Origin: a virus
DNA length: 51,408 bases
Virus record (IMG/VR): IMGVR_UViG_3300048586_000893
Coordinates: 1 to 51,408 of that record
Strand: one strand, 5' to 3'
A model generated the notes under the pieces. That model had not been told where the DNA came from. It ran no database searches and saw only the letters and a program-made list of their open reading frames with translations. How positions within the stretch are numbered: the first letter of the stretch is position 1; the number at the start of each line of letters is the position of its first letter. Shown one piece after another: positions 1 through 51,408 of the stretch. A program made the translations under genes and the position numbers.

Positions 1-183
1 ATGACGCGTTCCGCAGACCAGAAGCCCGCCCCGCCGAAAGCCTCCGGCCCGGGCCGCAGCCCGCCGCGGCAGCCGGCGCGCGGGCCGGCCAACACCGAGA
101 CCTTCGGCCGCTTCCTGCGCAATCTGGCCCGGCTGGAAGGCGGTGCGGGTCGCGTCGGCAAGGCCGGGGAGCGGGCGCGATGA
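1..183 (+). CDS. small GTA-cluster ORF upstream of the prohead protease
   Basis: This 60-residue protein is rich in Pro, Arg and Ala in its first half and ends in a short amphipathic stretch (ETFGRFLRNLARLEGG). It overlaps the protease start by 4 nt (ATGA), so it is probably translated in the same operon. GTA clusters commonly have a small uncharacterised ORF between portal (g3) and protease (g4), and this occupies that slot. I recognise no domain. The window opens exactly on this ATG, so its upstream RBS cannot be seen and the true start could lie further left. Confidence 0.6.
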   Translation: MTRSADQKPAPPKASGPGRSPPRQPARGPANTETFGRFLRNLARLEGGAGRVGKAGERAR

Positions 184-701
184 GGGCGCTTGCTCACGCC
201 GGCCCCTGCGACCGCGAGTCGAAGTTCCTGCCGCTGCCGCCGGCGCGCATCAGCCTCGACGGGCTGTTCGAGGGCTATGCCAGCCTGTTCGGCATCGCCG
301 ATCTCGGCAAGGACATCGTCGAGCGCGGCGCCTTTCGCGAGAGTCTGGTGCGGCGCGGGCCGGGCGGGGTCAAACTGCTCTGGCAGCATGATCCCGCCGA
401 GCCGATCGGCCGCTGGCTCGCGCTCACCGAGGATACGCGCGGGCTTTTCGTGCGCGGCCAGCTCTCGCTCGCCGTCGCCCGCGCCCGCGAGATCCACGCC
501 CTCATGCGCGAAGGGGCTGTCGATGGGCTCTCGATCGGCTTCCGTTCCGAGCGCGCCCGCACCGAGCCGCGCAGCGGCCTGCGCCGGCTCGAGCGGATCG
601 ACCTCTGGGAGATCTCGATCGTCACCTTCCCGATGCTGCCGCAGGCCCGGATCTCCGCCGTCAAGGCGCTGCGCAGCGCATCTGCCTTCGCTCACGCCTG
701 A
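180..701 (+). CDS. GTA HK97-family prohead protease (g4-like)
   Basis: A 173-residue S78/U35-type prohead protease, which matures the capsid shell by trimming the major capsid protein and scaffold. Visible family marks are the EGYASLFG start of the fold, the His in LLWQHDP (H70) and the Ser in GLSIGFR (S118), the expected catalytic pair, followed by the LWEISIVTFPML strand. Its length is normal for the family. The ATG overlaps the preceding stop. The capsid gene follows after 25 nt, the canonical GTA order. Confidence 0.93.
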   Translation: MRALAHAGPCDRESKFLPLPPARISLDGLFEGYASLFGIADLGKDIVERGAFRESLVRRGPGGVKLLWQHDPAEPIGRWLALTEDTRGLFVRGQLSLAVARAREIHALMREGAVDGLSIGFRSERARTEPRSGLRRLERIDLWEISIVTFPMLPQARISAVKALRSASAFAHA

Positions 702-726
702 AACAACTTTTCCCGAAGGAGAGACC

Positions 727-1971
727 ATGACCACTGTCAACCACGCTCCCGAGAGCAAGGCCGCCGGCGCCGATCTGTCGCTGGCCTTCGACGACCTGCG
801 CTACACGCTGGAGAGCTACCGCATCAGCAATGACGAGCGCCTGGCGCAGATCGAGAGCCGCCGCGGCGTCGACCCGCTGACCGAGGAGAAGATAGCGCGC
901 ATCGACACCGCGCTCGACGACGCGACGCGCCGTCTCGACCGCCTGACGCTCGACCGCAACCGCCCGGCGCTCGGCCGCGACGAGCCGCGCGACCCGCTGG
1001 TCGGCGAGCACAAGGCCGCTTTCGCCGCCTATATCCGCAGCGGCGAGGCCGGTGGGCTGAAGCGTCTCGAGGGCAAGGCGCTCTCGGTCGGTTCGGGTCC
1101 CGATGGCGGCTATCTCGCGCCCTCCAGCGTCGAGAGCGAGATCCTGCGGCGCCTCTCCAGCGTCTCGCCGATCCGGAGTCTGGCCACCGTCAGGACTATC
1201 TCGTCGGGCACCTACAAGAAGGCGTTCTCGACCACGGGGCCGGCCTCGGGCTGGGTCGGCGAGACCGCGGCGCGCCCGCAGACCGGCTCGCCCACCCTGG
1301 CGGAGCTGAGCTTTCCGGCGATGGAGCTTTACGCCATGCCGGCGGCGACGCAGACCCTGCTCGATGACGCCATCGTCAACATCGACCAGTGGATCGCGGA
1401 AGAGGTCGAGAGCGCCTTCGCCGAGCAGGAGGGCGCGGCTTTCGTGAGCGGTGACGGCATCGACAAGCCCAAGGGCTTCCTGGCCTATCCGACGGTGGCG
1501 GAGGCGAGCTGGAGCTGGGGCAATATTGGCGTGCTCAACACCGGCGTCGCCGGCGGTTTCGCGGCCGCCAACCCCTCCGACATCCTGGTCGACCTCGTCT
1601 ATGCGCTGAAGGCCGGCTACCGCCAGAACGCGTCCTTCGTGATGAACCGCAAGACGCAGGCCCAGCTGCGCAAGTTCAAGGACTCGACCGGCCAGTATCT
1701 CTGGCAGCCGCCGGCGTCGGTGGGGGCGCCCGCCACGCTGATGGGCTTCCCGCTGGTCGAGGCGGAGGACATGCCCAACATCGCCAACAACGCGGTCGCA
1801 CTCGCCTTCGGCGACTTCCGCCGCGGCTATCTGGTCGTCGACCGGGCGGGCGTCCGCATCCTGCGCGATCCCTATTCCGCCAAGCCCTATGTGCTGTTCT
1901 ACACGACCAAGCGGGTCGGCGGCGGCGTTCAGGACTTCGCCGCGATCAAGGGGCTGAAATTCGCCGCCTGA
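727..1971 (+). CDS. GTA HK97-fold major capsid protein (g5-like)
   Basis: The 414-residue major capsid protein of the GTA particle. The start at 727 is supported by the upstream AAGGAGAG; the frame is open further left but in the shadow of the protease. It has the usual plan: an N-terminal acidic/basic helical delta region (to about residue 110), then the HK97 fold beginning near KALSVGSGPDGGYL and ending KRVGGGVQDFAAIKGLKFA. The LSVGSGPDGGYL segment is where the protease normally cuts. It lies directly behind the protease and upstream of the connector genes, although two antisense genes separate it from g6. Confidence 0.94.
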   Translation: MTTVNHAPESKAAGADLSLAFDDLRYTLESYRISNDERLAQIESRRGVDPLTEEKIARIDTALDDATRRLDRLTLDRNRPALGRDEPRDPLVGEHKAAFAAYIRSGEAGGLKRLEGKALSVGSGPDGGYLAPSSVESEILRRLSSVSPIRSLATVRTISSGTYKKAFSTTGPASGWVGETAARPQTGSPTLAELSFPAMELYAMPAATQTLLDDAIVNIDQWIAEEVESAFAEQEGAAFVSGDGIDKPKGFLAYPTVAEASWSWGNIGVLNTGVAGGFAAANPSDILVDLVYALKAGYRQNASFVMNRKTQAQLRKFKDSTGQYLWQPPASVGAPATLMGFPLVEAEDMPNIANNAVALAFGDFRRGYLVVDRAGVRILRDPYSAKPYVLFYTTKRVGGGVQDFAAIKGLKFAA

Positions 1972-2014
1972 GCAGGTTCCGGCAACTGAGGGCAGGATGC
2001 GATGCGTGCTGCCC

Positions 2015-2854
2015 TCAGCGCATCGGCCACCAGCTGTAGCCGGCGGGTGCCTGCCGCTCGGCGACGCGCGCAGGAGTTCCCATCGCCAGCAGCCGGGCGG
2101 CCGAATCCGTGATCCAGGCACGGTGCTCACCGATAGGCGTGATCGCGGTGAAGCCGCCGCAGATCCGGCGTTCCCGCGTGCTCAGCGGGCCGCTGGACCA
2201 GCTGACGATGCCGACGAGGTCCCGGGAGCGGACGTCACCGCGCAGCACGGGGCCTCCGGAATCGCCCCGGCAAGCCCCGGCGCCCGGTGTCTCGCCCTTG
2301 GCTTCGGCGTCAACGGCGACTTTGACGGTGTTCTGCGTCGTGTAGTTGCCGGCATTGACCAGCCGCGTCTCGCGCAGGCGCCGGGCTGTGTTCCTGTTGG
2401 TCTCGACCGAGAGGCCGAAGCCGGCCATCGTCACGACCTCGCCCTGCCACAGGCTGCCGCCCAGCGTGACGGGCTGGATGTCGGATGGCAGAGGGGCGGC
2501 CAGGCGAATCATGGCGAGATCGGCGCCGGGCTGTGTGCGCGGCGTGGTGCCGGGCACGAAGCTGGGATGCGGCAGCACCGCGATGACGGCATGCCGCCGC
2601 GGGCGGAAGCGCTGATCGAGACTGACGACGCTGACCGAACCACCGCCCATCAGGCAATGCGCAGCCGTCAGCACCAGCTCGGGTGCGATCGCGGCGCCGG
2701 AGCAGAGTTCACCCCGGCTGGTCTCGACCCGCAGCGTCGAGGCCCGCGCGCCCCGGACATCCTGCGAGGGCGTGCCGCCGACCACAGCGAGCGCGGGCGT
2801 GCTGCCCGCCAGCACTGCGGTGACGAGAGCGAAGATGAAACGGCGCGAGGTCAT
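2015..2854 (-). CDS. secreted trypsin-like serine protease (S1), first of a pair
   Basis: A 279-residue chymotrypsin-fold protease. It has an N-terminal signal peptide (hydrophobic segment about residues 5-23, ending ALA), then VVGG, the typical start of the mature S1 domain. The triad is visible as His in LTAAHC, Asp in GADLAMIRL and Ser in GACRGDSGGPVL. Cysteines flank His and Ser as in the family. It probably acts in the periplasm or outside the cell. It is antisense between GTA g5 and g6, tandem with a second paralogue. Its substrate is unknown; a role in GTA release, uptake or maturation is only a positional inference. Confidence 0.9.
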   Translation of the reverse strand: MTSRRFIFALVTAVLAGSTPALAVVGGTPSQDVRGARASTLRVETSRGELCSGAAIAPELVLTAAHCLMGGGSVSVVSLDQRFRPRRHAVIAVLPHPSFVPGTTPRTQPGADLAMIRLAAPLPSDIQPVTLGGSLWQGEVVTMAGFGLSVETNRNTARRLRETRLVNAGNYTTQNTVKVAVDAEAKGETPGAGACRGDSGGPVLRGDVRSRDLVGIVSWSSGPLSTRERRICGGFTAITPIGEHRAWITDSAARLLAMGTPARVAERQAPAGYSWWPMR

Positions 2855-2920
2855 GGTGCGAACCGGCTGCGTGGACGCCTTTCAATCTAGGGGCTGCGGC
2901 GCGCCAGTCCAGCTTTTCCC

Positions 2921-3694
2921 TCAGCGGTCCGATCGCCAGAGGGCTCGCTCCGACCATCCGGCGAGCGTGCCGTCGATCCAGCCACGCTGGGGCGCCACGA
3001 GCACGCCCTGGCTGAGCAGGCCGCAACTGCGACCGGACGGGCCGGTCGACCAACTCGTGACGGCGACGACGCCCTGGCCGTCGCCAGACGTCATCGGCCC
3101 GCCGGAATCGCCCTGGCAGGCTCCGGGCCCGCTGCGCTTGCCGGCGCCCGCGGCATCCGCCGCCCAGAGCAGGATCTTGCCGGGGCCATAGGGCTCGACG
3201 ACGGAGAGCGTCGCGGAGCGGTAGACGCCGGTGCTGCGCGCCTCGCCCTCGCGCGAGACACCGTAACCGGCCAGCACGACCGGCGCGCCGCTGCGCGGCG
3301 GCACGCCATCGACCAGGCTGGCTGGCGCGAAGCGGCCGGGCAGAGGCTGCGCGAGCCGCAGCAGCGCGAGATCGACCGAGCGCTGCCGGGCTGCGACGGC
3401 ATTGGCCCGGAATTCGGGATGGAGCGCGACCGCGGCCGGTGGCAGCAGGACGGGGTCGCCTCCCTCCTTCCAGTGGATGCGCAACTCGGTGCCGCCGGCA
3501 GCGCAGTGGGCGGCCGTCAGCACGCTGCGTGGCGACAGCACGATGCCGGTGCAGACGCCGCCCCGCGCATTGAGAACCATCAGCGTCGAGCCCGCGAGCG
3601 GGCCCCCGTCGCGACCGCCGACGACGGCTCCTGCCGGCGCGGCCGCCAGGGTGCCGGCGAGAACGCCGAGGCCGATCTGAACTCCGACGCGCAT
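2921..3694 (-). CDS. secreted trypsin-like serine protease (S1), second of a pair
   Basis: A 257-residue paralogue of the protease just downstream. The start at 3694 is chosen because AGGAGGAG lies just before it on the minus strand; a longer frame to 3742 has no such site. A signal peptide (about residues 1-23, ending AGA) precedes VVGG. The triad residues are His in LTAAHC, Asp in VDLALLRL and Ser in GACQGDSGGPM. The two genes run the same way with about 66 nt between them, so they are probably co-transcribed, against the GTA operon. The divergent gap to g6 (3695-3765) must hold promoters for the pair and possibly for g6 onward. Confidence 0.9.
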   Translation of the reverse strand: MRVGVQIGLGVLAGTLAAAPAGAVVGGRDGGPLAGSTLMVLNARGGVCTGIVLSPRSVLTAAHCAAGGTELRIHWKEGGDPVLLPPAAVALHPEFRANAVAARQRSVDLALLRLAQPLPGRFAPASLVDGVPPRSGAPVVLAGYGVSREGEARSTGVYRSATLSVVEPYGPGKILLWAADAAGAGKRSGPGACQGDSGGPMTSGDGQGVVAVTSWSTGPSGRSCGLLSQGVLVAPQRGWIDGTLAGWSERALWRSDR

Positions 3695-3765
3695 CGCGCT
3701 CCTCCTGCTGGGAGGGGTTCGATAGCGCGTCGCCTCCCGCAATTGAACCCCGCATCGGAGCGACC

Positions 3766-4335
3766 ATGACGCCGCTTGCCCTGACTCCGCCGGCTCAGGA
3801 GCCGGTCTCGCTGGCGGAAGCCCGCGCCTTCCTGCGGCTCGACCAGACGGAGGAGGACGATCTCCTCACCACCCTGATCACGGCGGCGCGGTTGATGGTG
3901 GAGGCGGCCTCGGGCCGTCTCCTCGTCGATCAGGCCTGGCGGATCGTGCTCGATCGCTGGCCGGACGGTGGCGAAATCCGTCTGCCACTCTCGCCCATTG
4001 GCGCTGTCACGGCGGCCCGGGTCTATGACGCGCTGGGCGTAGCCCAGCCGGTCGCCGCGACCGCTCTGGAACTCGACAGGGCGGCGGATCCGCCCGTGCT
4101 GCGCATCGTCGGCGAGGTGCCCGAGATCGGCAGACTCCGTGGTGCGATCGAGATCGACCTCGTCGCCGGCTTCGGGCCCACCGCCCAATCGGTGCCCGCG
4201 CTGCTGCGCCAGGCGGTGCTGCGGCTGGCGGCACGCTGGTTCGAGCATCGTGGCGACGTCGTCGGACGTGATGCCGAGGCTTTGCCGACGGAGATCATGG
4301 CGCTGATCGCGCCCTTCCGCCGCGCGAGGCTCTGA
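3766..4335 (+). CDS. GTA head-tail connector (g6-like, phiE125 gp8 family)
   Basis: A 189-residue head-tail connector of the gp6/gp8 type. The N-terminus (EPVSLAEARAFLRLDQTEEDDLLTTLITAARLMVEAASGR) is the characteristic helical start of this adaptor family, followed by a beta-rich centre (WPDGGEIRLPLSPIGAVTAARVYD) and a C-terminal helix. It joins the portal ring to the tail-proximal connectors. It is immediately followed by g7 and g8 homologues. The start ATG has a GGAGCG site just upstream. Confidence 0.9.
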   Translation: MTPLALTPPAQEPVSLAEARAFLRLDQTEEDDLLTTLITAARLMVEAASGRLLVDQAWRIVLDRWPDGGEIRLPLSPIGAVTAARVYDALGVAQPVAATALELDRAADPPVLRIVGEVPEIGRLRGAIEIDLVAGFGPTAQSVPALLRQAVLRLAARWFEHRGDVVGRDAEALPTEIMALIAPFRRARL

Positions 4336-4338
4336 ACC

Positions 4339-4683
4339 ATGGCGTCCAACCATGCAAACAGCGGCGATGTCGGCGCGCTGCGCCGGCGGCTCGCGCTCGA
4401 GGCGCCGATCGTAACCCCCGACGGGCTGGGAGGCACGACCCAGGCCTTCACGACCGTCGCCGCTCTCTGGGCGCAGGTCGAATGGCTGTCGGGGACCGAG
4501 CAATGGCGTCGAGGGCGCCCCGAGCAGAGCGCGACCCACCGCGTGACGCTGCGCTGGCGCGCCGGTGTCGATGCCGGCCAGCGCCTGCGCGACGGCGACC
4601 ATCTCTACGACATCCGCGCCGTCGCCGATCCTGATGGCGACCGGCGGCGTCTCGTCTGCCTGGTGCGGGAGATCGGGCCATGA
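4339..4683 (+). CDS. GTA head closure / head-tail adaptor (g7-like)
   Basis: A 114-residue SPP1 gp16-like head closure protein. The pattern GALRRRLALEAPIVTPDGLGGTTQAFTTVAALWAQVEWLSGTE, then THRVTLRWRAGVDAGQRLRDGDHLYDIRAV, is typical of head-tail adaptors in GTAs and siphophages. It plugs the connector after DNA packaging. It is separated from g6 by 3 nt and overlaps g8 by 4 nt, indicating tight operon structure. Confidence 0.9.
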   Translation: MASNHANSGDVGALRRRLALEAPIVTPDGLGGTTQAFTTVAALWAQVEWLSGTEQWRRGRPEQSATHRVTLRWRAGVDAGQRLRDGDHLYDIRAVADPDGDRRRLVCLVREIGP

Positions 4684-5090
4684 GCGACGCATCTCTCCCC
4701 CTCCGCGCGGCCGTGCAGGCCGCGCTAGAAGCCGATACCGGCCTGACCGCCCTCATCGGCCCGGACCGCATCCATGACGAGGCGCCGCGTGGCGCGAGCG
4801 GCGTCTATGTCGTGCATGGCGAGGTCGAGGCCCGCGACTGGTCGACCGGCACCGAACGCGGCTGCGAGCAGGATTTCGCCCTGACCGTCTGGGCCGGTGA
4901 AACCGGCTCCGCGCGGCTGGCGCTGGAAACGGCGGCCCGCATTGCGACCGTCCTCGACGAAGCGACACCGGCACTGGCCGGGCACCGGCTCGTCAATCTG
5001 CGCTGGCGCTCGACGCGCCTCGCCCGGGACAGCGCCACCGGGCTCGCCTTCGTCGCGCTCCGGTTCCGGGCCGTGACGGAAGCGCTCTGA
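4680..5090 (+). CDS. GTA tail completion protein, DUF3168 (g8-like)
   Basis: A 136-residue DUF3168 protein (tail terminator/completion, HK97 gp10-like). The N-terminal helix LRAAVQAALEADTGLTALIG, then RIHDEAPRGASGVYVVHGEVEARDW, and the C-terminal strand GLAFVALRFRAVTEAL match the family. It overlaps g7 by 4 nt (ATGA). It sits at the head-tail joint of the particle. Confidence 0.9.
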   Translation: MSDASLPLRAAVQAALEADTGLTALIGPDRIHDEAPRGASGVYVVHGEVEARDWSTGTERGCEQDFALTVWAGETGSARLALETAARIATVLDEATPALAGHRLVNLRWRSTRLARDSATGLAFVALRFRAVTEAL

Positions 5091-5120
5091 ATTCAACCAC
5101 ACGGGATGATGGAGGGCCGG

Positions 5121-5531
5121 ATGTCGGCACAGAAGGGCAAGGATCTGCTGCTCAAGGCGGCGGATGCCGGGGGTGTCTTCATGACCGTCGCGGGTCTGCG
5201 GGCGCGGCAGATCGCGTTCAACGCCGAGGCGGTCGACGTAACGCATTCGGAATCGGCCGGGCGTTGGCGCGAGCTGCTGGCCGGGGCCGGCATGCGCCGC
5301 GCCGCGATCAGCGGGGCGGGGATCTTCAAGGACGAGGCCTCGGACGCGCTGGTCCGCCAGATCTTCTTCGATGGCGACATTCGCAACTGGCAGGTCGTCG
5401 TGCCCGATTTCGGCACGGTGACGGGCCCGTTTCAACTCTCCAGCCTCGAATATCGAGGCGATCACGCCGGCGAGGTGACCTTCGATCTCTCGCTTGAATC
5501 CGCCGGTCAGCTGACGTTCGCGGCGCTGTGA
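5121..5531 (+). CDS. GTA phage major tail protein, TP901-1 family (g9-like)
   Basis: A 136-residue major tail (tube) protein. The start at 5121 is set by GGAGG six bases upstream; an ATG at 5106 would put the Shine-Dalgarno inside the gene. The sequence AQKGKDLLLKAADAGGVFMTVAGLRARQIAFNAEAVDVTHSES and the ending GAGIFKDEASDALVRQIFFDG...YRGDHAGEVTFDLSLESAGQLTF are classic for the TP901-1 tail protein of GTAs. It polymerises into the tail tube. Confidence 0.93.
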   Translation: MSAQKGKDLLLKAADAGGVFMTVAGLRARQIAFNAEAVDVTHSESAGRWRELLAGAGMRRAAISGAGIFKDEASDALVRQIFFDGDIRNWQVVVPDFGTVTGPFQLSSLEYRGDHAGEVTFDLSLESAGQLTFAAL

Positions 5532-5542
5532 GGAGAAGGGCG

Positions 5543-5911
5543 ATGGTCAACCGATACCGGGGCGAGACCGCCCTGATGATCGACGGGCGGCCGCTGCCGA
5601 TGCGCCTGACGCTGGGCGCGCTCGCCGAACTCGAACAGGCCTTCGCCGTCGACAGCCTGCCTGCGCTCGGCGAACGCTTCGCCACGGGGCGGCTCTCGGC
5701 GCGCGACGTGACACGCATCCTCGCGGCGGGGCTGCGGGGAGCCGGCAGCCCGCTCAGCGAGCAGGAGGTCGGGGAGATGGCCTTCGACGGCGGGCTGAAC
5801 GGAGCCATCCGTGCGGCCATCACGCTGCTCGAGGCGACCTTCGGGGAGGTCGCGGACCGTACGGCCACACCGGAGCCCGATATCCGCCCTCCGCCGCCGC
5901 CGGCGGCCTGA
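5543..5911 (+). CDS. GTA family protein g10-like (tail assembly)
   Basis: A 122-residue protein of the GTA g10 type. MVNRYRGETALMIDGRPLPMRLTLGALAELEQAF and the helix GRLSARDVTRILAAGLRGAG are typical of this conserved GTA family, which sits between major tail protein and tape measure and is thought to help tail assembly. The start is 5543 because AGGAGAAGG directly precedes it; the alternative GTG at 5528 overlaps the previous stop. The Pro-rich tail (IRPPPPPAA) runs into the next small gene. Confidence 0.85.
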   Translation: MVNRYRGETALMIDGRPLPMRLTLGALAELEQAFAVDSLPALGERFATGRLSARDVTRILAAGLRGAGSPLSEQEVGEMAFDGGLNGAIRAAITLLEATFGEVADRTATPEPDIRPPPPPAA

Positions 5912-5946
5912 CGCCCCCGGCGGCGCCCTTTCCCTGGGCCGAGATC

Positions 5947-6111
5947 ATGGCCTTCGGGCTCGGCCGTCTCGGCTGGGCGCCCGACATCTTCTGGGCCGCG
6001 ACTCCCCGCGAGATCGCGGCGGCCTTGAAAGCCCACCGGTACGGCAATGACGCCGGAGCCCCCGCGCGCGACGCGCTTCTGGCGCTGATGGCGGCCCATC
6101 CCGATGCCTGA
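5947..6111 (+). CDS. small GTA tail assembly chaperone (rcc01693-like)
   Basis: This short ORF is in a different frame from g10. It reads AFGLGRLGWAPDIFWAATPREIAAALKAHRYG, the signature of the small tail-assembly chaperone found between g10 and g11 in GTA clusters. From the ATG at 5947 it gives 54 residues, but the family usually begins PFPW a few residues before, and PFPWAEI is encoded in frame just upstream. The real start is therefore probably a non-ATG codon further left, overlapping g10, or the product arises by recoding. Function is by position and family only. Confidence 0.75.
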   Translation: MAFGLGRLGWAPDIFWAATPREIAAALKAHRYGNDAGAPARDALLALMAAHPDA

Positions 6112-6147
6112 CCGGGTTCGCCACCACTCCCTTCAGAAAGGTCCGCC

Positions 6148-6741
6148 ATGGCCGACGACGAGATCGACCTCTCCTCCCGCCTCTCCGATTTGCGGACACT
6201 GGGCTCACTGACCCAGAGCCTCGACAAATCCGCCGCGAGCTTCGGCAAATCGATCACCAATGCCTTCGCCAAGGGCATCATTGAGGGCAAGCGCTTCGAC
6301 GAGGTGCTGCGCAGCGTCGGGCGATCCATCACGGCAAACCTGCTCAAATCGGCGCTGAAACCGCTGCAGAGCACGCTGTCGAACCTGCTGGGCAGCGGAT
6401 TGAAGGGCCTCGCCGGGGCCTTTGGCGGATTCAATCTCGGGGGCGTGGCGTCCAGCGCTCCCGTCGCGCCCTTCGCCGACGGAGGGGTCATCGCCTCGCC
6501 GGCCTATTTCCCGCTCGGCCGCGGTCTCGGCCTGATGGGCGAGCGCGGCGCGGAGGCGATCCTGCCGCTGGCGCGCGGCACCGACGGCAAGCTCGGCGTG
6601 CGCTCCTCCGGCGAGACGCGGCGACCGCTCAACGTCGTCGTCCAGGTCTCGACGCCCGACGCCGACAGTTTCCGCCGCTCCGAGGCGCAACTCTCCGCCG
6701 CCATCGCACGGGCGGTGGCGCGCGGCAATCGCGCACTCTGA
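6148..6741 (+). CDS. GTA tail tape measure protein (g11-like)
   Basis: A 197-residue short tape measure protein, about the length seen in GTAs and much shorter than in siphophages. The N-terminus is helical (SDLRTLGSLTQSLDKSAASFGKSITNAFAKGIIEGKRFDEVLRSVGRSI). The Gly-rich middle and the C-terminal motif GGVIASPAYFPLGRGLGLMGERGAEAILPLARG are diagnostic. It fixes tail length during assembly. An AAAGGTCC site precedes the ATG. Confidence 0.92.
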   Translation: MADDEIDLSSRLSDLRTLGSLTQSLDKSAASFGKSITNAFAKGIIEGKRFDEVLRSVGRSITANLLKSALKPLQSTLSNLLGSGLKGLAGAFGGFNLGGVASSAPVAPFADGGVIASPAYFPLGRGLGLMGERGAEAILPLARGTDGKLGVRSSGETRRPLNVVVQVSTPDADSFRRSEAQLSAAIARAVARGNRAL

Positions 6742-6752
6742 GGGAGGGGGCG

Positions 6753-7391
6753 ATGAGCGATTTTCACGAGATCCGCTTTCCGACCGCCATTGCGCGCGGG
6801 GCCCGTGGCGGCCCGGAGCGGCTGACGCAGATCGTCGCGCTGGCCTCGGGCAGGGAGCGACGCAACAGCCGCTGGGCCCATTCCCGCCGCCGCTACGACG
6901 CCGGCTGCGGCATCCGCACACTCGATGCGCTCGCTGAAGTCGTCGCCTTTTTCGAGGAGCGGCGCGGCCGCCTCTACGGCTTCCGCTGGCGCGATCCGCT
7001 CGACTGGAGGAGCTGCGCGCCCTCCGCCACGCCTGCTGCGACGGACCAGGCCATCGGCACCGGCGACGGGCTCACCCGCGGTTTCGCCCTGTGCAAGCAC
7101 TACGGTAGCGGCATCGCGACCTATCGCCGGGCGATCACCAAGCCTGTCGCGGAGGAGGTGCTGGTCGCGGTCGGCGGGGTGGTCGTCGATCCGGCGCATT
7201 TCGCCTGCGATGCCGCAACCGGCCTCGTGACCTTCGCCAGCGGCCATGCACCGCCGCCCGGCGCCGCCGTCACCGCGGGGTTTCAGTTCGACGTGCCGGT
7301 GCGCTTCGACACCGACGCGATCGAGGTCGATCTCTCGGCCTTCGAGGCCGGCGAGATCCCGCGCATCCCCGTCGTCGAGATCATTCCCTGA
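6753..7391 (+). CDS. GTA distal tail protein, DUF2460 (g12-like)
   Basis: A 212-residue DUF2460/TIGR02217 protein. FHEIRFPTAIARGARGGPERLTQIVALASGRERRNSRWAHSRRRYDAG is the hallmark N-terminus, and RRGRLYGFRWRDPLDWRS the hallmark middle. It forms part of the distal tail/baseplate hub of the GTA particle and is always followed by DUF2163, as here. GGAGGGGG lies just upstream of the ATG. Confidence 0.94.
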   Translation: MSDFHEIRFPTAIARGARGGPERLTQIVALASGRERRNSRWAHSRRRYDAGCGIRTLDALAEVVAFFEERRGRLYGFRWRDPLDWRSCAPSATPAATDQAIGTGDGLTRGFALCKHYGSGIATYRRAITKPVAEEVLVAVGGVVVDPAHFACDAATGLVTFASGHAPPPGAAVTAGFQFDVPVRFDTDAIEVDLSAFEAGEIPRIPVVEIIP

Positions 7392-7404
7392 AGCGAGCCC
7401 TGTC

Positions 7405-8130
7405 ATGCGCGACATCCCCGAAGCCCTGGCGGAGCATCTCGCCCAGGGAGCGACGACCCTGTGCCGCTGCTGGAGTCTGACCCGTCGCGACGGCGTCGTG
7501 CTCGGCTTCACCGATCATGACACGAGCCTCGTGTTCGATGGCGTGACCTTCGCTGCCGAGACGGGACTGGAGGCCGCGGAGACCGCCGCCGAACTCGGCT
7601 TCGCGATCGGCGGCGGCGAGGTTGCCGGCGCCTTTGCCGCCACCGGCCTGAACGAGGCCGATCTCGCCAGGGGGCTCTACGACGATGCCCGGGTTGCGGT
7701 CTGGCTGGTCAACTGGGCCGATCCCGACCAGCGGCTGCTGCTGGAGACAGGCTTTATCGGCGAGATCAGACGCGGGGATGGCGCCTTCACCGCAGAGGTG
7801 AGGGGCCTCGCCAAGGCCTTCGACGAGGAGCGCGGCCGGCTCTATACACGCTCCTGCTCGGCCGATCTCGGCGATGTGCGCTGCGGGCTGACGATCGTGC
7901 CGTCGCCCGCGCTGGTGAGCGCGACGGATGGGCGGCTCGGCTTCACCGCCGCAGCGCTGGCCGGTTTCCCCGATGGCCATTTCACCGGTGGGCGGGTCGT
8001 CTTCACAGGCGGAGCCAATGCCGGCTTCGCCACCGAGGTGATGCGCCATGGCGCCAATGGCGACACAGCGTCGCTTCAGCTCTGGCAGGCGCCGCCGGCG
8101 CGGATCGTGACGGGCGACGCTTTTCTGTGA
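7405..8130 (+). pseudogene. GTA hub protein DUF2163 (g13-like), 3' end lost
   Basis: The 241 remaining residues (MRDIPEALAEHLAQGATTLCRCWSLTRRDGVVLGFTDHD...) are a textbook DUF2163/TIGR02218 N-terminus and centre, including the Cys-containing RLYTRSCSADLGDVRCG segment. Full-length members continue past the GDAF motif into a Cys-rich AGCDK...C block and a GFPH-P-G ending. Here the frame stops right after GDAF with Leu-TGA. The final TGTGA belongs to the left end of the Mu-like element, so the gene looks cut by insertion at about 8125/8126. The next GTA genes (NlpC/P60 peptidase, large tail protein) would lie beyond the right prophage end. Confidence 0.85.
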
Positions 8131-8132
8131 AA

Positions 8133-8263
8133 CGAACAATCAAATGGCAATGACGGGGCGAAGGCGGGATTAGCCGGGATCAGCCGGGATCAGCCGGAAA
8201 GTCGTTGCATTTCAAGGCTCTCGCCGGGGCGGGGCGGCCAACTTAGTGCCATTTGATTGTTCG
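8133..8263. repeat. perfect 17-bp inverted repeat near the left end
   Basis: CGAACAATCAAATGGCA occurs at 8133-8149 and its exact reverse complement TGCCATTTGATTGTTCG at 8247-8263, 97 bp apart. The first copy starts 7 bp from the inferred terminal TG. Mu ends carry several transposase-binding sites of mixed orientation, and these could be L1- and L2-type sites. A 131-bp miniature inverted-repeat element is the alternative, but no matching target duplication flanks the arms (TGAAA left, CAGGA right). Confidence 0.8.
8161..8200. repeat. 10-bp tandem repeat, four units
   Basis: Four consecutive 10-bp units read AAGGCGGGAT, TAGCCGGGAT, CAGCCGGGAT, CAGCCGGAAA. The period is close to one helical turn, so a protein bound to each unit would lie on one face of the DNA. 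It lies between the two arms of the 17-bp inverted repeat. A role as an accessory binding or bending site in the transposition complex is inference. Confidence 0.6.
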
Positions 8264-8353
8264 CAGGAAATGAACCGTTCTCGCCGCCTCGAAGCACTGC
8301 CTGAAACCGCCGCCTCCGCTAAGTCATTGAAAACCCGTCCGCGCGCCTCTCGG

Positions 8354-8469
8354 AAGTGGGACGATTTTCGCCAGGGTGCGGCCCCTGCATCCCACTTGGC
8401 TCAAACCGCTGAAAAATCGAGCCTTTCCGCCACTGCGGCCGCCACGGGCCATTTTTGGAAGTGGGATGC
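8354..8469. repeat. dispersed AAGTGGGATGC word, three copies
   Basis: AAGTGGGAC is at 8354-8362, GCATCCCACTT (inverted) at 8387-8397 and AAGTGGGATGC at 8459-8469. The last two are exact reverse complements over 11 bp. They lie inward of the 17-bp repeats and just downstream of the small minus-strand gene ending at 8481. They may be further transposase or repressor sites, or part of a terminator for that operon. Confidence 0.5.
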
Positions 8470-8480
8470 CAAATCGCCCC

Positions 8481-8606
8481 TCACCAAGGCCTCCAGCCGC
8501 GCAGGAACGACCAGATGAAGATCAGCCCCGCCAGCATGGCGAGTCCTGCGACGACGAGCCCGTAGCGGCTCGGCGGCGGGTCCGGATCGTCGTCGAGGTC
8601 GCGCAT
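8481..8606 (-). CDS. 41-residue single-pass membrane protein in a LexA-box operon
   Basis: The minus strand encodes a short acidic, Pro-rich N-terminus (DLDDDPDPPPSR), one hydrophobic segment of about 19 residues (YGLVVAGLAMLAGLIFIWSF) and a basic aromatic end (LRGWRPW). The predicted topology is a single inner-membrane helix. It starts 9 nt after the stop of the 118-residue gene and is probably co-transcribed with it from the promoter region holding a LexA box. Function is unknown. Small SOS-induced one-TM proteins that block division exist in alphaproteobacteria (Caulobacter SidA), but similarity beyond size and topology is not shown. Confidence 0.65.
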   Translation of the reverse strand: MRDLDDDPDPPPSRYGLVVAGLAMLAGLIFIWSFLRGWRPW

Positions 8607-8615
8607 CGCAGCACG

Positions 8616-8972
8616 CTACCGCGCCGCGTCGAATGCGTTCAAGCCAAACCGCGCGGCCTTCCCCCTTCGCGCCAGCTCGCGGGCGTCGGGCTGGTCGATC
8701 CGCAGATAGGCGGGATCCACAGGCAGGTCGACGCGCCGGCCGCCGCAGTCGGCAGCGAAGCCGTCAGCGGCGTCGCGGGTGCAGAAGCACCAGCGTACCA
8801 GCCGGTGGACGCCGTTCCGGCGATGCGTCGTCTCATAGTCATGCCGGGCGGCCAGGCGCTGCATGATCAGATGAGCGTTCCCCAGCCCCGTCTCCGGCAC
8901 GAGCATCTCAACTTGGACCGGATGCGTCCGGTCCCGCATCCGGTCCGTGACCTCGCCCTTTCGCCTGCCCAT
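8616..8972 (-). CDS. hypothetical protein, first gene of a LexA-box operon
   Basis: A 118-residue protein, basic at the N-terminus (MGRRKGEVTDRMRDR), with a central HRLVRWCFCTRDAADGFAADCGGRRVDLP region resembling a small alpha/beta domain of unknown role. The start is well supported by AGGAGG nine bases upstream on the minus strand. It is followed after 9 nt by the 41-residue membrane gene. The promoter side contains GTTC-N7-GTTC about 35 nt before the start codon, so DNA-damage induction is likely. I do not recognise a named family. Confidence 0.7.
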   Translation of the reverse strand: MGRRKGEVTDRMRDRTHPVQVEMLVPETGLGNAHLIMQRLAARHDYETTHRRNGVHRLVRWCFCTRDAADGFAADCGGRRVDLPVDPAYLRIDQPDARELARRGKAARFGLNAFDAAR

Positions 8973-9006
8973 GAGTCACAACCTCCTGACTCGCCACGTC
9001 AGGCAT

Positions 9007-9021
9007 GTTCTTGTTTTGTTC
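9007..9021. promoter_or_regulatory. LexA (SOS) box, alphaproteobacterial type
   Basis: GTTCTTGTTTTGTTC is an exact match to the direct-repeat LexA operator of alphaproteobacteria (GTTC-N7-GTTC). It lies between divergent genes starting at 8972 (minus) and 9089 (plus), so it may control one or both. A 4-bp-arm dyad, GGGGTTAGCCCC, follows at 9040-9051. Confidence 0.85.
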
Positions 9022-9088
9022 TAATGCACGCGTCAATCTGGGGTTAGCCCCGGCGACAGGATCGGGGCGCCAACAGGAGAGCGTCGTC

Positions 9089-9427
9089 ATGAGTAAGACC
9101 CGCCCGCAGCGCGAGACCGTCAAGCATCTGACTTATTTCGTCGTCCAGACCTTCAGCGCCGTTAAGGGCGACGGCCTAGCCGCCGCTGACACGATCCCTG
9201 CACGAGATCGAGGTCACTCGCTGCAGCTGCTCGATCGCTACAAGCCTATCCGTGCGGGGGTAGTCGCTTTTCACAGAACAGGAGATCCGAAGACGGGCGA
9301 TTGGGATGATGCCGTCGTCATCGCGCGCCACGGGAGGCTGCCGAGCGATATCGATGATCTCGTCGCCGAAGACGAAATCGACGCCGATTGCTGGGATCTC
9401 AGAGCGCCAGATTTGAATGTGGCTTGA
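9089..9427 (+). CDS. conserved-looking hypothetical protein divergent from the LexA-box operon
   Basis: A 112-residue protein. The start at 9089 has AGGAGA upstream. A centre of hydrophobic strands and acidic loops (RAGVVAFHRTGDPKTGDWDDAVVIARHGRLPSDIDD) ends in an acidic tail (EDEIDADCWD). No signal peptide or membrane segment is seen. It reads as a small soluble protein of the kind often annotated hypothetical in Rhizobiales. The LexA box lies about 70 bp upstream. A strong GC hairpin follows its stop. Function unknown. Confidence 0.7.
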   Translation: MSKTRPQRETVKHLTYFVVQTFSAVKGDGLAAADTIPARDRGHSLQLLDRYKPIRAGVVAFHRTGDPKTGDWDDAVVIARHGRLPSDIDDLVAEDEIDADCWDLRAPDLNVA

Positions 9428-9434
9428 ATGGTGA

Positions 9435-9452
9435 GGCGGCCGTCAGGCCGCC
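9435..9452. terminator. GC hairpin between convergent genes
   Basis: GGCGGCC, a GTCA loop and GGCCGCC form a perfect 7-bp stem in the 55-bp gap between the convergent genes ending at 9427 and 9483. No strong T-run follows on either strand, so it may be a weak bidirectional or Rho-assisted terminator. Confidence 0.6.
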
Positions 9453-9482
9453 CATCCCAATTCAAAACAGTCGTCAGACTTG

Positions 9483-10619
9483 TTACGAGCTGCGCCAGAA
9501 CGAACCCTTCCTGGTGCCATGAACAAGGGCAACCGCAGCCTCTAGTATCGACTTATCGGCTTCAGACGTAGCCCTATGTCTCTCGATCTCGACCGTCGTC
9601 TGCCCTTTTTCGATAACTGAGTTCCGATCGGTTTTGGCCAGAGCCTCGATCACCTTAGACAACGTCGCGCCTCCTTCGGCTCGCGCAGAAAATAGTGCAA
9701 TAAGTCGAAGCTCGACATTAGTTATTTCATTCTGGACATACCGAATTTCAACAAGTGTAGCACGATACATTTTGAGAAAGAAGAAACCTATTATCTCAAT
9801 TAAGAGCACCAATGCAAGTCGAGGAGCATAGCTTTTAAATAATTCGACCCATTCGGAACTTGTATTTATAACGGGAGAATAATAGAAGCTGTACCATAAT
9901 GCAGCCAATCCTGCAGAACAAAAAATAATTCCCGTTACGAGTACTGAATTAGCTCGCGAACCTAAAGCAATTAATTGCCTCGAAAGGCGCACCAATGATG
10001 ACTCTGATATTGAATCAACCTCTTCCCGACGAATTTTTTGTTTAAGATACTTCGCAATCTCATCAGAAATTAAATTTGAAGTGCGACTGATTGCATCTTT
10101 TTTTAGATTATCAATCTCGTCTTGATTGAGAGAAACAATATCAATTTTGTTATTTTCGATGGCAGATATTTTATCAATTAAATCTTTGAATCTCTTATCA
10201 ATATTTCCAATACTAGCATTATTAGTATTCACGCGCGCGTCAGCTTGGTTCGGCTCAGGTTCATACGCAGATACTTCGTTTTTTAGCGACAGGAATTCTT
10301 TCGCGGCATCAACTATGCGCGTCCCAAGTCGCACTTCTCGAACCAAAAATATGATTGAGAAACCTCCCAAAACGGCCGCAAGGCCGTTTAGAAACGGGGG
10401 GAATTGTGAAACATACTCAAAAATTTTCCTATCAATTGCAACAAGATATTCTTCAAACAAAACATACGATGCCATAGCGCTTAATAAGGTGGCCCATATA
10501 GCCAATAGAAACTTAACTGACTTCGCAAGACGAGCATCTATGCGCGGTCGCGGCTTGCCCTCATGAGAGTCGTCGCCCGCCGGTCTTTTAAATTTTGCAT
10601 CGTGGTCATTATCTGACAT
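9483..10619 (-). CDS. AT-rich four-TM coiled-coil membrane protein behind the repressor
   Basis: A 378-residue protein from the ATG at 10619; a GTG nine bases earlier is possible. Hydrophobic segments are near residues 37-58, 77-94, 225-247 and 267-286. Between the two pairs lies a long polar, probably coiled-coil region (about 135-205, rich in Asn, Lys, Ile, Asp). The DNA is clearly more AT-rich than its surroundings, with poly-A/T runs and rare codons, a sign of recent transfer. It is directly downstream of the repressor on the same strand, so it is probably expressed in the lysogen. I recognise no family; a superinfection-exclusion or defence role is inference. Confidence 0.75.
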   Translation of the reverse strand: MSDNDHDAKFKRPAGDDSHEGKPRPRIDARLAKSVKFLLAIWATLLSAMASYVLFEEYLVAIDRKIFEYVSQFPPFLNGLAAVLGGFSIIFLVREVRLGTRIVDAAKEFLSLKNEVSAYEPEPNQADARVNTNNASIGNIDKRFKDLIDKISAIENNKIDIVSLNQDEIDNLKKDAISRTSNLISDEIAKYLKQKIRREEVDSISESSLVRLSRQLIALGSRANSVLVTGIIFCSAGLAALWYSFYYSPVINTSSEWVELFKSYAPRLALVLLIEIIGFFFLKMYRATLVEIRYVQNEITNVELRLIALFSARAEGGATLSKVIEALAKTDRNSVIEKGQTTVEIERHRATSEADKSILEAAVALVHGTRKGSFWRSS

Positions 10620-10674
10620 TTTGTTCACCCAAACAGAACGATCCCCAACATTTCTGTCGGTTTATATCTTGCGC

Positions 10675-11340
10675 TCAGAGCTGTCCGCCTGACCAGACAA
10701 CCTTGCCGATCACCCTTAAAGATTCGGCTTCGGGCGCCTCGACTTTTTCGGGTGGGTATTGTTCGTTGTCGGAGAGCAGATTGATTGCGCCCTGCCACCC
10801 AAAGGCGATCCGTTTGATCCGCAAGCCATTGCCGACGACGACGACATAGACGCCCTCGTCCTTGGCTCGAGTGAAGCTGCTGTCCACCAGCACCAGGTCC
10901 CCGTCCTTGATAGTCGGAATCATGCTGTCGCCGCGAGCGACCATGAACCGCGCGTGTTTCTCCCGGACACCCAGCTGGCGCAGCAGCGATCGAGGGAACG
11001 GCATTACCTCCGTGTCCCGCGCGGCCTCGTTCTCATAGCCCGGACCTGCAGAAACATAGACATCCAGAATCGGGATAGCCGCAGCTTCCACTCGCGTCTG
11101 GGTTCCTGACTGTGATGCACTGATTCCTGCATCCTCTGAGCCATCGCCGCCGTCCAACAGCTCACCGAGCGGGACCGACAGCGCCCGAGCGAGGCGCACG
11201 GCGATCGTCACCTTGGGCTCAGCTGTTCCCGCCAGATAGGTGTTGAGCGTCGAAAGCGGCACTCCCGCGGCTTCCGAGACCGCCTTGGGGCCGCCCGAAC
11301 GCTGAACCGCAGCCTTGAGCCGCGCCGCGAACCCTCGCAT
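10675..11340 (-). CDS. phage repressor: XRE HTH plus S24 (LexA-like) peptidase
   Basis: A 221-residue repressor. The N-terminal HTH (about residues 5-55: LKAAVQRSGGPKAVSEAAGVPLSTLNTYLAG) binds operators. A linker with the likely Ala98-Gly99 cleavage site (VSAGPG) follows. The C-terminal S24 domain carries Ser139 in ARGDSMIPTI and Lys176 in GLRIKRIAF, the autocleavage dyad. The fold implies RecA-stimulated self-cleavage and SOS induction, unlike the Mu c repressor itself. It is transcribed divergently from ner. The ATG at 11340 is the only good start; the open frame further left overlaps ner antisense. Confidence 0.92.
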   Translation of the reverse strand: MRGFAARLKAAVQRSGGPKAVSEAAGVPLSTLNTYLAGTAEPKVTIAVRLARALSVPLGELLDGGDGSEDAGISASQSGTQTRVEAAAIPILDVYVSAGPGYENEAARDTEVMPFPRSLLRQLGVREKHARFMVARGDSMIPTIKDGDLVLVDSSFTRAKDEGVYVVVVGNGLRIKRIAFGWQGAINLLSDNEQYPPEKVEAPEAESLRVIGKVVWSGGQL

Positions 11341-11467
11341 CGCATCATTCACGTTCCTGCGGCCTCGCTTCCAGAAAGCCAAGTCAGAAATCCAGTTTCT
11401 CGCTTGACTGACATCTAGGAACCTGTATCGTTCAGTCACACAACAGGCAGTTTTATCTACGGTTAAC
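11341..11467. promoter_or_regulatory. early switch region with operators and rightward promoter
   Basis: This 127-bp gap separates divergent repressor and ner. A good rightward promoter candidate is TTGACT (11404-11409), a 16-bp spacer, then TATCGT (11426-11431). Related words CCAAGTCAG, CTTGACTGA and TTCAGTCAC surround it, suggesting repressor or Ner half-sites overlapping the -35 region and start point. The leftward repressor promoter is not clear by eye. Confidence 0.65.
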
Positions 11468-11770
11468 ATGAGCCCCATCAGCGAACGAGTCCTCTCGGCC
11501 TGGCATCCGGCCGACATCATCGCCGCCGTCCGGAAAAAGGGGACGTCGCTGCAACGCCTGTCGCGGGAACACGGCTTCAACATCACCACGATGAACAAGG
11601 CGGTGCGGCAGTGCTTCCCGGCCTGCCACGCGCTGATCGCCGGCGTCATCGGCGTGCCGCGCCAGCAGATCTGGCCGCAATTCTACGACCGGGATGGGCA
11701 CCGGCTGTCCCAGCGCGAGCGTCGACGCCGAGAGAAGGCGAGCGAGATCCTGCAGAAAAGGGCGGCCTGA
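11468..11770 (+). CDS. ner: Ner-family early regulator
   Basis: A 100-residue Ner/Nlp-type DNA-binding protein. WHPADIIAAVRKKGTSLQRLSREHGFNITTMNKAVRQCFPACHALIAGVIGVPRQQIWPQFYDRDG matches the family, including the IWP-Y-DRDG ending. It is the first gene of the rightward early operon. In Mu, Ner represses both the early and repressor promoters to shape the lytic switch. The C-terminal tail is basic. Its stop overlaps the next start. Confidence 0.92.
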   Translation: MSPISERVLSAWHPADIIAAVRKKGTSLQRLSREHGFNITTMNKAVRQCFPACHALIAGVIGVPRQQIWPQFYDRDGHRLSQRERRRREKASEILQKRAA

Positions 11771-12672
11771 TGCGCGACGTCCTCAACCTGTCGAGCGCGC
11801 CAGCGCTACCCGACCACGAGATCGAGATCGAGATTGCCGCCGTCGACGTGGAGGATCGGCTTCGCCTGGTCGACCGCGACAAGGTCGAGATGCTCGCGGC
11901 TTCGATCGCCGAGAGCTATCTCCACCAGGCCATCGCCGTGGCGACGACGCCCGGCGCCGGCAACCGCTACGTCCTGGTCGATGGCGAGCACCGGCTGGAA
12001 GCGCACAAGCTGCTCGGCCGCGCGACGATCAAGGCGGTCATCCGCGATCTAACGCCCGCCGAGCGGGCGAAGCACGAGATCCACGCGAACCTGATCCGCA
12101 ACGAGCTCGACGCACTCGACCGAACAATCTTCGTTGGCAAGCTGGCTGATCTCTTCGAGGCCGAGAACGCCGATGCGAAGAACGGCGGCGACCGCAGGTC
12201 GAGAAAGTGGCGCGAGAAAAATCAGTTGGCCAACTTGGCCAACTGGTCGGGCTTCAACAAGGAGGCGGCTCGCCGGACGGGCCTCGCAGAGCGCTCGATC
12301 CGCCGCTCGCGCGAACTCGCCGCCTCTCTCTCCCCCGAAGCCGTCGCCCTGATCCGAGGCACGAAGCTCGCCGACAACCAGGCGCAGCTGCAGGCGCTGG
12401 CGGCGCTCGATCCCGCCGAACAGGTCACGGCCGCGCGCGAAGTCGCCGAGGGGCGTGCCAGCAACGTCGCCAAGGCCCGCGTCAGCGCCGGCCTGGTGCC
12501 CGCAGGCGGCGCCGTCCGGCCTGAGGATCAGCCGCTGGTCAAGCTGGAGGCCCTGCTGGCGCGGCTATCGCCCGGTCAGCTGCGCGACGCGCTCGCCATG
12601 GTCCAGGCCAAGGTCGCGGCCGCCGATGCCGCCGCCAAGCCGGTCCGCGCCAAGAAGGGCGGTGCGGCATGA
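11770..12672 (+). CDS. ParB-like nuclease/partition domain protein
   Basis: A 300-residue ParB/RepB/Spo0J-type protein. The N-terminal domain (about residues 15-110) has the ParB boxes around DRDKVEMLAASIAESYLHQAIAV and RYVLVDGEHRLEAHKLLGRATIKAVI. A helical region with an HTH-like segment (FNKEAARRTGLAERSIRRSREL) follows, then an Ala/Lys-rich tail. It sits between ner and transposase A, a place occupied by such genes in some alphaproteobacterial Mu-like phages. It overlaps ner by 1 nt and the next gene by 4 nt. A regulatory or DNA-organising role is inferred. Confidence 0.85.
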   Translation: MRDVLNLSSAPALPDHEIEIEIAAVDVEDRLRLVDRDKVEMLAASIAESYLHQAIAVATTPGAGNRYVLVDGEHRLEAHKLLGRATIKAVIRDLTPAERAKHEIHANLIRNELDALDRTIFVGKLADLFEAENADAKNGGDRRSRKWREKNQLANLANWSGFNKEAARRTGLAERSIRRSRELAASLSPEAVALIRGTKLADNQAQLQALAALDPAEQVTAAREVAEGRASNVAKARVSAGLVPAGGAVRPEDQPLVKLEALLARLSPGQLRDALAMVQAKVAAADAAAKPVRAKKGGAA

Positions 12673-12923
12673 GTGCGAAGCTCCCGCCGGACATTCTGAC
12701 CGCCAGGCTGAAAGTGGTCCTCGCCTTCTCCCGCGGCGAGGAGGCCGGGCGCGTGCTCGCGTCATGGCTCTCGATCGAGCCAGTCGACGACAACGGGATG
12801 GGGGCCAAGCTGTTGGAGGCGGTTGCCCAAGTCATTGGCGATGACCGGGCAATGTCGCTCGTCCTGTTCGCGTCATCCTCGTTTCGCCTGGAGCTCGCGG
12901 AGGTGGTCGATGGCCGCCGTTAA
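12669..12923 (+). CDS. small early protein of unknown function
   Basis: An 84-residue protein (MSAKLPPDILTARLKVVLAFSRGEEAGRVLASWLSIEPVDDNGMGAKLLEAVAQVIGDD...), mostly helical, with no membrane segment. It overlaps the ParB-like gene by 4 nt (ATGA), supporting translation in the early operon. Its 3' end overlaps an antisense gene by 51 bp. I recognise no family. Confidence 0.65.
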   Translation: MSAKLPPDILTARLKVVLAFSRGEEAGRVLASWLSIEPVDDNGMGAKLLEAVAQVIGDDRAMSLVLFASSSFRLELAEVVDGRR

Positions 12924-13118
12924 TCGCAGCCTGGTCAGGCCTTCGCTCCCCTCCAAGGCTTCGACGAGCTGGGCTTCGATGCGTGCCCAGTCGGCGCTGC
13001 CGTCGCGGACCATGACGTCGAGCAACACGTCCTTGAGCGTGATCACGGCTGCGTCCTTGCTCTTCATCGCCGCTTCTAGTCGCGCTTCGGCCGTCGATAG
13101 CCTTTCATCCTTCGTCAT
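12873..13118 (-). CDS. small antisense helical protein inside the early operon
   Basis: An 81-residue, strongly helical and charged protein (DERLSTAEARLEAAMKSKDAAVITLKDVLLDVMVRDGSADWARIEAQLVEALEG). Its start is marked by GGAGGAGG just upstream on the minus strand, one of the better Shine-Dalgarnos in the window. It runs against the early operon between the 84-residue gene and transposase A and overlaps the former. Transcription over it would oppose read-through toward A. Function unknown. Confidence 0.65.
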   Translation of the reverse strand: MTKDERLSTAEARLEAAMKSKDAAVITLKDVLLDVMVRDGSADWARIEAQLVEALEGSEGLTRLRLTAAIDHLRELQAKRG

Positions 13119-13171
13119 CCCTGCCTCCTCCGATGGGTTGGTTCGCAGCTCCCATCATGGAGAAGGCACGT

Positions 13172-13208
13172 GCGGCGGGGTAGCCACCCCCCTGGCCAGC
13201 CCCGCCGC
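13172..13208 (+). promoter_or_regulatory. strong hairpin in the transposase A leader
   Basis: GCGGCGGGG (13172-13180) pairs perfectly with CCCCGCCGC (13200-13208). Inside the loop GCCA and TGGC can extend the stem around a CCCCCC tip. It ends 24 bases before the A start codon, where no clear Shine-Dalgarno is visible. It could limit A translation or transcription. Confidence 0.55.
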
Positions 13209-13232
13209 GCGTCGCCCTTTCGGGGTCGCCCC

Positions 13233-15434
13233 ATGAAAATGTGGCTGACCCCCGCCGAGATCGCCGATCTGGCCCTGCCGGGCCTGCCGACGACCAAGCG
13301 CAACGTCAATCTGCTCGCCGAGCGAGAGGATTGGGCGCGCTTCGCCGGCCTGTCCCGGCCGCGGGCCGGGCGTGGCGGCGGCGTCGAGTATCATGTCAAT
13401 ATGCTGCCGGTCGCGGCTCGCGCTGCCTATTTCGGCGCCCATGCGCCGGTCGAGAGCGCCGCGACGGGCGCTGCGGAGACGATCCAGGCGGCGCCGGAGC
13501 CGGCCGAGGGCACGGGGCGAGCGGCGACGCTGCAACTGGATGCGCGGCTCGCCGTGCTCGGCGCCCTGAAGGCTTTCACCCGCTCGTCGTCACTGAAGCA
13601 GACGGTCGCCGTCGGCCATTTCGTCGACCTCTACAATCTCGGCCGCGTTGACGTGCCGGCCTGGGCGAGCCAGATCATCGGGCGCCTGTCGACCCGCACA
13701 CTCCTGCGCTGGCTCGCGGCGGCCCGTGAGGGCGAGACTGAGCGCTTGGCGGTCGACAAGGGCGCCGCGCGCCGCGGCCAGGGCGTGCTCGACGCCGCCT
13801 TCGACGGCGAGATCAAGCATTTCGCCCTCGCGGTCCATTCCTTCAACGAGCTCTACACGGCCCGGCAGATCTACGAGACGATCCGCGCCGAGTTCGGCGC
13901 GCGGCTGGCGGCCGAAGGTCTGGCGCTGCCGGTCCAGCGGGCGTTCGAGATGCGCTTCAAGGCCTGGAGGCAGGAGCACGCTGCCGGCCTCCTGCGGATG
14001 ATGGACCCCGACGGCTACCGTTCGAAGATGCGGACCTCGGGCTCCTGCGCTCATCTCGTGCCGCATCTCAACGCGCTCTGGCAGATCGATGCTTCGCCGG
14101 TGGACGCGCTCTGTGTCGACGGCCGGCATTCGATCTATGTCTGCATCGATATCTGGTCGCGCCGCATGTGCCTCTTCGTCTCGAAGACGCCGCGTTCCGA
14201 GGCCGTCCAGATGCTCATGCGCAAGGCGATCCTCGCCTGGGGCGTGCCCGATGCCGTGAAGACGGATAACGGCTCCGACTTCGTCGCCCGCGCCACGGTG
14301 CGCCTCTTCGCCAAGCTGCAGATCGAGGCCATCCGATCCCATGCCTTCTCGCCTTGGGAAAAGGGCGTGGTCGAGCGCAACATCCGCACCTTCCAGACCG
14401 ATTGCGCGCGCATGCTGCCCGGCTTCGTCGGCCACAGCGTCGCCCATCGCAAGAAGATCGAGGGGCGCAAGGCCTTCGCGGCCCGTCTCGGCCAGAGCGA
14501 CAGCGACGCCTTCAACGTCACCCTCACCGGCGAGGAACTGCAGGCGATCGTCGACCGCTGGTCGAGCGAGATCTTCGCCCAGCGCGCGCATGGCGGCATC
14601 GGCAATCTGACACCCTTCGCCCGCGCCGCATCCTCGACAAGGGCCATCCGCACCGTCGACGCCGATGCGCTGGCCACGCTGCTGATGCCGGCGCCCGATG
14701 CCGAGGGCCTTCGCACCGTCGGCAAGAACGGTGTTCGGATCGGGGGCTTCCACTATCTGGCGCCGGATTGCCTGCCGGGTGATCGCGTCTTCGTGCGGCT
14801 CGATCCGCATGACGCCGGCACGGTGTGGCTCTTCGACGAGACGGGCGACCGCTTCATCGGCCGTGCGCTCAATCCCGAGCGCGCCGGCGTCGACCCGGCC
14901 GAGCTGGTGGCACGCACCCGCGCCGCCCAAAAGGCGGCGATCGATGCGCAGACGGCGCAGATCACCCGGCAGGTCAGGAAGGGTGTCACGCAGCGCACCG
15001 TGCTGGAGGGCCGGCTCAAGGACGCCGCCGCGGCTGCGGGCAACCTGGTCGCCTTCCCGCCGCGCTCCGAGATCCACACGACGCCCGCGCTCGATGCCGG
15101 TCTGGAGATCGCGGCCCTGCGCCGGGGCGAGGCGCCTGCGGCCGCGCCGCTCACTCCAGAGGCGGCGAAGGTCCACGCGCAGCTGCTGGCCGAGATGGAG
15201 GATGCGCCGACCCCGGCGTCCGCGGCCCGCCGCCCCTCGAATGTCCGCCCGCTGCGCGATCACGAGACACCGCAGCAGCGCTACCGGCGCTGGCTCGATC
15301 TGCATGCCCGGCTGGAGGCCGGCGAGCCGATCTCTCCCGAACAGGCGGCCTTCTATGGCGGCTTCGCCAACAGCAGCGAGAAGCGCGGCCTGGACGGGCT
15401 CTACGAGGAATTTGGCGAGGCGGCGTTGCGTTAG
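13233..15434 (+). CDS. A: Mu A-like DDE transposase
   Basis: A 733-residue transposase, longer than Mu A (663). The N-terminal Mu-type HTH is at about residues 4-66 (WLTPAEIADLALPGLPTTKRNV...GGGVEYHVNMLP). The RNase-H-fold catalytic core (about 275-400) has Asp286 (WQIDASP), Asp345 (KTDNGSDF) and Glu381 (GVVERNIRTF). A beta-barrel-like region (GGFHYLAPDCLPGDRVFVRLDPHD) and a basic C-terminal tail follow, the latter expected to contact B. The start ATG at 13233 is chosen because the HTH begins right after it. It carries out replicative transposition and integration. Confidence 0.96.
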   Translation: MKMWLTPAEIADLALPGLPTTKRNVNLLAEREDWARFAGLSRPRAGRGGGVEYHVNMLPVAARAAYFGAHAPVESAATGAAETIQAAPEPAEGTGRAATLQLDARLAVLGALKAFTRSSSLKQTVAVGHFVDLYNLGRVDVPAWASQIIGRLSTRTLLRWLAAAREGETERLAVDKGAARRGQGVLDAAFDGEIKHFALAVHSFNELYTARQIYETIRAEFGARLAAEGLALPVQRAFEMRFKAWRQEHAAGLLRMMDPDGYRSKMRTSGSCAHLVPHLNALWQIDASPVDALCVDGRHSIYVCIDIWSRRMCLFVSKTPRSEAVQMLMRKAILAWGVPDAVKTDNGSDFVARATVRLFAKLQIEAIRSHAFSPWEKGVVERNIRTFQTDCARMLPGFVGHSVAHRKKIEGRKAFAARLGQSDSDAFNVTLTGEELQAIVDRWSSEIFAQRAHGGIGNLTPFARAASSTRAIRTVDADALATLLMPAPDAEGLRTVGKNGVRIGGFHYLAPDCLPGDRVFVRLDPHDAGTVWLFDETGDRFIGRALNPERAGVDPAELVARTRAAQKAAIDAQTAQITRQVRKGVTQRTVLEGRLKDAAAAAGNLVAFPPRSEIHTTPALDAGLEIAALRRGEAPAAAPLTPEAAKVHAQLLAEMEDAPTPASAARRPSNVRPLRDHETPQQRYRRWLDLHARLEAGEPISPEQAAFYGGFANSSEKRGLDGLYEEFGEAALR

Positions 15435-15441
15435 GCCGACC

Positions 15442-15467
15442 AAAAAAGAGCCCCGCCGAAGCGGGGC
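15442..15467 (-). terminator. intrinsic terminator read on the minus strand, between A and B
   Basis: GCCCCGC (15450-15456), CGAA loop and GCGGGGC (15461-15467) form a perfect 7-bp stem. Read on the minus strand it is followed by TCTTTTTT (complement of 15442-15449), a textbook intrinsic terminator. On the plus strand no T-run follows, so early transcription should pass. It may block antisense transcripts entering A. Confidence 0.75.
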
Positions 15468-15491
15468 CGATCAAGTCTTGACGAGGAACAG

Positions 15492-16265
15492 ATGAACGCA
15501 ATGACACCTGAAATCAAGAGTGACGGCTTCCAGCGCCCGGCTTCGCTCGCCCTGCTGAAGAACGTCGTCCACATGGTCGGGCTCGTGCAGCGCCTCAACG
15601 ATCGCGGCGCCCATATGCCAGGCTTCGGCGTTGTCCATGGCTATAGCGGCTACGGCAAGACCTATTCGGCCGTCTTCGCCCAGAACAAGACGGGCGGCCC
15701 GCGTATCGAGATCGGCGACAGCTGGACCAAGAAGACGCTGGTGCGCGCAATCCTCAAGGAACTCGGCGTGCGCGAGCCCAAAGGCACGGTCGCCGATCTG
15801 ACGGAACAGGCGATCATCCGCCTGGCCGAGCCCAACCACCCGCCGCTCTTCATCGACGAGGCCGACAAGCTCGTCGACAAGGGCATGATCGAGCTGGTGC
15901 GCGAGATCCAGGAGGGCGCGCAGATCCCGATCGTGCTGATCGGCGAAGAGCTGCTGCCGCAGAAGCTGATGAAGATCGAGCGCGTCCACAACCGCGTGCT
16001 CGACTGGGTCGCCGCACAGCCCTGCGACCTGGAGGACACCCGCAAGCTCGCGCAGATGTTCTGCCCGCATCTGGCGATCGACGATCCGACGCTGGAGGCG
16101 ATGCGCAACGCCTCCGAGGGGCGTGCCCGGCGCATCGTTACCAACCTCTACCGCGCCCGCGAATTCGCAGCGACGCGGGGCCTGAAGGCGCTCGAAGCCG
16201 GCGGCCTCGTCCCCGAATTCTTCACCGGCAACCCGCCGGCGCGCTCGTCCCGCAGGAGCGCGTGA
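15492..16265 (+). CDS. B: Mu B-like AAA+ target-selection ATPase
   Basis: A 257-residue AAA+ ATPase of the MuB/TniB group. Walker A is GYSGYGKT (residues 50-57) and Walker B is PLFIDEAD (D122, E123). LIGEELLPQKL resembles the sensor-I region, and a C-terminal helical lid (EAMRNASEGRARRIVTNLYRAREFA) follows. In Mu, B coats target DNA and activates A, directing insertion away from self. It follows A after 57 bp holding the hairpin, and AGGAACAG serves as RBS. It overlaps the next gene. Confidence 0.95.
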   Translation: MNAMTPEIKSDGFQRPASLALLKNVVHMVGLVQRLNDRGAHMPGFGVVHGYSGYGKTYSAVFAQNKTGGPRIEIGDSWTKKTLVRAILKELGVREPKGTVADLTEQAIIRLAEPNHPPLFIDEADKLVDKGMIELVREIQEGAQIPIVLIGEELLPQKLMKIERVHNRVLDWVAAQPCDLEDTRKLAQMFCPHLAIDDPTLEAMRNASEGRARRIVTNLYRAREFAATRGLKALEAGGLVPEFFTGNPPARSSRRSA

Positions 16266-16870
16266 TGAAGCAGGGACAATCCTCGCCCCTCAGCGGCGGC
16301 AAGCACTACTGGACCACGATCCGCAAGGTCGCGGCCGAGCGTGACGGGCTCTTCACCGTCAACGACGTCTTCGGCCTGACCGGCGGCGTGACGCGGCCGG
16401 CCGTGACAAACTATGTCCTCGCCCTGCTCGCAGACGGTCATGTCGAGGTCGCCGCGACCCGGCACTGGGGCGGCCGCTGCGAGAAGACCTATCGCCTGCT
16501 CCGGAAGGAGGTGGCGGTTCCCGAACTCGGCGCGCTTCACAATCGCCAGGCCGTCCGCCGGCAGCAGATCTGGCGGGCGATGCGCGCCCTGCAGAGCTTC
16601 ACGATCCGCGAACTCGCCTGCGCGGCCTCGACCGAGGAGGCGCCGGTCAGCGACGCCGTGGCCCAGAACTATCTGTGGTGGCTGCGCCGGGCCGGCTACG
16701 TCGCCCTCGTCGGCCGCAAGGGCACGGTCGGCCACTACCAGCTGCTCCGGCGCAAGAACACGGGCCCCTTCGCCCCGATCGTGAGGCATCGCGAGCAGAC
16801 GATCGTCGATCGCAACAACGGCGAGTCCGTTAACCTTAACGGTCTCCAGACCAAGGGGTGGGCGGCATGA
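16265..16870 (+). CDS. early protein with probable tandem winged-helix domains
   Basis: A 201-residue protein. Two segments look like winged-helix DNA-binding units: residues about 15-80 (WTTIRKVAAERDGLFTVNDVFGLTGGVTRPAVTNYVLALLADGHVEV...YRLLRKE) and about 95-160 (RQQIWRAMRALQSFTIRELACAASTEEAPVSDAVAQNYLWWLRRAGYVALVG...YQLLRRK). Each ends in a YxLLR strand. The start overlaps the B stop. An early regulatory or replication role is likely; the family is not named here. Confidence 0.75.
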   Translation: MKQGQSSPLSGGKHYWTTIRKVAAERDGLFTVNDVFGLTGGVTRPAVTNYVLALLADGHVEVAATRHWGGRCEKTYRLLRKEVAVPELGALHNRQAVRRQQIWRAMRALQSFTIRELACAASTEEAPVSDAVAQNYLWWLRRAGYVALVGRKGTVGHYQLLRRKNTGPFAPIVRHREQTIVDRNNGESVNLNGLQTKGWAA

Positions 16871-17265
16871 ACCGCGGCCCCATCCCCGGCTCGGCCGGCA
16901 AGCTCGACGCCGTCGCCAAGGCCCGCCTGGCCTGGGGGGAGGCGGTCCCCGCCGAGATCCTCGTCCTGGCCGAAGCCTGCAAGGCGCAGACCTCCCGCGC
17001 CGTCGCCAGGCGCCTCGGCTACTCCGACGCCGTGATCAGCCATGTGCTCGGCAACAAGTATCCCGGCGATGTCGCTCGGGTGCTGGCCACCGTTCGCGGC
17101 GCCCTGATGGGCGAGACGGTCCTTTGTCCGATCCTCGGGGACATCGGCCGCGACCGCTGCTTCCGCGAACAAGCCACGCCCTTCGCCGCGACGAACTCGA
17201 CGCGCGCCCGGCTCTCCCACGCCTGCAAGACCTGCCCCAACCGCCAGCAGAAGGACTCCGTCTGA
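16867..17265 (+). CDS. early HTH protein with a C-terminal Cys cluster
   Basis: A 132-residue protein. A helix-turn-helix is visible at about residues 28-62 (AEILVLAEACKAQTSRAVARRLGYSDAVISHVLGNKYPG). The C-terminal part has four cysteines arranged C...C...CxxC (LCPILG, DRCFRE, HACKTCP), suggesting a small metal site. It overlaps the neighbours on both sides by 4 and 1 nt. It may be a middle-early transcription factor; no named family recognised. Confidence 0.75.
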   Translation: MNRGPIPGSAGKLDAVAKARLAWGEAVPAEILVLAEACKAQTSRAVARRLGYSDAVISHVLGNKYPGDVARVLATVRGALMGETVLCPILGDIGRDRCFREQATPFAATNSTRARLSHACKTCPNRQQKDSV

Positions 17266-17483
17266 TGATCGTCTCTGTCGCCAAGCTGCTGGCCGCTGGC
17301 TGCGCCGTCACGGCGCCCTTCCTCGCCGGCCTGTTGCTGCCCGGGCTCTCCGTCTCGGCCGCGGCCTTGATCGCGCTCGTCGGGCTGGGGCTCGGCGGGT
17401 TCGGCCTGGTCGTCTTCTGCGCGCTCGATAGCGCCGAGGAGCTGGAGCATCTGCGCCGCCTCAACCCGAACCTGCGGAGCTGA
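17265..17483 (+). CDS. small two-TM early membrane protein
   Basis: A 72-residue protein with two hydrophobic segments (about residues 3-27, VSVAKLLAAGCAVTAPFLAGLL; and 30-54, SVSAAALIALVGLGLGGFGLVVF) and a charged C-terminal tail (SAEELEHLRRLNPNLRS). Its start overlaps the previous stop by 1 nt. An early-expressed membrane peptide could alter host membrane function; this is not shown by the sequence. Confidence 0.7.
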   Translation: MIVSVAKLLAAGCAVTAPFLAGLLLPGLSVSAAALIALVGLGLGGFGLVVFCALDSAEELEHLRRLNPNLRS

Positions 17484-17486
17484 CCG

Positions 17487-17924
17487 ATGCAGACCGGCAC
17501 CTCCCAGCCCAAACCGCTCTCCGGCGATCTGCGCGAGATCCGCGACCTCTTTCGCCGCTATGTCGGCGCCCATCACCGGCCGACGATCGACGCCTGCCGT
17601 GAACTCTATGTCGCGCTCAACGTCATGGCCGAGAAGGCCGACGTGCTGGAGGACCGCGCTGCGGTCGCCGACGAACTCGAGGCGGTGGCGCGCGATCTCG
17701 ACCTGGTCGCGAGTGCCCAGGCTTCGCCGACGCTTCAAGAGGCGTTGAAGCGCGACCAGCGCGCCCTGCAGGCGCAGCTCGATCGCGAGGACGGAGGCAG
17801 CGATGGCGGCCTCTCCCGCCTCTCGGCGGCGATCGGCGACAGCAACGTCGTCACCTTCCCGGTGGTGCCACGGCCGGCGATCTCGCGGGTCGATTGTCAA
17901 GACGAAGGCGGGGACGCGGCATGA
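17487..17924 (+). CDS. early helical protein of unknown function
   Basis: A 145-residue protein, largely helical and charged (GDLREIRDLFRRYVGAHHRPTIDACRELYVALNVMAEKADVLEDRAAVADELEAVARDLDLVA), with a possible coiled coil over residues 50-100 and a variable C-terminus. It starts 3 nt after the previous stop and overlaps the next gene by 4 nt. No domain recognised. Confidence 0.7.
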   Translation: MQTGTSQPKPLSGDLREIRDLFRRYVGAHHRPTIDACRELYVALNVMAEKADVLEDRAAVADELEAVARDLDLVASAQASPTLQEALKRDQRALQAQLDREDGGSDGGLSRLSAAIGDSNVVTFPVVPRPAISRVDCQDEGGDAA

Positions 17925-18208
17925 GCTGGCTGCTCGACGACCAGCGCCAGATCGCGGCGAGCCATCGGCAGCGCCGCGCGCTCGATGGCCCGACGCTCGA
18001 CGAGCGCGCCGACGCGATCCTCGCCTCCGTCGAGAGCCCGACCGGTTTCGGCCTCGACATGGATCTGCGCCACCTCGCCGGCCAGGTGAAGCGTCAACGG
18101 GCGCTGGCTCGCGATGGCATCCGCGACGGCCGCTTCCTGCTCCATCTGGAGCACGCGCTGCGCGATCTCGCGGTGCGGGCGCCCGTGCTGCCGGGAACGA
18201 CGTCATGA
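17921..18208 (+). CDS. small early protein of unknown function
   Basis: A 95-residue basic, helical protein (MSWLLDDQRQIAASHRQRRALDGPTLDERADAILASV...DLRHLAGQVKRQRALARDGIRDGRFLLHLEHALRDLAV). It overlaps both neighbours by 4 nt (ATGA type), which is the best evidence that it is translated. No family recognised. Confidence 0.68.
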   Translation: MSWLLDDQRQIAASHRQRRALDGPTLDERADAILASVESPTGFGLDMDLRHLAGQVKRQRALARDGIRDGRFLLHLEHALRDLAVRAPVLPGTTS

Positions 18209-18732
18209 GCGAGCGGCATGTCCCCTTCGATACGATCGTCCACGCCGTGGCCGCGGTGGGGGGCCGCTCACGCTTCGAGATCATGTCCGGCGACCGGGGC
18301 AACTCGGACCGGACGCGACTGCGCCATCTCGCCTGGTGGCTGGCCCGCAAGCTCACCCCGCTCTCGCTGGAGGCGATCGGCCAGGCTTCGCGCGGCCGCG
18401 ACCACACCACCGTCCTCAACGGCGTGCGCGCGATCGATACGCTGCGCGAGAAGAGCGAGATCTTCCGCCAGGAGAGCGACGCCCTGCTCGGCACCCTGAT
18501 CGCGCTGGAACGCCAAGGGATGCTGCAGCTCGCGACGATCGCCGATCCGTTGGCCACCGCCCGGCGCATTCTCGCGGCGCCAGAGCGGGAGGCCGTCCGC
18601 GTGCCCGTCATCGACATCGTCGCGATGGCGCGCCTGCTCGTCGAGACCTTCGGCGACGGCACCGAGCCGCCGCCTGACGACCCTTCCGAACCCGCCTCAG
18701 AACCCGTCCAGGAGACGCCTCATGCAGCCTGA
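18205..18732 (+). CDS. stand-alone DnaA domain IV (oriC-box-binding) protein
   Basis: A 175-residue protein whose residues about 30-100 match the C-terminal DNA-binding domain of DnaA: RTRLRHLAWWLARKLTPLSLEAIGQASRGRDHTTVLNGVRAIDTLREKSE, with the DHTTV signature at 66-70. The AAA+ part of DnaA is absent, so it can bind DnaA-box-like DNA but not form an initiator filament. It overlaps both neighbours in the early operon. Likely roles are recruiting or interfering with host replication, or regulating a DnaA-box promoter. The acidic Pro-rich tail is unremarkable. Confidence 0.88.
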   Translation: MSERHVPFDTIVHAVAAVGGRSRFEIMSGDRGNSDRTRLRHLAWWLARKLTPLSLEAIGQASRGRDHTTVLNGVRAIDTLREKSEIFRQESDALLGTLIALERQGMLQLATIADPLATARRILAAPEREAVRVPVIDIVAMARLLVETFGDGTEPPPDDPSEPASEPVQETPHAA

Positions 18733-19375
18733 CACCGCCACGCCCGCCATCCCCTCGGCCACCGTCGAGATCGACGGCAAGTCCTACATGCGCAATGCCA
18801 AGGGCGCCCTGATGCCGATCGAGCTGGTCAAGCCGGCCGACAAGCTGGAGGACGAGACGGTCCGCAAGGTGCTCGCCTTCGCGCTCTCGCTCTCGGCCCA
18901 GATCGCGCGCTTCAAGGCGCACACCTTCGCCGATCTCAACGCCTTCCAGTCCCTGCTGGAGCAGGAATACGGCGCCCGCGCCGGCGGCGAGAAGGGCAAC
19001 GTTACCTTCCAGAGCTATGACGGGCTCATGCAGGTCAAGGTGCAGATCGCCGACCTGATCGAATTCGGTCCGCAGCTCCAGGAAGCCAAGAAGCTGATCG
19101 ACGAGTGCCTGGTCGAGTGGGGTTCGGAAAGCCGCCCCGAGATCCGCGCGCTCGTGAACCGCGTCTTCAATGTCGAAAAGGCCGGCCAGATCAACAAGGC
19201 CGAGCTGTTCTCGCTCCTGCGCATGGACATCGAGGACGAGCGCTGGAAGCGCGGCATGGTCGCCATCCGCGACGCCATCCGCGTCACCGGCACCAAGGAG
19301 TATGTCCGCTTCTACAAGCGCGCCCGGCCGCAGGACCGCTTCGAGCCGGTCGTCATCGACCTCGCGGCCGCGTGA
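18722..19375 (+). CDS. DUF3164 early phage protein
   Basis: A 217-residue DUF3164 protein. VEIDGKSYMRNAKGALMPIELVKPADKLEDETVRKVLAFALSLSAQIARFKAHTFADLNAF is the family signature, with the C-terminal RMDIEDERWKRGMVAIRDAIRVTGTKEYVRFYKR helix block. DUF3164 is common in the early region of Mu-like phages; its biochemical role is not known to me. It overlaps the DnaA-like gene by 11 nt. Confidence 0.9.
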   Translation: MQPDTATPAIPSATVEIDGKSYMRNAKGALMPIELVKPADKLEDETVRKVLAFALSLSAQIARFKAHTFADLNAFQSLLEQEYGARAGGEKGNVTFQSYDGLMQVKVQIADLIEFGPQLQEAKKLIDECLVEWGSESRPEIRALVNRVFNVEKAGQINKAELFSLLRMDIEDERWKRGMVAIRDAIRVTGTKEYVRFYKRARPQDRFEPVVIDLAAA

Positions 19376-19382
19376 GGTCCAG

Positions 19383-20456
19383 ATGGCACGGTTGACCCAG
19401 CGCCCACTTTGCGTAGTGGCGGAATATGAGAAATCCGCCAAGGAAGCGGAGGCGCTATCCAATAGTGATGTAGGCAGGCTGCACTGCATCAGCGGCGCCC
19501 ATGCGCGATACGTCATCGCCAGCGAGGAGATCCCAGTTCACGCGTATGTCGATTCATCTGCTAACGGCGATTGTTTCGAATTCCTCGATTTGCGCCCAAA
19601 CGGCGTCGATTTCGGCCTTTGTTGCGTCGAAATAATCGAACCGCTCTTTCATGCGGTAATTCGCAGCCGCATCGCGCACCATAGTCGGCCAATCCCAAAA
19701 AGCTTTCTTTTCTGCGGGGGACAATCCCGGCAGCCGTGCTCTGCTTTCGAGCATGATATTTCGCATATAAGCCAAGGTGGAAGCCATCCACCAAATCTTG
19801 TGCCTAACAGCGTCACGCGCTTTGGACTGCACGCCCAGCACAGGACGGGAAGAATACTTATCAAATTTCGCTTTGACCGTTGCCACATGCATTTCGAAGC
19901 TAATAACTGCGTCGAAGCATTGCGCGATATCAGACTGCGGGCCCCTCGCCGCTCTCATCAGGGCATTGAAAATATCCTCCATTACGTGGTCAATTTCATC
20001 AACGATGCCGCGTTCTTCAACCAGTTCAGCCGCTTTCAACCTGAGATTCTGTGCCGCTGCCACAGCCGCTTGTCTATCCGCAGTTCGAAGCTGCTTTCCG
20101 ATGAAGCGAAGCGTTATCCCTGCAACGCCGGCGGTCAATACGCTTCCCAAGAGAGATTGGTAACGATTGAACCAAAATTCGAAACAACCGAAGACGATTT
20201 TATCAGGTGCTGCTTCTCTAAGTTTTGCAGCTCTGCACAGCGGCTCGCTGATGTCCAACGCGATACCCAGCGCTACGGCAAGGCCCATCGTAACAATAAA
20301 AAAGATTGTTGCACGATCGTCGCCTTTAGACATGTGGAATCTCCCCAAGAGCGAAGTGTAGCGGGGGAACTCAATCTTTGTAATGCCTCGAATGCGGGGC
20401 TTAGCGCACCGAGCCGTCGGGCCGGTCGCGCCAGCCTGTTTGGAGGTGACCGCTAA
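19383..20456 (+). other. open plus-strand frame spanning an antisense gene
   Basis: From an ATG with GAGGT upstream, a 357-codon plus-strand frame runs without a stop through the whole antisense gene 19554-20333 and ends TAATG on the next early gene. The first ~55 codons (MARLTQRPLCVVAEYEKSAKEAEALSN...) and the last ~35 lie outside the antisense gene and look like ends of a native early gene. The middle reads like non-protein (many Cys, His, Ser) and is codon-aligned antisense to the other gene. I treat it as an interrupted early cistron, not a confirmed protein. Confidence 0.35.
19554..20333 (-). CDS. antisense two-TM membrane protein (moron)
   Basis: A 259-residue protein with two N-terminal hydrophobic segments (about residues 9-27 and 58-76) and a long helical cytoplasmic-type domain rich in Ala, Arg and aromatic residues (WWMASTLAYMRN, FWDWPTMVRDAAANYRMKERFDYFDATKAEIDAVWAQIEEFE). 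The start at 20333 has GGGGAG upstream on the minus strand. GC content is lower than in flanking early genes. It lies antisense in the early operon, so it is probably expressed in the lysogen. No family recognised; a defence or exclusion function is possible. Confidence 0.75.
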   Translation of the reverse strand: MSKGDDRATIFFIVTMGLAVALGIALDISEPLCRAAKLREAAPDKIVFGCFEFWFNRYQSLLGSVLTAGVAGITLRFIGKQLRTADRQAAVAAAQNLRLKAAELVEERGIVDEIDHVMEDIFNALMRAARGPQSDIAQCFDAVISFEMHVATVKAKFDKYSSRPVLGVQSKARDAVRHKIWWMASTLAYMRNIMLESRARLPGLSPAEKKAFWDWPTMVRDAAANYRMKERFDYFDATKAEIDAVWAQIEEFETIAVSR

Positions 20457-20869
20457 TGGTCGCGTATTCCTTCAACAAGCGTTTTGCCGAGCCGATCGTT
20501 TGCGGCCATCCGACCACGGGCATCGTCAAGCGCCAGACCATCCGCGCGCCGCGCAAGCGCCACGCCCGGCCCGGCGAGCTGCTGCAGCTCTATCAGGGCA
20601 TGCGAACCAAAGACTGCCGGCGGATCATCGCTTACCAGGTCTGCACGGCCGTGCGGCCGGTGCGGCTCTGCATTGCCCGCGGCTATGTCCAAATGGTCGA
20701 CACCGGCGAGGCGTTCGGCACCGCTGCGTTCCTCGACAATTTCGCCAGCGCTGACGGCTTCCTGCATTGGGACGACATGCAGGCCTTCTGGAAGGCCGCC
20801 CATGAGCAGGCGGCCGACCCGGAGATGGCGTTTGAGGGCGTCATGATCAGCTGGGGGCCGCACTCATGA
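20456..20869 (+). CDS. ASCH-like early phage protein
   Basis: A 137-residue protein beginning MVAYSFNKRFAEPIVCG...KRQTIRAPRKRHARPGELLQLYQGMRTKDCRRI, the pattern of ASCH/PUA-like proteins found in many Mu-like and other phages. The KRQTIR and RPGE-L-LY elements are the characteristic ones. It probably binds RNA or modified nucleotides, but no activity is established here. GGAGGTGA upstream supports the start, which overlaps the upstream frame as TAATG. Confidence 0.82.
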   Translation: MVAYSFNKRFAEPIVCGHPTTGIVKRQTIRAPRKRHARPGELLQLYQGMRTKDCRRIIAYQVCTAVRPVRLCIARGYVQMVDTGEAFGTAAFLDNFASADGFLHWDDMQAFWKAAHEQAADPEMAFEGVMISWGPHS

Positions 20870-21252
20870 TCAGCGAAATCATCCCCTCGCGGCCACAGGC
20901 GCAGACAGACGTGCGCGCGCTAACGCTTTGCTTCCCACGCCATGATGCAAGCGCCCAAGCCGCACATGATTCCGCCCATCATCACGAAAGGGCCAAACGC
21001 CGTAACAGTTTGCAGCAGACTCTGCAGATGGTCGCTCGCCTGCAGGACTTGACCAACAGGGTCGCGGACGACTTCGGCCGGCTTGGCCGCATCGAGGTTA
21101 CGCCAGTAACCGATGGCGACCAGCACCACACCAACCAGAAAAACAACAAGGCCTACCATCTAAGCTACCCCATCTCGGGTTTCAGGAAGGCATCCTGTAC
21201 TCGAACCGCCAGCAAGGCACCAATCGCATCGCTAGTCGGGGGGATGGCATGA
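20866..21252 (+). other. open plus-strand frame spanning a small antisense gene
   Basis: The 128-codon frame starts in an ATGA overlap with the ASCH-like gene and ends in an ATGA overlap with the gene at 21249, just as a native cistron of this operon would. Codons after about residue 18 run antisense, in register, to the membrane gene 20920-21159. The native part is thus only MISEIIPSRPQAQTD and a short C-terminal stretch. It is an interrupted or residual early cistron. Confidence 0.35.
20920..21159 (-). CDS. small antisense two-TM protein
   Basis: A 79-residue protein with a strongly hydrophobic N-terminus (VGLVVFLVGVVLVAIGYW, residues 2-19), an amphipathic middle and a second hydrophobic helix (GPFVMMGGIMCGLGACIMAW, about 56-75). 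The RBS is weak (GGGG about ten bases before the ATG). The hydropathy pattern makes chance coding unlikely. Antisense to the early operon, like its larger neighbour. Function unknown. Confidence 0.6.
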   Translation of the reverse strand: MVGLVVFLVGVVLVAIGYWRNLDAAKPAEVVRDPVGQVLQASDHLQSLLQTVTAFGPFVMMGGIMCGLGACIMAWEAKR

Positions 21253-21569
21253 CCGCCCCCGTCATCCCGCTCCCGCTCCAGATCGACGCCGTCCGCTTTG
21301 CCGAGACGCGCCAGCGCTGCATGCTCGGCGGCAAGGCGATCAAGGAACTGCGTGGCGACCAGTTCGGCCAGCGCGACATGGAACGGCTCAACGCGGCCGC
21401 CCGCTCGCTGGAGAAGCTGCACGAGAACGCCGACGAGATCCGCGCCTTCCTGAAGCTACCGGCCGAGGCCCGCGAAGCCGTTTTGCGGCACAGCGAGACC
21501 ATGGCGCAGATGTGCCTGGAGCTGGCGAAGCGCGAGGCGATCGCCGCCGCCGGAGGGCCGGTGCGGTGA
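21249..21569 (+). CDS. early phage protein of unknown function
   Basis: A 106-residue helical protein (IDAVRFAETRQRCMLGGKAIKELRGDQFGQRDMERLNAAARSLEKLHENADEIRAFLKLPAEAREAVLRHSETMAQMCLELAKRE). The AARSLEKLHENADEIRAFLKLP region looks like a coiled-coil hairpin. The start is in an ATGA overlap with the upstream frame. No named domain recognised. Confidence 0.72.
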   Translation: MTAPVIPLPLQIDAVRFAETRQRCMLGGKAIKELRGDQFGQRDMERLNAAARSLEKLHENADEIRAFLKLPAEAREAVLRHSETMAQMCLELAKREAIAAAGGPVR

Positions 21570-22249
21570 ACTGCAGGTTCTCAGTATTTCTCGTGGTTCA
21601 CGAGAGACGCAATGTTGCGGGCCTCATTTGCCAGCGACCGAGCCGTGTTAAGCCCTGGAGACTGCAGAAGAGCCGGGAGGCGCATGAACTCCTGGGCCTG
21701 CCAGTGGCCCGCGTAGATGGCCTGCATCAGCAGGAAAAGGGCATCCAGAACCATATCAAAGATGCTTGCGTCGAGATGGGCGTTCTCGGCGGGCCTTTTT
21801 CGCTGCACGCCATGTACACCGCCGTTGCTGATAGCGACCGCAGTTCCCAAACGTGGCAGCGCGAGTGCTTCTCCATGAGCAATCGCGTTGCGGAAAGCGA
21901 TGACGTCTCCGGCCGCCGCCAAAAAATTCTCGACCGCTCGCTGGAACTCCGGATGCGCGGCGATAGCCGCCCGTCGAAACTCCTCAAGCAGGCGGGATAT
22001 GGGCCATCCATCTGTCCTAGGGCGGGACCCGACTTCGGGCCAGCCATCCATCTGCCAGAAGACTTTTTCCAGTTCGGTCTCGAACTGTGCGCAACCCAAC
22101 ATGAGCACCCCTATCCGCTCCAGGGTGGGCGGCGAAAAGCCCCGGTTCACGTAGACCTGACGCAGAGCGTCCTTAGAGGGGCGGTCGCCGGGCTTGCTCA
22201 TGACCCGCACGGTACCATCGCAACCCTGCATTTTGCGAGGGCGGCATGA
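21566..22249 (+). other. open plus-strand frame spanning the antisense HEPN-like gene
   Basis: A 227-codon plus-strand frame begins at a GTGA overlap with the preceding gene and ends in an ATGA overlap with the methyltransferase at 22246. Nearly all of it is antisense to, and codon-aligned with, the HEPN-like gene 21581-22201. The predicted peptide does not look like a folded protein. It may simply keep ribosomes moving along the early mRNA, or be chance; I do not claim a product. Confidence 0.3.
21581..22201 (-). CDS. antisense HEPN-like protein (RNxxAH motif)
   Basis: A 206-residue helical protein. FETELEKVFWQMDGWP and GDVIAFRNAIAHGEAL form the core; R104 to H109 is an Rx4H motif as in HEPN ribonuclease domains, where it is the catalytic pair. 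The surrounding RN-IAHG context is seen in several HEPN-like families linked to abortive infection. The fold assignment is from motif and helicity only. It lies alone and antisense in the early operon with GC lower than its neighbours. No partner antitoxin is adjacent, so it could equally be a non-toxic HEPN relative. Confidence 0.68.
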   Translation of the reverse strand: MSKPGDRPSKDALRQVYVNRGFSPPTLERIGVLMLGCAQFETELEKVFWQMDGWPEVGSRPRTDGWPISRLLEEFRRAAIAAHPEFQRAVENFLAAAGDVIAFRNAIAHGEALALPRLGTAVAISNGGVHGVQRKRPAENAHLDASIFDMVLDALFLLMQAIYAGHWQAQEFMRLPALLQSPGLNTARSLANEARNIASLVNHEKY

Positions 22250-22920
22250 GCCAGCCCAGCTTCGCCTTCTCCTCGGCCGTCGCCGCGCAGCGCTCGGAGC
22301 CGCACGACTCGCTCGACTTCTTCCCGACGCCGCCCTGGGCGACGCGGGCCTTCGTCCAGCATGTCGCGCTGCCGGTGCTCGGCGTCCAGACCGACGACAT
22401 CGTCCTGGAGCCGGCCTGCGGCGAAGGCCACATGGCCGAACCGCTGCGCGAGGCCTTCCCGGCGACGCTGGCGAGCGACATCCACCCTTACGGCTATGGC
22501 GAGGTCTGGGACTTTCTCGAAGCCGGCCCAAACCGGGGCGCCTGCGATTGGGGCTTCACGAACCCGCCCTTCAACCGCGCCGTCGAATTCGCGCGCATGG
22601 CGCTGTCGCTCGCCCGGCGTGGCGTCGGCCTGCTGGTCCGGACGCAGTGGCTGCATTCGGGCGAGCGCGACGATCTCTTCCGTACCTATCCGCCCTTCGT
22701 CATCGCCTATTACGTCGAGCGGGTGCCGATGCACCGCGGCGAGTGGAAGCCGAAAGGCTCCACCGCCACCGACTATTGCTGGGTCTGCTGGAAGCGAGGC
22801 GCCGAGCCGCGCCCGCCGCTCTGGATCCCGCCCGGACAGCGCAAGGCGTTGACCCGGCCGGATGATGCCGCTCGCTTTGCCAAGCCCGTCGCCGCCCCGC
22901 TGTTCGAGGCAGGAGCGTGA
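22246..22920 (+). CDS. phage DNA adenine methyltransferase-like protein (NPPF)
   Basis: A 224-residue SAM-dependent methyltransferase. Motif I is LEPACGEGHMAEPL (about residues 54-66), the acidic second motif is SDIHPYGYG and the catalytic motif IV is TNPPFNRAVEFA (NPPF 106-109), typical of N6-adenine or related amino-MTases. It has no obvious target-recognition domain, so it is compact. It probably protects phage DNA from restriction or alters host regulation. The start is in an ATGA overlap with the upstream frame. Confidence 0.85.
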   Translation: MSQPSFAFSSAVAAQRSEPHDSLDFFPTPPWATRAFVQHVALPVLGVQTDDIVLEPACGEGHMAEPLREAFPATLASDIHPYGYGEVWDFLEAGPNRGACDWGFTNPPFNRAVEFARMALSLARRGVGLLVRTQWLHSGERDDLFRTYPPFVIAYYVERVPMHRGEWKPKGSTATDYCWVCWKRGAEPRPPLWIPPGQRKALTRPDDAARFAKPVAAPLFEAGA

Positions 22921-22922
22921 CG

Positions 22923-23141
22923 ATGCCGCGCGCTCACCGCCCAGCCCGGTCCGACGCCGGCGCCATCTCGGCGCTGCTGGCGCGCGACGAGCTGGCGGAG
23001 CTGGATGCGGAGCGCGAGCGGCTGAAGGGCGTCATCGCGAGCCTGCTGCCGCGCCGTTCGACCATCGTTGAAACCCGCTTGAAGCAGCTCACCCGCCAGC
23101 GGGTCGCGCTCGTCGCAGGCGTCCGGAGGGCGATGCGATGA
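22923..23141 (+). CDS. small basic helical early protein
   Basis: A 72-residue protein (SALLARDELAELDAERERLKGVIASLLPRRSTIVETRLKQLTRQRVALVAGVRRAM) that looks like a two-helix coiled coil. The start at 22923 is chosen because AGGAG lies seven bases upstream; a GTG at 22917 overlaps the Shine-Dalgarno. It overlaps gemA by 4 nt. Role unknown. Confidence 0.68.
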   Translation: MPRAHRPARSDAGAISALLARDELAELDAERERLKGVIASLLPRRSTIVETRLKQLTRQRVALVAGVRRAMR

Positions 23142-23527
23142 GCCACCCCGCCATGCTCGCGAAGATCCACATCGCCCGCAAGGAACTCGGGCTCAGGGAG
23201 ACGGAGTACCGGGCGCTGCTCCAGCGCGTCGCCGGGGTCGAGAGCGCGAAGGATCTCTCGGATCGCACGGCCACGGCCGTCATCGCCGAGTTCAAGCGGC
23301 TGGGCTGGGCGCCCAAGGAGTCGAAGCGCCCGCCCGCGGAGCGTGCCGACATCCGCAAGATCTACGCGCTTTGGGGCGCGCTCCACGCCGGCCCTCTCGA
23401 CCGCGAGGCGCTGCGGGCCTGGGTGAAGCGCCGCTTCGGGGTCTCCGCGCCTGAATTCCTGAAGCCGCCCCAGGCGCGCGAGGCGATCGAGCAGCTCAAA
23501 GCCTGGCAGAAGAGGCTGGCGTCATGA
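23138..23527 (+). CDS. gemA: GemA regulatory protein (DUF1018)
   Basis: A 129-residue GemA/gp16 family protein. MLAKIHIARKELGLRETEYRALLQRVAGVESAKDLSDRTATAVIAEFKRLGW is the family signature, and the C-terminal half (IRKIYALWGALHAGPLDREALRAWVKRRFGVSAPEFL) also matches. In Mu, gemA affects host gene expression and DNA topology during the early phase. It overlaps neighbours on both sides by 4 nt. Confidence 0.93.
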   Translation: MSHPAMLAKIHIARKELGLRETEYRALLQRVAGVESAKDLSDRTATAVIAEFKRLGWAPKESKRPPAERADIRKIYALWGALHAGPLDREALRAWVKRRFGVSAPEFLKPPQAREAIEQLKAWQKRLAS

Positions 23528-23766
23528 TCCGGGTCACCGACCACGCTCTGGTGCGCTTCCTAGATCGGTCGGGAGCGGCCGAGATCGAGACGCTGCGGCT
23601 CACCCTGGCGCATTCGCTGGAGCGCGCGCGCCTCGGCGCCGAGCGCGCCGGCATCGCCGACTATGTCATCGTCGCCGACGGGCTGCGCTATGTCGTGAAG
23701 GACGACGTCCTGGTCACCGTGCTCGAAGCCGACATGGTCCCCGGCCGGAGGCGTCGGCGCCGATGA
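23524..23766 (+). CDS. small early protein upstream of mor
   Basis: An 80-residue protein (IRVTDHALVRFLDRSGAAEIETLRLTLAHSLERARLGAERAGIADYVIVADGLRYVVKDDVLVTVLEADMVPGRRRRRR). The strand-loop pattern VIVADGLRYVVKDDVLVTVL looks like a compact beta sheet, and the C-terminus is polyarginine. It overlaps gemA and mor by 4 nt each. It resembles small phage proteins that begin xRVTxHALxRFLxR, whose role is unknown to me. Confidence 0.75.
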   Translation: MIRVTDHALVRFLDRSGAAEIETLRLTLAHSLERARLGAERAGIADYVIVADGLRYVVKDDVLVTVLEADMVPGRRRRRR

Positions 23767-24134
23767 CCGGACTGCCGCCCCCGACCGAGGACGTGGCCCC
23801 GCTCGTCGCGCTGATCGGCGAGGAAGCGGCCTTGCGTCTGCTGGAGGCCCGGGGCGGCACGCGGGTCTATGTCTCCGACCCGGAGGAGGGACGCGCGCTG
23901 GCTGACATCGTGGGGCTTGACGCAGCGGCCGCGATGCGGAGGAAATACGGCGCGACGCGGGTCAAGCTGCCCGTCGGCCGCCAGTGGCGCGTGCTCTGCT
24001 ACAAGGCGATGGGGCTCTCCCGTCCGAAGATCGCTCTGCGGGCCGGCTGCTCCGAGACGACGGTGGACGACATCGTCAAGCGCCACGGGCGCCCTGCCAC
24101 GACCCAGCTCGATCTCTTCGCCCGTCAGGCCTGA
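23763..24134 (+). CDS. mor: Mor-family middle/late transcription activator
   Basis: A 123-residue Mor/C-type activator. The N-terminal dimerisation half (VAPLVALIGEEAALRLLEARGGTRVYV) and the C-terminal HTH (LCYKAMGLSRPKIALRAGCSETTVDDIVKRHG) fit the family. In Mu, Mor turns on the middle promoter that makes C. No second activator is visible here, so this protein may control lysis and late operons directly. It is the last gene of the early operon, and a hairpin begins at its stop codon. Confidence 0.88.
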   Translation: MTGLPPPTEDVAPLVALIGEEAALRLLEARGGTRVYVSDPEEGRALADIVGLDAAAAMRRKYGATRVKLPVGRQWRVLCYKAMGLSRPKIALRAGCSETTVDDIVKRHGRPATTQLDLFARQA

Positions 24135-24153
24135 GGCCCCGATCTCGGGGCCT
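24134..24153 (+). terminator. hairpin AGGCCCCG-N4-CGGGGCCT, copy 1 (early/lysis boundary)
   Basis: A perfect 8-bp stem with loop ATCT begins on the last base of the mor stop codon and is followed by GTCTGC. The same hairpin occurs at 31657 and 44606. It has no long T-run but is stable enough to terminate or to protect RNA ends at the end of the early operon. Confidence 0.7.
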
Positions 24154-24193
24154 GTCTGCTCCATCCCCATCCGCGCATCTTCGGCCAAAGCGT

Positions 24194-24209
24194 CCGGACC
24201 AAGGTCCGG
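24194..24209. promoter_or_regulatory. dyad CCGGACC-AA-GGTCCGG upstream of the endolysin
   Basis: Two perfect 7-bp arms around AA lie between the early-operon hairpin and the endolysin start. Mor/C-family activators bind dyads next to the promoter they activate, so this is a candidate activator site. It could instead be an RNA hairpin in the leader. Confidence 0.5.
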
Positions 24210-24230
24210 CCTCCTGCTGCCGGAGCGCGC

Positions 24231-25040
24231 ATGTCCCTGTCCCTCGTCGACCGTCTCGGAACCGCTACGCTGCGCGCGATCGCGCCCCAGGCGCGAGTCG
24301 CCATCATCGGCCCGGTTGGCGCGGCACTGCCGCGTGTGCTGCCGCGTTACGACATCGTCAGCGCGCTGCGTGTCGCCCATTTCATCGCCCAGGCGGCGCA
24401 TGAGAGCGACAGTTTCCGGACGCTGAACGAATATGGCGGCGCGGCCTATTTCGCCCGCTATGACGGCCGCAAGGATCTCGGCAACGTCAGGCCCGGCGAT
24501 GGCGCCCGCTTCCACGGCCGGGGCATTTTCCAGCTCACCGGCCGGGCCAACTATCGCGAATACGGCGCGCTGCTCGGCATCGACCTGGAGGGCGACCCCG
24601 ATCGCGCGGCCGAGCCGGAAATCTCGCTGGAGATCGCCTGCCTCTACTGGCAGCGCAAGAAGCTCAACGCCCTGGCCGAGCAGGACGATCTCGTCGCGAT
24701 TACGCGGCTGATCAATGGCGGCCGCAACGGGCTGGAGGACCGGCGCGTCAAGCTCGGCATCGCCAAGCGCGAGATCGCGGCCCTGGTCGAGGCGGGGCTG
24801 ACCACGGCCGATCCCGTGCATTACCCGATCCTGCGTCGTGGCAGCGCCGACGAGGCTGCGATCGAGGACCTGCAGGCGCGTCTGCGCAAGCAGGGCTTCC
24901 TCGTCACCATCGACGGCGATTTCGGCCCCGCGACTGAGCTGGCGGTGAAGGCCGTCCAGGCCCGTGCCGGGCTCATTGCCGACGGCATCGTTGGCCCGCT
25001 GACCTGGAAGGCACTCGTGCCGCCCGATCGGGAGGTCTGA
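24231..25040 (+). CDS. GH19 endolysin with C-terminal peptidoglycan-binding domain
   Basis: A 269-residue lysis enzyme. The catalytic domain (about residues 1-185) is GH19 chitinase-like, with Glu58 in IAQAAHESDSFRTL and the conserved GRGIFQLTGRANY (96-108), then the RLINGGRNGLEDR helix. The C-terminal PG-binding-1 domain (about 195-265) contains LQARLRKQGFLVTIDGDFGPATELAVKAVQARAGLIADGIVGPLTW. No signal peptide is seen, so a holin is needed. It is the first gene after the mor boundary. Confidence 0.93.
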   Translation: MSLSLVDRLGTATLRAIAPQARVAIIGPVGAALPRVLPRYDIVSALRVAHFIAQAAHESDSFRTLNEYGGAAYFARYDGRKDLGNVRPGDGARFHGRGIFQLTGRANYREYGALLGIDLEGDPDRAAEPEISLEIACLYWQRKKLNALAEQDDLVAITRLINGGRNGLEDRRVKLGIAKREIAALVEAGLTTADPVHYPILRRGSADEAAIEDLQARLRKQGFLVTIDGDFGPATELAVKAVQARAGLIADGIVGPLTWKALVPPDREV

Positions 25041-25077
25041 GGCCTTGCCCCACGACCGCACCTCGAAAGGAAATCCG

Positions 25078-25575
25078 ATGTTTCCTCGCCTCGCCGCCGC
25101 CGCCATCTTCGCCGCCCTGCTCACCGCGTACACGGCTCCCGCTGACGCCGCCGAATTGGCTGCGCCAGGCTGGGGCGACTTCATCAAGCCGTGGTGGGAC
25201 CTGGCCGTCCAGGGGCTGGCCGCCGGCGCCATCGCGCTGGTCGCCGCCGCCGCCAAGCGCTGGTTCAACATCGATCTGGAGGAACGCCACCGGCGCACGC
25301 TGCACCTGGCGCTGACGACCGGCGCCGATGCGGCCTGGTCGAAGCTGATGCAGTGGACCGGCCAGGGCCTGTCCCAGACCGAGATCCGTGACCGCCTGGT
25401 CGCCGAGACGATCTCTCATGGCTTGGCCGGCGCGTCCGATGCCGTCTCTGCCTTCGGGTTGGACGCGCAGGATCCGCGGCTGGTCAACCTCGCCCTCGCA
25501 AAGCTGAAGCAGACCGCGCCGCAGGGTGCCACCGCCGACCTGCTGCTGCCCTCGGCCGCGGCGCTGGCCGCCTGA
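25078..25575 (+). CDS. probable holin-type membrane protein (phage LL-H holin-like)
   Basis: A 165-residue protein. It has an N-terminal signal-like segment (about residues 1-24, ending ADA), a second hydrophobic helix (LAVQGLAAGAIALVAAAAKRWF, about 42-63) and a helical soluble C-terminal domain. Start 25078 follows AAAGGAAA. Position between endolysin and DUF2730 suggests a holin. The family call (LL-H-like) is tentative. Confidence 0.65.
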   Translation: MFPRLAAAAIFAALLTAYTAPADAAELAAPGWGDFIKPWWDLAVQGLAAGAIALVAAAAKRWFNIDLEERHRRTLHLALTTGADAAWSKLMQWTGQGLSQTEIRDRLVAETISHGLAGASDAVSAFGLDAQDPRLVNLALAKLKQTAPQGATADLLLPSAAALAA

Positions 25576-25591
25576 CGCCGAGGACGATGCC

Positions 25592-25951
25592 GTGGCCGAC
25601 ATGATGCTCTTTCTCCAGCAATACGGCAGCGTCCTGGTGCTGTTGAGCCAGGCCGCGATCCTCGCGATCGCGACCAAGTTCGTCACGCGCACCGACCATG
25701 AGCGGGCGATCTCCTCCCTCGACGGCAAGTTCACGCTCGCGATCGAGAAGGTCGACAAGGTCGAGGACCGCGTGAGCCGGCTGGAGAATGAGTTCCGGCA
25801 TCTGCCCGACCGCAACAGCGTCCACTCCATCCAGCTCTCGCTTTCCGACCTCAAGGGCGAGCTGCGCGGGCTCGGCGAGCAGCTCAAGCCGGTCGCGGCG
25901 ATTTCCGAGCGGTTGCAGGAATTCCTGCTCGAACAGGCGAAGAGCCGATGA
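25592..25951 (+). CDS. DUF2730-like membrane-anchored coiled-coil protein
   Basis: A 119-residue protein. There is one N-terminal hydrophobic segment (MLFLQQYGSVLVLLSQAAILAIATKFV) followed by a coiled coil (ISSLDGKFTLAIEKVDKVEDRVSRLENEFRHLPD...SIQLSLSDLKGELRGLGEQL). This is the DUF2730 arrangement seen in Mu-like phages between lysis and gp26. The start is taken as GTG 25592 with AGGA upstream; ATG codons at 25601 and 25604 are alternatives. A lysis or membrane role is inferred. Confidence 0.78.
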   Translation: MADMMLFLQQYGSVLVLLSQAAILAIATKFVTRTDHERAISSLDGKFTLAIEKVDKVEDRVSRLENEFRHLPDRNSVHSIQLSLSDLKGELRGLGEQLKPVAAISERLQEFLLEQAKSR

Positions 25952-25964
25952 GAGGGGAAGGCCG

Positions 25965-26261
25965 ATGATGGACCGTCTCATCCGCGAGGAAGCCCGCCTC
26001 GTCATCTTGCGCGCGCTCGAAGAGCAGCCGGACGGGCGCCTCAATTCCGAGCTGCTGCGCCTGACGCTGGAGAGCTATGGCATCACCAAGTCGCGGGACT
26101 GGGTCCATGACGAGCTGGCATGGCTGCGCGACATGGGCACGGTGACGGTGCTGGTCGCCGGCACGGTGCGCGTCGCGTCGATCACCGCCAAGGGGGCGGA
26201 CCATGTCGGTCGCCGCACCATCGTCGAGGGCATCAAGCGTCCGTCCCGGCCGGAGGCGTGA
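25965..26261 (+). CDS. Mu gp26-like winged-helix protein
   Basis: A 98-residue protein with a winged-helix pattern (EEARLVILRALEEQPDGRLNSELLRLTLESYGITKSRDWVHDELAWLRDMGTVTVLVAGTVRVASITAKGADHV). Such small ArsR-like proteins (VpaChn25_0724 family) stand before the small terminase in Mu-like phages. The start ATG at 25965 has GAGGGG upstream. A role in late transcription or packaging is possible. Confidence 0.82.
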   Translation: MMDRLIREEARLVILRALEEQPDGRLNSELLRLTLESYGITKSRDWVHDELAWLRDMGTVTVLVAGTVRVASITAKGADHVGRRTIVEGIKRPSRPEA

Positions 26262-26264
26262 GCG

Positions 26265-26843
26265 ATGGCACCGGGCAAGCGCGGTCGCCTCTCTTCGCTC
26301 GATCTCCTCCCGCCGGAGGCCGAGGACGACGTCGCCTGGGCCTTCGACCAGCTGCGCGCCCGAAAGCAGACGCAGGAGGACATCCGCGAGCAGTTCAATC
26401 TCCGCCTGCGGATGAAGGGACTGGAGCCGATCTCGGCCTCAGCCTTCAACCGCGCCGCGGTGCGCACCGCCCGCACGGCGCACCGGCTCGGCGAAGTCGG
26501 CCAGATCGCGGCCGCGCTCGCCGCGAAGAACGAGGATCAGGGCAACAACGACCTGACCATCCTGGTCTCCGACACGCTGAAGACGATCATCTTCGAGATG
26601 ACCGAGAACGCCGGCCAGCTGAGGGCGACACCGCTCATGGCGGAGATGGTCGCCAATCTGAGCACGGCGCTCGCCGGCGCCGAACGGGCGAAGAAGATCT
26701 CATTCGACAACCGCGTCATGGCGCAGAAGCATTTCCAGGTGCAGGTCGAGGCGGCGATCGAGAAGGTAGACGCCCTGAAGGGGCTGCCGCGCGAGGCCAA
26801 GGAAGCCTTCAAGCGCGAGCTGTTCGGGATCCGCGATGGCTGA
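26265..26843 (+). CDS. small terminase subunit, DUF3486 (Mu gp27-like)
   Basis: A 192-residue DUF3486 protein. RGRLSSLDLLPPEAEDDVAWAFDQLRARKQTQEDIREQFNLRL matches the family N-terminus, and a long helical body follows. In Mu-like phages it is the presumed small terminase, recognising the pac-proximal end and partnering the large subunit, whose gene it overlaps by 8 nt. Confidence 0.9.
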   Translation: MAPGKRGRLSSLDLLPPEAEDDVAWAFDQLRARKQTQEDIREQFNLRLRMKGLEPISASAFNRAAVRTARTAHRLGEVGQIAAALAAKNEDQGNNDLTILVSDTLKTIIFEMTENAGQLRATPLMAEMVANLSTALAGAERAKKISFDNRVMAQKHFQVQVEAAIEKVDALKGLPREAKEAFKRELFGIRDG

Positions 26844-28560
26844 TGCCGAGATCCTCAAGGCCGCCGGCAGGCTCATCCGCAAGGGTGTCGCCGCGGGCGT
26901 CGGGGCCGCGCTGGCGCTATCGGCCACGGCCGGCGACGTCGCCACCCGGCCGACGCGCGACGAATGGGTGGGGCTGCGCCGCGAGCAGGGGCGAGCCACC
27001 CCGGCCGACTGGCGCGAGACGCCGGCGCTGCTCTACTACCAGGGTGCGATCGCGCGGCTCTGCGAGATCCATGACGTCGTCGTGGTCGAGAAGTCCCGCC
27101 GCACCGGCGCCACCTGGGGCGCGGCCGCCGACGCCGTGCTGAGGTCCGCCTCGGCCCGCGACAATGGCGGCATGGACACGCTCTACATGGGCACCAGCCA
27201 CGACATGGCGAAGGAGTTCATCGACGCCGCCGGCATGTGGGCCAAGCTCTTCGAGAAGGTGGTGGTCGCAACCGGCGACATCATCTTCGACGACGGCTCC
27301 GAGAAGGGCATCCAGGCGCTGAAGATCGACTTCGCCTCAGGCTTCTCGATCGTGGCGCTGTCCTCCAAGCCGCGTTCGCTCCGCGGCCTCCAGGGCTTCG
27401 CCATCCTCGACGAGGCCGCCTTCGTCGACAATCTCCCCGAGCTGATCAAGGCCGCCATGGCATTCCTGATCTGGGGCGGCAAGGTGCTGATCATCTCGAC
27501 GCATAACGGCGCCGACAACGCCTTCAACGGGCTGGTCACCGACATCCGCGCCGGCCGCAAGAACTACGGCCTCGTCCGCTTCGATCTGGACGACGCGCTG
27601 CGCGACGGGCTGTTCGAGCGCATCTGCCTGATCAACGCGCACAAGCACGGCGAGTGGTCGCCGGAGAAGGAAGCCGACTGGCGCGAGGACCTGATCGGGA
27701 AATACGGCGAGGGCGCCGACGAGGAACTCTACTGCATCCCCAGCCAGGGCTCCGGCGCCTGGCTGCCCGGGCCGCTGATCGAAGCGCGCATGCACGACGC
27801 GCCCGTGTTGCGCTTGTCCTTCCCCGACAGCTTCACGATGCTGCCCGAACATGTCCGCAAGGCCGAGGTCCAGCGCTGGATCGCGGACGAGCTGGAGCCC
27901 GTCATGCGGGCCACGCTCGATCCGGCCCTGCAATCGGGGCTGGGCTTCGACGTCGGCCGCTACCGCGACCTCTCGGTGATCTGCCCGATGCAGATCGGCC
28001 GGACGATGCGCCGGATCGTGCCCTTCCTGGTCGAACTGTCGAAAGTGTCCTTCCAGCAGCAGGAGCAGATCCGCGACGCGATCGCCTACGGCCTGCCGCG
28101 TTTCATCGGCGGCCGCACGGACGCCACCGGCCTCGGCGCCAGCCTGGCCGAGAGCGGCACGCAACGCTTCGGCGAGGCCATGATCGGCGTGAAATTTTCG
28201 ACCGAATGGTACCGGATCGAGATGCCGCCGCTGAAGGCCGCCTTCGAGGACGACATGATCCTGATCCCGCGCGACGCCGAGGTCGCCGCGGATCTGCGCG
28301 CCTTCAAGGTGGTCAAGGGCATCGCGACGCTGCCGGCCTTGCGCGTCGCCGGCGCCGCCGGGGGCACCCGGCACGGCGATGCCGGGATCGCGATCGCGCT
28401 GGCCTATTCAGCAACCCGGCAGCCCTTCGCACCCTATAGCTACCAGGTCGTCTCCGCCTCGGGCCCGGCCGCGCTGGACGGGCCGCGCGGCTTCGGCTCG
28501 GACGACCATGACGACGCGATCGCAACCCTGATCGCCCGCCTGCGCGGAGGAATCTTCTGA
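26836..28560 (+). CDS. large terminase subunit (Mu gp28-like)
   Basis: A 574-residue packaging motor. The ATPase half has a Walker-A-like EKSRRTGATW (about residues 85-94) and Walker B FAILDEAAF (D192, E193), then VLIISTHNG (motif III). The nuclease half contains GLGFDVGRYRDLSVI. Mu-type headful packaging from the left end into flanking host DNA is expected. The first 40 residues (AAGRLIRKGVAAGVGAALALSATAG) are unusually Ala/Gly-rich for the family and may be a lineage-specific extension. Confidence 0.94.
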   Translation: MADAEILKAAGRLIRKGVAAGVGAALALSATAGDVATRPTRDEWVGLRREQGRATPADWRETPALLYYQGAIARLCEIHDVVVVEKSRRTGATWGAAADAVLRSASARDNGGMDTLYMGTSHDMAKEFIDAAGMWAKLFEKVVVATGDIIFDDGSEKGIQALKIDFASGFSIVALSSKPRSLRGLQGFAILDEAAFVDNLPELIKAAMAFLIWGGKVLIISTHNGADNAFNGLVTDIRAGRKNYGLVRFDLDDALRDGLFERICLINAHKHGEWSPEKEADWREDLIGKYGEGADEELYCIPSQGSGAWLPGPLIEARMHDAPVLRLSFPDSFTMLPEHVRKAEVQRWIADELEPVMRATLDPALQSGLGFDVGRYRDLSVICPMQIGRTMRRIVPFLVELSKVSFQQQEQIRDAIAYGLPRFIGGRTDATGLGASLAESGTQRFGEAMIGVKFSTEWYRIEMPPLKAAFEDDMILIPRDAEVAADLRAFKVVKGIATLPALRVAGAAGGTRHGDAGIAIALAYSATRQPFAPYSYQVVSASGPAALDGPRGFGSDDHDDAIATLIARLRGGIF

Positions 28561-30185
28561 TGGCCAGGCTCTCGCGCATTCTCGGCCCCGATGGGGAGCC
28601 GGTCGATCTTGACGAACTGTTCGGCGAGCCCAAGGCCGCCCCGACGCTGACCGGCATCCGCTCGCCGCTCTCCGGTTTCCCGGCCGATGGCCTGACGCCG
28701 GCGCGTCTCGCCGCGATCCATCGCGCCGCCGCCCAGGGCGACCCGCTGGCCTGGCTCGAGCTGGCCGAGGACATCGAGGAGCGCGACGCCCACTACACCG
28801 CCGTGCTCGGCACCCGCCGACGCCAGGTGGCGCAGCTGCCGGTGACGATCGAGGCGGCCAGCGACGATGCCGAACATGTCCGGCATGCCGACTTCCTGCG
28901 CGACTGGATGAAGGAAGGCGTCCTCGACGAGGCGCTGTTCGATCTGCTCGACGCGATCGGCAAGGGCTTCTCCGTCATGGAGATCATGTGGGATCCGACG
29001 CCCGAGGCGGTGCTGCCGAAATGCCTGGAGTTCCGGCCGCAGCGCTGGTTCACCTTCGAACCGATGGACGGCGAGACGGTGGTGCTGCAGGAGGGCGTGA
29101 CGCGCGAGCCGCTTTCGCCCCACAAATTCGTCGTCCACAAGCACCGGGCCAAATCCGGCCTGACGATCCGCTCGGGCCTCTCGCGCATCGCCTCCTGGGC
29201 CTGGATGATGAAGGCCTTCACCAGCCGCGACTGGGCGATCTTCACCCAGAATTACGGCATGCCAACGCGGGTGGGCAAATTCCACAGCGCCGCGAGCGAC
29301 GCCGACAAGGCCGTGCTCTGGCGCGCCGTGGCCAACATCGCCGGCGACTGCGCCGCCATCATCCCGAAGGAGATGGAGATCGAGTTCGTCTCGGTCGACA
29401 AGGGCACGGGCTCGCCGGGCCAGCTCTACGAGAAGCGCTGCGACTGGCTCGACCGCCAGATCTCCAAGGCCGTCCTCGGGCAGACCACGACGACGGACGC
29501 CGTCTCCGGCGGTCATGCCGTTGCCCAGGAGCACCGCCTCGTCCAGGAGGACATCGAGCGCGCCGACGCCAAGCTGCTCTCGACGACGCTGACCCGCCAG
29601 CTCGTGCCGCTGCTGATCGCGCTCAACTTCGGGCCCCAGGCGAAGTATCCGCGGCTGATGATCGGCCGGCCCGACGAGGTGCCGCTCGCCGACGTCGTCA
29701 ACGCCCTGGACAAGCTCGGCAAGCAGGGCCTCTCGATCGAGACCAGCGAGCTGCGCGACCGCCTGGGCTTTGCCGAACCCGCTTCCGACGCCGAGGTCAT
29801 CGGCGGCAGGCCGCCGCCGCCTCCCGAGCCGAGGCCCGCCATCCCCGGCCTGCCCACGATGCCGCGGCCCGCCGGCGGCCTCGACCAGCTGCGCGACCTG
29901 GTCTCGCGCCATGCCAGCTCGCCGGAGCCCGATCTGGTCGAGGCATTGGCGGCTTCGGTCGCCGAGGACGCCGCCGGCGCCATGGCCGGGCTGACGGCCG
30001 AGATCCGCGCGGCCTTCGACCAGGCGTCCGACCTCAACGACCTGGCCGACCGGCTGTCGCGGATGAGCCTCGATCCGAAGGCGCTGGCCGACGCTCTGGG
30101 CAGGGGCCTCGCGCTCGCCCATCTCAGCGGCCGGGCGGCGCTCCTGGACGAGATCGGCGGCGGCCGTGACGACCGGCGGCGCTGA
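28560..30185 (+). CDS. portal protein, DUF935 (Mu gp29-like)
   Basis: A 541-residue portal. The DUF935 signature is clear: LTPARLAAIHRAAAQGDPLAWLELAEDIEERDAHYTAVLGTRRRQVAQLPVTIEAA, then WMKEGVLDEALFDLLDAIGKGFSVMEIMWD and NYGMPTRVGKF. It makes the dodecameric ring through which DNA is packed. Its start overlaps the TerL stop by 1 nt. The Pro-rich stretch after residue 415 joins a helical C-terminus. Confidence 0.94.
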   Translation: MARLSRILGPDGEPVDLDELFGEPKAAPTLTGIRSPLSGFPADGLTPARLAAIHRAAAQGDPLAWLELAEDIEERDAHYTAVLGTRRRQVAQLPVTIEAASDDAEHVRHADFLRDWMKEGVLDEALFDLLDAIGKGFSVMEIMWDPTPEAVLPKCLEFRPQRWFTFEPMDGETVVLQEGVTREPLSPHKFVVHKHRAKSGLTIRSGLSRIASWAWMMKAFTSRDWAIFTQNYGMPTRVGKFHSAASDADKAVLWRAVANIAGDCAAIIPKEMEIEFVSVDKGTGSPGQLYEKRCDWLDRQISKAVLGQTTTTDAVSGGHAVAQEHRLVQEDIERADAKLLSTTLTRQLVPLLIALNFGPQAKYPRLMIGRPDEVPLADVVNALDKLGKQGLSIETSELRDRLGFAEPASDAEVIGGRPPPPPEPRPAIPGLPTMPRPAGGLDQLRDLVSRHASSPEPDLVEALAASVAEDAAGAMAGLTAEIRAAFDQASDLNDLADRLSRMSLDPKALADALGRGLALAHLSGRAALLDEIGGGRDDRRR

Positions 30186-30341
30186 CGGTTTGACCCTTGG
30201 CCGCAACATCGCCGTTGAAGCGGTTTTGAAACGGTTGGGCGGCGTCCTCCGGAAAATCCGGCCCATGGCCCGGCTGGCGGCTGGCGGCCCTGTACGGGCT
30301 TCCCTAAGGCTCGGGCCAGAGGCCAAGGCGGGAGCGGCGCC
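30186..30341. other. 156-bp non-coding gap with small inverted repeats
   Basis: Between portal and F the sequence holds CCGTT...AACGG arms around a GAAGCGGTTTTGAA core, and CCGGA-AAA-TCCGG at 30249-30261. An ATG at 30265 opens a 26-codon frame that ends in an ATGA overlap with F and could be a leader peptide, but its RBS is poor. This is one of the larger gaps in an otherwise packed operon. Confidence 0.45.
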
Positions 30342-31070
30342 ATGAGCGACTTTGCGACCGTCACCCGCGCGCTCGATCTCCCCTTCGAGGAGGCCATCGA
30401 CTTCCTCCGCGACAAGCTCTCGGTGACCTCCACCGGCTGGACCGATATCTGGCAGAAAGCGAACGCCAAGGCCTTCACCGTCGCCGGCGCCACGACCGAT
30501 GCGCTGGTCGAGGATTTCCGTCGCGAGATCATGCGCGCGCTAGAATCCGGCACCACGCTGAAGGAGTTCCGCCAGGGCTTCGACGAGATCGTCCGCAAGC
30601 ATGGCTGGGAGCATGTCGGCAAGCCCGGCTGGCGGGCAAAGGTGATCTACGAGACCAACCTGTCGATGGCCTATTCGGCCGGGCGCTACGTGCAGCAGAC
30701 GGAGCCCGAGACGCTGCTCGCTTTCCCCTACTGGCAATATGTCCATTCCGGTGCCCGTCATCCGCGCAAGCAGCATCTCGCCTGGAACGGCCTGGTGCTT
30801 TCGGCCACCGATCCGTTCTGGGACTGGGCCTACCCGCCCAATGGCTGGGGCTGCGGCTGCCGCGTCCGGCCGGTGTCGGAGGGCGGAATGCGCCGCCAGG
30901 GCCGCTCCGGGACGGATGTCGCGCCCGCGCGGATCGAGACGACGACGGTGAACAGGCGGACCGGCGAGGTTCTAAAGGGCAGCGAGGGCGTCGATCCCGG
31001 CTTTGACTACAATCCCGGCAAGGCGTGGCGCGACCAGCCGGCAGGTTCCGTCCCCGGCCTCGATCCGTGA
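30342..31070 (+). CDS. F: phage head morphogenesis protein (Mu F / SPP1 gp7-like)
   Basis: A 242-residue minor head protein. The helical N-terminus (LDLPFEEAIDFLRDKLSVTSTGWTDIWQKANAKAFTVAG) precedes the MuF domain, with YETNLSMAYSAGRY, RHPRKQHLAWNGLVLSATDPFWDWAYPPNGWGCGCRVRPVS. The NGWGCGCRVR motif is diagnostic. It binds the portal and is ejected or retained inside the head. Phage toxins are sometimes fused to MuF proteins, but this one is short and has no extra C-terminal domain. Confidence 0.93.
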   Translation: MSDFATVTRALDLPFEEAIDFLRDKLSVTSTGWTDIWQKANAKAFTVAGATTDALVEDFRREIMRALESGTTLKEFRQGFDEIVRKHGWEHVGKPGWRAKVIYETNLSMAYSAGRYVQQTEPETLLAFPYWQYVHSGARHPRKQHLAWNGLVLSATDPFWDWAYPPNGWGCGCRVRPVSEGGMRRQGRSGTDVAPARIETTTVNRRTGEVLKGSEGVDPGFDYNPGKAWRDQPAGSVPGLDP

Positions 31071-31074
31071 ACGC

Positions 31075-31614
31075 ATGAGTGGCGCCGTCCTGATCACCCG
31101 CATGGACTGGAGTGAGGCGCGCGCCGCCTTCGGCCGGCTGGAGCGCGCGATCGCCGACCCGACGCCGGTGATGCGCGCGATCGGTACCGGCCTCGTGACC
31201 AGCACGCAGGACCGGATGGATGCCGGCCATGATCCCAACGGCGCGGCCTGGGCGGCGCTGAACCCGGTCTATGCTTCGGCCAAGCGCGGCCCCGGTATCC
31301 TGCGCGAGAGCGGGATGCGCGGCGGCCTGCAGGGTTCGATCACGCATAACGCCGGCCGCGACCAGGTCGAGGTCGGCACCAACAAAATCTACGGCGCCAT
31401 CCACCAGTTCGGCGGCGTCATCCGCGCCAAGGCCGGCGGCAAGCTTGCCTTCAGGATGGGCGGCAAGCTGATCCGGACGCCCTCCGTCACCATTCCGGCG
31501 CGGCCTTATCTCGGGATCTCGGCCGAGGACGGCGTGATGATCCTGGAGGTCGTGGAGGGCGCCCTTGATCGGGCGCTGGCTTCCGGGGCATCATCGGTCA
31601 CCCGCCTGCGCTGA
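31075..31614 (+). CDS. G: phage virion morphogenesis protein (Mu G-like)
   Basis: A 179-residue gpG/tail-completion family protein: PTPVMRAIGTGLVTSTQDRMDAGHDPNGAAWAALNPVYASAKRGPGILRESGMRGGLQGSI, then TNKIYGAIHQFGGVI and TIPARPYLGIS. These are the standard motifs. It acts in head-tail joining. It starts 4 nt after F. The hairpin at 31657 follows it. Confidence 0.92.
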   Translation: MSGAVLITRMDWSEARAAFGRLERAIADPTPVMRAIGTGLVTSTQDRMDAGHDPNGAAWAALNPVYASAKRGPGILRESGMRGGLQGSITHNAGRDQVEVGTNKIYGAIHQFGGVIRAKAGGKLAFRMGGKLIRTPSVTIPARPYLGISAEDGVMILEVVEGALDRALASGASSVTRLR

Positions 31615-31656
31615 TCCGCGCCGCTGGCGCTTTCCCCGGTTCACTCCCCGCATTTG

Positions 31657-31676
31657 AGGCCCCGAGTTCGGGACCT
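31657..31676 (+). terminator. hairpin AGGCCCCG-N4-CGGGACCT, copy 2
   Basis: This is the same element as at 24134 with loop AGTT and one mismatch in the right arm (CGGGACCT), followed by the same GTCTGC. It separates packaging/portal/F/G from protease/capsid genes. A following CCCG-N9-CGGG dyad overlaps the region just before the protease start. Confidence 0.65.
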
Positions 31677-31711
31677 GTCTGCGTCGGGCCGCGCCCGTCA
31701 GATTGGCGGGG

Positions 31712-32806
31712 ATGACGACGATTTCCTCCCTTCACTTCCAGATCCCGGCCGGCGGTGTTCCCGAGTGGATCCACCTGACGCCGGCCGGGACTTTTTCCGG
31801 GGTGGATGGGCGCGGCCCCTTCACGCTGAAGGATGGAGCCGCCGTCATCACCGCCTCGATGGCCGCCGGGCGCCTGGCGATCGACGAAAACCACGCCATC
31901 GACGTCGCCGGGCCGAAGGGTCAGCCGTCGCCGGCGCGCGGCTGGATCGTCGAGATGCAACTGCGCGACGACGGCCTCTGGGGGCGCGTCGAGTGGACCA
32001 CGTCGGGCCGCGCCCTGATCGAGGACAAGGCCTATCGCGGGATCTCGCCCGTCTTCGTCTCCACCAAGGAAGGCGGCCAGGTCGTCAAGCTCCTGCGCGC
32101 GGCGCTGACCAACGATCCCAACCTCACCCTCACCACGCTGCACAACCGGAGCGATGCCATGGACTTCAACGCCAAGCTGCGCCAGGCGCTCGGCCTTCCC
32201 GCCGAGGCCGCCGAGGACGCGGTGCTGACCTCGGTTTCCGCCCACGCACTCGCCGGCAGCACGCTCGGCAAGGTCTCGACCGCGCTTGGCCTGGCCGCTG
32301 ACGCCAAGGCCGACGACATCGTCACTGGGGCCACCGCCAAGGCGGCCGACGCCGGCAAGCTGACCGCGATTACCGCGCATTTCCAGAAGGCGGGGCTCGA
32401 TCTCGCCAAGCTGACGCCCTCCGAGCTGGAGACCCATCTCCAGGCCCGCAGCGGCAGCGAGGCGGAGCTACGCCAGACCGTCGTCTCGTTGCAGTCGCGC
32501 CTCGACACGCTGACGCTCACCCAGGCGAAGGAGAAGGCCGAAGCCTTCGTCGACGGCGCGATCCGCGCCGGCAAGCCGATCCTGGCTCTGCGCGACCACT
32601 ACATCGCCCAGCATCAGAAGGACGCGGGCCGCGTCGAGACCGAGATCAACGGCATGGTCTCGATCAAGGCCGGCGGCATCGTCCGTCAGCCCGGCGCTGG
32701 CGGCCAGTCGCTCGATGCCGACGAGCTCGCCGTCGTCGAGGCCATGGGCCTCGACCCCAAGAAGTTCGCCGAAACCAAGGCCGGGCTGGAGAAGGTCCAG
32801 GGCTGA
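31712..32806 (+). CDS. I: phage protease I with fused scaffold
   Basis: A 364-residue Mu-I-type protease and scaffold. The N-terminal protease domain (about residues 1-145) has WIHLTPAGTFSGVDGRGPFTL, IDENHAIDVAGPKGQPSPARGWIVEMQ and KAYRGISPVF, the standard catalytic motifs. The C-terminal part is a helical, charged scaffold (ETHLQARSGSEAELRQTVVSLQSRLDTLTLTQAKEKAEAFVDGAI). The start is the ATG at 31712 within GGCGGGGATG. An internal start for the scaffold is listed separately. Confidence 0.92.
   Translation: MTTISSLHFQIPAGGVPEWIHLTPAGTFSGVDGRGPFTLKDGAAVITASMAAGRLAIDENHAIDVAGPKGQPSPARGWIVEMQLRDDGLWGRVEWTTSGRALIEDKAYRGISPVFVSTKEGGQVVKLLRAALTNDPNLTLTTLHNRSDAMDFNAKLRQALGLPAEAAEDAVLTSVSAHALAGSTLGKVSTALGLAADAKADDIVTGATAKAADAGKLTAITAHFQKAGLDLAKLTPSELETHLQARSGSEAELRQTVVSLQSRLDTLTLTQAKEKAEAFVDGAIRAGKPILALRDHYIAQHQKDAGRVETEINGMVSIKAGGIVRQPGAGGQSLDADELAVVEAMGLDPKKFAETKAGLEKVQG
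32159..32806 (+). CDS. internal in-frame scaffold protein (Mu Z-like)
   Basis: Inside the protease gene, GGAG (32148-32151) is seven bases before an in-frame ATG at 32159, where the sequence changes from protease to MDFNAKLRQALGLPAEAAEDAVLTSVS, the expected scaffold start. In Mu, the scaffold Z is made from an internal start in I. The 215-residue product would be the capsid scaffold, later cut up by the protease. Confidence 0.75.
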   Translation: MDFNAKLRQALGLPAEAAEDAVLTSVSAHALAGSTLGKVSTALGLAADAKADDIVTGATAKAADAGKLTAITAHFQKAGLDLAKLTPSELETHLQARSGSEAELRQTVVSLQSRLDTLTLTQAKEKAEAFVDGAIRAGKPILALRDHYIAQHQKDAGRVETEINGMVSIKAGGIVRQPGAGGQSLDADELAVVEAMGLDPKKFAETKAGLEKVQG

Positions 32807-32848
32807 GGCCCGTCGACCGACCCGCCGCGCCGCAACGGAGATCCGACC

Positions 32849-33262
32849 ATGGTTGCCCTGACCGCCGACCGCGCCACGCCCGACCGCAAGGGGGAAACCC
32901 TCGAGCTGCCGGCGGCCGCCGCCAAGAAGTTCTTCGCCGGCGCGCTCGGCGCCCTCGACGCCGCCGGCCGCGCCACCCCGGGCGCCGTCGCGACCACGCT
33001 TAAGGGCCTCGGCCGGATCGAGGCCTACGTCGACAACAGCGCCGGCGCCGCCGGCGCCGTCTCGGTCCGGATCCGCATGGGCTGCTTCCGCTGGATGAAC
33101 TCCGCCTCGGGCGACCTGATCACCACCGCCGAGATCGGCGCCGATTGCTACATCGTCGACGACCAGACCGTCGCCAAGACGAACGGGACCAACACCCGCT
33201 CGGTCGCCGGCAAGGTCGTCGACGTGGACGCGCTCGGCGTCTGGGTCCGCTCCGGCTTCTGA
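32849..33262 (+). CDS. probable capsid decoration/cement protein
   Basis: A 137-residue beta-rich protein (VALTADRATPDRKGETLELPAAAAKKFFAGALGALDAAGRATPGAVATTLKGLGRIEAYVDNS...). It has the look of DUF2190-like capsid cement proteins and lies between scaffold and major head protein, where Mu-like phages carry such a gene. It would stabilise the mature shell. The RBS is GGAG seven bases upstream of the ATG. Confidence 0.75.
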   Translation: MVALTADRATPDRKGETLELPAAAAKKFFAGALGALDAAGRATPGAVATTLKGLGRIEAYVDNSAGAAGAVSVRIRMGCFRWMNSASGDLITTAEIGADCYIVDDQTVAKTNGTNTRSVAGKVVDVDALGVWVRSGF

Positions 33263-33293
33263 CGCCGCTCCCTTTCCGCAGGAACCTCAGCTC

Positions 33294-34193
33294 ATGCTCG
33301 TTAATCAGGCCAATCTCCGGACGCTGTTCATCGGCTTCAACACCGCGTTCAAAACGGGCCTCGCCACCATGGCGGCCTCCCAGTTCGGCCGCGTCGCGAC
33401 GGAGGTCCCGTCAACGACCAAGGAGAACGATTATGGCTGGCTCGGCCGCTTCCCGAATGTGCGGGAGTGGATCGGCGATCGCGTCGTCAACTCGATCGGG
33501 CAGTCGGGCTACACGATCAAGAACAAGCCCTATGAGCTGACCGTCGGCGTCTCGCGCGACGACATCGAGGACGACAATCTCGGCATCTACACGCCGATGT
33601 TCACCGAGCTGGGCTCGGCTTCGGGCGCCCATTACGACCAGCTCGTCTTTGCGCTGCTCAATGCCGGTTTCGCCAGCCAGTGCTACGACAAGCAGTTCTT
33701 CTTCGACACCGACCATCCCGTGCTCGCCGCCGACGGCCAGACGGTCCTCTCCGTCGCCAACACCGATGGCGGCTCGGGCACGCCCTGGTTCCTGATCGAC
33801 GACACCCGCACGCTGAAGCCGATCATCCTGCAGAAGCGCAAGGGCTGGAACCTCGTCCGCAAGGACCAGGAGACGGACGACAACGTCTTCGACCGCAAGG
33901 AATTCGTCTACGGCGTCGATGCTCGCCACAATGTCGGTTACGGCTTCTGGCAGTTCGCCTGGGGCTCGAAGCAGACCCTCAACAAGGCGAACTACAAGAT
34001 CGCCCGCGAGGCCCTGATGGGCATGAAGGGCGACATGGGCCGGCCGCTCGGAATCCGGCCGCGGCTGCTGATCGTGCCGCCGAGCATCGAAGGCCAGGCG
34101 CTGGAGATCATCAACGCCGAGCGCGACGCCGCCGGCGCCAGCAACGTCTACCGCAACACCGCCGAGATCCTCGTCTGCCCCTGGCTCGCCTGA
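33294..34193 (+). CDS. T: Mu-like major head subunit (gpT)
   Basis: The 299-residue major capsid protein of the prophage. NQANLRTLFIGFNTAFKTGLATMAASQFGRVATEVPSTTKENDYGWLGRFPNVREWIGDRVV is the gpT hallmark, with HPVLAADGQTVLSVANTDGGSGTPWFLIDDTRTLKPIILQKRK further on. It is unrelated in sequence to the GTA capsid in this window. Length and order are normal for Mu-like phages. Confidence 0.95.
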   Translation: MLVNQANLRTLFIGFNTAFKTGLATMAASQFGRVATEVPSTTKENDYGWLGRFPNVREWIGDRVVNSIGQSGYTIKNKPYELTVGVSRDDIEDDNLGIYTPMFTELGSASGAHYDQLVFALLNAGFASQCYDKQFFFDTDHPVLAADGQTVLSVANTDGGSGTPWFLIDDTRTLKPIILQKRKGWNLVRKDQETDDNVFDRKEFVYGVDARHNVGYGFWQFAWGSKQTLNKANYKIAREALMGMKGDMGRPLGIRPRLLIVPPSIEGQALEIINAERDAAGASNVYRNTAEILVCPWLA

Positions 34194-34267
34194 CCCCGGG
34201 CGGGCTCTCCCGAGCCGTCGGCGCCGCCGGCGGCTCCAGAGAGGCCGTCACCCATCCGGAGACCACC

Positions 34268-34501
34268 ATGTCCGAGACCGAAACCAAGGCCGAACAGGCC
34301 GCCGGGAAAGCGCCCGGCATCCGCATCGTCAGCCGCGCTCATGAGGGCTTCCGCCGCGGCGGCCACGCCCACCCGGCCGACGCGACCTATCCGGCCGACT
34401 ATTTCACGGCCGAGCAGCTCGCGCTGATCGAGGCCGAACCGCTGCTCACCGTCATCGTCGAGGACGGCGCCCAGCTGCCGAAGGCCGCGCGCAAGAAATA
34501 A
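34268..34501 (+). CDS. HI1506/FluMu-like small head-region protein
   Basis: A 77-residue protein. After a charged lead, RIVSRAHEGFRRGGHAHPADATYPADYFTAEQLALIEAEPLLTVIV matches the small Mu-FluMu domain (HI1506-like) found right after gpT. A GGAGACC site precedes the ATG at 34268. It is thought to be a minor head or connector part; no activity known to me. Confidence 0.82.
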   Translation: MSETETKAEQAAGKAPGIRIVSRAHEGFRRGGHAHPADATYPADYFTAEQLALIEAEPLLTVIVEDGAQLPKAARKK

Positions 34502-34591
34502 CCCCCCGGAGAGGGCCCGGTCTCCGCTCGCACTCTGCGGATCCCGGTTGGGCAGGCTGCTTCGGCCGCACGCCTCGACAGCCCCGGACAT

Positions 34592-34620
34592 GACGGCCGC
34601 TGGTGTGCGGGGCGGCCGTC
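34592..34620 (+). terminator. 9-bp-stem hairpin after the head genes
   Basis: GACGGCCGC (34592-34600) and GCGGCCGTC (34612-34620) pair perfectly around an 11-nt loop in the 135-bp gap between head and connector genes. The following GCTTTGGG is not a good T-run. It may attenuate or process the late transcript. Confidence 0.6.
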
Positions 34621-34636
34621 GCTTTGGGAGCTTCCC

Positions 34637-35059
34637 GTGTACGCCACCGTCCAGGACATGATGGGCCGCTTCGGCGAGACGGAGATGCTGCGGCTCTCCT
34701 CCGTCGACGGCGTCCTGCCCGAGACGGTGAACACCGCGCCGGTCGAGCAGGCGATCGCGGATGCCGATGCGATCATCGACAGCTATCTGCGCAAGCGCCA
34801 CACCGTGCCGCTGTCGCCGGTGCCCCAGGTCATCACCCGCGCCTCCTGCATCCTCGCCCGCTATGAACTCAGCGTCGGCGGCGATCGCGAGCCGCCCGAC
34901 CAGGTGAAGGAAGGCCGCAAGGACACCGTCGCCTGGCTGGCCAAGATCGCCGACGGCTCCGTCTCGCTGGAGGGCACGACGCCGATCGTCGCCAGCTCGG
35001 CGGCGATGACGCAGGACCGGGAGCGCATGTTCGGCCGCTTCGGGGAGCGCGGGCTATGA
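34637..35059 (+). CDS. DUF1320 head-tail connector (Mu gp36-like)
   Basis: A 140-residue DUF1320 protein. YATVQDMMGRFGETEMLRLSS starts it, AIADADAIIDSYLRKRHTVPLSPVPQVITRASCILARYELS is the core and GRKDTVAWLAKIADGSVSL the end. The start is GTG at 34637 with GGGAG before it. It is a neck/connector protein in Mu-like phages. It overlaps the next gene by 4 nt. Confidence 0.92.
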   Translation: MYATVQDMMGRFGETEMLRLSSVDGVLPETVNTAPVEQAIADADAIIDSYLRKRHTVPLSPVPQVITRASCILARYELSVGGDREPPDQVKEGRKDTVAWLAKIADGSVSLEGTTPIVASSAAMTQDRERMFGRFGERGL

Positions 35060-35634
35060 CGGTCGCGCTCGATCCCGTCAGCGCCGCCTTCGCCGCCGTC
35101 GAGGCCCGGCTGCGGACGTTCTTTCTGCCGGAAAAGTGGGACTTCCACGTCGTCGCCGACCCGGTGTCGGCCGACGAGTTCAAGTCGATCGTGCGCCGCA
35201 CGCCGCTGCTCGCGCTGGGCTGGCGCCAGTTCAACCCGACGGATCAGAAGGTCGGCCGGCGCTTCCAGGGCAATCTGGGTCTTCGCCTGACGATCGTCGT
35301 CAAGCACCCGCTCGATGCCGGCAAGCGCTTCCTCGGCGACGCCCGCGGACCGGGCCTGTTTCCCGCCATGAGCGGCGCAATCGCGCTGCTCAACGGCTAC
35401 ACGAAGCCGGAACTCGGCACCTTCTCGGTCACCGCCTGCGCCCAGGCCTATGCCGAGGGGTACAGCGACGCGAACATGGCGATCGCCACGCTCGATATCG
35501 CCTCGACGATCGTCATCGGCGACGTCACCGGCGATGACGCCGCCGCTCCCGACTTCCTGCGCCTGCTTTCCCGCTTCGAGCCTTGGCCCGAGGGCCAGGA
35601 GGCCGACGACCTGCTCAATGTGAGGACGCCATGA
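35056..35634 (+). CDS. Mu gp37-like tail terminator protein
   Basis: A 192-residue protein (AAFAAVEARLRTFFLPEKWDFHVVADPVSADEFKSIVRRTPLLALGWRQFNPTDQKVGRRFQGNLGLRLTIVVKHP) of the DUF1834/gp37 group by position and pattern. It probably caps the tail tube and joins it to the neck. It overlaps its neighbours by 4 nt on each side. Confidence 0.82.
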   Translation: MTVALDPVSAAFAAVEARLRTFFLPEKWDFHVVADPVSADEFKSIVRRTPLLALGWRQFNPTDQKVGRRFQGNLGLRLTIVVKHPLDAGKRFLGDARGPGLFPAMSGAIALLNGYTKPELGTFSVTACAQAYAEGYSDANMAIATLDIASTIVIGDVTGDDAAAPDFLRLLSRFEPWPEGQEADDLLNVRTP

Positions 35635-35831
35635 CCGCCGAGACGCGCTCGTTTCTGAAGCCGGCCGAGGGCCGCACCGTCCGCCAGGAGGAGACCGGCG
35701 CCCTCTGGCCGGCCGAGGGCGCCTATGCCGAGGACACCCTCTACACCCGCCGCCGGCTCGCCGATGGCGACCTGGTCGCAGCCGAGGCGCCGAGGGCGCC
35801 AAAGCCCGCCGCCGACGGCGACAAGAAGTAA
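35631..35831 (+). CDS. DUF2635 small tail protein (Mu gp38-like)
   Basis: A 66-residue protein. FLKPAEGRTVRQEETGALWPAEGAYAEDTLYTRRRLADGDLV is the DUF2635 signature. It stands directly before the sheath gene, as in Mu. The start is in an ATGA overlap. The function in tail assembly is not defined. Confidence 0.9.
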   Translation: MTAETRSFLKPAEGRTVRQEETGALWPAEGAYAEDTLYTRRRLADGDLVAAEAPRAPKPAADGDKK

Positions 35832-35843
35832 GGAGCGGCCCCG

Positions 35844-37304
35844 ATGATCAACTTCAACGAAATCCCCTATGACTGGCGGCTTCCGGGCACCCTCGTCGAG
35901 GTCAGGCCGAACTACCAGAATGTCGGCGTGCTGCCGATCCCGACCCGCGTGCTGCTGGCGGTGCAGAAGCTGACGGCCGGCACCGCCGTCGTCGGCCAGC
36001 GCTATGAGATCACCCGGCCCGAGGACGGCACGGCCCTGTTCGGCGCGGGCTCGATCGGCCAGCAGGTCGTTCGCGCCTTCAAGAAGGCGAACCGGACCAA
36101 TCAGGTCTATGCGATCGCGCTCGCGGACGCCGGCGCAGCGGTCAAGGCGACCGGCACGATCACTTTCACCGGGGCCGGCACCGGAACAGTGTCGCTCTGG
36201 ATCATGGACCGCCGCGTGCGCTTCAAGGTCACCTCGACGATGACGGTGACGCAGGTCGCCGCGGCCGCGCTCGCTGCGGTCAACGCGGATGCGGACATGC
36301 CCGTCGTCGCCACCGCCGCCGCCGGCGTCCTCACGCTGACGGCCAAGCATGCCGGCGAGACCGGCAATCAGATCGACGTGCGCCTGCGGAAATATGACGA
36401 GGACCGGCTGCCGGGCACGCTGGCCGCGGCTGTCGTCGCCATGAGCGGCGGGTCCGGCAACCCGACGATGCAGACGATCCTCGATGCGATCGCGGCCGAC
36501 TGGTACACTGACATCGTCATGCCCTGGGACGACGCGACCAATCTCGCGGCGCTGTCCTCGGCGCTCGCCGACAAATACACCGCGCTCGGCAAGAAGGACG
36601 CGCATGCCTATGTCGGCACCCGCGGCACCTATGGCGAGGTCTCGACCAAGGGTGGCCTGACCAACGCGCCCTTCATCACGATGATCGGCCACAAGAAGGC
36701 CTATGGTGCGCCCTGGGAATGGGCCGCCTCGACGGCCGGCATCGCCGCCTTCCAGCTCACCAACGATCCGGCCCGCCAGCTGCGCTCGCTCGTCCTGCCC
36801 GGGATCTCGGCGCCGGAGCCGGAAGACTGCTACCTCGACACCGAGCGCGAGCTGCTGCTGCGCGCGGGCATCTCGACCTGGACGCGCCTCTCCGACGGCT
36901 CCGTCGTGCTGGAGCGCGTCATCACGACCTACAAGGTCTCGAATCTCGGCGTGAACGACACTGCCTGGCTCGACATCATGATCCCGAAGACGATGACGCG
37001 GATCCGGTACGACTGGGCGACCTATGTCACGCTGCTCTACCCGCGCCACAAGCTGGCCGACGATGACAGCGTCGCCGCCAACAACAACGATGCCGTCGTG
37101 ACGCCCAAGCGGATGCACGGCACCTGGGGCTCGCGCTGCAAGCTCTACGAGCGCCAGGGCTGGATCGAGGACGCCAAGCGCACCGTCGGCGAGAGCGTGT
37201 TCGAGCGCGACGGCACCGACCGCAACCGCCTCAACGCCCGCCAGCAGGTCGTCGTGATCGGCAACCTGATGGTGCTCGCCGCGGCGCTCGAATTCCAGGT
37301 CTAG
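35844..37304 (+). CDS. L: contractile tail sheath protein (Mu L-like)
   Basis: A 486-residue tail sheath protein, showing the phage is a myovirus like Mu. MINFNEIPYDWRLPGTLVEVRPNY, VLPIPTRVLLAVQKLTAGTA and the conserved C-terminal WERQGWIEDAKRT-like block (here YERQGWIEDAKRTVGESVFERDGTDRNRLNARQQVVVIGNLMVLAAALEFQV) are typical. The sheath contracts to drive the tube. AAGGAG precedes the ATG. Confidence 0.94.
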   Translation: MINFNEIPYDWRLPGTLVEVRPNYQNVGVLPIPTRVLLAVQKLTAGTAVVGQRYEITRPEDGTALFGAGSIGQQVVRAFKKANRTNQVYAIALADAGAAVKATGTITFTGAGTGTVSLWIMDRRVRFKVTSTMTVTQVAAAALAAVNADADMPVVATAAAGVLTLTAKHAGETGNQIDVRLRKYDEDRLPGTLAAAVVAMSGGSGNPTMQTILDAIAADWYTDIVMPWDDATNLAALSSALADKYTALGKKDAHAYVGTRGTYGEVSTKGGLTNAPFITMIGHKKAYGAPWEWAASTAGIAAFQLTNDPARQLRSLVLPGISAPEPEDCYLDTERELLLRAGISTWTRLSDGSVVLERVITTYKVSNLGVNDTAWLDIMIPKTMTRIRYDWATYVTLLYPRHKLADDDSVAANNNDAVVTPKRMHGTWGSRCKLYERQGWIEDAKRTVGESVFERDGTDRNRLNARQQVVVIGNLMVLAAALEFQV

Positions 37305-37359
37305 GCCGCCGCCGCCACGCTTTAACCGGCGCTTCAACGCGCCTTGAAAGGAGACCGCG

Positions 37360-37721
37360 ATGACGCAGACGCTCGGCATCGTCGACATCGTCTGGAAGGG
37401 GCGAAACATCCCCGTCGAGAAGGGCGCCAAGCTCAAGCTCGGCGGCATGAAGAACAATGGCGTGGTCTATGGCCGCAAGGTCGGCCGCGCCGAGGAGTTC
37501 GAGGGCTCGACGATCGAGGCCGTCACCGCGCTCGAACGCGGCCAGCGCATGAGCGAACTCTACACCTCCGCGGAGGGCGAGCTGCAGGTCCAGTGCGACA
37601 CCGGCCAGACCTACACCTTCCCGGACGCCTTCCTCACCGAGAACCGCGAGATGACCGGCGGCGAGGGCGGCAAGATCCCGCTCAAATGGATGGCGGCGAC
37701 TATGAGGAGATCGTCTCGTGA
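37360..37721 (+). CDS. M: tail tube protein (Mu M-like) with an apparent 3' frameshift
   Basis: The tube protein reads MTQTLGIVDIVWKGRNIPVEKGAKLKLGGMKNNGVVYGRKVGRAEEFEGSTIEAVTALERGQRMSELYTS... to GGKIPLKW at 37689. A -1 step there enters DGGDYEEIVS-stop at 37721, whose TGA overlaps the next start GTGA. The fused product would be about 120 residues, close to Mu M (118). Without the step the frame continues to 37965 through an Arg-rich out-of-frame read of the next gene (201 residues in all). No classic slippery heptamer is visible, so a one-base deletion or sequencing error is as likely as recoding. Confidence 0.85.
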
Positions 37722-38140
37722 CGAAACAGGGCGCGACCATCGTCATCGACGACACGGAAGACGAGCAGGCCGGCGGCCCGACCGTCGCCGGCGCAGCCGT
37801 CGTCATCGAGGACGAGGGCGAAGACAAGAAGACGAAGCTTCCGGCCCGTGCGGTCCGCAACGACGACGGCACGATCACGCTGCCTCTGCTCGCGCCTGTG
37901 ACCCTGACGGTCAAGAACGCGCGCGGCACGAAGGAAGAGCGCTACGCCGAGATCGTTTTCCATGAGTTGTCCGGGCTCGATCTGCGCCTCGTGGCTCAGG
38001 CTCCCGCCGAGAAGCAGACGATCGTCGCCATGGCGCGCGCCGCCAAGATCTCGACCCAGCGCATGGACGCGCTGTTCGACCAGCTAAAGGCGAAGGACGT
38101 CACGGCCGCTACCGCCGTGATCTCGTTTCTTAACGAGTGA
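37718..38140 (+). CDS. tail assembly chaperone, upstream product (Mu gp41-like)
   Basis: A 140-residue protein from GTG 37718. After an acidic N-terminus (IVIDDTEDEQAGG) it has the tail assembly protein domain: TITLPLLAPVTLTVKNARGTKEERYAEIVFHELSGLDLRLVAQAPAEKQTIVAMARAAKISTQRMDALFDQLKAKDVTAATAVISFLNE. It folds the tape measure. In Mu-like and many other phages it is extended by frameshifting into the next frame, which fits the overlap here. Confidence 0.85.
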   Translation: MTKQGATIVIDDTEDEQAGGPTVAGAAVVIEDEGEDKKTKLPARAVRNDDGTITLPLLAPVTLTVKNARGTKEERYAEIVFHELSGLDLRLVAQAPAEKQTIVAMARAAKISTQRMDALFDQLKAKDVTAATAVISFLNE

Positions 38141-38297
38141 CTGGCCGGACGACTGGCACCTGCTCGTCGGCTCCGTCGCCCGCTACTACGGCGGCGGATT
38201 CGACCGGGCCGAGGCGCTGACGCTCTGCGAGCTGCGCTGGTGGTTCAACATCGCCGCCGAGCTGGAAAAGCGGGCGAGAGACGCGGCCGAGGGCTGA
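38121..38297 (+). CDS. frameshift extension of the tail chaperone (GpE/gp42-like)
   Basis: This frame has no usable start codon; it opens at 38121 just after an in-frame TGA. It encodes DWPDDWHLLVGSVARYYGGGFDRAEALTLCELRWWFNIAAELEKRARDAAEG, the GpE-like pattern of chaperone extensions. Moving from the upstream frame needs +1 (equivalently -2). TTTC at 38126-38129 lets the Phe codon TTT re-pair as TTC, a good +1 slip site shortly before the upstream stop. A -2 shift is reported for the equivalent Mu genes. It should be made only as a fusion. Confidence 0.75.
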   Translation, partial: SRFLTSDWPDDWHLLVGSVARYYGGGFDRAEALTLCELRWWFNIAAELEKRARDAAEG

Positions 38298-38319
38298 AGG
38301 CCGAGCTGGGATCGAGACG

Positions 38320-40746
38320 ATGGCCAATCGCGACATGAAGGTCTCTGTCCTCGTCCAGCTGGTCGACCGGCTGACGGCGCCCCTACGCGCCATGACCAAC
38401 GGCATCGCCGGCGTCGCCAACCGCGTCGCCGATCTCGGCCGACGCATCGGCGTCGTCGGCGCCGCGCTCGCCGCGCTGTCCTTCACCGCCCCGCTGCAGC
38501 AGGCGGCCGCCTGGGACGCCCAGCTCCGCGACATCGCCATCACGGCCGGCAAGACAGGCGGGGCCGTCGAATCGATGATCGGCGAGATCGGCAAGCGCTA
38601 CGAGACGCTGTCCCTGCAGACTGGGCAACGTTCGATGGATCTCGCAAAGGGCGCTCAGACGCTGGTGGCGTCGGGGCTGGATGCCGGGCTGATCGACAGG
38701 CTGATGCCGACGATCGCGCGTGTCGCGACCGCCGCCAACGCGACGATCGAGGACACGGCCAAGACGGCTTTTGCACTGAGCGACACCTTGAAGGTGGCGC
38801 CCGACCAGATGGAGGCCGCCCTTGCGAAACTCGTCACCGCCGGCAAGCTCGGCCGGTTCGAGTTCAAAAACATGGCGAGCGAGTTTCCTGGCCTGACCGC
38901 CCAGATGGCGAAGTTCGGCATTACTGGCATGGAGGCGGTCGAGACATTGGGGGCGTCCCTGCAGATCGCCATGCTCGGCACCGCCAACCCCTCGGAGGCC
39001 GCGACGAACCTCACGAACTTCCTGACCAAGATCAACGCCCCCGAGGCGGTCAAGAAATTCGAGAAGGAGCTGAAGGTCGACATCACCGGCGTCATGACCG
39101 ATGCGGCCGCCAAGGGCATCAATCCGATCGAGGCCGTGCTGGAGAAGATGACCAGCAAGCTCGCGCCGCAGCAGGCCGAGATCGACAAGATCATGAAGAA
39201 GGCCGGCATCAGCGACAAGCAGCGCGAGGAGCAGATCAAGACGCTGCTGGCCGGCACCAAGGTCGGCAAGCTCTATGCCGACATGCAGGTTCTCGGCTTC
39301 GTGCTGCCCTTCCTTCAGAACCGCGAAAAATATCTCGCCTTCCGGAAGGAGATCGCAGCCTCGGGCGTCGATGTGATCGCGGCCGATTTCGAAAGCCGCA
39401 TGCGCGGGCTCTCCCAGAGCCTGGCGATGTTCGGCGAGCTGGGAACGCAGGCGATGCGCCGAATCGGGCTCGCCTTCGCCTCCAATCTGCCTGTCGCAAA
39501 CCGCGCGATCGCAGGACTTCTGCGCTGGGTGAGCGAGACGGACAAAGCGTTCCCCGGCCTCATCGACAAGACATTATCGTGGACTGGCGCTCTTCTCATG
39601 CTGGGCGCCGCTCTGGCCGTACTGACGCCTGTGCTGTCGGCTCTCGCCGGACTGGTGAGCGTGCTGGTCTCGCCCTTCGTACTGGCGGCGGCTGCGATCG
39701 CCGGTGCCGCGGCGGTCATCTACCGCAACTGGGAAACGATCGGCCCGTTCTTTTCGACACTCCTGGATCATCTCACGCAGATCGCCCGAGGCTTCGTTAC
39801 CGCCTGGGAGGGGCTCTTCTCTAGCGACTTCGGACGTGCGCTCGAAGGGGTGCTGACCATTTGGAATGGGCTGAAGGATGCCGTCGGTACAGTTTGGCAA
39901 ATCATCATCTCGACCACCCGGCTCGCGTTCGTCGAGATCGACAAGCTGCTCGGAACCGATCTCGTTGCGGTCTTCCAGAAGGTTCGGACGGCCGTCTCCG
40001 AATTCGGTGATTCCATCAGGGCCAAGATTGAAGAGGTCGCGGCGGCATTTCGGCAATTTCCCGAGTATCTCGCAACCACCTTCTCCGGACTGACGGCCGT
40101 CTGGGATACGATCAAGCTGAAGGGCGACGAGCTGGTCGCCTGGGCGCAGGCGCTGCCGGGTCGCATCACCGGCGCGATCGCGGATCTCGCGGGCCAGCTC
40201 AGGGAGGCTGGCGCCAACGCGATCCAGGGGCTCTGGGACGGCATGACCGCCAAGTTCGAGGCGCTGCTCGGATGGTTCAGGGAGAAGATGAACCAGCTGA
40301 AGAGCTTGATCCCGTCCTTCTCGCTGGGTGGCGGCAGCTCGGGGGCGCCCGGTGGTCCGGCCGTCGATCCGATGGGCAACCCGACAGGCGCCCCGGCCGG
40401 CGCGCCGGGCAAGGCTGCCAATGCCAACCTGCCCACGATGCCGGTAATCGTCCTGCCCAAGGTCGAGACGATGACACCCGGCGCCGATTTCGGCAGCAAG
40501 GTGCTGAGGGATCTGCGCGCGCAGTCCGCCGGCGGCGGGGATGCGGCACCGGGCGCCGGCACGGGGCTCGGTGGCCAGTCGGGCTTCACCCGCACCGCCG
40601 GCGGCCCGGCCGCCAATTCGAATGTCCAGGTCGGCGGCCGCATCCTCGTCCAGGCGGCCGAGGGCACCCGCATCGTCAACGTCCAGTCCGAGAACCCCGC
40701 CGTGCCGGTGACGCCCGATCGCGGCACGATGGTCGGCCGGCCGTGA
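38320..40746 (+). CDS. tail tape measure protein
   Basis: An 808-residue tape measure. The N-terminal region (VSVLVQLVDRLTAPLRAMTNGIAGVANRVADLGRRIG) and the TIGR01760-like core (LRDIAITAGKTGGAVESMIGEIGKRYE...GQRSMDLAKGAQTLVASGLDAGLIDRLMPTIARVATAANATIEDTA) are clear. A hydrophobic stretch at about residues 424-470 could insert in the membrane during DNA delivery, and the C-terminus is Gly/Pro-rich. Its length relates to tail length; it is somewhat longer than Mu gp42. Confidence 0.93.
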   Translation: MANRDMKVSVLVQLVDRLTAPLRAMTNGIAGVANRVADLGRRIGVVGAALAALSFTAPLQQAAAWDAQLRDIAITAGKTGGAVESMIGEIGKRYETLSLQTGQRSMDLAKGAQTLVASGLDAGLIDRLMPTIARVATAANATIEDTAKTAFALSDTLKVAPDQMEAALAKLVTAGKLGRFEFKNMASEFPGLTAQMAKFGITGMEAVETLGASLQIAMLGTANPSEAATNLTNFLTKINAPEAVKKFEKELKVDITGVMTDAAAKGINPIEAVLEKMTSKLAPQQAEIDKIMKKAGISDKQREEQIKTLLAGTKVGKLYADMQVLGFVLPFLQNREKYLAFRKEIAASGVDVIAADFESRMRGLSQSLAMFGELGTQAMRRIGLAFASNLPVANRAIAGLLRWVSETDKAFPGLIDKTLSWTGALLMLGAALAVLTPVLSALAGLVSVLVSPFVLAAAAIAGAAAVIYRNWETIGPFFSTLLDHLTQIARGFVTAWEGLFSSDFGRALEGVLTIWNGLKDAVGTVWQIIISTTRLAFVEIDKLLGTDLVAVFQKVRTAVSEFGDSIRAKIEEVAAAFRQFPEYLATTFSGLTAVWDTIKLKGDELVAWAQALPGRITGAIADLAGQLREAGANAIQGLWDGMTAKFEALLGWFREKMNQLKSLIPSFSLGGGSSGAPGGPAVDPMGNPTGAPAGAPGKAANANLPTMPVIVLPKVETMTPGADFGSKVLRDLRAQSAGGGDAAPGAGTGLGGQSGFTRTAGGPAANSNVQVGGRILVQAAEGTRIVNVQSENPAVPVTPDRGTMVGRP

Positions 40747-40759
40747 GGATCGAACGCCC

Positions 40760-42091
40760 ATGAGCCTGTTCGACGACGCCGACGGTCTGCTGCCCGGTCT
40801 GCTGCCGGCGGCCTGGCGCGGGCGGCGCTTCTGGGTGATCAACGCCCAGCATTCGGTCGGCCGGCGCATCCAGCAGGTGCTCTATCCCGGGCTCGACCTG
40901 AAGACGCATGACGATGCCGGCCCGCTCGACGGGCCGATCCGGATCTCCGGCCTCGTGATCGGTGACGACTATGTCGCCCAGGCCGAGGCGCTGGGTGCTG
41001 CCTTCCGCCAGGCTGGCCCGGCGACGCTGATCCATCCCTGGCGCGGGCCGATCCGCTGCGTCCTGTTCCGGCCGGCGATCATCGAATTCGATGTGAAGGA
41101 GCTGCGCGTCGCGCGCATCGATGCCGAGTTCGACCCGGTCGGGCCGAAGGCCAGCATTCTTGCCAGCCTCTCGGCCGTGCTGACGGCGCTGACAGGTCTG
41201 GCGAGCACCGCGACCGCGCTGGCGCGTTTCGTGCTCGAGTCGCAGCCGCTCGCCGCCGCGATCCGCGGCCGCGCGATCGCGGCTGTTGCCACCGTCATCG
41301 ACATCGCCGCGGACTGGAGCGGCCGCTCCCCCCGATCGGCGGCGTTGCTGCCGGCAATCGCCACCGCACGCCAGAGCTTCCAGGCGGCGACGGCGATCGC
41401 CGACCGCTCCAACGGCGCCGCCGCCCTCGCCGGGGTCGTGCCGGCTTCGCTCGCGGCGCTGGCGCAGGTCTATCGGCCTCAGCCGGCCTCGGGCATCGGC
41501 GCGGGCGACACGGCCGTCACGCCGCCGGCTGCCGATCCGCGCGCGGGCTCCGGCCTGCAGCTCGCGATCGCCGCCGATCTCGGCCGGCGCCTGCGGCCGG
41601 GCGAAGCCGGCACGGCAGGGCTTTCGGTGCTGGCTCCGGAAGCCTACCCGACCTCGGCTCCCGAGCGGGCGGTGCTGCTCGCGGCGGAGGTCGCGGCGCT
41701 GACGGAAGCCGCAGGACTCGTGCTGCTGATCCCCTTCGAAAGCCGCCAGGAGGCACAGGCGCGCAGCGCGTCGCTGGATCTCGCGCTGCGACGGGCCCAG
41801 ACCAGCGCGGCCGCCCTGGCGCAGGAGCTGGCGGCGCCGGCTGCCGCCCTCTGGCGCGGCCTGTCCGACACCCGGGCCCGCCTCTCGCTCGACCTCTCGG
41901 AGGTCGCCGGCCGGCTGCCGGCGGTGCAGCGGATCGCGCCGCCGGTGAGCGCCTCGGCCTTCCTGCTGGCGCAGCACCTGGCCGGTGACGATCCGGCCTC
42001 CGTCATCGCCTTCGCCCAGGATGTCGTCACCCGCAACCGGCTGCGCCACCCGGCCATGCTGGGAGCCGATCCGGTCGAGGTGTTGCTGTGA
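40760..42091 (+). CDS. N: DNA circularisation protein N-like (Mu gpN)
   Basis: A 443-residue gpN-family tail/baseplate protein. WRGRRFWVINAQHSVGRRIQQVLYPGLDLKTHDDAGPLDGPIRISGLVIGDDYVAQAEALGAAFRQAGPATLIHPWRGPIRCVLF is the conserved N-terminal domain. An Ala-rich helical C-terminus follows. In Mu it belongs to the baseplate hub and is also named for circularising injected DNA. It overlaps P by 4 nt. Confidence 0.9.
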   Translation: MSLFDDADGLLPGLLPAAWRGRRFWVINAQHSVGRRIQQVLYPGLDLKTHDDAGPLDGPIRISGLVIGDDYVAQAEALGAAFRQAGPATLIHPWRGPIRCVLFRPAIIEFDVKELRVARIDAEFDPVGPKASILASLSAVLTALTGLASTATALARFVLESQPLAAAIRGRAIAAVATVIDIAADWSGRSPRSAALLPAIATARQSFQAATAIADRSNGAAALAGVVPASLAALAQVYRPQPASGIGAGDTAVTPPAADPRAGSGLQLAIAADLGRRLRPGEAGTAGLSVLAPEAYPTSAPERAVLLAAEVAALTEAAGLVLLIPFESRQEAQARSASLDLALRRAQTSAAALAQELAAPAAALWRGLSDTRARLSLDLSEVAGRLPAVQRIAPPVSASAFLLAQHLAGDDPASVIAFAQDVVTRNRLRHPAMLGADPVEVLL

Positions 42092-43335
42092 CGATCGCTG
42101 AGCAGCCGACGCGCCGGATCCGCCTCTCGATCGGCGGCCGCGACTTCGACCAGTTCGTCCGGGCCGATCTCGCCCACGATCTCAGCGAACTCTCGGCCTC
42201 CTTCGAACTGACCTGCCGCGACGAAATCCGCGCGGCACAGACATGGGACTATGCCACGCCGGTCGACGGCAGCGGCCCGCTGGACTGGGGCATGCGTTGC
42301 GAGATCTTCGTCGACGGCGAACTCTGGCTGATTGGCCATATCGACGAGGTCATGCCCGAGGCCTCGAACGGCCAGAGCTTCACGGTGATCAGCGGCCGCG
42401 ACCTCACCGGTGACCTGGTCGACTGCCCGCCCGATCCGCGCGGCAAGCACGAATATCGCGACCTGACGCTGACGGAGTTCGCCGAGAAGCTCTGCAAGCC
42501 CTTCGGCATCGCGGTCCGCGCCGAAACCGACGTCCTGCCCAAATTCGACAAGATGACGGTCGAGGCCGGCGAAACGGTGCTCTCGGCGATCGCCAAATAC
42601 GCCAAGCAGCGCGGCGTCCTCGTCACCACCGACCGCGTCGGCACGCTCGTCATCACCCGCTCGGGCCAGCAGCGCGCCGCTGACGACATCAGCTTTCCCG
42701 GCAACGTCACCCGCTCGCGCGGTTCCTTCTCGGCCCGCGAGCGCTTCAGCGACTATTTCGTCAAGGGCCAGGGCGAGAAGAACGGCGGCAAGCGCGGCAA
42801 GACGCCGGCGCTGGACGCGACCGCCGAGCCACTCGACGCAGCCCCGACAAAGCCGCCGCCGGCGACCGATGATCCCGAGGATCTGCCCGAGGGCGCCGGC
42901 ACGCTCGTCATGGGCCATGTCAGGGATCCGGAGGTGACGCGCTGGCGCCCTTTCATCGCCATGGCCCGCACAAAGGCCACCGCCTTCGACGCCCAGCGCC
43001 AAGCCGAATGGGAGATGCGGACGCGCCGCGGCAAGGGCGACAAGGAGGATTATGCCTTCCGCGGCTACCGCGCGTCCGGCGGGCTGTGGAAGCCGAACAC
43101 GCTGGCCCACGTCACCGACGCCTATGCGAATATCGATCGCGACATGCTGCTCGCCGGCATCCGGCTGTCTTATGGCGAGCGCGGCGAGCTGACCCGCCTG
43201 CGCATGACCGGCCCCGAGGCTTATGACCTCCTGCCCGAGATTGACCGCCGCGCCAGCAAGGGCTCGGGCAAGAGCGAGGGCAAGGCCAGCGCGGGCAAGG
43301 GCGGCAAGCTCGACGGCACCGCGAGGCCGCTGTGA
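42088..43335 (+). CDS. P: baseplate hub protein (Mu P / gp44-like)
   Basis: A 415-residue baseplate hub of the gp27/gp44 type. RIRLSIGGRDFDQFVRADLAHDLSELSASFELTCRDE, VDGELWLIGHIDEVMPEASNGQSFTVISGRDLTGDLVDCP and LTEFAEKLCKPFGIAVRAETD are characteristic. The C-terminus is Lys/Gly-rich. It sits at the centre of the baseplate above the spike. It overlaps its neighbours by 4 and 1 nt. Confidence 0.92.
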   Translation: MTIAEQPTRRIRLSIGGRDFDQFVRADLAHDLSELSASFELTCRDEIRAAQTWDYATPVDGSGPLDWGMRCEIFVDGELWLIGHIDEVMPEASNGQSFTVISGRDLTGDLVDCPPDPRGKHEYRDLTLTEFAEKLCKPFGIAVRAETDVLPKFDKMTVEAGETVLSAIAKYAKQRGVLVTTDRVGTLVITRSGQQRAADDISFPGNVTRSRGSFSARERFSDYFVKGQGEKNGGKRGKTPALDATAEPLDAAPTKPPPATDDPEDLPEGAGTLVMGHVRDPEVTRWRPFIAMARTKATAFDAQRQAEWEMRTRRGKGDKEDYAFRGYRASGGLWKPNTLAHVTDAYANIDRDMLLAGIRLSYGERGELTRLRMTGPEAYDLLPEIDRRASKGSGKSEGKASAGKGGKLDGTARPL

Positions 43336-43901
43336 TGGACATCAAGGAGATGGTCCACGCCTTCCGCGGCATCGTCAGCCGCGCCGTCGTGCGCTCGACC
43401 AATGACGGCGGCGAAACCCAGACCGCCAGCGTGACCACCCACCGCCATGTCGACCGCACGGATGTCGAGGTCGCGCAGCCCTTCGGCTTCACCTCGCGGG
43501 CGCCGGGCGGCGGATTGATGATCGTCTTCGCGATCGGCGGCGACCAGGGCGACCTGGCGGGCCTGCCGGTCGCCGCGCCGGGCTCTAGGCTGGGCAACCT
43601 CGCCGAGGGCGAGAGCGCCATGCACAACGCCAAGGCCGACCGCGTCCACATCAAGGCCGACGGGACGATCGAGATCCTGACCCGCCGCAAGGTGGTGGTG
43701 AAGGTGAAGGAGGCGACGGTGACCGTCGAGGAGGACCGGATTGTCTCGAAGATCGGCACAGGCGTCGGAGCGCCGCGGCATGTGGTGCGGCCGGACTACG
43801 TCAAAATGCGCAAGGGCGACAACTGGGTTGTGGTCCAAGAGGCGGGTGTCGTCGTCTCGGTGGCGCCGGTGGTGGGGCCGGATCCGGAGCCCGCAGTTTA
43901 A
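43335..43901 (+). CDS. baseplate spike protein (Mu gp45-like)
   Basis: A 188-residue gp45/gpV-type spike. An OB-fold N-terminal domain (IVSRAVVRSTNDGGETQTASVTTHRHVDRTDVEVAQPFGFTSRAPGGGLMIVFAIGGDQGD) leads to a beta-helical C-terminus (DRVHIKADGTIEILTRRKVVVKVKEATVTVEEDRI). It pierces the outer membrane. Start is ATG 43335, overlapping P. Its 3' end overlaps an antisense gene by 4 bp. Confidence 0.92.
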   Translation: MDIKEMVHAFRGIVSRAVVRSTNDGGETQTASVTTHRHVDRTDVEVAQPFGFTSRAPGGGLMIVFAIGGDQGDLAGLPVAAPGSRLGNLAEGESAMHNAKADRVHIKADGTIEILTRRKVVVKVKEATVTVEEDRIVSKIGTGVGAPRHVVRPDYVKMRKGDNWVVVQEAGVVVSVAPVVGPDPEPAV

Positions 43902-44521
43902 GCTACCGTTTCGGCATCCAATGACTTCTCGCCGCTGTCGGGATCTGGTTCGCTCTTTATGGCTCCGTGATAGGCGATGGCCAGGAAGCTGATTACTCCG
44001 GAGACGATGCTGAATCGCAGAAAACCATGGTCAGCACGGTACATTTCGACCAGCCTGGGCTCTTCAAATTTCTCAACCCAACTGACTTTTTTGAGCAGCG
44101 ATGTCCGGTCCTTTCGCGCCTGAATCACTTCTATCAATGGCATCCCGACCTGAACGATATCATGGGCAAAGCCGTTTCTTAGCTGTCGGACGGAGTCGAT
44201 AAGGTCTCTGAAATTGTTTGGACAGCCGGCAGCGTCCAAGAGCGACAGTAACGATGTGCGACCGCGCATAGGCAGCGTGTCTATGAACGCTTCAACTTTA
44301 TCCTGATCCATGCGCGGGCCGCCGACCAAATTGGCCTTCACGACCACTCTGGCGGCCGCTTCCAGCAGCGCGTCGATCTTCAAGATAAATTCCCAGTCCG
44401 AGGGCGCCCGGTAGATATCGATAATTGTTGTGTCCGGGATGCCTATCAATGCCGTTATCTTTTTGGACTCCGCCAATCTCTCTTCGAAACTCGCCGCAGC
44501 AGTTGGCTTTTCCGTTTCCAT
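43898..44521 (-). CDS. antisense HEPN-like protein with C-terminal TM segment
   Basis: A 207-residue protein. DWEFILKIDALLEAAARVVVKANLVGG and IDSVRQLRNGFAHDIVQ form a helical core in which R115 to H120 is again an RNxxAH (Rx4H) motif. A hydrophobic segment at about residues 167-185 (FLRFSIVSGVISFLAIAYHG) could anchor it in the membrane. AGGGAG lies just before the ATG on the minus strand. GC is lower than in the late genes around it. It is antisense between gp45 and gp46. A HEPN-like RNA-targeting or regulatory role is inferred. Confidence 0.68.
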   Translation of the reverse strand: METEKPTAAASFEERLAESKKITALIGIPDTTIIDIYRAPSDWEFILKIDALLEAAARVVVKANLVGGPRMDQDKVEAFIDTLPMRGRTSLLSLLDAAGCPNNFRDLIDSVRQLRNGFAHDIVQVGMPLIEVIQARKDRTSLLKKVSWVEKFEEPRLVEMYRADHGFLRFSIVSGVISFLAIAYHGAIKSEPDPDSGEKSLDAETVA

Positions 44522-44605
44522 CGCTCCCTACGTCCTAAGGTCTCGGCGCATTTCGTTTGCGCGGATCACTCTGCAAACTCCGATGATGTAGGCAAAGGGA
44601 ATATG

Positions 44606-44625
44606 AGGCCCCGACCTCGGGGCCT
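44606..44625 (+). terminator. hairpin AGGCCCCG-N4-CGGGGCCT, copy 3
   Basis: A perfect 8-bp stem with loop ACCT, followed by GTTCCGCC, stands 34 bp before gp46 and right beside the promoter side of the antisense gene. It is the same element as at 24134 and 31657. A GCGCG-N7-CGCGC-like dyad follows just before the gp46 start. Confidence 0.68.
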
Positions 44626-44659
44626 GTTCCGCCTTGCGCGCGCGCGTCAATTTCGCGCC

Positions 44660-45136
44660 ATGTCCTCCTCGTCTTCAGCGTTCCTGGACGCCGCCCTGGT
44701 CTTCGACCCTGCGACCCGCCGCGCCGATCTGGTGCTGGGCGAGGATGGCGACCTCCTGCTCGACGAGACGCCGGCGACGCCCATGCTGATCTCGCTCGGC
44801 ACGGATCGCCGCGCCGAGCCCGATGACGAGCTGCCTTCCGGCATCGACGCGCTCAACGCCGAGACCTCTTTCGTCGCCCGCCGCGGCTGGGTCGGCGACG
44901 CGCTCGACAACAGGGGCCGGCGGATCGGCTGCCGGATCTGGCTTCTCGACCGCGCCAAGCAGACCGAAACGACGCGGCGCTTCTGCATCCTCTGGGCGGA
45001 GGAAGCGCTGGCCTGGGCCGGCGAAGAGCTGGAGCGGCCGGCCGAGGTCTCAGCCGAATGGATCCAACGCGGCATGCTGGCGCTGCGCTGCGTCGTCGAT
45101 GGCACGGCGATCGAGCGCCGCCTGCAGGTGCTTTGA
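44660..45136 (+). CDS. phage GP46 family baseplate protein
   Basis: A 158-residue GP46 protein. DAALVFDPATRRADLVLGEDGDLLLDETPATPMLISLGTDRRAEPDDELPSGI is the family start, and RRGWVGDALDNRGRRIGCRIWLLDRAKQTE the core. The start is ATG 44660; the open frame further left has no RBS. It belongs to the baseplate wedge. It overlaps gp47 by 1 nt. Confidence 0.9.
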   Translation: MSSSSSAFLDAALVFDPATRRADLVLGEDGDLLLDETPATPMLISLGTDRRAEPDDELPSGIDALNAETSFVARRGWVGDALDNRGRRIGCRIWLLDRAKQTETTRRFCILWAEEALAWAGEELERPAEVSAEWIQRGMLALRCVVDGTAIERRLQVL

Positions 45137-46239
45137 TGCCGTTTCCGCTGCCCGGCCCCGACGAGTTGGCCGAGAGCCAGGCGGCCGAGATGGCGGCCGC
45201 ACTGAAGACGCTGCGGCCGGACGTCTCGCCGCTGGCGATCGACAGGGCCGTTCGCTCCGAGAAGGGCCTGATCGCCGCCCATGCCCGCACCGACGCGCTC
45301 GGGCTCTACGGCACCCATCTGCATCTCAGATGGTGGGGCGACCAGTACATGCCCGACACGGCCGAGGCCGAGCATCTGGTCCGCCACGCCTCGATCTGGG
45401 GCGTCTATCGAAGGCCGGCGACGAAAGCCGTCGGCTACGCCGCCTTCACGGGCACGCCCGGCCTCGCGCTCCCGATCGGCCTGCAGCTGCGCACGCCGGG
45501 CGGCGCCCTGGTCGAGACCTCGGAGGCCGGCGTCCTGGACGGCGCCGGCAACGTCACGCTCGCGCTGATGGCGACGGAGGGCGGCACGGCCGCCAACACG
45601 GACGGTGGCGCCACGCTGCCGATCGTCACCGCACTCGCCGGGCTCGACCCGCAGGCGGCCGTGCTGGATGCCGAAGGCCTCGCCGGCGGGACGGCCGAGG
45701 AACTGGACGACTCGCTGCTGGAGCGGCTGCTCGCCGTCATCCGCGAGCCCGGGCACGGCGGAGCCGCTTTCGACTACCCGAACTGGGTGCGTTCCGCCTT
45801 CGCCGCCTCGAAGGTCAAGACGATCGCCAACTGGGTCGGGCCGGGTTCGGTCGGCGTCGTCGTCGCCATGGGCACGGCGCTGGCTCCCGAGGAGCCGTCG
45901 CCGGCCGAGATCGCGGCGATCGCGGCGCACCTGGAATTGCTGCGGCCGGTAACCGCCGAGGTGCATGTCGTCGCCTATCTGCCGCTGGTCGTGCCGTTCA
46001 CCCTGGCGATCTCGCCCGATACGCTCGCGAACCGCGCGGCGGCGCAGGCGGCGCTGGCCGACCACTTCGCCCGCGAGGCGCAGATCGCCACCGTGATGCC
46101 GCTCTCGCGCATCTCGGAAGCGATCTCGGCCGCAAATGGCGAATATGCCCACCGCATCACGGCCCCGGCCGGGGCGATCGAGCCGGAGCCGCGCGAACTG
46201 CCGATCCTCGGTGCCATCACCTGGGAGGCCTGGGCATGA
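45136..46239 (+). CDS. baseplate J-like protein (Mu gp47)
   Basis: A 367-residue baseplate wedge protein of the J/gp47 family. ADVSPLAIDRAVRS-type N-terminus (here LRPDVSPLAIDRAVRSEKGLIAAHARTDALGLYGTHLHLRWWGDQYMPDTAEAEHLVRHASIWGVYRRPATKAVGYAAFTGTPG) and the DDSLLERLLAVIREPGHGGAAFDYPNWVRSA block are diagnostic. It connects hub and tail fibres. Confidence 0.93.
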   Translation: MPFPLPGPDELAESQAAEMAAALKTLRPDVSPLAIDRAVRSEKGLIAAHARTDALGLYGTHLHLRWWGDQYMPDTAEAEHLVRHASIWGVYRRPATKAVGYAAFTGTPGLALPIGLQLRTPGGALVETSEAGVLDGAGNVTLALMATEGGTAANTDGGATLPIVTALAGLDPQAAVLDAEGLAGGTAEELDDSLLERLLAVIREPGHGGAAFDYPNWVRSAFAASKVKTIANWVGPGSVGVVVAMGTALAPEEPSPAEIAAIAAHLELLRPVTAEVHVVAYLPLVVPFTLAISPDTLANRAAAQAALADHFAREAQIATVMPLSRISEAISAANGEYAHRITAPAGAIEPEPRELPILGAITWEAWA

Positions 46240-46844
46240 GTCGGGCCCGCGACCAGGTTCAGGCCGATCTCCTCTCGCTCGCCCCGCAGGGTTGGGTCTG
46301 GCCGCATCTCGCCCGGGACGCCACCGAAAGCCAGTTTGAAACCTTGTTCAAACCGCTGGCCGCCGGCCTCGCCGAGATCGAGGCGACGGCCGAGGCGATG
46401 ATGGAGGAGATCGACCCGCGCACCGCCAACCTGCTGTTGCCGGATTTCGAGCGCGTGCTCGGCCCGGACCCTTGCGGCCGCGATCCCTCGACGCTCTCGC
46501 TGGAACAGCGCCGGCAGCTCGCCCATCAGCGCTGGACCGGCCGGGGCGGCGCCTCGATCGCCTATTTCGTGGCGCTGGCGGCCCGGCGCGGCGTCGCGAT
46601 CACGATCTCCGAGAACCGGGTCACCTATGCCGGCGAGCTGGTGGCTGGCGAGGAGCTGATCGAGCCGCCGGAGCAGTTCATCTGGATCGTCAATCTCGCT
46701 CTCCTGGGCGAGACGCTGTTCGAGGCCGATGGCGGCCAGACCGGCGACCGGCTCTACGACCTCACCCTCTCCGACATCGAATGCGACATCCGGCGGCTCA
46801 AGCCGGCGCATACCGAGGTCGTCTTCAACTACGAGGAAGCCTGA
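46236..46844 (+). CDS. DUF2313 / gp48-like baseplate protein
   Basis: A 202-residue DUF2313 (YmfQ) protein. QADLLSLAPQGWVWPHLARDATESQFETLFKPLAAGLAEIEATAEAMMEEIDPRTANLLLPDFERVLGPD is clear, and the C-terminus ends CDIRRLKPAHTEVVFNY, also typical. It links the wedge to tail fibres. It overlaps its neighbours by 4 and 1 nt. Confidence 0.92.
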   Translation: MSRARDQVQADLLSLAPQGWVWPHLARDATESQFETLFKPLAAGLAEIEATAEAMMEEIDPRTANLLLPDFERVLGPDPCGRDPSTLSLEQRRQLAHQRWTGRGGASIAYFVALAARRGVAITISENRVTYAGELVAGEELIEPPEQFIWIVNLALLGETLFEADGGQTGDRLYDLTLSDIECDIRRLKPAHTEVVFNYEEA

Positions 46845-47620
46845 TGGACCGCATCATTCACAGCACCGCGGTCGATATCGGCAGCGGCAAGCGCGGCTTC
46901 CGCTCGAAGGACACCGTCGCCGGCCTTCCGGGCACGGTCGTCACGGCCGGACACATGAACGCGCTGCAGGAAGAAATCCTCGCCGTCATCGAGGCCGCTG
47001 ACATCGACCCCGATCCCGGCGACCTGACGCAGCTGCTCCAGGCCATCCGCAAGCTGCTGCCCCGGGGGCGGCAGGCCTATTACACCGCCGGGACCTACAA
47101 CTGGACCGTCCCGGCCTGGGTGACGCGAATCCATGCGGAGGTCATCGGCGGCGGCGGCAGCGGCGGCAGCATCTCCAGCGGCTTCTATGGCGGGGCGGGC
47201 GGCGGTGGCGGCTATGAGGAAGGCTGGTTCGACGTCACGCCCGGTACCGTGCTCGCCATCACGGTCGGGGCCGGCGGGGCTGGCGCGATCGCCGCGCCCG
47301 GCAACAATGGCGGGACCTCCTTCATCTCGGGGCTTCTCGCGGCCACCGGTGGCCTTGGCGGCACCGGCAACGGGTCCGCGACGCTCGCCGGCGGCGTCAG
47401 CGGCACTGGGACCCTCAACAATCTCGGCCTCGGCGACGGCGGGACGGGCGGCCAGCTGGTCAGCGGCGCCTATGCGCCTGGCACCGGCGGCGGACCGGGC
47501 GGCCAGACAGGTGCCCAGTCCGGCTATCCCGGCAAGGGGCCGGGCGGCGGCGGTGGCGGCGCCGGCGGTGGCTTCATCAGCGGGCCGGGCCATGACGGCT
47601 CGGTCGTCATCCACTACTGA
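46844..47620 (+). CDS. tail fibre/adhesin with Gly-rich C-terminal domain
   Basis: A 258-residue protein. The N-terminal anchor (IHSTAVDIGSGKRGFRSKDTVAGLPGTVVTAGHMNALQEEILAVIEAADIDPDPGDLTQLLQAI) is followed by GTYNWTVPAWVTRIHAEVIGGGGSGG and a long Gly-rich C-terminal half with GGAGGGGGY and PGGGGGGAGGG runs. This Gly-rich domain is common in phage adhesins and may bind the receptor through loops. It is short for a whole fibre and probably forms the tip. Confidence 0.85.
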   Translation: MDRIIHSTAVDIGSGKRGFRSKDTVAGLPGTVVTAGHMNALQEEILAVIEAADIDPDPGDLTQLLQAIRKLLPRGRQAYYTAGTYNWTVPAWVTRIHAEVIGGGGSGGSISSGFYGGAGGGGGYEEGWFDVTPGTVLAITVGAGGAGAIAAPGNNGGTSFISGLLAATGGLGGTGNGSATLAGGVSGTGTLNNLGLGDGGTGGQLVSGAYAPGTGGGPGGQTGAQSGYPGKGPGGGGGGAGGGFISGPGHDGSVVIHY

Positions 47621-47631
47621 GGAGGCGCGCC

Positions 47632-48093
47632 GTGACGCATGCCCTGATCGTGGCCGGGACCGTCCGCGAACTCTTCGAGACCGATCCCGATGTCCCGGGC
47701 CTCGATGTCCGCGACGTCTCCGACGTGGCCGGCATCGCCGTGGGATGGACCGCCGGGCCGGACGGTTACGCGCCTCCCGATCCGACGATTCCGAACGAAT
47801 TCCTGCTGCGCACGCTCAAGGCCGAGGCCGGCGCCTTCATCACCGCGACCGTCAGCCTGACGGCCCAGCTCAACCTCAACGCGGCCATGAACGTCATCGG
47901 CGCGAAGGCGAGCAGCGCCCGTTCGGCCGCCGAGCAGGATTTCACCGAAACGTTTGCCGACGGCTGCGCCTGGATCCAGGCCGTGCGTGCCCGCATCCCC
48001 GAGCTGCTCGCCCGGGGCGGCGTGACGCCGGCCGGCGAAACCCGATGGCCCGAGCCGAGCCAGGCCGTGCGCGACCTGGCCGCGCTGTACTGA
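47632..48093 (+). CDS. probable tail fibre assembly/tip-associated protein
   Basis: A 153-residue protein from GTG 47632. The start HALIVAGTVRELFETDPDVPGLDVRDVSDVAGIAVGWTAGPDGYAPPDP resembles small fibre-assembly or tip proteins (a beta-strand N-terminus with a GWTAGPDGYAPP motif), followed by a helical C-terminus. It lies directly after the fibre gene, with GGAGG before its start. A chaperone role is inferred from position. Confidence 0.72.
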   Translation: MTHALIVAGTVRELFETDPDVPGLDVRDVSDVAGIAVGWTAGPDGYAPPDPTIPNEFLLRTLKAEAGAFITATVSLTAQLNLNAAMNVIGAKASSARSAAEQDFTETFADGCAWIQAVRARIPELLARGGVTPAGETRWPEPSQAVRDLAALY

Positions 48094-48102
48094 GGAACAA
48101 CC

Positions 48103-48295
48103 ATGACCACAGCCCGTGCCGATTTCGTCTCCCTCAGCAGCGCCGTCGACGCGACCGGCGAACCATGCCCCCCCTTCGCCGCCCGTCGTCCTAGCCGGCA
48201 ACCACGTCAACGGGCTCCAGCGCTGCTCGGCAGAGACCATCCCCAAGGCGCTGCGACCGTTCACGACGTTCCCGGCCCAGCCCCGAGTGGTCTAG
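48103..48295 (+). pseudogene. small tail-region gene broken at a C7 tract
   Basis: It begins MTTARADFVSLSSAVDATGEP. A run of seven C (48168-48174) follows, after which the protein-like reading continues one base out: SPPVVLAGNHVNGLQRCSAETIPKALRPFTTFPAQPRVV-stop at 48295. With six C the two parts join into one frame of about 63 residues. As it stands the start frame runs on meaninglessly through an antisense gene to 48945. This is either a slipped homopolymer (phase-variable or decayed) or a sequencing error. Confidence 0.6.
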
Positions 48296-48297
48296 GG

Positions 48298-49119
48298 CTA
48301 GATCCAAGGTGTGTCGGTTTGAAGCATCCCGAAATGAGCCTCGGCGGGCAGCCCCCAACGCAACCAGTAAAACCCACCAACCCGCACGACACCCTCCCGA
48401 GAGAAATACAAGGGTGGAGGGGGCCAAACATCTGGCAATGGCCAGACCGCCCGAAAGCCCAGATCACGAGCGTAAACGTCCGCATCCGGCATATACTTGG
48501 AGGGCCCACTAATGGCATGAACAACCATACGGCCGAAATAGAAGGTCGTTGTCTGGACGTTGCAGGTCAGTTGCTGATCGCGCGCTGGTGCATCAGCAAG
48601 CGCCGAGCCACGGTGCCAGAATGCTCCAGTGCGATGGGGCTCCGAATTGCGCCCCAAGAGTATCTGCCAATTGTCGCCGATCTCCTGCGTTCGGGAGAAA
48701 GCGAGCCGCTCCTCTTCTGGAATAGCCACCGTCTCTGGATGAGCAAATTCGAGCGAGATGACCACCATCTTTACCCACCTGCACACCGCGCTGATCGCGT
48801 CGGCGTCAAGCTCAGGCCAATCGCCCCGCAAAAGAGGCTCAAGAAATGGCTTCGCGTTATTTTGAAGAACGCTCATCCAAAGTCCATTGCATACTTTGCA
48901 AGCGATCCGCATTTGAGCCGAACTAGGCGGCCCATTGCGATTTAAGCGTCCCCTGCCCACCCTCGCACCATAGCCGTCCGGGCCGTTGCTGAGGGAAACG
49001 AAGTGTATTGTGGACGGCGCAGCAGTTGGAATGAGTTCTCGGTGCCATCGGCCAAATACGTGTTCATGGGACAGAGCTCGTGTCTCTCCGCAGTAAATGC
49101 ATCGGCCGGCGGGCTTCAT
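48298..49119 (-). CDS. antisense HNH-like protein with CxxC pairs
   Basis: A 273-residue protein from ATG 49119 (minus strand), preceded by GGGGGGAC. The N-terminus has CIYCGE (C7, C10), then LSHEHVFGRW (H18, H20), then ACKVCNG (C74, C77), the layout of an HNH nuclease zinc knuckle with the SHEHV-like catalytic segment. The remaining 190 residues have no recognised domain. GC is lower than in the late genes. It stands alone, antisense, after the fibre genes; a homing or defence nuclease is possible. Confidence 0.75.
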   Translation of the reverse strand: MKPAGRCIYCGETRALSHEHVFGRWHRELIPTAAPSTIHFVSLSNGPDGYGARVGRGRLNRNGPPSSAQMRIACKVCNGLWMSVLQNNAKPFLEPLLRGDWPELDADAISAVCRWVKMVVISLEFAHPETVAIPEEERLAFSRTQEIGDNWQILLGRNSEPHRTGAFWHRGSALADAPARDQQLTCNVQTTTFYFGRMVVHAISGPSKYMPDADVYARDLGFRAVWPLPDVWPPPPLYFSREGVVRVGGFYWLRWGLPAEAHFGMLQTDTPWI

Positions 49120-49309
49120 GGCGTCCCCCCAAAATTGGTTTTTCTTCCGGTCTGAATGGGCCGCGAAATCGTGACGTGACAGGGGAGCCCGAAGGCTCCA
49201 GCGGCCCAAACTTGGCAGGGAGAGCCGCCCGACGAGAGAAAGATCACATCGCCCGTCACGGCGGCCGAGGCCGCATGCGATCGGACGACGATTCTGGACC
49301 ACAGCACAA

Positions 49310-50107
49310 ATGGAATCCGTGATCCCTGTTAACCCGCTCGCCGGCTATGTCGGCGGCAAGAAGCAACTCGCCCGCACCATCATCGCCCGCATCGGCGCGA
49401 TCGACCACGAACTCTACGCCGAGCCCTTCGTCGGCATGGGCGGCGTCTTCCTTCGCCGGCCGAACCGGCCGAAGGTCGAGGCCATCAACGACGCCTCGCA
49501 GGACGTCGCGACCTTCTTCCGGGTGCTCCAGCGCCACTACCAGGCCTTCCTGGACGTGCTGAAATGGCAGGTGACGAGCCGGGCCGAATTCGCCCGCCTG
49601 GCGGCGCAGGATCCGGCGACGCTCACTGACCTGGAGCGCTCGGCCCGCTTCCTCTATCTCCAGCGGCTTTCCTTCGGCGGCAAGGTCGCCAGCCGCAGCT
49701 TCGGCATCTCGACAAGCGGCCCGGCGCGCTTCGACATCACCTGCCTCGTGCCGCTGCTGGAGGCCGTCCATGAACGCCTTGCCGGCGTCTGGATCGACTG
49801 CCTGGGCTGGGAGGCATTCATCGAGCGCTGGGACCGGCCGAAGACGCTGTTCTATCTCGACCCGCCCTATTGGGGCACCGAGCACTATTATGGCCGGGGA
49901 TTATTCGAGCGCAGCGACTTCGAACGCCTCAGCGCCGCTTTACAGCGCCTTCAAGGCCGCTTCATCCTGTCGCTGAACGACGTGCCCGAGGTCCGGGAGC
50001 GGTTCGCCTGGGCCTCGATCGAGACGGTCGAGCTGAGCTACCAGGCGGGCGGCGCGGACCACACGAAGCGGGTGCGGGAGGTGGTGATCACGCGGAGAGG
50101 GCGATGA
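49310..50107 (+). CDS. D12-class (Dam-like) N6-adenine DNA methyltransferase
   Basis: A 265-residue D12-class MTase. PLAGYVGGKKQLARTII is motif X, YAEPFVGMGGVFLRRP motif I and FYLDPPYWGTEHYYG motif IV (DPPY), and LSLNDVPEVRERFAW is the later conserved block. It probably protects phage DNA during or after replication, the position where Mu carries mom. The ATG lacks a clear Shine-Dalgarno; GTG 49319 is an alternative start. It overlaps the next gene by 4 nt. Confidence 0.93.
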   Translation: MESVIPVNPLAGYVGGKKQLARTIIARIGAIDHELYAEPFVGMGGVFLRRPNRPKVEAINDASQDVATFFRVLQRHYQAFLDVLKWQVTSRAEFARLAAQDPATLTDLERSARFLYLQRLSFGGKVASRSFGISTSGPARFDITCLVPLLEAVHERLAGVWIDCLGWEAFIERWDRPKTLFYLDPPYWGTEHYYGRGLFERSDFERLSAALQRLQGRFILSLNDVPEVRERFAWASIETVELSYQAGGADHTKRVREVVITRRGR

Positions 50108-51408
50108 CGCGGCTCGAAACGATGCCTCTGGATGATATTGCCTGGGGCGATTTGAGCGCGCTCATTGGCGCGGAAGAATCTCTGACGCTCGAGTTCAAAC
50201 GTGATCTCTCGTCAAAGAAGGGGGGGCTCCATGGTTGGCATGAGGGCGGCCCGCTCGACCCGTATGCGCGCGACGCGTTAGCACAAGAGGTTGTGGCATT
50301 TGCAAATTCATGGGGTGGCACACTCGTTCTGGGAGCGGCTGAGCGGAGCGATGGCGATCGCAACGTTTGCGATAAATTGATCCCGCTTCCACGAGCGTCG
50401 GAATTGGCGCAGCAGATAGAAGATTCCCTCAACGGGGTGATTGAACCCCCCTTGCCTAGCCTCAATTGTCGAGCGGTTGCTTCAACAGATGATCCCACCC
50501 GTGGCATTGTCCTGATACGGGTGGCCAGATCCACAGCTGCGCCTCATGGCTTTACGGCTCCGGCGCGAGCGTATGTTCGGCGAGGTACACGCGCTTCTCC
50601 GATGTCCATGGGTGAGATTCAGACGGCATTTTGGGACAGCAGAACGAGAGCGGGCCGGATTGAAGAGCAGAGACGACGCGCTGAGCATTTCCTCAACGAG
50701 CGAATGGTCGCCGGTGGGAAGTTACACCTTCCCAAAGCCGATGGGGTCGTCTTTGCACGGTACTCCGCTTATCCGCACGAAGCGCTGGGGCTTGAATTCG
50801 ACCCATCAGAGATATGGGTCAGGCTGCTGAGGCCTGAAGAGGGGTCACTCTACTCTCAGCGCGTGGTTGCGCCTTTTGGGGGAGGATCCAATGACTGGTC
50901 TCCTCAACCGATCGCGCATGGCATCCGTAATCTCAGCGAAGGAGCGCGATACTCCTCCCTTTGGAACATCGGCGAGGACGGCTCCATCCAGTTATGGGGG
51001 GCTTGCGCCGCCAGTCGAAGCCAAACGGGCCTGCTTGTGGTTCACCCAAGTTGGTTCGTCACTGCGTTGGGGCAATTCATCGTGATGGCCGAGCATCTCC
51101 GGCGGCGCGCTCGCAAACCCGGCGTACCGTACGAAATCGACTGTTCGTTCATAGGTTCAAATTGCCGCTCTGATACGCGGCGCTCTTTGTATGAGCGTGT
51201 TGGAAGAGATCTCGAAATGGACGAGCCCATTGATTGCGGCCCTTTTCTATTTGCTAAGGCATCGTCTGCAGGGTCCGTATTCAGTTCGATCGAACGAGCA
51301 GTCTGGCATGGCTTCGGCATTGCACACGTCGAAAACTTGGATTTCGAATTCGTTCGCGGCCTGCAAGCCCTTGAAGGCTCGATGGAGCGCTCCGGCGTGA
51401 GATTTTGA
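50104..51408 (+). CDS. Schlafen/AlbA_2-type protein at the prophage right end
   Basis: A 434-residue protein. The N-terminal AlbA_2 domain (about residues 15-160) shows ESLTLEFKRDLSSKKGG, ALAQEVVAFANSWGGTLVLGAAE, IEPPLPSLNC and RGTRASPMSMGEIQ, the standard Schlafen AlbA_2 pattern (putative nucleic-acid or ATP binding). The C-terminal 270 residues are not assigned. Codon use is more AT-rich and less biased than in the late genes, suggesting recent acquisition. The start is in an ATGA overlap with the methylase. It is at the Mu cargo position near attR, so defence or exclusion is plausible. Confidence 0.8.
   Translation: MTRLETMPLDDIAWGDLSALIGAEESLTLEFKRDLSSKKGGLHGWHEGGPLDPYARDALAQEVVAFANSWGGTLVLGAAERSDGDRNVCDKLIPLPRASELAQQIEDSLNGVIEPPLPSLNCRAVASTDDPTRGIVLIRVARSTAAPHGFTAPARAYVRRGTRASPMSMGEIQTAFWDSRTRAGRIEEQRRRAEHFLNERMVAGGKLHLPKADGVVFARYSAYPHEALGLEFDPSEIWVRLLRPEEGSLYSQRVVAPFGGGSNDWSPQPIAHGIRNLSEGARYSSLWNIGEDGSIQLWGACAASRSQTGLLVVHPSWFVTALGQFIVMAEHLRRRARKPGVPYEIDCSFIGSNCRSDTRRSLYERVGRDLEMDEPIDCGPFLFAKASSAGSVFSSIERAVWHGFGIAHVENLDFEFVRGLQALEGSMERSGVRF

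Follow-up and report, generated by a model that had tools for sequence, protein, structure and literature searches.

The window analysed here is the whole of a 51,408-nucleotide stretch, identical with an IMG/VR provirus record of exactly 51408 bp that closes at a gene stop codon, and it comes from a Bosea strain in which the hub gene of the gene transfer agent (GTA), g13, is broken by a Mu-like phage. Features described below lie on the plus strand unless noted otherwise. The left flank (1..8125) is host DNA that carries GTA genes g4 to g13 in colinear order, open except for g13, and positions 1-8117 align colinearly at 80.9% nucleotide identity with the corresponding Bosea sp. AAP35 cluster (L006). 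Genes g4 to g12 are each full length, and profile matches in the flank include HK97 capsid, gp6/gp7/gp17-like proteins, tail tube, RcGTA_tape and DUF2460.

The gene that follows g12 (7405..8130) was identified by both its position and its family match as g13, the baseplate hub of the DUF2163/TIGR02218 family, and it is truncated. Its reading frame runs from an ATG at 7405 to a TGA at 8130 and encodes 241 amino acids, with the C-terminus ...VTGDAFL*. The junction codons, GAC GCT TTT C|TG TGA, place the last host base at 8125 and the first prophage base at 8126 (TGTGAAACGAACAATC), with the final leucine and the stop codon supplied by the phage left end. The initial annotation, which had g13 following its family up to GDAF and then stopping in a phage-derived TGTGA, is confirmed by this ORF end and by the profile matches. 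The TIGR02218 match covers only positions 1-216 of 266 (E 5.5e-61) and the PF09356 match only 1-47 of 80, such that the C-terminal (BR0599) domain with GCDK...C is incomplete, while PF09931, the attachment domain at the N-terminus, is present in full. The hub structure of RcGTA (6tba/6teh, 296 aa) can be aligned to g13 up to residue 243. Intact Bosea homologues have 293 aa and read GDxF-xVTPGCDKSFATCQAKF... after the truncation point; compared with them, the hub encoded in the window is short of 52 residues and two of four conserved cysteines.

Gene content of the prophage

The phage left end, TGTGAAACGAACAATCAAATGGCA (8126..8149), borders different host DNA in about ten other records. Within it, at 8133-8149, is a 17-bp subterminal motif that recurs in inverted orientation at 8247..8263 on the minus strand, a probable MuA binding site; two copies were found in 0 of 100 shuffles. 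Ends of the TG...CA type with repeated subterminal transposase sites were found for the left end in the window and for the right end in relatives.

The left part of the prophage encodes an S24/CI-like repressor on the minus strand (10675..11649; PF00717, phrog_4), a ParB-N-domain protein with an uncertain start codon (11611..12672; PF02195, phrog_3264), a MuA-type DDE transposase (13170..15434; Mu-transpos_C, HTH_Tnp_Mu_1, rve, phrog_310), a MuB-type AAA ATPase of the kind that serves target capture (15492..16265; AAA_22/TniB, phrog_296 DNA transposition protein), and a protein with a DnaA-type HTH (17803..18732; PF08299 E 2e-13; PDB 1j1v). A DUF3164 gene lies between the last of these and the terminase large subunit (26836..28560; phrog_2). 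The structural genes that follow are a Mu-type portal (28560..30185; PF06074, phrog_113), a Mu F-like protein (30342..31070; PF04233), a Mu I-like protease (31703..32806; PF10123), a major head protein (33294..34193; phrog_371), a contractile tail sheath (35844..37304; phrog_165), and the tape measure with baseplate hub and wedge genes (38320..46844; phrog_794, 184, 177, 203). The element is placed among the Mu-like phages by its MuA-type transposase and MuB-type ATPase, and by a portal, F and I proteins and sheath of Mu type.

Near the right end are a D12 (Dam-like) methyltransferase (49310..50107; PF02086) and an SLFN/AlbA_2 protein (50104..51408; PF04326), at whose stop codon the record ends, before the phage right end. 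These two genes, together with a minus-strand HNH-like gene with a CxxC...H motif, make up cargo at 48298-51408 that possibly functions in defence or counter-defence. The prophage is nearly complete: a full-length relative (IMGVR 3300002461) has about 44.4 kb between its two ends, and by that measure the window probably lacks about 1 kb of phage DNA, the right end among it. A search of the phage-end DNA against INPHARED gave no match, and the nearest MuA proteins in sequenced phage records, those of Rhodobacter phage RC1 and Rhodovulum phage RS1, are distant at 38% amino acid identity.

Recurrent insertion in g13

Four records contain phages of this family in g13, with breakpoints that all fall within 14 bp and with both orientations represented. 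The host sequence in the window ends ...GGGCGACGCTTTTC and continues into a left end, whereas in record 3300036521 it ends ...GGGCGATCCCTTCA and continues into a right end, as it does in the Bosea MAG G001 (...GGGCGATAC) and in a fourth record (3300048586; ...GATCCGGCCG), where the break is 13 bp earlier. The closest relative of the window phage is the one in 3300036521 (MuA 91%), and since the two occupy the same g13 codon position in opposite orientations, they represent separate insertion events.

Both junctions are present in G001. In contig L005, g13 halts at ...GGGCGATAC and is followed by the phage right end TGTAGCGCGAACAATC, and in L223 the phage left end adjoins GATACGTTTCTCGCGACGCCCGGCTGCGACAAG..., which is the missing 3' part of g13. 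The order is therefore g13 5' half, GATAC, phage right end ... left end, GATAC, g13 3' half. The initial annotation had proposed an empty-site check, and this relative provides it, as joining the flanks with a single GATAC restores an intact 293-aa g13 frame. Five relatives have verified 5-bp target duplications (GATAC, CTACG, CGCGC, CCAGC, CAACG), and for the window a duplication of TTTTC is predicted, with its left copy at 8121..8125. The right junction of the window prophage should read ...GATTGTTCGCGCTACA, TTTTC, the rest of g13 (xGCDK...), and g14/g15. The earlier proposal that transposition into g13 is the simplest reading is thus supported with respect to transposition, but it understated the case, as the site is a recurrent target.

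Other insertion sites

Without reference to the GTA, IMG/VR, 67 Bosea genomes and 397 genomes of the family were scanned for phage ends and MuA, and the flanks were then read; G001 came up through a search for g13 in genomes. The 16-base end pattern also matched unrelated viral contigs, and those without the continuation of the motif were discarded (matches in L214, L226 and L227 were treated as chance). Four loci account for 18 of the 20 located insertions, namely g13, the serC leader, the beginning of the GTA cluster and the 3' end of a SleB-like gene. The other two are in G058 and G022:C34.

The most frequently occupied locus is a SleB-like gene for a cell-wall hydrolase (PF07486; ...VFYKLRPGQT*), whose 3' end has seven insertions (G037, G022, G016, G055, G129, 3300038557, 2852435927), mostly no more than 10 bp from the stop codon and one of the seven at 25 bp; it took the family-wide scan to find the one in G129. 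Among 16 Bosea genomes in which this stop was examined, six carry a phage end or eroded remnant by a strict count, the seventh insertion being record 2852435927; a looser count of 7/16 takes in G019, which has an empty site matching the flank of an inserted record. In four Bosea genome contigs (L262, L263, L265, L267), eroded phage ends lie right after the SleB-like stop, which in some cases has changed to TAG, and these are old insertions at the same site.

Four insertions are at the GTA cluster start, between a LOG-family gene and g1/g2. Two of them (G017 and G066) are 2 bp apart, in opposite orientations, inside a strong hairpin, and those in G016 and 3300002461 are about 60 and 200 bp further on. 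The hairpin between the LOG gene and g1 (L277 ~1530-1570, L278 2125-2160) has z scores of -3.8 to -5.3, with the phages in its loop, and it may be a GTA leader terminator comparable to the GTA-cluster terminator in Caulobacter. A promoter reading by eye at the GTA leader (TTGACA...TAGAGAT) was dropped, as a sigma-70 consensus scan gave no site. The serC leader has three insertions (G027, G038, 3300026284), 9-12 bp from CTTGACT.

IMG/VR is biased toward GTA flanks, as the viral look of GTA genes spares them when host DNA is trimmed away; only the genome sample is fair. In the genomes alone there are 13 insertions, found by phage ends or MuA: five at the SleB-like gene, three at the GTA start, two at serC, one in g13 and two elsewhere, which puts 11 of 13 at the four loci and 4 of 13 in the GTA cluster. 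Under random insertion, the chance that any pair among 18 insertions would fall within 14 bp is about 8e-4, and the chance of 6/18 in the 15-kb cluster is about 7e-12 (5/17, about 9e-10). With 18 of 20 insertions at four loci and four in g13 within 14 bp, insertion is non-random. Positions, orientations and MuA lineages differ, which indicates separate events and not one inherited insertion. On the MuA tree, phages with the same target locus do not group together (12 changes of target label, as low in 148 of 200 shuffles), so the idea that target choice tracks phage lineage is unsupported, and g13 targeting needs at least two origins.

In two contigs (L124:1590-1660, L249:11163-11207), two ends of the family stand face to face, separated by no more than 5 or 7 bp (right end - cgccc - left end). 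Either this is a circular junction, or the prophages are tandem or adjacent, an arrangement that Mu cis-immunity would not lead one to expect.

How sites might be chosen

Taken together, these findings make it likely that a Mu-like prophage transposed into Bosea g13, that its family inserts mostly at a few loci, probably through target capture, and that GTA tails would be lost as a result. The phage would have entered g13 through DDE transposition driven by MuA and MuB, which duplicates 5 bp of the target. For the recurrence, the most likely cause is capture of the target complex of MuA and MuB, during lysogenisation, by a protein or DNA structure at those loci, which would in effect give the phage several loose attachment sites.

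Several local features were looked for at the insertion sites. Gibbs sampling within 60 bp of seven two-sided sites, a comparison of low power, found a common target motif no better than controls did; AT-rich targets were not supported (0.32 near the sites, 0.37 farther out); and no IHF-like boxes were found at the sites. The Mu duplication consensus NYSRN is a misfit with GATAC, CTACG, CGCGC and CAACG. No TniQ/TnsD/TnsF-like target selector was found among the phage proteins scanned with Pfam, a set that covered part of the small ORFs. We infer that capture is guided by something bound at the loci, not by local sequence alone. The GTA activators GafY and GafA bind GTA promoters (PMC6363796, PMC11150451), and GafA carries a DnaA-like domain (PMC6363796); the phage DnaA-HTH protein resembles them in domain type, which offers a possible lead, for targeting of the GTA start only.

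Comparison with known elements

The family shares with phage Mu its MuA/MuB proteins, TG...CA ends, 5-bp duplication, and a head/portal/I/F and contractile tail module, but differs in its confined sites, end motif, S24 repressor and ParB-like protein. Integration hot spots of Mu-like phages are already known from Citromicrobium (PMC12486242) and Pseudomonas (PMC5977238), so near-random targeting is not a defining feature of Mu-like phages. The Citromicrobium phages phiA and phiB are also Mu-like, with 5-bp duplications and confined lysogenic integration: that of phiA is confined to a 40-bp zone in 24 strains and that of phiB to six hot spots (PMC12486242). There, however, the host gene is called hypothetical, and GTA-like genes show neutral preference in replicative transposition (PMC12486242); the duplications fit NYSRN, which those of the Bosea family do not, and for the Bosea phages the same hot spots return in different species, with GTA genes among them. 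Transposable phages Ab30 and 2P1 of Pseudomonas aeruginosa have hot spots a few bp wide that are used in both orientations (PMC5977238), resembling the Bosea family in this respect. In Ab30, the hot spots account for about 5% of events, and a 35-bp REP-like consensus is located 55-61 bp away from them (PMC5977238), whereas no shared motif was found for the Bosea phages and nearly all of their established prophages are at hot spots.

Tn7-like elements with TnsD/TnsF, such as Tn6022 at comM (PMC10293859), also insert at or just after the end of a conserved gene; their TnsC is a homologue of MuB, and comM, like the GTA, has a gene-exchange function. The Bosea element differs in being a phage, in having no detected TniQ/TnsD/TnsF-like protein, and in an insertion position that varies by about 30 bp. 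In Methylobacterium sp. E-045 (L028:10756-17020), a Tn7-like transposon (TnsA, TnsB, TnsC, TniQ+HTH) breaks g13 right after GCDK, a few codons past the Mu-like hot spot. Recurrent Tn7-like insertion in g13 was rejected, as the closest TniQ relatives, sought in 397 genomes of the order, offered no second case.

We found no published report in the open literature of GTA genes as integration sites of Mu-like phages, and their recurrent use, as well as the conservation of sites across species of a genus and beyond, was not found described. With a family that comes back to the same few bp in different species, target capture of the Mu type can be tested directly, and it has natural attachment sites.

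Alternative explanations

Phage Mu is the textbook random inserter, with nearly random integration, and the anatomy of the window is otherwise that of a Mu-like prophage, both of which would suit ordinary random transposition with a single chance landing in g13. This is contradicted by the clustering in g13 and at the four loci: the near-random target choice of classic Mu is not seen in this family, and we consider a chance landing very unlikely. Still less credible is a metagenome assembly chimera of GTA and phage DNA; the record is a trimmed IMG/VR provirus, but four independent records share this type of junction, the phage termini are exact, and in one genome both copies of the target duplication were verified. 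The truncated hub might still work and leave the GTA functional, as its attachment domain PF09931 is whole, but this is highly improbable in view of the missing residues and cysteines, the loss of any transcription into g14-g15, and the retention of the C-terminal part by all intact Bosea homologues.

A further explanation is broad insertion followed by selection of GTA-silenced survivors, where the lysogen avoids GTA-mediated lysis and curing by GTA-borne homologous DNA, as was proposed for elements that break comM (PMC10293859). In keeping with it, insertions recur both in the GTA control region and in g13, and at either place they are predicted to switch the GTA off; the remainder of the GTA cluster is intact, and the break made in g13 by the Methylobacterium Tn7-like element is at almost the same position, with the comM-directed elements as precedent (PMC10293859). 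However, if GTA loss were what is selected, insertions anywhere in about 14 kb would serve and not just those in 14 bp of g13, and the Methylobacterium insertion was not repeated in the closest TniQ relatives from 397 genomes of the order. Because the SleB-like and serC sites, which are not GTA genes, are used equally or more, the sites and not GTA loss would seem to drive the pattern, and we judge selection an unlikely cause. Capture of the transposition complex at a few loci is thus the reading we favour.

Consequences for the GTA

With the hub short of its C-terminal part, it can soundly be predicted from the gene that GTA tail assembly is lost in the window strain. Genes g14-g15 are also expected to be severed from g1-g13 transcription, so that GTA tails should fail, and insertions at the GTA start should part the operon from its control region. 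Insertion of a Mu-like phage offers a simple route to loss of GTA production in Alphaproteobacteria, and with two of the four sites in the GTA cluster, a live phage and a domesticated phage appear in direct, repeated conflict. A more tentative idea, which we think doubtful, is that the family evolved gene-directed lysogenic integration at sites that include the GTA control region and hub gene, lysogenisation switching the GTA off, as a counterpart of the comM elements. If true, GTA-directed integration would be the phage counterpart of comM-directed elements, shielding the prophage from GTA-driven lysis or replacement. A different kind of interruption was seen in a Breoghania MAG (L062), where a stop at about codon 208 interrupts g13 and the frame beyond it stays open, either a nonsense mutation or a sequencing error.

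Follow-up and report, generated by a model that had tools for sequence, protein, structure and literature searches.

Stop-free, coupled frames opposite antisense genes in the early operon of a Mu-like prophage: probable bridges for ribosome passage

The window analysed here (the whole 51,408-nucleotide stretch of DNA, an IMG/VR virus record) contains a Mu-like prophage, whose near relative is the Bosea prophage L054 (DUF3164 94% identical; DNA identity 82–87% across long stretches). Its Mu-type transposase, homologous to those of RS1/RC1 and D3112-type phages, is followed by DUF3164 and an early block, with the gene order as in RS1, StopSmel and Aussie; judging by position, GemA/Mor-like genes are probably present in the early region. 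The plus strand carries the early operon, which past DUF3164 is interrupted by three minus-strand genes, each flanked by plus genes. Genes were called with a simple in-house finder, whose output was compared visually with a single annotated phage.

The upstream early gene, encoding DUF3164 (18722–19375, plus strand; Pfam PF11363, E 2e-73), is followed by antisense gene 1 (19554–20333, minus), which encodes a 259-aa membrane protein, as supported by homologues and by substitutions at minus third positions. Opposite lies a stop-free plus frame, bridging frame A (19383–20456), which starts at ATG 19383, 8 nt past the DUF3164 stop, and ends as TAATG (20454–20458) with the next early gene, a phrog_8581-like gene (20456–20869, plus) kept in L001 and L054. 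Antisense gene 2 (20920–21159, minus), encoding a small membrane protein of 79 aa, is crossed by bridging frame B (20866–21252, plus), with an ATGA overlap both at its start (ATG 20866) and at its end (21249–21252). After a further early gene (21249–21569, plus) that is kept in L001, L002 and L003 comes antisense gene 3 (21581–22201, minus), whose 206-aa product has homologues on plasmids and chromosomes. It lies within bridging frame C (21566–22249, plus), which begins at GTG 21566 in a GTGA overlap, is open further upstream of that codon, and ends in an ATGA overlap (22246–22249) with the downstream coupled gene, for a phage DNA methyltransferase (22246–22920, plus; phrog_799, E 1.5e-54). 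From the tight same-strand packing and the coupled junctions, the flanking genes would be co-transcribed across the antisense genes. No promoter-like site for the minus genes emerged from a sigma-70 scan, and a scan for terminator-like hairpins found 4 sites against 3.0 expected, one of them a weak minus-strand hairpin inside frame A, 3' of antisense gene 1 (19434–19450).

The earlier note had described the three antisense genes as aligned codon on codon with stop-free plus frames. Its coordinates and junctions are correct, and the register is borne out, the open frames extending over 19158–20456, 20836–21252 and 21236–22249. None of the 50 Leu and 25 Ser codons that the three genes contain together is TTA, CTA or TCA. 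The remaining two antisense frames carry 4 and 16 stops in gene 1, 2–3 each in gene 2, and 4 and 9 in gene 3. Codon-on-codon register is the cheapest one to keep open, because stops there arise only opposite TTA, CTA and TCA, all of which can be replaced synonymously; the cost of openness would be limited to the choice among synonymous Leu and Ser codons. The protein-preserving shuffle proposed in the earlier note is useless in its plain within-gene form, because the three codons are absent from the genes, and it was replaced by the A-ending codon usage within each gene and by context-matched homologues. With the protein fixed and its own A-ending usage, the probability of openness by chance is 6e-6 for gene 1, 0.26 for gene 2 and 3e-3 for gene 3. 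Gene 2 is uninformative by itself, and the decisive evidence is comparative. Elsewhere in the window, past the tail genes, a further antisense gene (43898–44521, minus) has 3 TTA/CTA/TCA codons and a closed opposite frame; a hairpin near 44606 may mark the end of the operon there, and the gene serves as an internal contrast.

Related prophages point to how the cassettes arrived. At site B, L054 and L001 are empty, and the stop of the gene corresponding to 20456–20869 overlaps the start of that corresponding to 21249–21569 as ATGA; in the window, an ATGA stands at each end of the insert. Site A holds four plus genes in L054 and three in L001, and the last of them (L054 10000–10206, L001 7034–7240) ends in DSLFGGAG or DSLFGGER before the stop. 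Frame A ends similarly, in ASLFGGDR before its stop, so that its tail (SLFGGDR and stop, 20427–20456, plus) is the 3' remnant of a plus gene that the cassette displaced and that is intact in L054 and L001. Site C has plus genes in L002, L003 and L054, and in L001 it has an unrelated minus gene (8147–8713), again in register with an open frame that runs from ATGA to ATGA.

An initial look at low-GC3 genes across loci indicated that those free of TTA/CTA/TCA mostly lay backward between opposite-strand genes. Since this list was chosen by outcome, an unbiased, homology-based set was gathered instead, consisting of homologues of antisense gene 1 and of the related post-DUF3164 family of Mu-like prophages (alignment A1; n = 67). 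Copies with opposite-strand genes within 150 nt on both sides were classed as tightly nested (32 of the 67). Thirty of these 32 have no TTA, CTA or TCA, and the class total is 3 against ~284 expected from each gene's own A-ending usage. Among the copies in same-strand or contig-edge positions, a small comparison set of seven, none is free of the three codons (2–16 each), and the total is 62 against ~90, the expectation overshooting by ~30% in same-strand copies. The contrast between the two classes is significant (Fisher p = 2e-6). Copies in mixed or loose contexts fall between these two classes; tandem antisense pairs, which belong to the mixed class, are mostly open. By codon, the tightly nested copies use TTA or CTA for 2 of 854 Leu and TCA for 1 of 432 Ser; other fourfold-degenerate A-ending codons are used at 20% in these copies and at 24% outside. 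Stop densities in the three antisense frames are 0, 0.029 and 0.050 for open genes and 0.033, 0.037 and 0.046 for closed ones. The exceptions are L142 (1 codon) and L151 (2) among the tightly nested copies, L051 1184–1555 (1) and the window gene past the tail genes. As judged from these codon counts, selection for openness in nested genes is well supported. Apparent stops in L105, L106 and L182 arise only from a start placed too far upstream, and several nested ORFs were excluded as shadows of GC-rich plus genes (first-position GC >0.8). A filter that required a large gap in strand score was discarded, as most real nested genes were lost with it.

The bridges are also coupled at their ends. 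A start codon lies between −7 and +12 nt from the upstream stop in 37 of the 41 bridges that could be tested among the 47 open members, compared with 16% for the remaining two frames. All 37 are ATG or GTG; 21 lie exactly at −3, and 32 have an SD-like motif. The bridge stop falls within an ATGA-type junction in 46 of 47. Other arrangements include a single 754-codon bridge over two unrelated antisense genes, one of them DUF6161-like (L117 8109–10103), and two bridges joined at an ATGA junction in Sinorhizobium phage Aussie (L076).

The phenomenon is far more general than the earlier note supposed. Antisense gene 1 is a diverged member of a family of helical proteins with two TM helices, for which the structure model gives two TM helices and a helical bundle (pLDDT 87); a search with this model returned generic helical-bundle matches only and no function, and neither antisense gene 1 nor its relatives could be placed convincingly in a family with Pfam, PHROG or PADLOC. 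Scans of viral contigs with antisense genes 1 and 3 found zero relatives; copies on chromosomes occur within the early replication operons that other prophages carry, where their neighbours are primase/helicase, CII-like and methyltransferase genes. Antisense gene 3 represents a second family, in which the nested window copy has 0 TTA/CTA/TCA and relatives elsewhere have 1–11. A zinc-ribbon family, unrelated and located in the late operons of Pseudomonas phages, has the same architecture, with 0 such codons in copies across Pseudomonadaceae (three copies score 1 only when an earlier start than the annotated one is used) and 2–3 in copies elsewhere. Further unrelated families replicate the pattern at site C of L001 and in L026 and L024.

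Several further loci are of note in their own right. In the Pseudomonas phages LPB1 (L182 2968–3474) and Forsyth (L183 2959–3480), one late-operon stretch is annotated on opposite strands. Rhodovulum phage RS1 has an annotated minus gene (L075 15407–15877) in register within a plus ORF (15383–15961) that overlaps both neighbours. The post-DUF3164 family occurs in L007, L012, L014, L019–L022, L027, L042, L058 and L076; it is a 2-TM helical bundle with the motif YDFQTLITG...QMRxTD...RH, lies backward at one Rhizobiales Mu-like prophage site, and could possibly be an exclusion gene. Antisense pentapeptide-repeat proteins were seen in prophages at L035 11890–12597 and L067 13890–15083, where the opposite frame is open too.

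Which strand carries the gene can be judged from substitutions. Counted by minus codon position, these number 54, 56 and 123 between L029 and L042, and 37, 32 and 69 between window gene 1 and L103, and thus cluster at minus third positions. The identity of the plus peptides is close to that obtained when the minus synonymous sites are randomised (0.175 observed and 0.181 expected, 0.172 and 0.173, 0.201 and 0.193), apart from a slight excess for L029/L042 (0.315 vs 0.253); the L021/L027 pair is too close for this comparison to tell. Most pairs accordingly gave no sign of purifying selection acting on both proteins, and a comparison of the plus frames with known families gave no clear match. 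On these substitution patterns, the minus strand evolves as a protein, and the plus peptide drifts as if unconstrained, its strand being bound only to openness. The start and stop overlaps and SD-like sequences of the plus frames are hallmarks of operon genes and might suggest functional proteins on both strands, as in true antisense overlapping genes, but the plus identity in most pairs, which is that expected with randomised synonymous sites, the lack of a clear plus-frame family and the minus third-position bias make this improbable. It is harder still to believe that the plus frames are the real genes and the minus ORFs their shadows, even though the plus frames are tightly coupled to their neighbours and the Forsyth annotators picked that strand: the minus proteins have homologues in distant genomes and other contexts, including ones with no coupled plus frame, and the third-position bias and the good structure model both belong to the minus strand.

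The openness itself could have other causes. High-GC codon bias or rare-codon avoidance, the former raised as an alternative in the earlier note, can open antisense frames by chance, and in these genomes ~60% of genes with GC3 >0.85 are open in this way. However, GC3 of the nested genes is mostly 0.47–0.70, same-family genes outside operons use TTA, CTA and TCA at 9–16% each, and ATA, GTA, AGA and the rest of the A-ending codons occur at normal frequency. The avoidance is specific to frame and context; this alternative fails, and we regard it as exceedingly unlikely. Nor is openness likely to be an accident of cassette insertion into plus genes, persisting with no maintenance. The final codons of the displaced plus gene are indeed still in frame at site A, but third positions have diverged widely (123/220 in L029/L042) and stops are absent nonetheless, which leaves this account very improbable. 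Another possibility, itself a version of the explanation preferred here, is that the bridge serves termination–reinitiation at the ATGA that follows it and that Rho polarity is of no importance. Exact overlaps of 4 or 1 nt between the bridge stop and the called downstream start (31 of 42) speak for it; however, ATGA is the ancestral style of the operon, as in L054, and its retention therefore cannot separate the two causes. We consider this version possible but rather doubtful.

When a proteobacterial operon contains a backward gene, its mRNA has a long untranslated stretch there, in which Rho-dependent termination and uncoupling are expected. We propose that each minus gene is a cassette sitting backward within the lytic early operon of the Mu-like prophage, and that the cassette's operon strand is maintained without stops from the stop of the upstream gene into the start of the downstream gene. 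Ribosomes trailing RNA polymerase would then traverse the antisense gene and pass on to the one that follows, avoiding Rho-dependent polarity, lost translational coupling or both, and the bridge peptide would not be under selection. That a translatable bridge is maintained by selection so that ribosomes can cross the antisense gene, sparing the operon polarity or loss of coupling, is on the comparative evidence highly probable. Ribosome passage as the purpose is supported in that it fits starts and stops that are coupled, an avoidance confined to one frame and a plus peptide free of constraint. The bridges are presumably translated, with polarity or coupling as the presumed cause, and the minus genes would be used, and their expression timed, in lysogeny. 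More broadly, it seems reasonably likely that backward genes in lytic operons of proteobacterial temperate phages are generally selected for a coupled, stop-free frame on the operon strand, whatever its product.

Such a constraint, in which the codons of one gene are set by ribosome passage on the other strand, had no match in our literature search for stop-free antisense frames under selection in operons, which covered few subscription papers and preprints. It suggests that DNA can be selected for ribosome passage and not for a useful second protein. If true, this would define a class of ORFs selected for being translated and not for the protein made. The signature, absence of TTA/CTA/TCA together with a coupled antisense frame, locates antisense accessory genes in phage operons; many of these encode uncharacterised small membrane proteins and may be exclusion or defence genes. 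Conflicting annotations would be explained as well, and a long "hypothetical protein" with perfect coupling may be a bridge. These loci also offer a natural test for the extent to which translation protects phage transcripts from polarity.

Among known systems, the nearest likeness is to noncontiguous operons, in which an antisense gene is nested in one operon, as in the three window cases and the 32 tight relatives. For the S. aureus menE-menC-MW1733-ytkD operon (Saenz-Lahoya 2019), a review (PMC7154746) describes an opposite-strand gene between operon genes and treats the mRNA stretch opposite it as an internal untranslated region, whereas in the window that stretch is open and is coupled to the gene on either side. 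In the Tha/Ith noncontiguous operon of S. aureus prophages, oppositely transcribed genes switch between lysogenic and lytic states, and a bridging frame, as seen in the window, is not described (PMC11087260). In S. aureus phage 80alpha, gp19, an antisense gene of the replication region, contains 32 TTA/CTA/TCA codons, and each of its antisense frames is interrupted by stops; noncontiguous operons thus do not follow the rule in general. The Pseudomonas transposable phage Fc02, also Mu-like, likewise has lysogenic and lytic genes on opposite strands (olg1/gene 10), but exclusion activity is reported for both of its overlapping ORFs (PMC9936078), whereas the window plus peptide appears unconstrained. 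Prophage morons and lysogenic conversion genes are, like the window cassettes, foreign, AT-richer and interchangeable; unlike morons, the window cassettes sit inside a lytic operon, with both their orientation and their register constrained.
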